IMG/VR virus record: IMGVR_UViG_3300008261_000153
Coordinates: 1 to 27,667 of that record
From: a virus
Length of the DNA stretch: 27,667 nucleotides
Reading direction: 5' to 3' (one strand)
The notes under the pieces are model-generated. The model saw only the letters and a list, made by a program, of their open reading frames with translations, was not told the DNA's origin and made no database searches. Position numbers and translations under genes: made by a program. How positions within the stretch are numbered: position 1 is the stretch's first letter; each line of letters begins with the position of its first letter. Shown here piece by piece: positions 1 to 27,667 of the stretch.

Positions 1-1095
1 GCCGTCAAAGCCGAGGACAATCTCGTCCTCCTTGTTCAGCGCGATCTGGTCATCCTTGCAGGCGTCCCACGTGCCAGTCGGCAAGAATGCGGTCGCACTG
101 CTCACCCACTGATTTAGACGCTTCGTCCTGAACTCTGCCTCTGGCGTGCGCTTCTTGGCTGAGAGCAGGTCGTCAAGCGACAGGATCGCAGGCTCGCTGA
201 GCAGCCCAGGGTTAGCCTCGCTCCACTTTGTCTCGTCAAGGTAGGCGTCATCAGCGGCTTCCCACCACGCCATCCCAAGCGTTGGGTCGTCGTTCTCTCC
301 AGAGATGCGCCGCCGCGCCAACTGGTAGAGCGTGTAGGCGATGGAGTCCGAGCCGGTGGAGTCGGTGCGCGGTCCTGCGGTCGTGATCGCCACGAACAGC
401 GGCGAGCGGCGTGCGCCCATTGAGAGCGACAGCACGTCAAAGAGTTCACGAGACGGCCACGCTGCCAACTCGTCGGCGATGACCAGCGAGGCGCTCAAGC
501 CCTCCTTCGTGAATGCCTCCGAAGACAACGCCTTGTAGATCGTTCCAGTTCCCTTGAACTCCATTGCGTCGCGGTAGACCTTGATCTGGGCGCCCAGTTC
601 TGGACTCATCTCAACGGCTCGGCGTGCGTGGCTCATCACGAGCTTCGCCTGATCGCGGTCGGCAGCAGCCGAGTAGATTTCGCCGCCTCGGTCGCCGTAG
701 AGTCCGAAGAAGAGCGGGAGTGTAGAGGCGAGCGCGGTCTTGCCGTTCTTGCGCGCGATGCCAGTCAGGAAGAAGCGGTGCGTGAAGGTCTCGTCTTCCT
801 TGCGAGCAAGCATCCTGCGAAGCAGGCGTCGCTGCCAGACCCTGAACTGGAGCGGTTCGCCGGAGGCGCCAGCGATGGAGTCTTTAGCGATGGGTACGAG
901 GTCCTCGGCAAAATCGGCAACGATGTCGCCCAGGCTGCGGCTGAGGTCAGCCGAAGCGACAGGGGTCAGCCAGCGCGGTGGCCACCCTTCTGTTGCATCC
1001 GATCGCGGTACTTGTCGATCTTGCTTTGACTCTCCACCATTGCGATCCCTAGCTTGGCTCGGTCGGCTGGAGTCAGTCCGAGGTGATTCATCCAC
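1..1095 (-). CDS. terL: Terminase large subunit, N-terminal two thirds (partial at window edge)
   Basis: This is the ATPase part of the DNA-packaging motor that pumps phage DNA into the prohead. The minus-strand frame is open from about 1095 to position 1. It reads GWPPRWLTPV near residue 40, a Walker A-like IARKNGKT at about 112-120, a Walker B-like SLVIADE, and ends in EIVLGFDG, which matches the first acidic strand of the RNase-H-like nuclease domain. No ATG, GTG or TTG lies where the family normally begins. The nearest start is GTG at 1095, with AGGAG about 10 nt upstream, giving a 130-nt overlap with terS. The remaining nuclease domain is absent at this edge, but the matching C-terminus lies at 27410-27667 on the same strand. 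Identity is secure; the start is not. Confidence 0.92.
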   Translation of the reverse strand, partial: MDESPRTDSSRPSQARDRNGGESKQDRQVPRSDATEGWPPRWLTPVASADLSRSLGDIVADFAEDLVPIAKDSIAGASGEPLQFRVWQRRLLRRMLARKEDETFTHRFFLTGIARKNGKTALASTLPLFFGLYGDRGGEIYSAAADRDQAKLVMSHARRAVEMSPELGAQIKVYRDAMEFKGTGTIYKALSSEAFTKEGLSASLVIADELAAWPSRELFDVLSLSMGARRSPLFVAITTAGPRTDSTGSDSIAYTLYQLARRRISGENDDPTLGMAWWEAADDAYLDETKWSEANPGLLSEPAILSLDDLLSAKKRTPEAEFRTKRLNQWVSSATAFLPTGTWDACKDDQIALNKEDEIVLGFDG

Positions 1096-1454
1096 TTGCG
1101 AATACTCTCCTCTGCGCTTGTCCTCATCCCCGCCGCTGGGTGAGCGTAAGCATAGCCCTTGTCCGTGTAGAGGACTGGACCATCGGTTGAGAGCCGAGCC
1201 TCCAGACCTGCGAGGAACTCAATGTCCTTGACCAGCATCGTCAGCGCGTCTCGGTCAGAGACGGCGATCCACGAGCCTGCGTATTCCACGATGCGGTGCC
1301 AAGCCTCGGTTGCGATCGGTCCCAAACCGTCTGGCACGCCCAGTTCGGACGCACGAGGCAGGCTATTTGCGAGCTGCACAACGACGGCCCGACTCGGCTT
1401 CAACGTGCCGCGCTTGGCTTTGATTTCATTTGGAATGCGTGCTGGTCCTGACAT
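966..1454 (-). CDS. terS: Terminase small subunit, P27 family
   Basis: This is the DNA-recognition subunit of the terminase. The 162-residue product starts MSGPARIPNEIKAKRGTLKP, the basic opening typical of P27-family small terminases. A helical body follows with GLGPIATEAWHRIVEY and a C-terminal segment GLTPADRAKLGI. ATG at 1454 is chosen because a GGGGGG purine tract lies 5 nt upstream; an in-frame start 39 nt further up has no such site. It follows the glycosyltransferase after a 108-nt gap that carries two perfect inverted repeats, and its end overlaps the probable start of terL. That pairing, family length and the neighbouring HNH gene agree with the assignment. Confidence 0.9.
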   Translation of the reverse strand: MSGPARIPNEIKAKRGTLKPSRAVVVQLANSLPRASELGVPDGLGPIATEAWHRIVEYAGSWIAVSDRDALTMLVKDIEFLAGLEARLSTDGPVLYTDKGYAYAHPAAGMRTSAEESIRKWMNHLGLTPADRAKLGIAMVESQSKIDKYRDRMQQKGGHRAG

Positions 1455-1475
1455 AAGCCCCCCTAGCCTAACCTG

Positions 1476-1520
1476 GCTGCGCCTGCGCAGCACTCGGCGC
1501 TGGATACCGTGCGCCGCACG
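1476..1520 (-). promoter_or_regulatory. Paired inverted repeats in the terS leader
   Basis: The 108-nt gap upstream of terS holds two perfect inverted repeats: GCTGCG/CGCAGC with a 4-nt loop (1476-1491) and CGTGC/GCACG with a 3-nt loop (1508-1520). Neither is followed by a T-run on the minus strand, so they do not look like terminators. They could form a structured terS leader or be part of a packaging-recognition site, which often lies in or near terS. No convincing -35/-10 pair was found here. Confidence 0.4.
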
Positions 1521-1562
1521 CTCAATAGAATCTTGACCGCCCCTCCCATTAGGACAGGCGTT

Positions 1563-2777
1563 CTACTTGTTCTTGGATGCGCGGCGCTGTGCGCGGTTCG
1601 GCTGGTCAGCCGATCGGCGCTTGCGCGCTGTCATCAGCTCGATGAGCGGCTTCCAGTCAGAGGCGTAGACCTTCACCTGGTCGTAGCGTTCCATCGCAGC
1701 GGATACCGCCCCCCTGTCTACCCGCCCCCCCTTCGTCTCTTCGTAAACTTCCTGCAGCGCAGTGACGATGGCAGGCACGTTTGGGATGGCGAAGAACGAT
1801 GTCTGGAACTCATCCCACACGCGCTGAACTGGGACTGCCTTGCAGTGCGGCCCGATCAACTCAGGCTGCGCGCTGAAGTCAGAGACGATCACTGGGGTGC
1901 CGCAGGCTTGGCTCTCCACTGCAGGGATGCCAAAGCCTTCGCCCATTGAGGTGAGCAGCTGCACGTCGGCAGCCGAATACATCTGCGCGATGGCGTCCTG
2001 CGGGATGCCGTTGCGGAAGTGGACTGGGTGCGGATAGCGCACGCGCTGCTGGTCAATGCCAAGCGACCCGACCAAGCGCGGGATGTTCACCCCTTCGCTG
2101 TGTCCGTTCGGCTCCGTATGGATCATCCAATAGACGTCAGGTCGGTCGCGCATAAAGGTCGCCATTGCGTCAGCCATCTCACCGAACGCCTTGCGGACTG
2201 GGATGCGTCCACGGTTGGCTGCGTTCGTCACGACGAGGAAGGCGTCCTCTGGAATGCCCATTGCGGTGCGCGCGCCCTTGCCTCGGTCATAGAAGACAGC
2301 GCGGTCAATGGCGTGCGGGATGTAGGTCAGTTGCTCTCTTGGGATGCCAGCCTTCAGGAGTCTGTCCTCACCGAAGCGACTCATTGCGATGACGTGGTGC
2401 TTGCCTTCCAGTGCGAACTTGGCAACGCCAGGTGGCACTGGGTCGTGGTCAATGGGTGTCCAGCAGGCGAGGTTCAGTTCCTTGAATGCCTCAACGCCGT
2501 TCAGCGGCCAGAGGTCAAAGAGAATCACGCCGAAGCCTGGCTGATCGCCAACCCACGCCTTGATGTTCTCAGGAGCTGCGTCAAGCGAATAGCGGATCAG
2601 ACCTTCAGGGAAGATCGGATGACCGTGTGAGCAGTTCATCATCACGGCGGCGCCGTGGTTCGCGCTGATTGCGACCTCGTGTCCGTCCTGAATCATCTGG
2701 TGAACGACCTGCGCGGTCTGCATCCCATAGCCCGAAGGGATGTGACAGGCGTTGGAATACCAAGCGATGCGGCTCAT
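1563..2777 (-). CDS. Glycosyltransferase, GT4-like (GT-B fold)
   Basis: This is a predicted retaining glycosyltransferase that moves a sugar from a nucleotide donor to an unknown acceptor. The 404-residue product starts MSRIAWYSNACHIPSGYG, with the N-terminal Gly-rich loop of GT-B enzymes. Near residues 277-305 it has SMGEGFGIPAVESQACGTPV followed by SDFSAQPELIG. This is the GT4 donor-binding signature with a Glu-x7-type motif. A Lys/Arg-rich tail closes the protein. ATG at 2777 has AGGAGAGG 6 nt upstream, so the 57-nt longer form is unlikely. It sits between the HNH and terS genes, with a methyltransferase about 0.8 kb upstream in the transcript. Virion, DNA or host-envelope glycosylation are all possible; the sequence does not decide. 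Confidence 0.85.
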   Translation of the reverse strand: MSRIAWYSNACHIPSGYGMQTAQVVHQMIQDGHEVAISANHGAAVMMNCSHGHPIFPEGLIRYSLDAAPENIKAWVGDQPGFGVILFDLWPLNGVEAFKELNLACWTPIDHDPVPPGVAKFALEGKHHVIAMSRFGEDRLLKAGIPREQLTYIPHAIDRAVFYDRGKGARTAMGIPEDAFLVVTNAANRGRIPVRKAFGEMADAMATFMRDRPDVYWMIHTEPNGHSEGVNIPRLVGSLGIDQQRVRYPHPVHFRNGIPQDAIAQMYSAADVQLLTSMGEGFGIPAVESQACGTPVIVSDFSAQPELIGPHCKAVPVQRVWDEFQTSFFAIPNVPAIVTALQEVYEETKGGRVDRGAVSAAMERYDQVKVYASDWKPLIELMTARKRRSADQPNRAQRRASKNK

Positions 2778-2794
2778 TGTCCTCTCCTCTGCTC

Positions 2795-3106
2795 CTACTT
2801 GTGCTTGGTCGCACGACCGTGGCACGTTCTGCATAGTACCCGAAGCCTGTGCTCTGGCGCTAGTAGCGGACCGCCCTTGCTGAGTGGGTCAAGGTGGTCC
2901 ACGGTCAGGTCGCTGGTCTTGCCGCAGACTTCACACCACGGACGCTTGCTCCTGATCTGGCTGCTCAGTTTCTTCCACGCTGGGTCAAGGTATGGGTTGG
3001 GTCTGCCTTCCTTCCACCGGCTCTGTGCCGCAGCTCGATGCGTCTGGCATCGGTTGCCGACCATCGTCAGCACGCCGCAGTCAAGGCAGGGTCGCTGGAA
3101 GGTCAC
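2795..3106 (-). CDS. HNH endonuclease
   Basis: This is a 103-residue HNH nuclease. An N-terminal CLDCG pair is followed by a basic region. The core has WCEVCG at about residues 58-63, VDHLDPLSKGG (the HNH DH pair) at about 69-79, and LRVLCRTCHGRATK near the end. The four Cys would bind the structural zinc, and the His/Asn/His set would bind the catalytic metal. It begins inside the end of the metalloprotease gene (ATGA overlap). It lies one gene from terS/terL, as is usual for small HNH proteins that assist terminase cleavage in HK97-like phages; that role is inferred from position. A free-standing homing nuclease is the alternative. Confidence 0.9.
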   Translation of the reverse strand: MTFQRPCLDCGVLTMVGNRCQTHRAAAQSRWKEGRPNPYLDPAWKKLSSQIRSKRPWCEVCGKTSDLTVDHLDPLSKGGPLLAPEHRLRVLCRTCHGRATKHK

Positions 3107-3519
3107 GCCTTCGGGAACTCTGGGAGTGGCAGCCCAGGCGCAATGACCTTCGCCAAGTGGTCCACCACGCGCTCGGTTGCATCCTCGTAGAGCGGGTCAT
3201 AGATAGCCCACGCAATCTTGCCGAACGCTTCCTCCATCGCCTCAACGGTCTGATCGAGTCTGGCTGTCACGACGTGCAGCATCTCGTGCGTCAACACCTC
3301 GCGCTGAAGTTCTGGCGTCTGCTTCCAGAAGTCGTGGCTTACGCGCAGTTCGGCAGTCTCAGCCTGTGCGTGAGGGTTGATGTCGGCCCACGCCTCAACG
3401 TCTGAGGCATCACGAGCCACGGTGATCTTCCAGTAGGTGACGTTCATTGCAACCTGCAACTCAGCAACGTACGCATCTAGCGCGTCGTACTTGTCTGGCG
3501 TCGGTTGCTTGGCTGCCAC
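3103..3519 (-). CDS. Small zinc-metalloprotease-like protein (HExxH)
   Basis: This is a 138-residue soluble protein with the zincin motif HEMLH at about residues 78-82, inside the helix EVLTHEMLHVVTARL. The two His would bind zinc and the Glu would activate water. I could not place a third ligand confidently. No signal peptide or TM segment is present. The start is GTG at 3519, with GGAGG 4 nt upstream; an in-frame start 69 nt further up overlaps a hairpin-rich leader and has no site. It overlaps the HNH gene by ATGA. Phages often carry such small predicted peptidases of unknown target. The fold is likely; the substrate is unknown. Confidence 0.7.
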   Translation of the reverse strand: MAAKQPTPDKYDALDAYVAELQVAMNVTYWKITVARDASDVEAWADINPHAQAETAELRVSHDFWKQTPELQREVLTHEMLHVVTARLDQTVEAMEEAFGKIAWAIYDPLYEDATERVVDHLAKVIAPGLPLPEFPKA

Positions 3520-3544
3520 GTGTCCTCCAGTCCTCAAGTTGGTC

Positions 3545-3595
3545 GCCTGCCGATGGGAGGACTCCACCGGCAGGCTTGAGCCGCGCAAGCGCGGC
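3545..3595 (-). promoter_or_regulatory. Tandem hairpins in the zincin/HNH leader
   Basis: The 87-nt gap between the methyltransferase and the zincin gene holds two perfect stems. In transcript order these are GCCGCG-CUUG-CGCGGC (3595-3580, a CUUG tetraloop) and then GCCTGCCG/CGGCAGGC (3575-3545, 8 bp with a 15-nt loop). Neither is followed by a T-run. They could partly terminate or process the transcript, or structure the leader of the downstream gene, whose GGAGG begins just after. Confidence 0.45.
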
Positions 3596-3606
3596 GTCCG
3601 CCTATC

Positions 3607-4173
3607 TTACGGCTTGCGCCACACGGTGACGTAGGACTCCAGCAGTGGCCGCACGCCGAGGCTCAGGAGCCAGTCACGAACGAAGCGGTGCTTGCCGTGC
3701 GTCTCGCTCTTGCAGTCATCCACAGCAATGATGCAGCCAGAAGGGAGCCGTGGGTAGATGCTCGTCAGTTCGGCAAGATGATGCGTCGGCGACTCAATGC
3801 CGTCGGTCAGGTCAAAGGAGTCCAGGTAGAGGAAGTCCAGCTGCTCAGGGTGCGGGATCATCCGCAGCCCTTGCACGGAGTCAATGCACCGCACGTCCAC
3901 GAGCGGCGCCACGCTCTTGGCATAGGCGACCGCTTTCGGGTTGATGTCAAACGAGATGGCACTGCCGCCGGTGCGCTGGATGATCCAGTTCCAGACCTGC
4001 GTGCTTTGCCCATCGCCGCTCCAGTTGTTCTCTTCACGAGCGCAGCCAGTCTCTGCAATGTGAACAGGACCCTGCTTGGCGAGCAAGTAGTAGGCGATAA
4101 TCTTGAAGCCAGCCCAGCGGTGGTTCTCGCCCACCTTGCTCTTGAACGCTCGGTCAAACTCGGCGAGGCTCAT
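3607..4173 (-). CDS. Class I SAM-dependent methyltransferase
   Basis: This is a 188-residue Rossmann-fold methyltransferase. Motif I is VHIAETGCAREENNW near residues 36-50, the acidic end of strand 2 is ISFDINPKAV near 73-82, and motif IV-like segments are LDFLYLDSFDL and GCIIAVDDC. It resembles the Methyltransf_24 group, which acts on sugars or small molecules rather than DNA; no DPPY/NPPY motif is seen. ATG at 4173 overlaps the upstream stop (ATGA), making the 30-nt longer GTG form unlikely. Its presence in the same module as a GT4 glycosyltransferase suggests glycan decoration, which is inference. Confidence 0.78.
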   Translation of the reverse strand: MSLAEFDRAFKSKVGENHRWAGFKIIAYYLLAKQGPVHIAETGCAREENNWSGDGQSTQVWNWIIQRTGGSAISFDINPKAVAYAKSVAPLVDVRCIDSVQGLRMIPHPEQLDFLYLDSFDLTDGIESPTHHLAELTSIYPRLPSGCIIAVDDCKSETHGKHRFVRDWLLSLGVRPLLESYVTVWRKP

Positions 4174-4790
4174 TCGCTGATCTTGTAAGAGTTGGTGCGG
4201 CACGTCACGCGGAACACCATTCCGTTCACCTCTTTGATCTGCGCGTCAATGGCGCCGATCAGACCACACGCCTTGCAGACCGCCACGACGTCATCAGCCA
4301 TTGCCTTCACGTCAAAGTTGTTCGGGTGCTTGGCGCGCGCCTCCTGCTCGTCCAGTCCGTCCTCGACCATTGCGATCTGTCCGTAGGTGATGTTGTTGCG
4401 CTCCCAGCCGAGGACGTGTCCGAGTAGGTCTTGGCTCAGGATGCTGCTGCTCCGCATTGCTTGGTCAATCCACGTCAACCTGCCCTCGACTGTCTTCTCG
4501 CGGCTGATCGCCGGTCGCGGCGCCTTCTTGGTCTCCTGCACGGCGCGCACGCGATAGAGGTCCACGGTGCGCCAGCCGTCCTCTGCCACCTCACCGAACA
4601 GGTTGATGAACCGCTGCTCAACGTCCTCTGGGACGCGGCGCTCTTCCGCGACGTAGGCGTAGGCGCTGCGCCGGCTGATCTTCAGCGCCTCGGCAAGTGC
4701 CTCGATGCGGCCGCGCGTGGATTTATGCGGGAAGGCGTGCTTGGCGACAATCCTCATCCAGTCACCACGAATGCTGCGGACTGTGAACAC
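4170..4790 (-). CDS. Predicted HTH DNA-binding protein, function unknown
   Basis: This is a 206-residue protein. Residues about 26-48 (GRIEALAEALKISRRSAYAYV) read as a helix-turn-helix, preceded by basic residues and followed by a mixed helical region. Near the C-terminus is a CKAC pair and a later TCRTNS, possibly a degenerate metal site. The start is GTG at 4790, with GGGAGGG 4 nt upstream. It heads the methyltransferase pair and lies 18 nt after the RlpA-like gene. It is one of two proteins in the genome that could act as a transcription factor. I do not recognise the family. Confidence 0.55.
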   Translation of the reverse strand: MFTVRSIRGDWMRIVAKHAFPHKSTRGRIEALAEALKISRRSAYAYVAEERRVPEDVEQRFINLFGEVAEDGWRTVDLYRVRAVQETKKAPRPAISREKTVEGRLTWIDQAMRSSSILSQDLLGHVLGWERNNITYGQIAMVEDGLDEQEARAKHPNNFDVKAMADDVVAVCKACGLIGAIDAQIKEVNGMVFRVTCRTNSYKISE

Positions 4791-4807
4791 TTGCCCTCCC
4801 TCTCCTG

Positions 4808-5281
4808 CTACGGCAGGACTGTGACTCTAACCCTTTGCACTCCACTATTCAAGTCCACGCCGAGCGCGGTGAACGCGGCAGGGCTGAGGTCCACCAGCTT
4901 CTCGTTGTTCTTCTGTCCTCGGCATTGGCACCAGTCCACCACCCACGCCACGATTGCCTTTCCGTTCTTCAGATTCTCCACGATGATGCGGTACGGCTTC
5001 TTGCCCCAACGGAAGTCCTTGATTTTGCGAAGGGCTGGACCCGCAGCTGCGTAGAAGAGCGTCGGCTTGTCGCCTCGCGTGTACCAGGCGTTGTTCTTGG
5101 TCGCGTCAAACCACGTTGCCTTGCCCTTGACGGACAGGACGAGCGACCTAGCGACAGGCGCTGGCTCTGGCTTGAACGAATCCCGCAGCGGTGCGTCAGG
5201 CGCGCTTGGGAAGGCGAAGATGATCGCAGTGGTGATCAGCATCGTGAGCGCCGAGAGCCAGACGCTCCGACTCGTGATCAC
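4808..5281 (-). CDS. RlpA-like double-psi beta-barrel protein, membrane-anchored or secreted
   Basis: This is a 157-residue protein with an N-terminal hydrophobic segment (about residues 7-25, ending FAFPSAPDAP). It could be a signal peptide or anchor; no lipobox Cys is present. The rest fits an RlpA/DPBB barrel: GKATWFDATKNNAWY, then YRIIVENLKNGKAIVAWVVD, then LVDLSPAAFTALG, and a final strand VRVTVL. The usual DRGP turn is replaced by DWCQCRG, which adds a CxC. RlpA proteins bind or cleave peptidoglycan glycan strands. Here a role in host wall remodelling is possible, yet the gene sits in the early/middle module rather than the lysis cassette. GTGA overlap with the upstream nuclease gene fixes the start. 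Confidence 0.7.
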   Translation of the reverse strand: MITSRSVWLSALTMLITTAIIFAFPSAPDAPLRDSFKPEPAPVARSLVLSVKGKATWFDATKNNAWYTRGDKPTLFYAAAGPALRKIKDFRWGKKPYRIIVENLKNGKAIVAWVVDWCQCRGQKNNEKLVDLSPAAFTALGVDLNSGVQRVRVTVLP

Positions 5282-5652
5282 TCAGGCGGCTCCGCTGCTA
5301 CGAACCAATCGCAGAAGTCGTCAAGGTCAAGGATGATCACGGCGCGACGACGGCCGCCGCCAACGCCTGGACTGTCACCGATCACCAAGCCGCGCAGCTG
5401 GTCGCTCTTGACCGGCACAGTCTGCAACCAATCCCACTGGCGCTCGCTGAAGCTTCCGCCCACCTTGCACTGCACGGCGAGCCAATCGTTCGCAACGTCT
5501 TGCTTGCCGCCGAACTGTCCGACGCGCTGACCGAGTAGGCGCTTGGCAACCTCGCGCTCGAATGCGTTCCCACGAGCGCGGCTGTTCTTACCCTTGCGGC
5601 TCTTGGCTGGGTCAATCATCTTCTTGGTGGCTTCGTCCTTGAAGTAGCCCAT
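5278..5652 (-). CDS. PD-(D/E)XK-like nuclease, Holliday-junction-resolvase type
   Basis: This is a 124-residue protein with a Lys/Arg-rich start and GNAFEREVAKRLLGQRVGQF at about residues 28-47. Then comes a D near 52 and AVQCKVGGSFS near 59-69. The layout (E in helix 1, D, then x-x-K) matches the Hjc-like PD-(D/E)XK family, with Gln in place of the usual Glu before CK. The C-terminal half (AVIILDLDDFCDWF) is a hydrophobic strand-helix. It would resolve or trim branched DNA before packaging. It starts at a TGATG junction and ends at a GTGA junction, so it is translationally coupled on both sides. Confidence 0.65.
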   Translation of the reverse strand: MGYFKDEATKKMIDPAKSRKGKNSRARGNAFEREVAKRLLGQRVGQFGGKQDVANDWLAVQCKVGGSFSERQWDWLQTVPVKSDQLRGLVIGDSPGVGGGRRRAVIILDLDDFCDWFVAAEPPE

Positions 5653-5939
5653 CAGATGAGCCTCGCCAAGACTGCAGAGCCGCCGTCGCTCAGCGTGAAG
5701 CGTGCGACGTCAATCTCCATCACGCCGTGCTTGATCAGGTCGGCGTTGGTCTTGCGGTTGCCGATGCCTTCGTACAGAAAGAACCAGCCGTCAGGCGCAA
5801 TGGCATCGGCGTAGCGGATGGAGAGGTTGCACCAAGCGCGACCAGAGAAACCAGGCTCCTCGCACCACGCATCAGGACCCTCCTGCACGGCGATCACGTT
5901 GTCGTCGAGGAACGGAGTCTTCCGCTCGATGCGGGTCAC
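5652..5939 (-). CDS. Hypothetical protein (95 aa)
   Basis: I do not recognise this protein. GTG at 5939 overlaps the upstream stop (GTGA) and has AGGAG 9 nt upstream, so the much longer open frame that overlaps its neighbour is not used. The sequence (MTRIERKTPFLDDN at the start, then GFSGRAWCNLSIRYADAIAPDGWFFLYEGIG) contains several aromatic and acidic residues. DLIKHGVMEIDVARF near the C-terminus could be a winged-helix-like segment. It lies in the chain of early genes between a zinc-binding microprotein and a nuclease. Confidence 0.6.
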   Translation of the reverse strand: MTRIERKTPFLDDNVIAVQEGPDAWCEEPGFSGRAWCNLSIRYADAIAPDGWFFLYEGIGNRKTNADLIKHGVMEIDVARFTLSDGGSAVLARLI

Positions 5940-6121
5940 TTCACGCAGCTCCTGTGATACCAAGCGAAGCGAGTGTTGCGCTTGTTGGCGACGAAGGTGA
6001 TCACCTTGACCCGCCACGACTCCTTGAGCGTGTTCAGGTCGCCACTGCACGCGCCGCAGCTCGTCGCTGCGAACACAGGCTCCTTGCGAGGTCCACCTCG
6101 CTGCGCTTTTACTGCTGCCAT
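5936..6121 (-). CDS. Hypothetical small protein with possible zinc site (61 aa)
   Basis: This is a basic 61-residue protein. TSCGAC lies near residues 21-26 and WYHRSC near 54-59, a CxxC plus HxxC arrangement that could hold one zinc ion. The start ATG lies inside the end of the upstream membrane-protein gene, in another frame (13-nt overlap). Its stop overlaps the next GTG. The compact size and zinc-like ligands suggest a nucleic-acid or protein adaptor; the function is unknown. Confidence 0.6.
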   Translation of the reverse strand: MAAVKAQRGGPRKEPVFAATSCGACSGDLNTLKESWRVKVITFVANKRNTRFAWYHRSCVK

Positions 6122-6285
6122 AGCACGCTCCTTACGATCCAGATGATCGTGGCGAACGCCAAGATGATGAAGATGGTACCCGCTGCCGCACCGCCACGCT
6201 TAGCCGCTACAGGCAGCGACAGACTGACAATGATCACGAAGAAGAGTTGCAGCCCAGCGATGACCAGACCAACCGTATCCCACAC
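6109..6285 (-). CDS. Small membrane protein with two TM segments (58 aa)
   Basis: The frame runs from GTG at 6285, one nucleotide after the upstream stop, to TAA at 6109. The product has two strongly hydrophobic stretches: about residues 5-27 (GLVIAGLQLFFVIIVSLSL) and 36-54 (GTIFIILAFATIIWIV). They are separated by a short basic turn AAKRGGA, giving a helical hairpin. Position in the early module argues against a main holin. A membrane role such as superinfection exclusion or host modulation is possible. The frame fills the gap between two coupled genes exactly, which supports it. Confidence 0.6.
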   Translation of the reverse strand: MWDTVGLVIAGLQLFFVIIVSLSLPVAAKRGGAAAGTIFIILAFATIIWIVRSVLWQQ

Positions 6286-6286
6286 G

Positions 6287-6481
6287 TCAGTGACCGATGT
6301 TGCTCAGGCTGCGAACGAGTTTCTCTACTGCCTTCTCAACCGCCTCCTGGACCGTCGCGCCGGTGAACGTGATCTCGCCGTCCTCATCGTCAAGGATGAC
6401 GTGCCATTGGTCGCCGTCCTTGACGGCCTCGGCGAATCGGTAGCCAGCCTGTGCTGCAAGAATCTCCAGCTCCTTGAACAT
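6287..6481 (-). CDS. Hypothetical protein (64 aa)
   Basis: This is a small acidic protein, MFKELEILAAQAGYRFAEAV at the start, then a beta-like segment DQWHVILDDEDGEITFTG and a terminal helix VQEAVEKAVEKLVRSL. The start overlaps the dNMP kinase stop by one base (TAATG), so the two are coupled. The alpha-beta-beta-alpha pattern is typical of small phage accessory proteins; I do not recognise a family. Confidence 0.6.
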   Translation of the reverse strand: MFKELEILAAQAGYRFAEAVKDGDQWHVILDDEDGEITFTGATVQEAVEKAVEKLVRSLSNIGH

Positions 6482-7038
6482 TAGACCTCCTCCATCTTGT
6501 CGGTGATGACGCGATAGGCGTCCTCAGGCGACAGGCTTGTCGTGTCCACCGTAAGGTCTGCCCTGCTGTCTGTCCAGCCCCTTTCCGTGATGTCAGCGGC
6601 TCCGTACAGGTTGCCGCCCACCCTCTCGCGCCTGACCTCCTCCGAGGCTGTCAGCCGAACGATGAAGATGTCGGGGTCAATGGCTCGCAGGTACTGCACC
6701 TCGGCATCTAGGCGCACGTCATCCACGACCACGCCAAAGCCGATCCGCTTCAGCTCGAAGTAGTCCTTGCGCCAGACCCTGAGCCAGAAGTGCGTGTCCA
6801 CGCCTCGCATTGCCGCACCAATGTCTTGCAGCAGTTCCCTGCCGGTCAGGGTGCTGTCGCCGAAGTTGCGGCTCACGGTCAGGACCTCGCTCTTGCCGAG
6901 GTCGTTGTACGCCATCGCCGCAATGTGCTTGATGGCGTCCGCGATGCCGTGCCGACGGTACTCACGATGCTCCACGAAGAGCGACGCGATGGTGGACTTG
7001 CCGCTCCCCTGCGGCCCAAGAATCGCCAGCGACCTCAC
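6481..7038 (-). CDS. Deoxynucleoside monophosphate kinase-like P-loop protein
   Basis: This is a 185-residue P-loop kinase with MRSLAILGPQGSGKST at the N-terminus (Walker A, residues 8-16). It continues with HGIADAIKHIAAM, GDSTLTGRELLQDIGAAMR (lid/substrate region) and GVVVDDVRLDAEVQYL (Walker B-like strand), ending in IFIVRLTASEEVRRERVGG. The closest known type is the T4 gp1-like deoxynucleotide monophosphate kinase, which feeds dNTP synthesis during phage replication. GTG at 7038 overlaps the preceding stop (GTGA). It sits with the recombination and replication genes, as expected for a DNA-metabolism enzyme. Confidence 0.82.
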   Translation of the reverse strand: MRSLAILGPQGSGKSTIASLFVEHREYRRHGIADAIKHIAAMAYNDLGKSEVLTVSRNFGDSTLTGRELLQDIGAAMRGVDTHFWLRVWRKDYFELKRIGFGVVVDDVRLDAEVQYLRAIDPDIFIVRLTASEEVRRERVGGNLYGAADITERGWTDSRADLTVDTTSLSPEDAYRVITDKMEEV

Positions 7039-7439
7039 GTCAAGATCACAGCATCTGCGACCGCGAGGAACCCGATCACCTTTGGCACGAGTTCAGTGCG
7101 CTCGAATGCAGTCGTCGCAGGAAGTTCCTTGACCTCCCAGTGCGGCTCACGCACGCGATACAGGTCCCAAGCGTAGATGCCTTGCGGCGTCCAGTTGATG
7201 TACGCCGGTCGCGCTGACCGCTTGCCAGCCTCCTCAATGAGCCAGTCGTACTTCGCCTGCTCAATGAGCAGCTCAGGGTAGTGCGTCTCTCGGCACTTCA
7301 ACTCCAGGATGTAGTCAATGCGACCTATCGGCGTCTCGTAGAACGCCGTGCAGTCCCAACGGCTGAAGCCGTACTCCATCCGCTCAAGGTTTGGAACAGT
7401 CGTTCTCGCCAAGTGCGTGAGCAGTTGCTCCTCGTTCAT
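7035..7439 (-). CDS. PD-(D/E)XK-like nuclease fold protein (134 aa)
   Basis: This is a 134-residue protein with the segment IDYILELKCRETHYPELLIEQAKYDWLIEEA at about residues 41-71 (described here by its key parts). It has D at 42, E-L-K at 46-48, then a helix with Q and K. This is the D-x(n)-E-x-K core of PD-(D/E)XK enzymes. A later strand PAYINWTPQGIYAWDLY fits the fold's fourth strand. It overlaps both neighbours by 4 nt, and GGGAGG precedes the ATG. A role in DNA processing is likely; specificity is not readable. Confidence 0.55.
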   Translation of the reverse strand: MNEEQLLTHLARTTVPNLERMEYGFSRWDCTAFYETPIGRIDYILELKCRETHYPELLIEQAKYDWLIEEAGKRSARPAYINWTPQGIYAWDLYRVREPHWEVKELPATTAFERTELVPKVIGFLAVADAVILT

Positions 7440-7873
7440 CGTCGTCCTCCCTTCGCAATAATCTCGCCAATACTCATCACGCCGTTAGTAAGAGTCTTCT
7501 CTTCTCTACTCTTCTCTACTCTACTCTTCTCTAGCGCGTGACCAAACCGTGACTCAGCCACTTTTCCCGCACGAGCGCGTTGCTGACGTTGAGCCGACGT
7601 CGCGTCCACTTGCCATCGAGACCAGTTCGAGACAGCCACGACACCAGCCTGAGACACCTCTAGCAGCCCCTCGGCAATGAGTCGAGCCACTGCCCGATTG
7701 AGTCGCGGCCCGATGACTGCGGCGAGGTGTTGCCGGTCGCGGAACTCGCCACCCTTCCGCATCTCCTTTGCGATCTCCAGAATCGTGACGAACGCACGGA
7801 ACTGCGTGTCAGTGAGACTGGCGATGATCGCGTCCTTGTGCGCTCCTGCTGACCACTTGATCCAAAGATTCAT
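7436..7873 (-). CDS. Predicted replication initiator / replisome organiser-like protein
   Basis: This is a 145-residue protein. Its first 80 residues form a winged-helix-like domain: SLTDTQFRAFVTILEIAKEM, then RDRQHLAAVIGPRLNRAVARLIAEGLLEV, then a VVAVSNW wing. A basic linker AQRQQRARAGKVAESRFG follows. Next is a charged repeat EKSRVEKSREEK, encoded by a purine-rich tandem repeat, and a short tail. The N-terminus resembles phage initiator/DnaD-helper proteins that open the origin inside their own gene. A strong AGGAGGAGG lies 7 nt before the ATG at 7873. Its position next to the Rad52-like and YqaJ genes supports a replication role, which is inferred. Confidence 0.6.
   Translation of the reverse strand: MNLWIKWSAGAHKDAIIASLTDTQFRAFVTILEIAKEMRKGGEFRDRQHLAAVIGPRLNRAVARLIAEGLLEVSQAGVVAVSNWSRWQVDATSAQRQQRARAGKVAESRFGHALEKSRVEKSREEKTLTNGVMSIGEIIAKGGRR
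7495..7533 (-). repeat. Purine-rich tandem repeat inside the initiator-like gene
   Basis: On the plus strand the unit CTTCTCTACT occurs twice in a row (7501-7520) and is flanked by partial copies (CTTCT before, CTACTCTTCTCTA after). The minus strand is thus an AG-rich iterated tract. It encodes EKSRVEKSREEK. Strong strand asymmetry and periodicity inside an initiator gene make it a candidate replication origin or iteron region, though a simple low-complexity coding tract is also possible. Confidence 0.6.
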
Positions 7874-7897
7874 TGTGTCCTCCTCCTTCTCTGCCGC

Positions 7898-8620
7898 TTA
7901 GAACGGCAAGTCTTCTAGGTTCTGCGTGTCTTCTGGCACGAGCTTCGGCTTCGCTGGTGCAGGCGCCTGCGACGCGATGAACTTCTGGCTCGGCTTGTCC
8001 TTGCAGTACGAGCCGTCTGGGGTCTTGTGGCTCGCCGCCCAGAATGCGTTGTACGGCTTGCCGCTTGCCTTGCTCACGCCGCCTGGCTTCAAGGTCCAGA
8101 GTTCGCCGTGGCTGCACGTCTCGTCGCCGACGTTCTCGGCAAAGAGCATTGCCGCCTTCGCAGCGATTATTGCGTCGCTGGTAGCGTCGTCAGAATCAAC
8201 GGAGAGGGGTGTAGGAGCCACGGAGAGGCGCGGAACCCTCGCAAGTGGTACTGGGACACCCTTTTCTGGCGAATAGAGGCTCCTGCCCACTCCTAGCTGC
8301 GCCGCGCACCTGCGGAGCGCATCACTGGCCGCAGACTTCAGCGGCTCGTCATCCTGAGCAGAGTTCGGGTAGCCGAAGTCCTGTCGGATCGTGGTCTTCC
8401 CACCGATCACGACGGCGAGTGAGCCGTGGACGACGTTTCGTGCGCCGTCTGCGACCTTCACCTCGAACTGCCAACCCTCAATGCCGAGGACGTCATCCAG
8501 CCGCTGCGCGACTGCTCGCGCGTCGGCGTAGGTGAACGTCATCCCTGCTCGCCCTGGTCGGTGCTTCAGGTCCTTCTCCTCGAATGGCGCGCAGAGCGCC
8601 TTGCTGATGTCGTTGCTCAT
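7898..8620 (-). CDS. Rad52-like ssDNA annealing protein (Sak type) with SSB-like tail
   Basis: This is a 240-residue recombination mediator. The N-terminal half fits the Rad52/22 superfamily: FTYADARAVAQRLDDVLG near residues 29-46, then the beta-hairpin segment WQFEVKV...GSLAVVIG, and SAASDALRRCAAQLGVGRSLY near 97-116. The linker leads to a Cys/His module (ETCSHGELWTL, a YNAFW box and a later DGSYC). The C-terminus is acidic with a terminal LEDLPF, like the interaction tip of bacterial SSB. It overlaps the YqaJ exonuclease by ATGA, giving a two-gene Red-like recombination system. AlphaFold-type comparison would test the fold; the pairing makes the assignment strong. Confidence 0.85.
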   Translation of the reverse strand: MSNDISKALCAPFEEKDLKHRPGRAGMTFTYADARAVAQRLDDVLGIEGWQFEVKVADGARNVVHGSLAVVIGGKTTIRQDFGYPNSAQDDEPLKSAASDALRRCAAQLGVGRSLYSPEKGVPVPLARVPRLSVAPTPLSVDSDDATSDAIIAAKAAMLFAENVGDETCSHGELWTLKPGGVSKASGKPYNAFWAASHKTPDGSYCKDKPSQKFIASQAPAPAKPKLVPEDTQNLEDLPF

Positions 8621-9552
8621 AGTCCCTCCTCTGTCCTGAACTTGAAGACTCGCGCGCCGGGAACTTCCCGAGTCGCGGCTTCTACAACCTTCGGGTCAAT
8701 CTTTGTGGCGACCTCCTTCCAGTCCGTCTTGAGCGACGGCTTGTTCTGCTTCCACGTTGCCGACCAGCCTTGACCTGCGATCCCAGCCTTCTCGCCGATG
8801 GACTCCTTGAGACTGATCGCAAGGTTCTGGAGTTCTTGGTCAAGCAACTTGGACTCGTACTGCTTCTCGGCGTAGAGCGCCGCAAGCCTGTCCAGAGAAG
8901 TGTCAGCCTGCGCCCACTCCTCGCTGGTCTGCGGTACCACCTGCGCCAGCGCGTCGCTGTCCTCGCCCTGCAAGGTTGGCGGCGTGTCTGTTGCGAGTAG
9001 GTTGCGGAACTCCACTGCCTTCGCGTAGAGCTGCGTCTGATAGTTCACGTCAGCCTCAACCCGCTCGATGCGGAAGACCAAACCACCGAGCAGGACTGCC
9101 ACGTCGCACCACGGTGCGCCGGTGACGAACATCTGCCACTGCACTTGCGCCACCACCTCTGGCGGCACTGGGTGCAGGCTCCAGCGCGGTGAGGTGCTGG
9201 TCTTGATCTCCACCAAGCCCTCCTCGCCGACGATGGTGCGGTCGAGTGACGCCATCACCCACGGCAGTTCCTTGAGTCGGACGATGCCGTTGCTGCGGCG
9301 CAACTCGCGGCCAGTCTCCATCTCGTAGAACTCTGCGACTGCGTTCTCCAACAGGATGCCGCGCACCGCTGCCGGTCCAACTGGGTGAGGCTGGTACTTC
9401 CCTAGCTTCTCCGCCCAAAGTTGGAAGGGAGTTTTGTATGGATTCAGCCCCGCGATGACCGACACGTCGGTCGCCGTGATGCCGTCAGCCCGAAGTGCGA
9501 ACCACTCAGGACTGCGCTGCTCTGCCTTGACGAACTCGTATTGCTTGCTCAC
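8617..9552 (-). CDS. YqaJ-like viral recombinase / 5'-3' exonuclease
   Basis: This is a 311-residue PD-(D/E)XK exonuclease of the YqaJ/lambda-exonuclease group. The opening EQRSPEWFALRADGITATD (residues 11-29) carries the SxxW...R signature. GILLENAVAEFY holds the E near 69, and D104, E115 and K117 (LDRT...LVEIKTS) form the catalytic D-ExK set. VVAQVQWQM near 133-141 is the conserved Gln motif. GTG at 9552 has GGAGGG 4 nt upstream and overlaps the previous stop (GTGA), so the longer open frame upstream is not used. It resects DNA for the Rad52-like partner encoded immediately downstream. The C-terminal third is helical (coiled-coil-like). Confidence 0.92.
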   Translation of the reverse strand: MSKQYEFVKAEQRSPEWFALRADGITATDVSVIAGLNPYKTPFQLWAEKLGKYQPHPVGPAAVRGILLENAVAEFYEMETGRELRRSNGIVRLKELPWVMASLDRTIVGEEGLVEIKTSTSPRWSLHPVPPEVVAQVQWQMFVTGAPWCDVAVLLGGLVFRIERVEADVNYQTQLYAKAVEFRNLLATDTPPTLQGEDSDALAQVVPQTSEEWAQADTSLDRLAALYAEKQYESKLLDQELQNLAISLKESIGEKAGIAGQGWSATWKQNKPSLKTDWKEVATKIDPKVVEAATREVPGARVFKFRTEEGL

Positions 9553-9737
9553 TTGCCCTCCTTCTTTCTGTCCTTCTTGGCGAACCCTTCGCCCTTGTAA
9601 ACCACCGCCGCTGGCGAATAGACCATCCGCATCCAGCGGCCGCACTTCTCGCAGCGCGGGTTGTAGACGTTCTGGATTGAATGCGTGTGTTCCTCCCGAT
9701 GTCCGCAGTCGCCGCAGCGGTACTCGTAAACTGGCAT
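9549..9737 (-). CDS. FmdB-like zinc ribbon protein
   Basis: This is a 62-residue protein, MPVYEYRCGDCGH at the start, then PRCEKCGRWMRMVYSPAAVVYKGEGF and a Lys-rich tail. The two CxxC pairs and the VVYKGEGF ending match the FmdB/CxxC_CxxC_SSSS regulatory-protein family. The start is the ATG at 9737, which overlaps the upstream TAA (TAATG); a longer GTG form would add four residues before the conserved MPxYEY. Phage copies are common and presumed to bind nucleic acid or protein. It precedes the exonuclease gene in a coupled chain. Confidence 0.82.
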   Translation of the reverse strand: MPVYEYRCGDCGHREEHTHSIQNVYNPRCEKCGRWMRMVYSPAAVVYKGEGFAKKDRKKEGK

Positions 9738-9898
9738 TAGCCAAGCCACGCAAACAGGAACACGATGAACGCAAAGCCGTAGATGCCGATGGCAATGTCC
9801 ATCAGCGCCTGCGATCTGCGCTTCTGCTCATCAAGCAGTGTCGTGCGGATTGCCACTCGCTTGTAGACCAGTGGCTGCGTCTTTCGGTTCAGCCTCAT
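9737..9898 (-). CDS. Small membrane protein, one C-terminal TM (53 aa)
   Basis: ATG at 9898 to TAA at 9737. The N-terminal 32 residues are basic and soluble (MRLNRKTQPLVYKRVAIRT, then LLDEQKRRSQAL). They are followed by a hydrophobic segment MDIAIGIYGFAFIVFLFAWLG that ends the protein. This is a tail-anchored or N-in/C-out single-pass topology. It overlaps the preceding microprotein by ATGA and the following gene by TAATG, so its ends are both set by coupling. Function unknown; a host-membrane effector is possible. Confidence 0.6.
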   Translation of the reverse strand: MRLNRKTQPLVYKRVAIRTTLLDEQKRRSQALMDIAIGIYGFAFIVFLFAWLG

Positions 9899-9981
9899 CG
9901 CATTGACCCCAGTGCCAAGAGCAGCACCATTGCTGCAACGAACGATACGACTGCGAGTGTGTCCAAGATCATTGTCTTCAC
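9895..9981 (-). CDS. Membrane microprotein (28 aa)
   Basis: GTG at 9981 overlaps the upstream TGA (GTGA) and has GGAGG 7 nt before it. The frame ends at a TGA that overlaps the next ATG. The product MKTMILDTLAVVSFVAAMVL continues as LLALGSMR, almost entirely one transmembrane helix. The ribosome-binding site and exact coupling on both sides support translation of so short a frame. A start at the internal ATG (9972) is the alternative. No function can be assigned. Confidence 0.5.
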   Translation of the reverse strand: MKTMILDTLAVVSFVAAMVLLLALGSMR

Positions 9982-10208
9982 TTTGCTGCCTCCTTCAACT
10001 GCTCAAGGGTGACTTCGCCGGCAGAGATGCGAGCGATCTCGCTCCACGCGATTGGCGCGTGTTCTGCAACTGGCTTCTCATTGCGCTTCGGACGAACGCC
10101 CAACTCAAAGATGAGCGATGGCAGTTCGGTCGAGTTAGGATCGCCGACCACGAAGACGGCGTGACCCTTGCGCTCGCTGCGGCTGACCCAGCCGTGTGTC
10201 GCGCTCAT
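9978..10208 (-). CDS. Hypothetical protein (76 aa)
   Basis: I do not recognise this protein. It begins at an ATGA overlap with the upstream gene. The first half has HAVFVVGDPNSTELPSLIFELG, and the second half a helical, acidic segment AWSEIARISAGEVTLEQLKEAAK. No membrane segment or metal site is seen. It is the second gene of the transcript that begins at the promoter near 10486-10515. Confidence 0.6.
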   Translation of the reverse strand: MSATHGWVSRSERKGHAVFVVGDPNSTELPSLIFELGVRPKRNEKPVAEHAPIAWSEIARISAGEVTLEQLKEAAK

Positions 10209-10432
10209 CAGCGCACCGCCACTGACTCGGCCGCGACAGTCTCAGCCAGTGCGTACTGGATGAAGTCGTGGCGCAGCTGAAGATTCGTGATCCGAACCTT
10301 GACGCTGCCGGTGTCGGCGACGGTCATCCCGCCGACCTTGTGAATGCGGACGACGATGCCGCGTGGAAGGAAGTGACCGTGCTTCGCTGGCACGCTCTTC
10401 ATTGCGACGTACTTTCCGAGGTCCTTGATCAT
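10208..10432 (-). CDS. Hypothetical early protein (74 aa), first gene after the promoter
   Basis: This is a small basic beta-rich protein: MIKDLGKYVAMKSVPAKHGH, then FLPRGIVVRIHKVGGMTVADTG and VKVRITNLQLRHDFIQYAL. The pattern suggests a small beta-barrel. AGGAGG sits 5 nt before ATG at 10432, right after a nested hairpin. It is the first gene downstream of the best promoter in the window, so it is probably expressed early and strongly. Family unknown. Confidence 0.65.
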   Translation of the reverse strand: MIKDLGKYVAMKSVPAKHGHFLPRGIVVRIHKVGGMTVADTGSVKVRITNLQLRHDFIQYALAETVAAESVAVR

Positions 10433-10443
10433 TTTGTCCTCCT

Positions 10444-10480
10444 CAGCAGGATCAGCCTTCTGGCTGGTTCCTCCCTGCTG
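10444..10480 (-). promoter_or_regulatory. Structured 5' leader: nested hairpin just before the SD
   Basis: In transcript order CAGCAGG (10480-10474) pairs perfectly with CCTGCTG (10450-10444). Inside it, CAGCC (10466-10462) pairs with GGCTG (10457-10453) around an AGAA loop. The structure begins at about the position predicted for the 5' end of the RNA (about 6-7 nt after the -10) and ends directly before AGGAGG. It may protect the mRNA 5' end or tune translation; the stems are exact, the role is inferred. Confidence 0.6.
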
Positions 10481-10485
10481 TCACA

Positions 10486-10515
10486 ATCCTAGAACGTGAC
10501 GTCACGGCTTGTCAA
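10486..10515 (-). promoter_or_regulatory. Sigma-70-type promoter with palindromic operator in the spacer
   Basis: On the minus strand TTGACA (10515-10510) is followed after 18 nt by TAGGAT (10491-10486). The -35 is a perfect consensus and the -10 keeps TAnnnT. The spacer contains a perfect 12-bp palindrome, CGTGACGTCACG (10506-10495), exactly where a repressor or activator would interfere with RNA polymerase. It lies between a terminator and a gene with a strong ribosome-binding site. Confidence 0.72.
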
Positions 10516-10523
10516 GGGGGTAG

Positions 10524-10555
10524 CCTCCCAGACTGGAGGAGGTCAGTCTGGGAGG
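10524..10555 (-). terminator. Strong hairpin terminator overlapping a stop codon
   Basis: CCTCCCAGACTG (10524-10535) and CAGTCTGGGAGG (10544-10555) form a perfect 12-bp stem with an 8-nt loop. The TGA stop of the upstream gene lies at the loop edge. The minus-strand sequence after the stem is CTACCCCCTT, with only a weak T-run, so it may act as a rho-independent-like or processing hairpin. It separates the metallophosphoesterase operon from the promoter just downstream. Confidence 0.7.
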
Positions 10556-10773
10556 TCGCTGGCATAGCCAGCGGCGTCATCGTCCTCATCGAGCAGCTCT
10601 AGAACCACCTCTAGGCACGCTCGGCAGATAGCGTAGGACAGGACTGCAGAATAGCCGACCGTGAGGCTGACTTCCTGTTCGGCAAACCTCCACACCCTGC
10701 GAGTCTCCCCGCACGGCGTGCAGGCTCCTATGTCCTGCGGCCTCGGTGCCGGCGGACCTGCAAGGAACGGCAC
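10543..10773 (-). CDS. Small zinc-ribbon-like protein (76 aa)
   Basis: GTG at 10773 overlaps the metallophosphoesterase stop (TAGTG). The protein has two CxxC pairs, ACTPCGE near residues 18-24 and AICRACLE near 48-55, enough for one zinc ribbon. An acidic tail EVVLELLDEDDDAAGYASDLPD follows. No clear Shine-Dalgarno is present, so translation probably depends on coupling to the gene before it. The stop lies in the terminator hairpin. Nucleic-acid binding or protein adaptor function is possible. Confidence 0.65.
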   Translation of the reverse strand: MPFLAGPPAPRPQDIGACTPCGETRRVWRFAEQEVSLTVGYSAVLSYAICRACLEVVLELLDEDDDAAGYASDLPD

Positions 10774-11801
10774 TAGCGCAAGCGGATTAGGTACTCGGCT
10801 GAGACCTCTCCATCGCCGTCAAAGAACATCAGCCACTGCCCTGGCTCGCCAGACGCGCCGACGACCTCCTGAGCGAAGCGGTTACTGCTCTCAAGCGACG
10901 GACTGCACCACGTCGTGATCTTGCCGTCGGCAAGGACGAGTCGCGCAGGCTGATGCCAGTGTCCGAACCAGAGATAGTCAAACGGCGCGACGCTCAAGCG
11001 CCAGCCGCTCGCCTTCTTTGCGACGCCGTACCACGGCATCCCAAGTCCACCCCTGAACTGATCGCCGTGAACGATCATCCCGATCTTGCCGCCTGGCAAG
11101 TCGAGCGTGTCGTACCAGTGCCGACCGCCAACGGTGAGGCTCTCCTTCCAGCTCACGCGCTTCTCGCTCAACACGAGTGAGCGCGCAATGTTGTAAAGAA
11201 TCGCATCGCTGTTGCTTTCTGGCGAGTGATCCGAGTAGCGCCCCAAGCGTCCGTGGTTGCCGATTGCGCCGTAGACCTCGACCTGCGGGAAGAGTGCGGC
11301 CATCGCCCTGACGAACTGCGCCAGCATCTCCGCGCCTCGGAAGATTTGGACGTACAGACCGCCAGCCTCAACTTCGTAGGCTTGTCCTGGGAAGATGTTG
11401 CCGTCTGACTCCACGAGGTCGCCAGTGAGCAGAATCTTCACCGTGTCCACTGGGTGATCCTTGCGCTGAATCTCGACCACCCGCTGCACCTTCTCGGCGA
11501 GCAGGTTCAGCCGCTTGGCTGCGGTGTCAATGTCGTAGTCCACGCTCTTCTTGCCAAGCTGCCAGTCGCTCAGCTGCACGACGGCAACCTCGCGCTTGCC
11601 CTTGCGCTTGTCTGGCTTCGGTGCTGGAACGGCTGGAATCTTCATCCCGACCGCCGCATCCTTCGCGGCGCGGTAGACCGCCTCCACGAGTTCTTCGGTC
11701 TGTTGATCCTTCTTCGCAAGTGCGCGCAACGCACGCCGGTGCGCCGACTTCAGTTCGTTGAGTTCGTCCTCACGCTGAAACTCGATCAGGTCTTCTGGCA
11801 T
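10773..11801 (-). CDS. Calcineurin-like metallophosphoesterase
   Basis: This is a 342-residue two-metal phosphoesterase. A helical N-terminus (to about residue 70) precedes the catalytic domain. Its motifs are VVQLSDWQLG at about 74-83, LLTGDLVES at 124-132, GAIGNHGRLG at 178-187, IVHGDQF at 243-249 and FGHWHQPA at 279-286. The first motif has DxQ where most family members have DxH, and the third has GNHG rather than GNHD/E. ATG at 11801 has GGAG 8 nt upstream, replacing a longer open frame. Phage members are often thought to act as nucleases or phosphodiesterases in DNA metabolism; the substrate is not shown here. Confidence 0.85.
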   Translation of the reverse strand: MPEDLIEFQREDELNELKSAHRRALRALAKKDQQTEELVEAVYRAAKDAAVGMKIPAVPAPKPDKRKGKREVAVVQLSDWQLGKKSVDYDIDTAAKRLNLLAEKVQRVVEIQRKDHPVDTVKILLTGDLVESDGNIFPGQAYEVEAGGLYVQIFRGAEMLAQFVRAMAALFPQVEVYGAIGNHGRLGRYSDHSPESNSDAILYNIARSLVLSEKRVSWKESLTVGGRHWYDTLDLPGGKIGMIVHGDQFRGGLGMPWYGVAKKASGWRLSVAPFDYLWFGHWHQPARLVLADGKITTWCSPSLESSNRFAQEVVGASGEPGQWLMFFDGDGEVSAEYLIRLR

Positions 11802-12019
11802 TTGCAGTCTCCTCTCCTGTGTCGCTGGATGTTCTGCTGCGCCCAGTGCTGGTTGCGAATCTCGCACCACTTCTGGATTGCCTTCGCCGTGATCTTCGCG
11901 GCTGCGAGTGCCTTGTCGAGCGATTGCCGATCAGCCTCGCTTATGTCAAGCAACTGATAGCCGCAGAGTGGCCCTTTGTAGCCACCCTGCAGCGTCAGAA
12001 ACTCGTCTAGGTCCTCCAT
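11786..12019 (-). CDS. Small HTH-type DNA-binding protein (77 aa)
   Basis: This protein starts MEDLDEFLTLQGGYKGPLCG and has a helical body, SEADRQSLDKALAAAKITAKAIQKWCEIRNQHW, where a turn before KAIQKWCEIR suggests a helix-turn-helix. It ends in IQRHRRGDCKCQ. The basic HRRGDCKC ending is familiar from small phage proteins found at this position. AGGAGG lies 5 nt before the ATG. It is the first gene after the lysis block and overlaps the metallophosphoesterase start by 16 nt. It could regulate the palindromic operator at 10495-10506 or assist packaging; both are inference. Confidence 0.6.
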   Translation of the reverse strand: MEDLDEFLTLQGGYKGPLCGYQLLDISEADRQSLDKALAAAKITAKAIQKWCEIRNQHWAQQNIQRHRRGDCKCQKT

Positions 12020-12034
12020 TGCAACCTCCTACTT

Positions 12035-12090
12035 GCGGCGCGACTACACGCCGCTCTGCCGAGAGTGAAGTCTCCTCAGGCTTGTGTCAA
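12035..12090 (-). promoter_or_regulatory. Possible promoter (TTGACA) and leader hairpin before the early operon
   Basis: The 75-nt gap after the holin gene contains a perfect -35 TTGACA (12090-12085). The best -10 at 17 nt spacing is poor (CACTCT). A perfect 6-bp hairpin GCGGCG/CGCCGC with an 8-nt loop (12054-12035) lies just before AGGAGG of the next gene. Its position at the lysis/early boundary fits a promoter, but the weak -10 keeps confidence low. Confidence 0.35.
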
Positions 12091-12094
12091 GACC

Positions 12095-12334
12095 TTACTT
12101 CTTGCCGCCGATGCCGTAGTCGCTCTGGCTTGGGTCGAGCGCCTTGACCAGTACGGCCAAGCCTGACGCCAGACCAGCCGACAGGACGGTTCGGAAGTCG
12201 CCGCCAGTGATGTCGAGCAGCGGGATGCCGAGTCCGAGTGCGACTGAGATTGAGACCGTCAGGAAGGTGCGAACTGCGTCAAGCACCATCTCGTCAAGTT
12301 TGCTCGCGTCAAGAATCTTCTGAACCTTGTTCAT
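12095..12334 (-). CDS. Holin candidate
   Basis: This is a 79-residue protein. An amphipathic N-terminus (MNKVQKILDASKLDEMVLDA) leads to a hydrophobic helix, TFLTVSISVALGLGIPLLDI. After a short GGDFRT turn comes a second helix, VLSAGLASGLAVLVKAL, and the tail DPSQSDYGIGGKK. Length, two TM helices and the basic tail fit phage holins. ATG at 12334 has AAGGAAAG close upstream; a GTG 15 nt earlier overlaps the lysin stop and is the alternative. It follows the lysin candidate directly. Confidence 0.72.
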   Translation of the reverse strand: MNKVQKILDASKLDEMVLDAVRTFLTVSISVALGLGIPLLDITGGDFRTVLSAGLASGLAVLVKALDPSQSDYGIGGKK

Positions 12335-12345
12335 TGTCTTTCCTT

Positions 12346-12963
12346 TCACTTCTTCGTCACGATGACGATGTGGCTTGCAGGCGAGCCTGGCTTGCCTGAA
12401 GCGATTGCCTTGAGTTCAGCCTCCGTGACCGGCACGGCGTACTGTTCCTTCGGTACACGCTCATCAAACGTAGGGTCAGCGAAGACCAGCGTCTGCGCCT
12501 CTGAATCATAGCCTGCGCTGGTGAGGTGTCCGTACCCTGCGGCGATCACCTTCGGGTCCTTCTTCTGCCAGTAGGACGCCCAGTTGCGATGCCATTTTGA
12601 CAGCGCCTGCTTTGGGTAGCCGATCGGTGCCTGCACCCAGACGATGAGTGCGGCGCCAGCCTTCGCAGCTGCAACCGCCTCGGCGAAGGTATCAGCAGGC
12701 TTTGCCTTGCAGCCCAGTTCGCGGACGGTCTTCATCATCTCGCTCAGGCTTGAGCCGTTGTCGCTGACCCCTTGCTTCTCCTTGAAGCCAGTGGCGCGCT
12801 CCTTTGCCGCTACGCCGTCGGCTGCGCTGAAGTCAGGCGCGTAGCCGTTCACGAAGGCCGCAGCCGCAGCCGCGCTCGATGGTCCGCAATCGTCAAGGAT
12901 TGCGCCGACCTTCTTCTGCGCCTCGGCGTCAGAGTAGAGCTGCGACTTGATGCGGTACTTCAT
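12346..12963 (-). CDS. C39-like papain-fold peptidase, endolysin candidate
   Basis: This is a 205-residue protein. LDDCGPSSAAAAAAF (Cys26) matches the CGPxS nucleophile motif of C39-type papain-fold peptidases. AAGYGHLTSAGYD supplies His146, and LVFADPTFDE supplies Asp163 in the usual order. The region between is helical (KAGAALIVWVQAPIGY before the His strand). ATG at 12963 overlaps the previous stop (ATGA). Its place beside the holin candidate, with no other recognisable murein hydrolase in the cassette, makes it the likely endolysin, cutting peptide bonds of the wall. A virion-processing or bacteriocin-like protease is the alternative. Confidence 0.72.
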   Translation of the reverse strand: MKYRIKSQLYSDAEAQKKVGAILDDCGPSSAAAAAAFVNGYAPDFSAADGVAAKERATGFKEKQGVSDNGSSLSEMMKTVRELGCKAKPADTFAEAVAAAKAGAALIVWVQAPIGYPKQALSKWHRNWASYWQKKDPKVIAAGYGHLTSAGYDSEAQTLVFADPTFDERVPKEQYAVPVTEAELKAIASGKPGSPASHIVIVTKK

Positions 12964-13214
12964 TCGCCGATCTCTTCCTTGATGTGCGCGGCAAGTGCAA
13001 GACCAGCCGTCTGAAAGTCGAGTGCAGCACTGATCGGATGACCACAGGTGCAGCCCTCGCTGTAGTCGTTGCCATTGTCGGCGCGCTTCCAGAGCGTGCC
13101 GCCGAACGCGCTTGCGTCCTCGCTTGGCACAAGTGCCACCCACTCGCCTGGCGCGGTGTCAATGCGCGTCCAGCCCTGCTCCTTGAGTTCCCTGCGGTGA
13201 TCTTCGGTTGTCAT
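12960..13214 (-). CDS. Hypothetical protein in the lysis cassette (84 aa)
   Basis: ATG at 13214 overlaps the upstream stop (ATGA). The product starts [20 protein letters not shown], continues GEWVALVPSEDASAFGGTLWKRAD and has CTCGHP near residue 55, with a C-terminal helix AGLALAAHIKEEIGE. It has no membrane segment. It is coupled to the lysin candidate and could be a lysis accessory factor. I do not recognise a family. Confidence 0.55.
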   Translation of the reverse strand: MTTEDHRRELKEQGWTRIDTAPGEWVALVPSEDASAFGGTLWKRADNGNDYSEGCTCGHPISAALDFQTAGLALAAHIKEEIGE

Positions 13215-13414
13215 TCTTTCCACCTCAAGTATCCTGTTGCGATCCAGACGATTGTCATCAGGATGAACAGCGTTGCCATTGTGCTTTGCGTCTGACCCTC
13301 TGGCAGTACGACCACCGCGAAGAGCAGACCGAGGATCGTCCACGAGCCTCCGACTAGATCGTTGATGATGTTCCTAAGCACGGCGACCACCCTTTCGGCT
13401 TGGCGTATTTCCAT
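13211..13414 (-). CDS. Two-TM small protein, second holin-like candidate
   Basis: This is a 67-residue protein from ATG at 13414. It has a helical start, [20 protein letters not shown], then TM1 ([14 protein letters not shown]), a short polar loop with EGQTQST, TM2 ([18 protein letters not shown]) and a RWKE end. AGGAGG is only 2 nt from this ATG. A GTG near 13382 with a better-spaced GGGTGG is a plausible alternative start. It overlaps the end of the secreted proline-rich protein. The topology fits a holin or holin partner. Confidence 0.6.
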
Positions 13415-14501
13415 TGCCTCCTGCTGGTCCGCCGCCGCCAATGTTAGCAGCCGCTCGTGCGGCATTTGACGCTGCGGCAGCCACACTTGCAACTTGGCTG
13501 GCAATGATTGCGACGGCAACCGGCTGCGCTTCTTCCTTCTCAATCGGGTCAAGGTCTTTGCCGATCTCTGTGATGGCCGCTATGTTGGCGAACACTTCGC
13601 CGACCGCCTCAACCGCAGCTCCTACAACTGGCAGAGCGGGTTCGGGTTCAGGAGTAGGTAAAGGAGTGGGATCAGGAGATACGGAAGGAGATGGCGGAAC
13701 TTCTGTTGGTGCAGGCGTTGGCTCTGGCGTTGGTTCTGGCGTTGGTTCATTGGTCACCTCAGGACTTGGCTCCTCCGTTGGTGTTGGTTCTGGGGTTGGT
13801 TCGGGTGTTGGTTCTGGAGTTGGCTCAGGAGTCGGCTGCGGCGTTGGCTCAGGCGTTCGGGTTGGCGTAGGTTCAGGGGTAGGCGTCGGCGTCGGCTCTA
13901 CAGAAGGCTCTGGCGTAGGGGTAGGAGCCACGCTAGGGCTGGGTGAAGGCTCTTCTGGTGTCTGGGTAGGGGTCGGCTCAGGAGTCGGTAGAACGGACGG
14001 AATCGCGGTAGGGACAACCGTCGGCGGGGTCGGGTCAAGGAGCAGCGCAGCCGTCGTCAGGAGTTGGTAGTGACCGCCGACAGGGAAGGGGTCCTGCGGC
14101 CACATACACGATCCGTCGCGGCAGGTGAAGCGACCGGCACGCAGCCGATAGACGCCAGCCTCCAGCTGCACGGTGATGAATGAGTGATAGGACTGACCAT
14201 TGGTGCGAGGGTCGTCGTCATTGGAAGTTAGCAGCCCGCCGTCAGCGGCATACAGCCAGAGTGCAGAGTCCGTGAAGTTGCCGCCTTGCTGCGGCGCGGC
14301 GCACCAGAAGGCTGTGGTGTTGTCGCAGAGATCAGTCTCAGCGGTGAAGGTAGACGGCTGCTCGATCACGACGAAGTAGTCGCCAGTCTGGGTCACGAGC
14401 GTGCTGTAGGGATACTCGGTGCCGTCGTAGCCCTCGGCTCCGCGAACGACAGCGAACGGCACGAAGGAGACCCAAAGGAGCAGGAGCGCGGCGAGCCTCA
14501 C
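13374..14501 (-). CDS. Secreted proline/threonine-rich protein
   Basis: This is a 375-residue protein with a clear signal peptide ([21 protein letters not shown], cleavage likely near residue 21). An N-terminal domain (to about 155) is rich in aromatics: [39 protein letters not shown], with Cys pairs at about 59/67 and 127/132 that could form disulfides. This resembles bacterial PPC-like secreted beta domains. Residues 171-288 are a PTPEP-type linker. The C-terminal third is Ala-rich and hydrophobic ([19 protein letters not shown], then [16 protein letters not shown]). ATGA overlap with the coiled-coil gene upstream. Location in the lysis cassette suggests a wall-spanning or envelope-disrupting role. 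Confidence 0.7.
13638..13991 (-). repeat. Tandem PTPEP-encoding repeats
   Basis: These are imperfect 6- to 18-nt tandem units encoding PTPEPTPEP-like sequence (residues 171-288 of the secreted protein). On the plus strand they read as GGTGTTGGTTCTGG-type units. Such tracts expand and contract by slippage, so the linker length probably varies between related genomes and may be misassembled from short reads. Confidence 0.8.
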
Positions 14502-14686
14502 TTGCCGGCTTGCGATTGGAAGTACGCCAGAAGCGTCCCGATTCCTCCTACGCCAAGCAGCGCGCCAAGCGCCTTCAAGACGGTCAAGCCGCCTTTCATC
14601 TGGTCAATCTCGGACTGAAGTCGGTCAATCTTTGCTGACTGCGCGTCTAGTCGGTCAATGATCGCATCAACTTGGGAGCGGGTCAT
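14498..14686 (-). CDS. Coiled-coil plus TM small protein, XhlA-like
   Basis: This is a 62-residue protein. Residues 1-31 form a heptad-like helix ([20 protein letters not shown], then [10 protein letters not shown]), followed by one TM segment ([23 protein letters not shown]) and a short tail. The order coiled coil then TM is that of XhlA-type lysis proteins. GGAG lies 7 nt before the ATG. It overlaps the tail gene upstream by 20 nt and the secreted protein by ATGA, marking the start of the lysis cassette. Confidence 0.65.
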
Positions 14687-14957
14687 CAGGTGGCTCCGTG
14701 GCTTCAGGCTCAGGCAGAACCTCGGACTCGCCTTCTACGATTTCGGGCGTTGGCTCTGGCTGTGGCGGCTCTGTGAATACGCCGTCAGTATACGCCCCGC
14801 CGATCCACGCACTCGTGCCTTGCTCCACCTCAATGATTGCAGTCGCGCCGAACAGAGTGGCGTAGTCGCGCAGGAACTGCGCTTGCTGCGCTGGGCTGAG
14901 CACGCCAGCAATGACCTGCACCACGATGCCATCTTGGTTGATGAAGGCGTATTTCAT
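14667..14957 (-). CDS. Small tail-end protein (96 aa)
   Basis: The start ATG at 14957 overlaps the fibre stop (TAATG), so the longer open frame is not used. The protein opens MKYAFINQDGIVVQVIAGVL and has GTSAWIGGAYTDGVFTEPPQ near residues 55-75. This layout (short beta strands, then a G-x-Y-x-DGxFxxPP turn) is shared by small proteins encoded next to tail-fibre genes. A Pro/Glu-rich tail follows. A role as fibre chaperone or attachment factor is likely by position. Confidence 0.6.
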   Translation of the reverse strand: MKYAFINQDGIVVQVIAGVLSPAQQAQFLRDYATLFGATAIIEVEQGTSAWIGGAYTDGVFTEPPQPEPTPEIVEGESEVLPEPEATEPPDDPLPS

Positions 14958-16708
14958 TATGCGATGTACGCCACAATGAGGTAGCCGTCGCCACCATTGC
15001 CGCCGTTGCCTCCGATTGCGGTTCCCGATGAGTTGGTGTACGCCGTGGTTCCAGCGGCTGAGGTCGCGCTGTTGCCCCATAGCGCCTTGCCGCCACCACC
15101 GCCACCTGACCCGCTATTTGCTGAAGCGTTGCCACCGTTGCCACCTGCGGCAGAGATTCCTGTCCCCGCGGTCGTGCTAATCCAGAAACAACCGCCGCCG
15201 CCACCGCCCCCTGCTGTCTGCACCGCACTTCCTGCGTAATAAGTGGCCGTTCCAGTCGGAAGCGTGCTTCCGACATAGGAATAGCCACCGCCGGTGTCAA
15301 TACGATTTCCACCGCCGTTGCCGCCCATACAAAGCCCGATGCCAGCAGGTCCTGCCGTCCCTCCCAAAGTCCTCACCCCACCGCGCGCCGTGATTTTGCC
15401 ACCAACCGTTGCGCCATCGGCTGTTCCGTTTGCCCCATTACTGCCAGCAACAGCAAATGAAGCCTGGTACGGCAACGATGTGAATCCACTTGTCGTTAGC
15501 GTTGAGTTTGATAGATAACTTGCGGTGCCTGTCGTGGTAGCGGTGGAAGTCACCACCGTACTTGGGAACGGCACGGTCGTTGTGACGGTTCCAGATGCAG
15601 CCGCACCGCCAGAAGCGGCTGTAGTAGCGCAGACTAAATACGAGCCAAAGGTCGTGTTGCCACCGATACCACCCGCCGCTCCATCAACGTTTATCGTTGA
15701 AGTGGTGACGCCGACCGCTTTTGTTGCAGTGCCTCCCGCACCTCCCGCACCGCCTGCGCCAATGCCAACGCTGACCGTAGAAACATCTCCGACGTACAGG
15801 TCGCGGAGAAGGCCATAGGCTCCCGGCTGACCTCCATTGCTTGGGCTTTCCGAGATACCTGCGCGAGTGATTCTGCCCTCGCCTCCAACGCCGCCGTTGC
15901 CGCCAGAATAACCAGCCACTGCCACTAGATACTCAACGCCTGTAGGTCGCGTCCAAGTTCCGCTCGACGTGAACGCTTCGGTCACGAGGAAAGATTGCGA
16001 GCCTCCGCCGCCGGGCGTACTGGTTGCCAAAATCAGACTTTTGATCGTTGCCTTCGCAGAACCAGTGACCGCCGCTGTTGCCGTCATCTTGAAAGAAAGG
16101 TCAACATACTGCGCGGCTGAGTTGATCGCCGAGCCGCCTGGAGTCGTCGTTCCAGAGATGCTTGTCCACGTGCCGGTATCAAGTGCCGTGCCAATGACCG
16201 CCGTGCTGAGCGCGGTATCGGTTGCGTCGTAATAAATCGCCGTGAGTGTCAGATTCCACTGAGATGCAGTCCCGCCAGCCGTGCCGCTCTTACTGATGAC
16301 CGAGAGCGCCTTCTGGCGAAGCGCAAGATTGTCGTCCGTCAGCAGGTAGGAGCGCGTTGTCAGCGTTAGCGTTGAGTCGATCGCGGCAGTGCCAGGGTTC
16401 AACTCAATGCCATAAGTCAATGTCGTTTCGTCAAAAACCGACGTTGCAGTCATTTCGTCCTCGCTTGCATTGTCAATGCTCCAGAATGGCAACGGATTTG
16501 ATTGCTGCTCAATTGGCGAATCTGGAGATGGCGGCAAAAGATTGAAGTTTGGATTCGCGATCCCATAGAGCGCCTGTGCGATGGCAGAGGCACCTAGCGG
16601 CGAATCGCCAAATCCAGTGCTGCTACTAACCACAGCATTGCCGAGATCGTCAGTCACGCCAGTAATGGATTGAGAAATGATGTCTCTTGTCGATCCGACT
16701 TGGCTCAT
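14957..16708 (-). CDS. Tail fibre / receptor-binding protein with glycine-rich domain
   Basis: This is a 583-residue protein. Residues 1-40 look like a tail-attachment segment. About 95-235 is a beta-rich carbohydrate-binding-like domain (LTLTTRSYLLTDDNLALRQK and later SAAQYVDLSFKMTATAAVTG). The segment FTSSGTWTRPTGVEYLVAVA (about 246-265) is the hinge often seen in phage adhesins. After it, the chain is packed with GGNGG, GGAGGAGG, GGGGGGGG and GGNGGNGG runs to the final GDGYLIVAYIA. Such polyglycine sandwiches form receptor-binding tips in some phages. It overlaps both neighbours by 4 nt or less. Confidence 0.82.
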   Translation of the reverse strand: MSQVGSTRDIISQSITGVTDDLGNAVVSSSTGFGDSPLGASAIAQALYGIANPNFNLLPPSPDSPIEQQSNPLPFWSIDNASEDEMTATSVFDETTLTYGIELNPGTAAIDSTLTLTTRSYLLTDDNLALRQKALSVISKSGTAGGTASQWNLTLTAIYYDATDTALSTAVIGTALDTGTWTSISGTTTPGGSAINSAAQYVDLSFKMTATAAVTGSAKATIKSLILATSTPGGGGSQSFLVTEAFTSSGTWTRPTGVEYLVAVAGYSGGNGGVGGEGRITRAGISESPSNGGQPGAYGLLRDLYVGDVSTVSVGIGAGGAGGAGGTATKAVGVTTSTINVDGAAGGIGGNTTFGSYLVCATTAASGGAAASGTVTTTVPFPSTVVTSTATTTGTASYLSNSTLTTSGFTSLPYQASFAVAGSNGANGTADGATVGGKITARGGVRTLGGTAGPAGIGLCMGGNGGGNRIDTGGGYSYVGSTLPTGTATYYAGSAVQTAGGGGGGGCFWISTTAGTGISAAGGNGGNASANSGSGGGGGGKALWGNSATSAAGTTAYTNSSGTAIGGNGGNGGDGYLIVAYIA

Positions 16709-18795
16709 CCTACGTTCCTTTCAAGGAGTGACACGAGGTCACTTTGCAGGCGTCTATTGAATGTGATTGTGATGATTTGGTTGTACGAACCAGGTTCAAG
16801 ACTCCAATCAACCTGCTCAACGCGATACAAACCACTCAGCCCTAGTTCCGCAGAAGTGACGCTCACCCATTGTCCAGGCTGCCACGAGTTTACCAACGCG
16901 AATGTCGCAGCTCCAGTTTGAGCGTACCCAGCGGAAAAACCATTTGCGTTGAAGGATTGCTCTCCCGAACCGCGCAGCGTGAACTGACCAGAAAGCAGCG
17001 GCTTATGCCGATCAAGGAAATAGTATTTCGCCGCCTCTAGCGTCTGCGTTGCGGCGTCTTTTGATGCCGTTGGGTAATCCACGCTGTCGTCAAAAATCGG
17101 CGCGCCAGGTCGCTCTGGATAGCCAGCAGAAATGTAGCTCTGCACAACTGGAGGAGCAGAACCAGTACTGGCCGCGTTGAACACCATTGCCTTTACGGTA
17201 TCGTGCTCCCAATTCACCGACAGCTCGTATGGCGCAATTGTTGCCGCAGCGCTTGTCGTATTCGGGTCTCCTGCGCCAGTCGTAATAATCTTCAACGGAG
17301 CCGTGGCGTAGGTAGGCGCAGCAGATGAATCCGCAAGTCTCCAGTTCAATCTTCCCGCCTGGTCGATGTAATACCGACGCTGTTTTTGATCTAAGCCAGA
17401 AAAAAGTTCTACGAGAGAATCAAGCGCAGATCGCAACGACGATGTAGGCAGCGTAGTTGCAACCCGCGTATGTTGAATACCAGAACCCACAATTTGCGAC
17501 GTATCGGTTGTGTCAATGAGACGCAGCACCGCCTGATCATCGCTCTTGTAATCGCTTACCGTGCCGAGCACAGCAGTGACCGCAGATACTTCTGTTGACC
17601 CACTAGAGATGGTGATCTCATTGACACTGGTGCTTCGTCGAGGACGAATTGTCGGATTCCCTTTGATCTCGGCGGTCGTTATAACGAAGGAAGGCACTGG
17701 CTTTGGCAGTCCGGCGGGAAGTTCGATGCGGAAGGTACTTGCTCCTCTTGATTGAATTTGACGCCCAGAGAATGTTCCATTTATAAAGTTCTGAGCTGTT
17801 GCATCAGTAGACGTCACGCCTTTGATTGCGAAAGTCATTGACGTGTTTGCCAGATCCAAGCCGTGATTGGATACGGTCAGATCAACGGCATTTTGCCGCT
17901 TTGAGGAAAAAGCAGCGGCCGTAATTGCAGTCCACGTATTGCCGCTTGCAGCAGAGCCAGCGTTGTTGTATGTGAACGTGCGCGATGACGGTACGCTAGC
18001 GATTGTAAATGTGCCATTGAATGATGTGCCGTTGCCTCCGATGACACCGCTGATTTCAACCTTCTGTCCGACACTAAAGTTGTGAACCGAGTTTGTCGTG
18101 ACGGTGGTCACGTTTGAGACTCGCTCAAAGCCTCCAGTCACTGCCACCGTTCTAGAACGACTGGTGCCTCCGAACACCATCAGACGCTCAAGGAGCGCGT
18201 TGGGGTCGTCAAAGTCCACGTCTGAGGTTGTCCCTTGCCCAGACCCGCTCATCTTCGCTCGAACGTTCGAGAGCGCGCCGACGAAGCGTACGTCGCTCTT
18301 GTTAGCGGCTGGCGTCTGTCCAGATGCCTTCTCTACGAGCCTGACGCGCGTCTGATCAGGGACGAGCAGATACCACGGACCCTCCGCCGGCGTGTTGTCC
18401 TGGTTGATTGTGAAGCCGAAACTGACGCCAGCACCGTCACCGGCTGCGGCCATCTGCAGGCTCTCCAGCGGCACGTAGAGCGCGGTCTCGCGCGCAGTGC
18501 CACTGTAGTCAAGCAGCGGCGTCATCAGGTCGTACGAGATGAAGGCGCCTGAAAGAGCAGCGGTCCCAGCCGACCCTGCCGAGGTGTAGGTGAAGGTCGT
18601 TCCTGAGGTCACCGTCACGCTGTAGACGCCAGCCATCGAGGTGCCAGCGGTTCCCAGAGTGCCGTCAATCTGGATGTAGGCGCCAGTGGAGATTGCGTGC
18701 GGCGAGGAGGTCGTGACCGTGACCGTTGAACTGACGCGAACCGCCGAGGCGACTGGTGCTAGGTCAAGCCAGAGTTGGAATGGTGCGGTCGCCAT
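16705..18795 (-). CDS. Minor tail / baseplate-hub-like protein with inserted repeat domains
   Basis: This is a 696-residue protein directly after the tape measure, where siphophages encode the distal tail and hub proteins. The N-terminal part (FQLWLDLAP, then about 85-200 with FISYDLMTPLLDYSG and WYLLVPDQTRVRLVEK) and the C-terminal part (YYIDQAGRLNW, SVNWEHDTVKAMVFNA, YFLDRHKPLLSGQFTLRG) look like tail-hub domains. Between them are insertions of about 60 residues (about 20-77, 224-284 and a weaker 300-361) built on VTxxxxHxxxxGxxVxIxG...FNGTF...TFTY. It is not a spike with a readable hydrolase motif. Cell-surface binding is a plausible use of the inserted modules. Confidence 0.75.
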   Translation of the reverse strand: MATAPFQLWLDLAPVASAVRVSSTVTVTTSSPHAISTGAYIQIDGTLGTAGTSMAGVYSVTVTSGTTFTYTSAGSAGTAALSGAFISYDLMTPLLDYSGTARETALYVPLESLQMAAAGDGAGVSFGFTINQDNTPAEGPWYLLVPDQTRVRLVEKASGQTPAANKSDVRFVGALSNVRAKMSGSGQGTTSDVDFDDPNALLERLMVFGGTSRSRTVAVTGGFERVSNVTTVTTNSVHNFSVGQKVEISGVIGGNGTSFNGTFTIASVPSSRTFTYNNAGSAASGNTWTAITAAAFSSKRQNAVDLTVSNHGLDLANTSMTFAIKGVTSTDATAQNFINGTFSGRQIQSRGASTFRIELPAGLPKPVPSFVITTAEIKGNPTIRPRRSTSVNEITISSGSTEVSAVTAVLGTVSDYKSDDQAVLRLIDTTDTSQIVGSGIQHTRVATTLPTSSLRSALDSLVELFSGLDQKQRRYYIDQAGRLNWRLADSSAAPTYATAPLKIITTGAGDPNTTSAAATIAPYELSVNWEHDTVKAMVFNAASTGSAPPVVQSYISAGYPERPGAPIFDDSVDYPTASKDAATQTLEAAKYYFLDRHKPLLSGQFTLRGSGEQSFNANGFSAGYAQTGAATFALVNSWQPGQWVSVTSAELGLSGLYRVEQVDWSLEPGSYNQIITITFNRRLQSDLVSLLERNVG

Positions 18796-19965
18796 TTACG
18801 GAGTCCGCTTTGATCCGCGCGCCTTTGCTGCTCGCCCCAGTTGCGTGTTCACGCTTGAGGTGGCGTCGCGTCCTAGCGTGATCGAGTTATTCACCTGCAG
18901 ATACGAAGAGCCGCCTCCTCCTCCGCCGCCTCCGCCCCTCATCGGCGTTCCTGTCGCTCGTGAGCCTCCGCTGTAGCCTGCGCCGGCAGCAGCCCTGTCA
19001 AGTTTCTGCAACTTGGGTCCGCCTCCGATTCCGATGAACTTCAGCCCAGCAACGATGGCGTCAATCACAATCTTGATTGCCTGCAAAGCAAGCTTCAGGG
19101 GAGTCAGCGCAATGGTCAAGACGTTGATTGAGTCGTCACCAGTATCAAAGATGGCAAAGAGTTCGCTGAAGGAATCAAAGAGTGGTCGGACATAGTTGTC
19201 CAAGATGTCGGTGAAGATAGGTCCGAGGTCTTCCATCAGCTGCTCAAAGGCAGGCAGAGCCGTCTCGGTCAAGAAGGCAAGGGCCTCATTGACCACTGGC
19301 AGCAACTTGTAGCCGAAGTTCTCAATCGCCTCGTTGAAGCGAATCTGCGCTGCGGCGAACTTGCCACTCGTGCTGTTGGCGACTTCCTCAGCCACGCCGA
19401 GATACTTCTCGTCAGCGGCCCGCAGGATGTCCTTGAGCTTGGCGCCTTTCTCAACCTGGATGCCGAGCTGCATCAACCCGCGCGTGCTTCCCAGCGCGCC
19501 TCGTCCGATGGCGAGCATCACGGTGCTAAGGTCCTTGCCGGTTGCTGCGGCAATGTTTGCAGCGACGGCGTTTGCCCTGAGCAGATTCTCCTGGTTCTTG
19601 AAGAATCGGCTTCCGATTTCTAGTCCATCTCGCACCTGGTCGTCCGTGAAGCCGAGGCGAGCCATCGCCTTGATCTGCTCCTCAATCTTTGGCGAGAGTT
19701 GATCCATCTGATAGCCGCGCGCTTGAAGTGCTGCGGTGAGCCTGATCGTCTGCTTCTCATCGTCTGCCGCAGCCTTGACTGCGCTGGCTGCGAAGGCTAC
19801 CAGTGCTGCACCGGCTGCCAGCGCAGCTGCGCCGATTGCCCTGAATGCTGTGCCAGCGACTCCTTGAAGTCGGCCCATCGCCTTGCCGATGTTGCCCATC
19901 GGCTTAGTCGCGGCGTCCTTTGCCGCGATGACGAAGTTCGCTGAACGGTCAGACCCGAATGCCAT
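18796..19965 (-). CDS. Tape measure protein (short, 389 aa)
   Basis: This is a largely helical protein with an alanine-rich hydrophobic stretch at about residues 40-70 (GTAFRAIGAAALAAGAALVA, then FAASAVKAAADDEKQ). It continues with helices such as ARLGFTDDQVRDGLEIGSRF and a C-terminal region ending in MRGGGGGGGGGSSYLQ. It lies between the chaperone/gp10 genes and the hub protein, the canonical tape measure position. At the usual ratio of about 0.15 nm per residue, its length would give a tail of roughly 60 nm, short for a siphovirus. The N-terminus SANFVIAAKDAATKPMGNI matches phage tape measures. The poly-Gly linker near the C-terminus is unusual. Confidence 0.85.
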   Translation of the reverse strand: MAFGSDRSANFVIAAKDAATKPMGNIGKAMGRLQGVAGTAFRAIGAAALAAGAALVAFAASAVKAAADDEKQTIRLTAALQARGYQMDQLSPKIEEQIKAMARLGFTDDQVRDGLEIGSRFFKNQENLLRANAVAANIAAATGKDLSTVMLAIGRGALGSTRGLMQLGIQVEKGAKLKDILRAADEKYLGVAEEVANSTSGKFAAAQIRFNEAIENFGYKLLPVVNEALAFLTETALPAFEQLMEDLGPIFTDILDNYVRPLFDSFSELFAIFDTGDDSINVLTIALTPLKLALQAIKIVIDAIVAGLKFIGIGGGPKLQKLDRAAAGAGYSGGSRATGTPMRGGGGGGGGGSSYLQVNNSITLGRDATSSVNTQLGRAAKARGSKRTP

Positions 19966-19968
19966 TGC

Positions 19969-20496
19969 TCACCTTCTCTTGAACCGCAGGATGGTCCTAC
20001 GGAATGCGTCGTTGTTGAAGAATGATTCTACCGTCTTCGCCATCGCTTCCATCGCGGTCTTCTGGTGCGCTTCGTTCTTGGAGACGCGCGTGACGAATGG
20101 GTTGGCTGGAACTGCCTTGACTGCCTTCGCTCCGTTCTTGGTCTGGCGCACGCCGCTGATCCCAGAGGTCACGAACCAGCGATACCACGCTCCACCACTA
20201 CCACCGTCTCGGCTTCGTCCAGCCCTCGGACCGACCACCGCAGCCGGTGTGCCGAAGCGCGCGCGGCGTGCCGTGACCGACTTGCGGAGTCTGCCTGGCG
20301 ACTTCGTGGTCTTGCCGACTGGAGCCTCGGCTCGCATTGGCTTGACCATCGTGCGCGCAGCGTTCAGCGTGGCGATGCTCAGGAGGCGCTTGTAGGCGCC
20401 AGGGTTCGCCCCTTCGAGGAAGCCGAGCTGCAACGCCTTGTAGTTCGAGTCCACGTTGAAGGAGATTGTCAGTCGGTCAAGCGAGTTAGCGGCCAC
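19969..20496 (-). CDS. HK97 gp10-like tail completion protein
   Basis: This is a 175-residue basic protein that starts MAANSLDRLTISFNVDSNYK and contains LNAARTMVKPMRAEAPVGKTTKSPG (residues about 43-68) and VVGPRAGRSRDGG, then AWYRWFVTSG (near 105-115) and VPANPFVTRV (near 130-139). The segment AAPVxT-G-L---V and the later WFxExGT-like and ANPF motifs are those of HK97 gp10-family proteins. GTG at 20496 overlaps the frameshifted chaperone by 11 nt. In most siphophages this gene precedes the major tail protein; here it follows the chaperones and precedes the tape measure. Confidence 0.75.
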   Translation of the reverse strand: MAANSLDRLTISFNVDSNYKALQLGFLEGANPGAYKRLLSIATLNAARTMVKPMRAEAPVGKTTKSPGRLRKSVTARRARFGTPAAVVGPRAGRSRDGGSGGAWYRWFVTSGISGVRQTKNGAKAVKAVPANPFVTRVSKNEAHQKTAMEAMAKTVESFFNNDAFRRTILRFKRR

Positions 20497-20707
20497 TGTT
20501 CTCCTTTGGCTGAAGGTCGGACATTAGCGCCAGTGTACGAGTGAAGTCTCCTGCGTCCCACTCCAGAACCTCGTGCGGTGGGATGTGGAACTTCTCACCG
20601 ATCAGGTGCGCTGCGATGAGTGGATGCGGCGAGAGAGTCCGACCCGCCGCCAGCCGCTGGGCGTCGAGCCTTATCGAGGGGGGAGTGCTGCTACCGCGTC
20701 GCTCCAC
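20486..20707 (-). CDS. Tail assembly chaperone, frameshift (GT-type) extension
   Basis: This -1 frame is reached from the G-type gene at the CCCCCCT site (20683-20677). After the slip it continues SIRLDAQRLAAGRTLSPHPL and ends GDFTRTLALMSDLQPKENSGR. The open frame extends upstream to 20707, but a free-standing start there would be out of place. The fusion would be about 158 residues (20961 to 20486). The C-terminal extension recruits tail tube subunits to the tape measure in known phages. Acidic/aromatic residues (LEWDAGDF) are typical. Confidence 0.8.
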   Translation of the reverse strand: MERRGSSTPPSIRLDAQRLAAGRTLSPHPLIAAHLIGEKFHIPPHEVLEWDAGDFTRTLALMSDLQPKENSGR

Positions 20708-20961
20708 TTCGTGATCGCGTCGCTGAGTGCGTCCATTGGTGCGTCAAGCACGTCTGCCGCTGGTGCGCCATCGTCTGTCAGGAAGTTGTGCGTGATCACG
20801 AGCTTCTGCAGTGCGTTCAGTGCGCGCTCGGCGCTGCCGCTTTGCAACTCAATGAAGACGCGAGCAGGAACGCCCTCTGCCTTCATCGTGGCTGTCCAGC
20901 CGTCAAACGGCGCGGACAGGGTGATCTCAACGGTGCGGAACTGTGGCTTACTCTGGCTCAT
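20671..20961 (-). CDS. Tail assembly chaperone (gpG-like)
   Basis: This is a 96-residue protein, MSQSKPQFRTVEITLSAPFD at the start, then GWTATMKAEGVPARVFIEL and a helical, acidic C-terminus ending ITKWSDAVAALPPR. Size, position between the major tail protein and the tape measure, and the slippery site just before the stop identify the G-type chaperone. GGAGGAGG lies 6 nt before the ATG. The short and long forms are made from one start; the ratio of the two normally matters for tail assembly. Confidence 0.85.
   Translation of the reverse strand: MSQSKPQFRTVEITLSAPFDGWTATMKAEGVPARVFIELQSGSAERALNALQKLVITHNFLTDDGAPAADVLDAPMDALSDAITKWSDAVAALPPR
20677..20683 (-). other. -1 ribosomal frameshift site (CCCCCCT)
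   Basis: The heptamer C CCC CCT has the X XXY YYZ form, in frame with the G-type chaperone, 4 nt before its TAA (20673-20671). A slip of -1 at CCC CCT gives CCC CCC, then TCG ATA AGG, which enters the long reading frame ending at 20486. I did not assign a downstream pseudoknot. Confidence 0.82.
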
Positions 20962-20991
20962 CTAGCCTCCTCCTCTGCTACTAGGTTGAAC

Positions 20992-21999
20992 TTACGGCAA
21001 CGCCGCCAAGTCGCTATTCACGACGATGCGAAGGCTCTTCGCGCTCACCGTGTCGTAGACGAGCGTTCCAGTCACGGCCATCGTGGTCAGACCATCTTCG
21101 GCGCCAGCCATCTGCTGGACTTCCGTTGGGACGATCATCGCAAGGATGTGTGCCGAGTAGGTGCCGTTGCTCCACGTCAGTCGCACGCCCTTCGGGGTCG
21201 CTGCCTTGTATGCGTCGTACCACGTTGAGACTGCGCTCGCCGTGCTGCTCACCGTCATCGTCAGCGTGCCGCTGAATGGGTTGCTCTCGGCGTGCGTGCT
21301 GAACACGGTCGTGCCTGCAAGGTACGACTGGCGCGTGATGCCTGCGTTGAACTCCAGTGAGAAGTCGAGCAGGTATTCGTATGCCGTTCCGTCAGCCGTG
21401 CCTGGGAAGGTGCTGCCGTGCTGGAAGGCGTTCCAGAGGCGTCCTGCCATAAACGGCGAGGTTGGCGTGCCTTCGGCAAGCGTCGCGCTGTTCTTGGCGA
21501 TCTGCTGCGCGAAGAGGTTAGCGCTCAGGTTCGTCAGTCCGTTGCGGTCTGCCGCAATCGTGATTGACTCAGCCAAGCAGTAGTTCGCGGCGTATGCCTG
21601 CGTGCCGTCGGTTGCGATCAACGTGTAGGAAGTCGGCGAGTTCGCCGCTGTCATCGAGTAGTCGTAGTCCCACTCGTATGGCGCAGCTGTTCCTGAAGGT
21701 GTATCGGTGCGCGTCATTGAGAGCCAGAGTGGAAGTTCGCCGACGCTCACGGCAGGGACGGTCGCGCTGAGTGTTGGCTCAACGGAGACGATCGTGCCGG
21801 TGGAGCCGATGAGCGGGTTGCGAAGTGCAACGGATCGCTCGGTTCCAAGTTCAATCGTTGTGCCTTCGGAGATGACGCCAGTTGGCGTCACGAGCAGCTT
21901 GCGGCCGCCGCTGGTCAGCGTTGGAATGGTTCCAGGCGTAGTCTCCTTGAAGGCGACCAGTTTGCTGAACAGTACGTTCCCTGCGGATGCGGCTGGCAT
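20992..21999 (-). CDS. Major tail protein (tail tube)
   Basis: This is a 335-residue beta-rich protein. It starts MPAASAGNVLFSKLVAFKET and has strands LLVTPTGVISEGTTIELGTE, then VSVEPTLSATVPAVSVGELP, then a run of Ser/Thr-rich segments ending VYDTVSAKSLRIVVNSDLAALP. Location upstream of the chaperones and length agree with a tail tube subunit. AAGGAG precedes the ATG by 8 nt, and the start overlaps the upstream stop by one base (TAATG). Confidence 0.85.
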   Translation of the reverse strand: MPAASAGNVLFSKLVAFKETTPGTIPTLTSGGRKLLVTPTGVISEGTTIELGTERSVALRNPLIGSTGTIVSVEPTLSATVPAVSVGELPLWLSMTRTDTPSGTAAPYEWDYDYSMTAANSPTSYTLIATDGTQAYAANYCLAESITIAADRNGLTNLSANLFAQQIAKNSATLAEGTPTSPFMAGRLWNAFQHGSTFPGTADGTAYEYLLDFSLEFNAGITRQSYLAGTTVFSTHAESNPFSGTLTMTVSSTASAVSTWYDAYKAATPKGVRLTWSNGTYSAHILAMIVPTEVQQMAGAEDGLTTMAVTGTLVYDTVSAKSLRIVVNSDLAALP

Positions 22000-22211
22000 T
22001 AGTCGTTCTCCTTGTCTTCAGCCGCAGTCGCGGCACGCTTGGCGATTCCTGCTGCGATCCAAGCCTCTGCCTGAACCACAGGTGCGCTGATGATACTACC
22101 GTCGGCAGGCAGACCAGCCACGAACTCTCCCTGTGGGATTGAGCCTGGCACGAACTGCACGTCAATGTGGCTGATCACTGGGTAGCTCAGAGGCTTCTTG
22201 AGGTCAGGCAC
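21999..22211 (-). CDS. Hypothetical small neck/tail protein (70 aa)
   Basis: The probable start is GTG at 22211, with GGAGG about 12 nt before it, inside the end of the upstream gene in another frame. The product begins MPDLKKPLSYPVISHIDVQF and continues VPGSIPQGEFVAGLPADGSI with a helical, Lys/Glu-rich tail (AEAWIAAGIAKRAATAAEDK). An upstream start at 22244 is less likely because it adds overlap without a better site. It lies between the tail terminator-like gene and the tail tube gene. Confidence 0.65.
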   Translation of the reverse strand: MPDLKKPLSYPVISHIDVQFVPGSIPQGEFVAGLPADGSIISAPVVQAEAWIAAGIAKRAATAAEDKEND

Positions 22212-22647
22212 TGGTTGCGATTGCCTCCACGCTTGAGACTTCAACCGTTGCGGTGATCGTCAGGAAGTCCGCATCGCCCCACGTGTCGGTGCCGATGTTG
22301 GTGGAGGTCACGCTTGCCTGCGCCACGGCGTCCGTGCCATCGAGCGTCACGCCGTCAATCAGGCTGTCGCGCAGCCAAGTGCGCCACGTCATCAGGTCCG
22401 CATACTTGCGGCCGAGGTCAGCCTGCGGCTGGATGTAGATGACCACGTTCAGCGTCAGCGCGATCTGCCGGTTGCTTGCGCCGTAGCCGATGGAGTCATC
22501 GCCTGGGATGATCACCGCCGCTGGGACGACCGCAAGATTGTCAGGTGGGAAGGCGTGAACGGTGCGAAGCACGTAGCCAGTTGGTGGCGTCTTCGCGGTC
22601 AGGTGCGCGGCGAGTCCACCGATGATCGTCCGGTCGTCAAAGCTCAT
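22204..22647 (-). CDS. Neck / tail terminator-like protein (147 aa)
   Basis: This protein has MSFDDRTIIGGLAAHLTAKT, then TVHAFPPDNLAVVPAAVIIPG, then LTLNVVIYIQPQADLGRKYA and a C-terminal beta region (TDTWGDADFLTITATVEV). The alpha/beta arrangement and position (after the connector, before the tail tube) fit the tail terminator or head-completion group. It overlaps the connector by ATGA. Exact role among neck proteins is not certain. Confidence 0.7.
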   Translation of the reverse strand: MSFDDRTIIGGLAAHLTAKTPPTGYVLRTVHAFPPDNLAVVPAAVIIPGDDSIGYGASNRQIALTLNVVIYIQPQADLGRKYADLMTWRTWLRDSLIDGVTLDGTDAVAQASVTSTNIGTDTWGDADFLTITATVEVSSVEAIATSA

Positions 22648-23249
22648 CGAGCCAGACCTTCACGCCTTCGGTATGCCTCAAGCAGCACTTGCGCTTCAGG
22701 GTGAAGCGCACGCGACTGGCGAAGGATGCCGCCGAGGTCTTGCGAGCCGATCACGCCGAACGGCGAGGTGCGCGAGGACCACACTGCGCCGGCTTGAATG
22801 ATTGCTGCCTGCTTGACGGCGCTTGGCACTGCTGGCCATCCGAAGACGCCGACCACCTTGACGCCGCGATAGACGTCGCGCGGGAAGTTGCGCGGCCACG
22901 TCACGGACACGTCAATCTCGTTATAAGGGAAGCCCTCAAGCGCAGCGTTGGCTGGCGCGAGGTTGTAGTCCGTGTTCACCGTCCACGTGGTTTCGTAGGT
23001 GCCGTTGGCATCGTCGTCTGTCGTCAGCGTTGTAAGGCTCACAAGATCGTCAATCAGGACGTACTGATAGTCGGTCGCGGTGTAGTAGCGCGTCTCGGTC
23101 GCCGTGCCGAAGCCGTTCTTGCGGTCGGTGTAGAGGTCGATCAGCGCATCGGTTGCATCAAGTACTGACTGCAGCGCGGTGTCATCGGTGACGTCGGCAG
23201 TGCCGATCCCGATGGCGCTCTTGAACTCTGCGAGCGTTGCGTAGGACAT
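22644..23249 (-). CDS. Head-tail connector protein (gp6-like)
   Basis: This is a 201-residue protein that starts MSYATLAEFKSAIGIGTADV, followed by a helical region (DTALQSVLDATDALIDLYT) and a beta insertion (TRYYTATDYQYVLIDDLVSL). It continues VTWPRNFPRDVYRGVKVVGVF and the final helix PSAVKQAAIIQAGAVWSSRT. The DVTDDTALQS...DATDALIDLYT opening and the C-terminal helix are typical of HK97 gp6-type connectors that attach to the portal. GGAGG lies 7 nt before the ATG. The gene directly follows an 92-residue structural candidate. Confidence 0.8.
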   Translation of the reverse strand: MSYATLAEFKSAIGIGTADVTDDTALQSVLDATDALIDLYTDRKNGFGTATETRYYTATDYQYVLIDDLVSLTTLTTDDDANGTYETTWTVNTDYNLAPANAALEGFPYNEIDVSVTWPRNFPRDVYRGVKVVGVFGWPAVPSAVKQAAIIQAGAVWSSRTSPFGVIGSQDLGGILRQSRALHPEAQVLLEAYRRREGLAR

Positions 23250-23528
23250 TTAGCGGCCTCCGATTTGTAGGACGTACAGGGTGTGTGTCCCTGAGTCGGT
23301 GACAGCATACAACTGCACCCGCTCAGGAACGTTGATTGTCAGGGTGCTGCCACTGTGCAGCGCAAGTCCAGTGGAGATGGTGACGCCCAGCGGTCCGATG
23401 AAGATGTCGTGGTCCCCTGGCGTGTCCGCGTGCAGAACAAAGGTCGAGCCTGGGACCAGCCCCTCACCGACGGCAACGGCTGCCGTGCCGACCGTGACCT
23501 GCCTGCTGCTGATGCGCTGCTCGCTCAC
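23250..23528 (-). CDS. Small beta-rich structural candidate (92 aa)
   Basis: GTG at 23528 overlaps the upstream TGA (GTGA). The protein begins MSEQRISSRQVTVGTAAVAV and has repeated short strands: GSTFVLHADTPGDHDIFIGP, GVTISTGLALHSGSTLTINV and VQLYAVTDSGTHTLYVLQIGG. This looks like a jelly-roll or immunoglobulin-like domain. Its location between the capsid and the connector fits a capsid decoration or head protein. I cannot name the family. Confidence 0.6.
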   Translation of the reverse strand: MSEQRISSRQVTVGTAAVAVGEGLVPGSTFVLHADTPGDHDIFIGPLGVTISTGLALHSGSTLTINVPERVQLYAVTDSGTHTLYVLQIGGR

Positions 23529-23692
23529 TCGCTTTTGCCCTTCTCCCGCTCTCTGGCGGGCGCTCGCTTGATTGTGGCTGTATTGCCCCACCTTACGACG
23601 ATGGCGCGCTCTACGAGGCTGGGATGTGCCTCTACGTTGATTCTAGGAGACCCCTTCGCAGCCAGTTTCTTGATCTTGTGCCAGATGCTCAT
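23525..23692 (-). CDS. Small basic protein (55 aa) between capsid and connector
   Basis: ATG at 23692 has GGGAGGG 5 nt upstream. The product MSIWHKIKKLAAKGSPRINV continues as EAHPSLVERAIVVRWGNTAT, then IKRAPAREREKGKSE. It is Lys/Arg-rich at both ends with a central beta-like hydrophobic segment. It is coupled to the next gene by GTGA and lies just after the UUCG hairpin. I do not recognise it; a head accessory or DNA-binding role is possible. Confidence 0.6.
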   Translation of the reverse strand: MSIWHKIKKLAAKGSPRINVEAHPSLVERAIVVRWGNTATIKRAPAREREKGKSE

Positions 23693-23713
23693 TCTGCCCT
23701 CCCTCTAATGCAA

Positions 23714-23743
23714 CAGGGAGCCGAGCCGAAGCCCGACTCCCTG
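23714..23743 (-). terminator. Hairpin with UUCG tetraloop downstream of the capsid gene
   Basis: On the minus strand CAGGGAG-T-CGGGC-UUCG-GCTCG-G-CTCCCTG forms a 13-bp stem (with G-U pairs) closed by an exceptionally stable UUCG loop. It begins 25 nt after the capsid stop. The following sequence TTGCATT is a weak T-run. Placement after the capsid gene suits partial termination or mRNA 3'-end protection that keeps capsid expression above that of the neck genes. Confidence 0.75.
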
Positions 23744-23767
23744 CCGCTCAACCTAGTGTCTAACGGA

Positions 23768-24493
23768 TTAGACGTTGGCTGACTTGTACGACTTGACCGC
23801 TGAAGCCTGTGACAGCCCAGTGGCGCCGCGCACCTGAACCTTGTAGGAGATGAGGCCGAGGTTCCACGCGAACTCGCGGGAGACTTCAACCTGCACCCCG
23901 CCCACGAGGACGGTGTAGATCTGTCCGAGGTCACCGAACAGGATTGCGCCTGCAGTGTCATCGGTCAGGTCAATAAGTGCTGCACTGTAGATCGGTGCTC
24001 CGAGGAGTCGATCTGGAGTGTTCGCATCGCCTGGTCGGAAGATTGGCTGTCCAGCCGTATCCACGAGACCAGTCACAACGCCGAGCGTCGTGTCGTTCAT
24101 CAACCAGCCAGCCTTTGGTGCGCGTCGGTACGCCTGGTTCACAGACGCCTTCAGCTTCGCAAGGTCGGTGAAGGTTGGGTTGATTGACACCGTGCCGGAG
24201 CCAGTTGCGCCAATCGTAGCCTGAGCCGCGACTGCCGTACCAGCAAATGCACCGTGAGCAACTGCGACTTCGGCGCCGCACTTGTCGGCGATCATCGCGG
24301 ATAGGTCGAACGCCGCATCAGTTGCGAGCTCTTCCGTCACCTGAATAATCGTCGCGTACTTGACTGGTGTGAGGGACAGCGCGCTGAGCGTTCCGTCCGA
24401 CTCGCCGATCGTGCCAGCCTCAGCAACCGATCCAGCGGTTCCAAGAGCCGTGACTCGTGGGAACTGGATGTTGTTGCCGGTGCGAACACCTGC
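23768..24493 (-). CDS. HK97-type major capsid protein, C-terminal part (frame 2)
   Basis: This frame reads AGVRTGNNIQFPRVTALGTA from about 24493, then GSVAEAGTIGESDGTLSALS, LTPVKYATIIQVTEELATDA and further, with the typical AKLKASVNQAYRRAPKAGWL and GRDLLGAPI-like (DRLLGAPIYSAALIDL) segments, and IYTVLVGGVQVEVSREFAWN near the end. This is a clean HK97-fold capsid core (P- and A-domains). It is out of frame (-1) with the N-terminal piece (24337-24795). A gene caller would start at the internal GTG at 24340, but homology-like sequence continues at least to 24487. Capsid protein self-assembles into the head. See the finding on frameshift and gap. Confidence 0.88.
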   Translation of the reverse strand, partial: AGVRTGNNIQFPRVTALGTAGSVAEAGTIGESDGTLSALSLTPVKYATIIQVTEELATDAAFDLSAMIADKCGAEVAVAHGAFAGTAVAAQATIGATGSGTVSINPTFTDLAKLKASVNQAYRRAPKAGWLMNDTTLGVVTGLVDTAGQPIFRPGDANTPDRLLGAPIYSAALIDLTDDTAGAILFGDLGQIYTVLVGGVQVEVSREFAWNLGLISYKVQVRGATGLSQASAVKSYKSANV

Positions 24494-24795
24494 ACGCCGC
24501 CGTTGCGGGCAAGTGCGCGGAGTTCGTCGTTCGAGCCTTCGGTTTTCTCAACCTTCGGAGCGATTGCCGTGGCGTACTCGGCGCGAACTGCATCAGCAGC
24601 GCTTCGTGCTTCCGTGGCTTCCTTCTCTGAGCGGATTGCGGCCGCAACGGTTGCAGCCTCCGAAGTAAGTTTCTCAAAGCGAGCCTGTGACTCGCCCTCA
24701 AGCGCTTCGCCCTTCTCGGCGAGCTCGGTCACGATGGACTGAGCCTCGGTCAGAAGGTTGGCACGCTTCTCGTGCAACTTTCGTGCGTCTGACAT
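24337..24795 (-). CDS. HK97-type major capsid protein, N-terminal part (scaffold-like domain, frame 1)
   Basis: ATG at 24795 has GGAGA 6 nt upstream. The first 90 residues (MSDARKLHEKRANLLTEAQS, then IVTELAEKGEALEGESQARF and a long Ala/Glu-rich coiled coil) are the delta/scaffold domain that HK97-type capsids carry and their protease removes. The useful coding stops at about 24490 (NDELRALARNGGVQVFAP). The rest of this frame down to its stop at 24337 reads as low-quality Ser/Arg-rich sequence because the true frame has shifted. The usual 50-60 residues between the scaffold and the core are not present. In the intact protein this domain would be cleaved during head maturation. Confidence 0.85.
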   Translation of the reverse strand: MSDARKLHEKRANLLTEAQSIVTELAEKGEALEGESQARFEKLTSEAATVAAAIRSEKEATEARSAADAVRAEYATAIAPKVEKTEGSNDELRALARNGGVQVFAPATTSSSHESRLLEPLDRLLRLARSASRTERSARCPSHQSSTRRLFR

Positions 24796-24902
24796 TTCTG
24801 TCTCCTTGTCTTGATTGGTTTCCACAATGTTGCGGCTCGCCTAGCGGGATGACCTGATCGCGGGCTTGCGTACTAGCGCAGCGGGGCGGGGTCTCGTGGC
24901 TT

Positions 24903-25544
24903 TTAGAGCGATTCTGATTCCATCTCGGCGAGCAGCAACTTGGCGCGAGCGATGGATGGGTCCACCCCTGTGCGCTTCGGAGCCAACTTCTCCGTGACGG
25001 TTTCAATCACCTCGACATCCTCTTCGGTCAGCGGTTGCGCCGACTTCAAGGACTCGATGGCTGAGATAAGCCGGTCGCCGTCTACGCCCATTCGGGACGC
25101 GACTTTGCGAACGGAGGTCAAGCCCAGCGTCGCTGGGTAGGCGGGAGTCTGTCCTGCGGAGAGGACGCTCACCTCGAATAGATTCACTTCGCGCAGCGTG
25201 CGCTCATCCTCGTTCCACTCATCGCCGTTCTTTGGGATGGTGAAGCCGAAGGACATACCCATCGCCAACGCCTCGTGCGTCAGCTTGGAGATGACGCCAG
25301 CGGCGTCTGGATCGGCTGGGTCAAGGCGAGCCTCAACCTTCAAGCCGCGCTCGTCTTCGGTCAGCGTGAGGCGGCCGCTCGCGGTCGTGGCGAGTGCGCG
25401 CGTCTCGTCGTGTCCGAATAGGAAGGAGACAATCTTCTTGCCGTCAGCAACGCGCGAGAGCGTGCGTCGGAAGGCGCCTGGAGCGATGACCTCGGTGAAC
25501 GGAAGTCCAGCCGACGGTGCGCCAAAGAGCGCGGCGTAGCCCAT
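24903..25544 (-). CDS. Prohead protease, HK97 U35 type
   Basis: This is a 213-residue serine protease of the HK97 prohead group. GYAALFGAPSAGLPFTEVIA and PGAFRRTLSRV form the conserved N-terminal region. FLFGHDETRA (His45), ALAMGMSFGFTIP (Ser98) and LREVNLFEVSVLSAGQTPAY (Glu124) are the catalytic-type triad positions. ATG at 25544 leaves out a first strand that many relatives have; a GTG at 25652 is the alternative but gives a 209-nt overlap with the upstream gene and has no Shine-Dalgarno. It removes the capsid scaffold domain after prohead assembly. The C-terminal tail (about 145 onward) is helical and could include the delta-like scaffolding part. Confidence 0.85.
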   Translation of the reverse strand: MGYAALFGAPSAGLPFTEVIAPGAFRRTLSRVADGKKIVSFLFGHDETRALATTASGRLTLTEDERGLKVEARLDPADPDAAGVISKLTHEALAMGMSFGFTIPKNGDEWNEDERTLREVNLFEVSVLSAGQTPAYPATLGLTSVRKVASRMGVDGDRLISAIESLKSAQPLTEEDVEVIETVTEKLAPKRTGVDPSIARAKLLLAEMESESL

Positions 25545-26205
25545 TCTCTGCTGTGGGATCAACGCCCCAAAGATAGGCGGCCACGGCACCTGGTCCTGGG
25601 AACGATTCGTCGTCCGAGTTGCTGTTGCGTGGTACGCCTTCCCAGTCGCCACGGTGTCGCAGAATCCACGCGCGCATCCGCGTCACCTTGTCATCCTCGA
25701 CTTGTCCAGCGCGCAGCTGCCGCGCCTCTTCAACGGTCTGCTCGGTCAAGCCCTCGCCAGCGAAGCCGTTGCGCTCGTAGGTCAGACCCTTCTCGGCCGC
25801 CTCTTGGATGTATTGCGGCACGTCAATCAGGACGCGCACTTGGTCATCTTCCTCGCCGCCATCGTCAGGCTGCCAGGCGTTGCAGTAGTAGGCGCCACTC
25901 ACATAGTCGTCCCACTTCTCGCAGTACGCCTTGTCGCCCTCAATCTTGGCTTCGTTGTAGAAGACGCAGTTGCCGCAGGCGCGGCCTTCTGGCACGTCAG
26001 GAGAGAGTGCAGGTCGGTAGTTATCAGGCAGGACGCGCGCGGCTGAATACTCGCCGCCTGGCTCAATGCCTTCGCCGAGCGAGACGGCAACCATCTGCGC
26101 GAGCGCATCTTCTTTGCTGTCGTGGCAGCCGATGACCTCGCCGTCCTCCTTGACGGTCGCCCAGCCGTTGCAGTCTGGGGACTGATCGGTGACGAAGTAC
26201 GGCAT
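25444..26205 (-). CDS. Structural protein with HiPIP-like Cys cluster
   Basis: This is a 253-residue protein encoded between portal and protease. Residues 1-50 (MPYFVTDQSPDCNGWATVKE, DGEVIGCHDSKEDALAQMVA) form a small N-terminal module. A four-Cys cluster (C77, C80, C95, C108) within CGNCVFY, AYCEKW and GAYYCNAWQP has the spacing and surrounding residues of high-potential iron-sulfur proteins. A helical domain follows with RMRAWILRHRGDWEGVPRNS and DDESFPGPGAVAAYLWGVDP. The last 30 residues (from about 225) are low-quality sequence read in overlap with the protease gene. TAATG coupling to the portal. Similar proteins occur near phage prohead genes, so a virion or morphogenetic role is likely. 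Confidence 0.72.
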   Translation of the reverse strand: MPYFVTDQSPDCNGWATVKEDGEVIGCHDSKEDALAQMVAVSLGEGIEPGGEYSAARVLPDNYRPALSPDVPEGRACGNCVFYNEAKIEGDKAYCEKWDDYVSGAYYCNAWQPDDGGEEDDQVRVLIDVPQYIQEAAEKGLTYERNGFAGEGLTEQTVEEARQLRAGQVEDDKVTRMRAWILRHRGDWEGVPRNSNSDDESFPGPGAVAAYLWGVDPTAENGLRRALWRTVGWTSVHRGHRSRRLPTHALARC

Positions 26206-27401
26206 TACTCTGTCGGCTCCGTGTCGCCAAGTGTGCCGATGTTCAGCGGCTTCCAGAACTCTGCGCCACCGTCCACTGGCGAGCGATCTTCAAGCGCACG
26301 AACTTCGTTCACGGACAGGAAACCGTTGTTCAGCGCGGTGGAGTAGGCGTTGTAGCGTTCCTGCGTGGTCGCGCGCAGCAAGCCGTCTAGCGTGAACTTC
26401 AAGAAGGTCTGCTCGGCTCCTGGCACGATGCGCTGGAATGATGCCTCAAGGCGCGCGATCATTGGTCCGAGTCCGAGGCGCAGCCACTCAATGCCGATCA
26501 ACTCGACCGAGGCGTATGAGGTGTTGCCGCCTGGGTACTGGAGCAGATGGAGCGGCACGCCGTAGATGCGCGCGATGGCTTCCACGCCGTAGTGCATCGT
26601 CTCCACGAGCTGCAGGTCGCTGATCTTTGCGCCGAGCTGGAGATAGTCTGCGCCGCCAGTTAGCACGGCCACTCGCCACGCCTTGTCCACGCCACCGTGT
26701 CGGCGACCGAAGCCAGTGCGGAGTGCCTCTGCCTGATCCTGCGTCAACTCGCCTGGAACCTTGATCAGACCGCCGACGCTTGCGTTGTTCTCGTAGAACT
26801 TCGCGCTGAAGATTTGCGTCGCGCTTGCAAGTCCGAGCGTCACCTTGTGATGCTCAATCGGTGACAACCCGCGATGGTTCTCGCCAGTGGCGAAGAGCGG
26901 GATGTGGATGATCTCTGCGGTTGTCAGTGTGATCGCGCCTTCGGTGGTCTCGATGTGATACATCGGCTCGCCGAACTCGCCGCTCCTGATCTCCACCTTC
27001 TGCGGATCAAGGACGCGGGTCTCAATCACATTGTCGGATGAGTCGCGCAAGCAAAGGATGAAGGCGTTGCCGTCTAGCAGCAGCGAGGTCACGACGCGAT
27101 GCTTGAACTCAAAGGATGTGAAGTTCGGGTTGTTCGGGATCGGCGTGTCCATCCATCGCGGACGCGGACGGTAAGGTCGGCGCGTTCCGTCAATGCGGAT
27201 GTAGGTGTCCCACGGAAGTCCAGCGATCGTGTCGGCGTAGAGCTTGACTGCGGCGTAGACCGCGCCAATGCTCGTCGCGTTCTCTTGGTTCACCAGCACA
27301 CCGGCTGCGCCGCTCTGTGCCTCCTGCACAACCCACTGGCCGCCGATGAATCGTTCCTCTTGTGGCTGTTGGCGTCCGAGGACGCGATCAAGGATTCCCA
27401 T
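26205..27401 (-). CDS. Portal protein, HK97 family
   Basis: This is a 398-residue portal that forms the dodecameric DNA entry ring at the head vertex. MGILDRVLGR at the start, then ATSIGAVYAAVKLYADTIAG (about residues 42-61), LLLDGNAFILCLRDSSDNVI, IHIPLFATGENHRGLSPIEH (about 174-193), IYGVPLHLLQYPGGNTSYAS (about 281-300) and ARLEASFQRIVPGAEQTFLK are all standard HK97 portal segments, in order and at normal length. GGGAGA lies just before the ATG at 27401. It follows TerL directly and overlaps the next gene by one base. Confidence 0.95.
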   Translation of the reverse strand: MGILDRVLGRQQPQEERFIGGQWVVQEAQSGAAGVLVNQENATSIGAVYAAVKLYADTIAGLPWDTYIRIDGTRRPYRPRPRWMDTPIPNNPNFTSFEFKHRVVTSLLLDGNAFILCLRDSSDNVIETRVLDPQKVEIRSGEFGEPMYHIETTEGAITLTTAEIIHIPLFATGENHRGLSPIEHHKVTLGLASATQIFSAKFYENNASVGGLIKVPGELTQDQAEALRTGFGRRHGGVDKAWRVAVLTGGADYLQLGAKISDLQLVETMHYGVEAIARIYGVPLHLLQYPGGNTSYASVELIGIEWLRLGLGPMIARLEASFQRIVPGAEQTFLKFTLDGLLRATTQERYNAYSTALNNGFLSVNEVRALEDRSPVDGGAEFWKPLNIGTLGDTEPTE

Positions 27402-27409
27402 TCGTCTCC

Positions 27410-27667
27410 CTACAACTCAATCCACTTGACCTCAGCCTTCGGCTTCGGCGCTGGTGCGTTGCCTAGTGTACCCGCTCGGCTGTGTGCCATCAACGCAGCG
27501 ACAAGAAGGTCGATGCGCTTCAGGCTGGTCTTGGATTCTTTCTTGACCATCAAGCCGTTGCGTGAATAGTACGGCGTGGCATTGCCTGCGTGTCGTGCCA
27601 GACTCGGATCGCCGTCGTGCTTCACTCTGCCGTTGACGACGGCATCGTAGAACGCAGCTGTGGCTGG
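27410..27667 (-). CDS. terL: Terminase large subunit, C-terminal end (partial at window edge)
   Basis: The frame is open from 27667 down to TAG at 27410. The 85 residues read AAFYDAVVNGRVKHDGDPSL, then ARHAGNATPYYSRNGLMVKK, then ESKTSLKRIDLLVAALMAHS and a basic/Pro-rich end. HDGDP, LARHxxNA and the KRIDxLVAALMA helix are the final part of the TerL nuclease domain. A GTG at 27625 falls inside this domain and is not a real start. The matching N-terminal part lies at 1-1095 on the same strand. Portal follows 8 nt downstream. Confidence 0.92.
   Translation of the reverse strand, partial: PATAAFYDAVVNGRVKHDGDPSLARHAGNATPYYSRNGLMVKKESKTSLKRIDLLVAALMAHSRAGTLGNAPAPKPKAEVKWIEL

Follow-up and report, generated by a model that had tools for sequence, protein, structure and literature searches.

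Does the promoter-like element at positions 10,486 to 10,515 of the viral record IMGVR_UViG_3300008261_000153 carry an operator, and what sort of regulator might act on it? The whole stretch of DNA that was analysed, referred to here as the window, is 27,667 nucleotides long. On its minus strand TTGACA (10515-10510), the palindrome CGTGACGTCACG (10506-10495) and TAGGAT (10491-10486) follow one another, and the 18-nt spacer between the hexamers reads AGC-CGTGACGTCACG-TTC with the palindrome at its centre, exactly the TTGACA-N18-TAGGAT arrangement described in an earlier sequence-only reading. The comparisons below point, with somewhat better than even probability, to an early promoter controlled by a dimeric or multimeric regulator, sequence-specific and probably a repressor, that would act on three half-sites. 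The element looks like the early-gene promoter of a large, abundant and uncultured phage group.

The promoter-like element and its palindrome in the window

The element has the form of a sigma-70-type promoter, with a −35 region of TTGACA, a −10 region of TAnnnT and a spacing within 16-18 nt, and it is conserved in relatives. A scan of positions 1-20000 placed it at the top of five promoter-like sites with 10 of 12 matches, 3.5 such sites being expected from shuffled sequence. The earlier claim that it is the strongest promoter in the window is thus borne out as the best sigma-70-like match within the scanned 1-20,000.

Perfect 12-bp palindromes numbered nine in the window against approximately 6.8 expected (27,667/4096), and CGTGACGTCACG with up to two mismatches showed no excess over chance there. 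As a perfect palindrome of this length is ordinary in the window, the case rests on position and conservation; the chance of one falling wholly within this spacer is about 0.2% (7 positions x 9/27667). The nine palindromes lend something to the view that CGTGACGTCACG is functionless, a chance feature of a promoter block conserved by descent, as does the near invariance of the flanking AGC in relatives.

The cassette and its operator types in related phages

Searching for the 12-mer in relatives had been proposed earlier, and it is present in them: the pattern TTGACA-N3-CGTGACGTCACG-N3-TANNNT was matched in 39 IMG/VR contigs. Relaxing the flanks and hexamers added only two contigs from IMG/VR, both unrelated and of low GC, and a collection of 85,000 genomes gave only two matches to the promoter pattern, both unrelated and lacking the leader described below. 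Sequence comparison establishes a conserved cassette, found in the IMG/VR scans at a fixed genome position, once per contig and in approximately 60 distinct versions, and all aligned contigs of the 39 share the same neighbouring genes. It runs from the hairpin and the −35 through operator and −10 to leader and Shine-Dalgarno, behind which come a variable first gene and RecE. Common descent accounts for part of its conservation. The operators were sorted into types I, I', II, III and IV, and the features of the cassette are as follows:

10524-10555, minus strand: terminator-like hairpin upstream of the promoter, with a conserved loop ACCTCCTCC, a covarying stem and no U-tract
10510-10515, minus strand: −35 hexamer TTGACA, whose last base is A in 51 and G in 5 of 56 distinct type I/I' versions, the other five bases never varying among them
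10501-10506, minus strand: half-site L, CGTGAC, left half of the palindrome and the most variable of the three half-sites, degenerate in type I' and lost in L171
10495-10500, minus strand: half-site R, GTCACG, right half of the palindrome, TCACG being invariant in 56 of 56 type I/I' versions, partly fixed by the search pattern and type definition
10486-10491, minus strand: −10 hexamer TAGGAT, its middle three bases variable among relatives
10480-10485, minus strand: half-site D, TGTGAC, in the discriminator, retaining GTGA in approximately 55 of the 56 type I/I' versions and reading CGTT in all three of type II
10445-10479, minus strand: structured 5' leader RNA with outer stem AGCAGGG/CCTGCT, conserved GAGGAAC bulge and inner hairpin, supported by compensatory changes and a covariance model
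10438-10444, minus strand: Shine-Dalgarno GAGGAGG of the first gene, recognised from sequence
10208-10432, minus strand: first gene behind the promoter, 74 aa, no assigned function, one of 24 unrelated families in this slot

Two half-sites, CGTGAC and GTCACG, lie in the spacer, and a third, [C/T]GTGAC, immediately precedes the predicted +1. With this third half-site in the discriminator, the 12-mer is only part of the site; the operator-like dyad of the sequence-only reading is conserved in related phages, and the site is larger than that reading had it. Half-site D forms a direct repeat with L at 21 bp, and an inverted repeat with R around the −10 with N9 between them. Across the 56 type I/I' versions the outer half-site bases are near invariant, variation being found inside the −10, in the 3-nt flank and at the central dinucleotide. 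Since the search pattern and type definition had fixed some of the counted positions beforehand, a scan leaving the spacer free is the fairer test of operator presence; with only hexamers and leader fixed, it returned no operator-less family member, the remaining matches being unrelated phages.

The palindrome region in relatives reads CGTGATGTCACG, CGTGACATCACG, CGTTATGTCACG or CGTTTCGCAACG, or is a wholly different dyad. Type I' versions have CGTTAT or CGTTAC as their left half. In L171 the left half is gone, leaving GTCACG-N9-CGTGAC around the −10 with a spacer of 19. In type II (L152, L172 and L206) all three half-sites have changed jointly from CGTG to CGTT in three of three versions, R reading AACG together with the change in D (CGTTTC|GCAACG..CGTTAC, CGTTGC|GAAACG..CGTTGC and CGTTTC|GTAACG..CGTTAC). 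A search with the type II spacer and the downstream site left free found no family member without a matching downstream site. Type III was seen at ten loci among RecE relatives. Its dyads resemble TGTAC-N4-GTACA and overlap the −10, and in several of the ten the outer pair is itself variable, T-A or G-C. Type IV, also among RecE relatives, has the dyad GGGGGC-TATAGACT-GCCCC (GGGGGC-N8-GCCCC).

The locus therefore shows the marks of a dimer site, namely dyad half-sites that overlap the promoter, are conserved above their surroundings and carry symmetric linked substitutions, the latter in three type II versions from one branch. A functionless palindrome would leave unexplained that all three half-sites change together, that other dyads replace the palindrome at the same place and that the −10 interior and the central dinucleotide vary, and we regard it as improbable.

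In a tree of the adjacent 10543 gene, L152, L172 and L206 fall in one branch, with L018, of type I, nested among them; the tree, which has few columns behind it, requires the operator label to change at least five times overall. Because type II is confined to one branch, the linked half-site change may represent one or two events. The RecE of L098, which has a type III operator, is 96% identical to that of the type I' phage L071, and such likeness alongside differing operators indicates that promoter modules are swapped between genomes.

The centring of the L-R palindrome on the 18-bp spacer would also suit an activator. A MerR-type activator would untwist an over-long spacer with a dyad at its centre. 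The spacers of MerR promoters measure 19-20 bp, however, and the 18 bp here are close to the optimum. Half-site D, which is kept, falls outside the spacer, the type III dyads overlap the −10 instead, and no MerR match was found among the scanned window proteins. Activation of the MerR type is judged highly improbable.

The leader RNA, the operon and the proposed mode of action

The predicted transcription start is the A at 10479. The RNA from this base onwards is predicted to fold, in all of types I, I', II and IV, into an outer stem that encloses an inner hairpin and a bulge rich in purines, mostly GAGGAAC. The first five stem pairs occur in five fully paired combinations (AGCAG/CTGCT, ATCAG/CTGAT, ATCGG/CCGAT, GTCGG/CCGAC and GTCAG/CTGAC) with double changes at three of five pairs, as counted directly, the 3' arms having been picked as the complement of the 5' arm and always lying at positions 29-31. 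Ten sequences of a single length class were used to build a covariance model, which recovered held-out members, including type IV (E 7.5e-5), with at most one match per genome and always at the promoter locus. The type III leaders of L154 and L155 fold alike by energy and were missed by the model. An Rfam scan gave no family at gathering score, with weak sub-threshold matches. The persistence of the fold across types I, II and IV indicates that the operator can change while the leader stays, and a covarying leader that begins at the predicted +1 is an independent sign that the promoter is real. A 5'-terminal stem protecting the mRNA is the simplest role for it and, judged from the sequence, probably the likeliest.

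Almost all genes of the window lie on the minus strand, giving a unidirectional siphophage-like genome. Along the direction of transcription they run from portal, protease, major head protein, tape measure, tail genes and a C39-peptidase-like gene to 11786-12019, a calcineurin-like exonuclease, 10543-10773, the hairpin, the promoter and small genes, followed by a RecE-like exonuclease, a Rad52/Erf-like protein, replication initiation, dNMP kinase, a glycosyltransferase and TerL. The TerL gene lies in two parts at the ends of the window (1-1095 and 27410-27667, minus strand), and residues 366-455 (approximately 90 codons, 270 bp) are missing in comparison with a relative's intact TerL, which suggests that the record is a nearly complete, opened genome. 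A megablast search of the window against phage records gave no match. The nearest isolate by portal protein is Pontimonas phage phiPsal1 (39%), an actinobacterial phage, making an actinobacterial host likely; a pattern search of phiPsal1 found neither the palindrome nor a comparable promoter. The genes around the promoter are:

10773-11870, minus strand: calcineurin-like exonuclease (MPE) of the upstream operon, PHROG 284 exonuclease, with calcineurin-like relatives in phages
10543-10773, minus strand: small Cys-rich gene (CxxC...CxxC) just upstream, used for the local tree
9978-10208, minus strand: small early gene, 76 aa, no assigned function
9549-9749, minus strand: small FmdB-like zinc-ribbon (Zn_ribbon_8) gene before RecE, present with all operator types
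8617-9795, minus strand: RecE-like exonuclease (YqaJ) of the early operon, its true start probably inside the ORF
7898-8620, minus strand: Rad52/Erf-like annealing protein

The stem of the hairpin at 10524-10555 occurs in seven covarying combinations, and its constant loop ACCTCCTCC is complementary to a Shine-Dalgarno sequence; this strong upstream hairpin insulates the promoter. Behind 66 promoters the slot for the first gene holds 24 unrelated small-gene families, many of whose members end in the seam GCGGTGCGC-TGA-TGA (..KAVR*), overlapping the next start codon. Genes for early host takeover or counter-defence are likely to be found in this variable slot.

In the reading that we favour, a lytic-looking siphophage of actinophage-like character would use 10515-10486 as its main early promoter, read by the host primary sigma factor. 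The regulator would occupy the two spacer half-sites, CGTGAC and GTCACG, together with [C/T]GTGAC at −6 to −1. Binding to all three would cover the whole promoter and, as the sites lie between −35 and −10 and between −10 and +1, would most likely block RNA polymerase. The genes downstream are RecE-, Rad52- and replication-initiation-like, and a repressor here would tune or shut off such recombination and replication genes. The transcript would run from 10479, its folded leader pairing the 5' end of the mRNA while the Shine-Dalgarno stays free. Comparing the sequences brings out the conserved cassette, the joint half-site changes and the covariation of the leader; that the promoter is active, is bound by a protein, is regulated in this direction and works early is inferred.

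Candidate regulators, known systems and a possible second promoter

Two helix-turn-helix candidates had been named earlier:

4170-4790, minus strand: candidate 1, joining an XRE-like N-terminal HTH to a C-terminal part that has a CxxC pair, and conserved whatever the operator type
11786-12019, minus strand: candidate 2, a small basic protein which does not track operator type

The first looks like an HTH protein by fold, its N-terminal part being XRE-like with Z up to 7.8 (a common arrangement alone may explain such a Z) and one relative giving a weak HTH_3 match; the second has a low-confidence model (pLDDT 64) with no fold match. The predicted recognition helix of 4170-4790 (helix 3, RRSxYAYVxEERRVP) shows almost no variation among types I, II and IV; it is not an obvious source of operator specificity, and the protein was rejected as the determinant of operator type. 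Type I and type II operators alike are accompanied by versions of 11786-12019 that share approximately 90% of their sequence. The only type II-specific phage genes found were accessory or tail genes without type I homologues, and these were also set aside. No phage gene was found to co-segregate with operator type; as the comparison included a single full genome of type II and only a few of types III and IV, the exclusion of such tracking is weak.

The absence of a clear lysogeny repressor noted earlier extends to the 13 group records: integrase or resolvase was found in none of them (the window itself being short of about 270 bp of TerL), and HTH_3 exceeded the cut-off in none, one XRE-like fold being encoded 6 kb from the operator.

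A phage protein is the stronger candidate for the regulator, with a probability we place somewhat short of even. It could be a shared small protein with few changed residues that silences early transcription late in infection, the operator types then resembling immunity types. Mycobacteriophage subclusters do have diverged operators with cognate repressors (PMC6550527), and an XRE-like protein is encoded here (4170-4790); yet its helix 3 hardly differs between types I, II and IV, and the FmdB-like, 11786 and 10543 homologues are similar in types I and II.

A host transcription factor, with operator type switching along with the host, is possible though we incline against it. No phage gene tracks operator type, no phage CI/integrase module was found in the 13 records, and the GTCAC/GTAAC half-sites resemble those of actinobacterial MtrA, whose sites are a GTCACAgcg direct repeat in mycobacteria and GTnAcC-n5-GTnAcn in Streptomyces (PMC13189361). 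The likeness to MtrA boxes is limited to the half-site GTCAC/GTnAC (PMC13189361). MtrA sites are direct repeats with 5-6 nt between, whereas the half-sites here form an inverted repeat and a 21-bp direct repeat and include no GTnAC direct repeat 5-6 nt apart. In addition, the arrangement is absent from host promoters among the 85,000 genomes, and L018 and L152 have closely related 10543 homologues and differ in operator type.

A phage early promoter with an operator is of a known kind, and the exchange of operators is unusual. Relatives of phage lambda (434) are heteroimmune and carry other operators; in lambda itself the CI/Cro operators overlap the early promoters PR and PL. The present locus shares operators over an early promoter and relatives with other operators, and differs in that a divergent repressor gene, an integrase and a second operator array were not found. 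In Cluster A mycobacteriophages (L5, D29) an operator overlaps the early lytic promoter Pleft and its consensus differs between relatives, and lytic D29 has lost its repressor and kept its operators (PMC6550527; PMC5712189). The overlap of operator and early promoter and the shifting consensus are shared with the present locus, but Cluster A sites are asymmetric, 13-14 bp long, bound by monomers and present in 20-30 copies per genome, as opposed to dyads with a third half-site, once per genome. No stoperator-like array was seen, there being one exact site per contig and no excess of sites with up to two mismatches in the window. Cluster K phages have SAS/ESAS elements, inverted repeats close upstream of gene starts with a subcluster-specific consensus, which are thought to bind protein and whose function is not known (PMC3203893). 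Inverted repeats near gene starts and a consensus changing between relatives recur here; the Cluster K elements are 17-bp repeats in 11-19 copies per genome, in contrast to the single copy, recognisable −35/−10 and folded leader of the present cassette. With one site per genome, dyads and no lysogeny module, the locus belongs to neither the Cluster A nor the Cluster K system.

For an uncultured phage group, the locus thereby marks out a probable early promoter and predicts where its transcript starts; it also adds a leader RNA that is conserved and an operator that comes in natural variants of specificity. A wider proposal, which we consider unlikely as a whole, is that phages without lysogeny genes would leave control of their sole early promoter to a regulator encoded elsewhere (a host factor or the repressor of a competing phage), escaping by operator exchange at a recombination seam while retaining the promoter, a new class of 5'-terminal leader RNA and a hypervariable early-gene slot. 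Operator exchange without a recognisable lysogeny module, if true, would offer a case in which selection on lytic phages by a regulator could be tested.

A second possible promoter, P2 (12090-12062, minus strand), was detected before gene 11786-12019 as TTGACA-N6-TGA-N7-TCA-NNNT at approximately 35 loci. Its inner bases vary, palindromic examples being TGAAT-CGT-ATTCA (L036) and TGAGC-CTC-GCTCA (L007), and the TGA-N7-TCA dyad itself does not differ between phages of types I, I' and II. In the P2 leader there is a strong hairpin (12054-12035) with a conserved GTAG in the loop region. As a guess, 4170-4790 might act at P2 instead. In the type III phages L109, L110 and L098 a dyad TGCCA-GACACT-TGGCA was seen by eye approximately 1.6 kb upstream, in the region corresponding to P2. 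It should also be noted that one 34-kb record of an apparently unrelated phage (L224 and L225) contains two copies of a promoter TTGACANNNCGTTAGGTAACG with a dyad at the same position.

Follow-up and report, generated by a model that had tools for sequence, protein, structure and literature searches.

A conserved C CCC CCT heptamer and a predicted downstream pseudoknot at the joint of a putative G/GT tail-chaperone pair in an IMG/VR virus

The locus and its neighbouring genes

The window analysed here is the whole 27,667-nucleotide stretch of IMG/VR record IMGVR_UViG_3300008261_000153. The locus lies on its minus strand, with genes in the order tail tube, G/GT, a 175-residue gene and tape measure, and comprises the following features.

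20992 to 21999, minus strand: tail tube protein gene (Phage_tube_2), the upstream neighbour; Pfam PF18906, E 1.5e-8, 35.1 bits with a cut-off of 27
20671 to 20961, minus strand: G-like ORF of 96 codons, its ATG behind the Shine-Dalgarno sequence GGAGGAGG and its end reading ...VAALPPR-stop
20684 to 20694, minus strand: conserved stretch GTAGCAGCACT directly upstream of the heptamer, with conservation at synonymous sites
20677 to 20683, minus strand: putative slippery heptamer C CCC CCT
20671 to 20676, minus strand: six-base spacer CGATAA between the heptamer and the predicted structure, containing the 0-frame stop TAA (20673 to 20671)
20486 to 20677, minus strand: T-like extension of 63 codons plus stop, which would be entered by a -1 shift
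20496 to 19969, minus strand: 175-residue gene between GT and the tape measure, with no significant match in Pfam or PHROGs
18796 to 19965, minus strand: short tape-measure-like protein of 389 residues, the downstream neighbour; PHROG 991 at E 1.4e-7 and PHROG 28 at E 6e-7

The initial annotation had proposed a CCCCCCT slippery site at 20677 to 20683 joining G and GT tail chaperones. The heptamer is real: the plus strand reads AGGGGGG at these positions, the mRNA reads CTC CCC CCT CGA TAA, and on the minus strand 20683 to 20677 is C CCC CCT in the correct X XXY YYZ phase. It had been described as lying 4 nt before the stop; it is indeed near the stop, but three bases (CGA) intervene and the first base of the stop is the fourth. 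The -1 frame runs without a break into the long reading frame, as had been stated, being open from 20743 to 20486, and the predicted products from one start are 96 residues (G) and 158 residues (the fusion). Across the joint the fusion would read ...VAALPPSIR, with SIR supplied by the -1 frame. The end of the extension overlaps the GTG start (20496) of the next gene.

Ten in-phase heptamers occur in the 42 listed minus-strand ORFs of the window. Among these ten, CCCCCCT at 20683 to 20677 has the longest -1 extension (63 codons, the next being 40) and lies one codon upstream of the stop of its ORF. When the last ten codons of G were recoded synonymously with the codon usage of the window, an in-phase heptamer arose in 1.55% of 100,000 draws. 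Taken from one genome alone the case for the heptamer is only moderately convincing, and it is the relatives that decide.

Regarding the identity of the pair, the label of tail chaperones given in the initial annotation agrees with gene order and architecture but finds no significant family match. Neither G nor T has a significant family in Pfam or PHROGs, and no likeness to lambda G/T surfaced through these two collections. Profile searches of G and T in PDB gave best E values of 0.069 and 0.11, both to unrelated enzymes. The AlphaFold model of G is poor (pLDDT 49.4), while that of T consists of four helices (mean pLDDT 73.7) and had no match in a fold search of PDB. With tblastn in 50,697 phage records, no match was found for the tail tube protein (E up to 0.01) or for G (E up to 10), and T gave five weak records at E 0.3 to 8. 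A scan of bacterial and archaeal genomes yielded 56 candidates, none of which was confirmed as a relative. As far as these searches show, with nothing significant in Pfam, PHROGs or PDB, the protein family is new. Known chaperone pairs have low mutual similarity and a family match does not define them; the putative G/GT label is supported here by gene order and architecture.

It is conceivable that the heptamer slips but that the pair is not a tail chaperone of the lambda type, the fusion having some other task in the tail or in assembly. G and T lack a significant family or solved-structure match, and an extra gene separates GT from the tape measure, both of which would fit such a task. Against this, the place right after the tail tube gene, the size, and the predicted combination of a short with a long product follow the known pattern, and we regard a different task as improbable.

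The 389-residue tape measure (19965 to 18796, minus strand) is short, which would suggest a short tail. Elsewhere in the window, the HK97-like major capsid gene (24825 to 23768, minus strand) is split by a frame change. In a comparison of 110 sequences, repeat fetches included, the capsid halves share one open frame in 107 and one frame with an early stop in 2, and the window alone has them in differing frames; the split probably reflects either an error in the sequence or a mutation private to the window. The open-ended frames at 1 to 1095 and 27410 to 27667 (minus strand) resemble, by eye, opposite ends of one large terminase gene. With terminase-like ends at both termini, the record seems to have been cut from a circular or permuted genome and to lack part of it.

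Conservation of the extension, heptamer and codons among relatives

Relatives were collected from IMG/VR in six scans, four of which gave the best 80 of 101, 127, 126 and 152 matches, respectively. The resulting 347 sequences (346 loci and the window) contained a T match in 341 and none in 6, and 7 were too short or cut. Because the same contig recurs under many loci, only distinct sequences were counted, which left 94 for counting (window included) among the matches listed. These sequences were chosen by their T match and not by the heptamer. An earlier set of 75 sequences is contained in the 94, of which 19 are new.

Both parts of the reading frame are under purifying selection, with a median omega of 0.148 for G (n=57) and of 0.171 for the extension (n=65; gap-free comparison of the first 57 codons). 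By this comparison the T-like extension evolves as protein, and it is conserved starting with its first codon. That last observation bears on the idea that the extension is a separate gene with a start of its own, for example the GTG at 20707, and that no fusion is made. This GTG opens a 73-codon ORF, and a GTG or ATG stands at its position in 65 of 75 distinct sequences. The other 10 carry no ATG, GTG or TTG upstream in the -1 frame, and nine of these have a frame that opens no earlier than 18 bases before the last base of the heptamer, so the extension cannot generally start alone. The GTG moreover falls within AAG TGG, a conserved Lys-Trp codon pair of G, no Shine-Dalgarno-like sequence was seen by eye before it, and conservation of the extension already at its first codon speaks against a separate start as well. 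We consider a separate start very improbable.

The initial annotation had named lack of conservation as the finding that would refute the site. An in-phase X XXY YYZ heptamer is present in 94 of 94 distinct sequences among the matches listed, so the site withstands this check. The types among these listed matches are CCCCCCT (79), CCCCCCG (10), CCCCCCA (4) and CCCAAAT (1). In the single CCCAAAT relative the C run is broken and a proline is replaced by asparagine, while a valid heptamer motif is retained. The 0-frame stop lies at the same distance from the heptamer in every one of the 94 (again among the matches listed). Judged by comparison of sequences, conservation of the heptamer is stronger evidence than the chance estimates given above.

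Codon choice at the joint is similarly constrained. Among 70 distinct sequences, the site has CTC in 70/70, CCC in 69/70 and CCT in 66/70, and in pairs less than 85% identical the same residue shares its codon at a frequency of 1.00 for CTC, 0.96 for CCC and 0.90 for CCT. The codon is shared in only 0.20 to 0.23 of pairs at three other invariant Leu columns. CCC is a rare proline codon, used 7 times in 183 in eleven genes of the window and 25 times in 462 in the 42 ORFs. This constraint extends upstream into GTAGCAGCACT, where the two GCA codons agree in 0.96 of same-residue pairs, compared with 0.28 to 0.43 at four invariant Ala columns elsewhere in G. A helix search over the aligned relatives found no conserved five-pair partner for the upstream GCAGCAC, and GTAGCAGCACT has no Shine-Dalgarno likeness. 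Inspection of the alignment by eye also found no conserved AGGAGG-like stretch before the heptamer, which would be an optional upstream stimulator. The stretch is possibly an exit-tunnel, E-site or other element.

The predicted pseudoknot and its alternative stem

For structure prediction we aligned 40 sequences picked for diversity out of 65 that are distinct across the stretch. The conserved block in this alignment begins about 11 bases upstream of the heptamer and ends about 37 downstream of it. RNAalifold, unprompted, placed a stem beginning exactly six bases after the heptamer. On reading the loop of this stem we found that its GCGGC (columns 57-61) is complementary to GCCGC (columns 84-88), giving a predicted H-type pseudoknot; variants with GAGGC in the loop carry GCCTC downstream. 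The predicted strands are as follows.

20661 to 20670, minus strand: stem 1, 5' strand (alignment columns 44-49 and 51-53)
20641 to 20650, minus strand: stem 1, 3' strand (columns 64-66 and 68-73)
20653 to 20657, minus strand: stem 2, 5' strand GCGGC, within the loop of stem 1 (columns 57-61)
20626 to 20630, minus strand: stem 2, 3' strand GCCGC (columns 84-88)

Among the 94 sequences from the matches listed, stem 1 is complete in 88 and stem 2 in 87, and in one relative (L187) a single pair of stem 2 is broken. Across the 40 aligned sequences, 99.8% of the 560 cells of both stems are paired. Changes on both sides of a pair occur in 4 pairs and 10 cells of the two stems, compared with 1.2 and 1.3 in shuffles, a level reached in 0 of 500; slid versions of both stems have at most one pair and at most two cells with such changes. 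The number of pair types in both stems shows no excess over shuffles (reached in 180/500). Stem 2 by itself has one covarying pair, a count matched in 159/500 shuffles, and 4 both-sided cells compared with 0.4 in shuffles, which none of them reached. When stem 2 is slid by +2 the covariation score is higher (0.093 vs 0.074), but only 42% of cells are then paired and both-sided changes are none.

Other helices were searched for as well. Within -36 to +70 in the 75 sequences, stem 1 and stem 2 supply the only five-pair helices kept in at least 90%. When the range is widened to -150 to +200 and the threshold set at 85%, further five-pair helices are conserved, and one of them, columns 6-10 with 91-95, has a covarying pair. 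A rival of stem 2, pairing columns 64-68 with 84-88, could form in 65/75, none of its pairs covarying. No match was found in Rfam at E up to 1.

The compensating changes are clearest at two pairs of columns. Among the 94 sequences of the matches listed, pair 48-69 is CG in 72, UA in 13, AU in 3 and unpaired in 6, and pair 58-87 is CG in 76, AU in 15 and unpaired in 3. Cross-tabulated over the same listed matches, 48-69 and 58-87 give CG/CG in 70, UA/AU in 13, AU/CG in 3 and CG/AU in 2, the remaining 6 being one alternative-stem group. Unpaired cases at these columns are confined to those six sequences, and no other sequence among the matches listed has a one-sided change at either pair. In the commoner type of double change, all four changed bases are synonymous in the protein (T codons 4, 8, 11 and 17). 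On a quick tree the pairs 48-69 and 58-87 change state at least 10 and at least 7 times, counts that recombination may inflate since the same block appears in separate places; the double-changed states occur in 8 and 7 of 60 distinct blocks for the respective pairs, and few lineages carry the double changes.

Folding the window alone gives a different minimum-energy fold of unremarkable stability over 77 and 56 bases (z 0.38 and 0.27); 37 bases of the window folded alone yield the stem at z -0.80. Folding of the window does not favour the pseudoknot, and the predicted structure rests on comparison. By that comparison the predicted pseudoknot is conserved with compensating changes, and the block looks like an RNA signal kept by evolution.

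The six sequences without the pseudoknot pairs (L260, L287, L290, L295, L350 and L351, among the matches listed) have an alternative predicted stem in its place. This stem begins at the first base of the pseudoknot or one base before it, for example GGCUGGAUGC with GCAUCCAGCC, and has 7 to 10 or more uninterrupted pairs, compared with 6 in the usual type, with folds at z -2.2 to -4.9. Five of the six carry CCCCCCG. Among the matches listed, 7 of the 15 sequences that lack CCCCCCT have stems of at least 8 uninterrupted pairs, compared with 1 of the 79 that carry it. Counted by rows this association has p 5e-6 with the cut-off of 8 set after seeing the data, and in a kinship-aware test it is not significant (median p 0.5); the tree shows only three stem changes. 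We tentatively suggest, as a possibility that we hold somewhat doubtful, that slippery site and stimulator evolve as matched parts in this one group of phages, with the spacing of about six bases fixed, pseudoknot and long hairpin swapped, and weaker heptamers possibly receiving longer stems. If so, the stem would compensate for CCCCCCG, CCCCCCA or CCCAAAT, as if holding a set G:GT ratio.

The fixed position of the structure also bears on transcriptional slippage, in which RNA polymerase would stutter on the C run and mRNAs of varied length would join the extension to G. Six identical bases do stand exactly at the joint, though a run of six is short for polymerase stutter. A long homopolymer run is not kept throughout the relatives, as the one with CCCAAAT has no run longer than three and still possesses a valid ribosomal heptamer, and an RNA structure conserved at a fixed distance of six bases would be needless for stutter. 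Because of this relative and this structure, we think that transcriptional slippage is very unlikely indeed. An assembly or homopolymer error that splits one long gene at the joint deserves almost no credence: the capsid gene of the same window is broken by a frame change absent from the 109 other sequences compared, but the frame change at the joint is found at the same place in 94 of 94 distinct sequences among the matches listed, where an error would be neither shared nor accompanied by synonymous conservation, so that the relatives exclude it.

Proposed frameshifting and comparison with known systems

We conclude that the locus very probably carries a -1 programmed ribosomal frameshift signal that yields two tail-assembly chaperones from one start. 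Ribosomes would translate the 96-residue G-like protein as far as C CCC CCT, where proline tRNAs would sit on CCC and CCU while the predicted H-type pseudoknot six bases on stalls a fraction of the ribosomes. Both tRNAs would then re-pair one base back in a tandem slippage, from CCC CCU to CCC CCC, and the shifted ribosomes would read 63 more codons to make the 158-residue fusion. By analogy with lambda gpG/gpGT, the tape measure protein may be coated by many copies of the short product and few of the long one, and the extension may recruit the tail tube protein. An account of lambda (PMC5009743) gives the two products at about 30:1, with G binding the tape measure and T the major tail protein; low-level shifting would suit a G/GT pair since the lambda products stand at this ratio.

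Comparison with lambda G/GT, which draws also on PMC7618472 about these tail-assembly chaperones, shows the same short ORF near tail genes with a -1 heptamer near its end, a fused longer product (predicted for the window) and a link to tape measure and tail tube, the link being one of gene order here. The heptamer is G GGA AAG in lambda and C CCC CCT here, and the window pair differs further in its predicted downstream pseudoknot and in the extra gene before the tape measure. A second comparison is offered by corynephage phi16, for which a putative frameshift in tail genes with an H-type pseudoknot is described as a one-genome prediction (PMC5506516). According to that description the predicted -1 site likewise lies in tail assembly genes together with the pseudoknot, but it is GGGGGAA with an internal Shine-Dalgarno sequence, none of which was seen in the window; the fold of the window is backed by compensating changes whereas that of phi16 is a prediction (PMC5506516).

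Among other phages, Pontimonas phage phiPsal1 (L192) is the best-ranked named match of the portal protein (39% over 86%). Its record (MG835450.1, 10817 to 11229) has an unannotated -1 site A AAA AAA at the gp16 stop, where a 55-codon -1 extension of gp16 overlaps the start of the annotated gp17 and is not annotated as joined. As in the window, the tail tube is followed by a small ORF, gp16, which has an in-phase heptamer at its stop and can be extended in the -1 frame; it differs in that the heptamer is A AAA AAA, and the site was found in the present analysis and not taken from a paper. Gp16 with its extension resembles a G/GT pair, and tblastn of the window G or T in the phiPsal1 record gave no match. 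In deep-sea thermophilic phage D6E, the T-like match (E 0.3) lies in unannotated sequence ahead of the tape measure gene. Both G-like and T-like frames are unannotated there (GU568037.1, L241, 2664 to 3117). The T-like frame of D6E is not in -1 to the preceding ORF, and the sole heptamer leading into it lies outside that ORF; since it is not in -1, the shift there could be +1 or -2. No in-phase heptamer was found in the short chaperone ORFs of the Streptomyces phages Samora and Lilbooboo (annotated as joined) and RemusLoopin (not joined).

C-run sites had been called rarer in the initial annotation than those known from lambda, which is fair, but such sites are not new: C-run heptamers are among those already assayed in E. 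coli (PMC4066793). As reported in the sections of PMC4066793 on these assays, all 64 heptamers were assayed, C_CCC_CCC was among the most efficient, and C_CC.C_CC.A and.G exceeded 0.10% without a stimulator, no value being seen there for C_CC.C_CC.U. The same sections state that CCN codons on average shift less readily than UUN and AAN codons, that an all-pyrimidine second codon marks the better-slipping heptamers, and that weak A-site pairing has been proposed as a requirement for high-level shifting; the C_CC.C_CC.N assays differ from the present case in using reporter constructs with IS stimulators (PMC4066793). The text on PRFect (PMC10885494) reports that all four nucleotides are found at X, at Y and at Z in joined SEA-PHAGES genes. 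The classical motif given there (PMC10885494) excludes C CCC CCT because it demands an A or U in the second triplet.

Our searches of the literature on CCCCCCT, C-run slippery sites and frameshifting found no tail chaperone site within the searches run. Tail heptamers are reportedly tabulated by Xu et al. 2004. Frameshifted G/GT pairs of the -1 type, C-run heptamers and a tail-gene pseudoknot are each already known as kinds; as far as the searches show, the comparative evidence for a C-run heptamer together with a pseudoknot is new and the C-run version is unusual.

The locus would represent a natural and widely shared example of a -1 frameshift at a pair of proline codons. Provided that a GGG anticodon reads both codons, the slipped tRNAs would re-pair using only C and G. 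The 94 sequences, with their compensating changes and the alternative stem, would form a panel for studying the trade-off between heptamer and structure at a fixed product ratio. Annotation of these phages with a plain gene caller would be likely to overlook the long tail chaperone.
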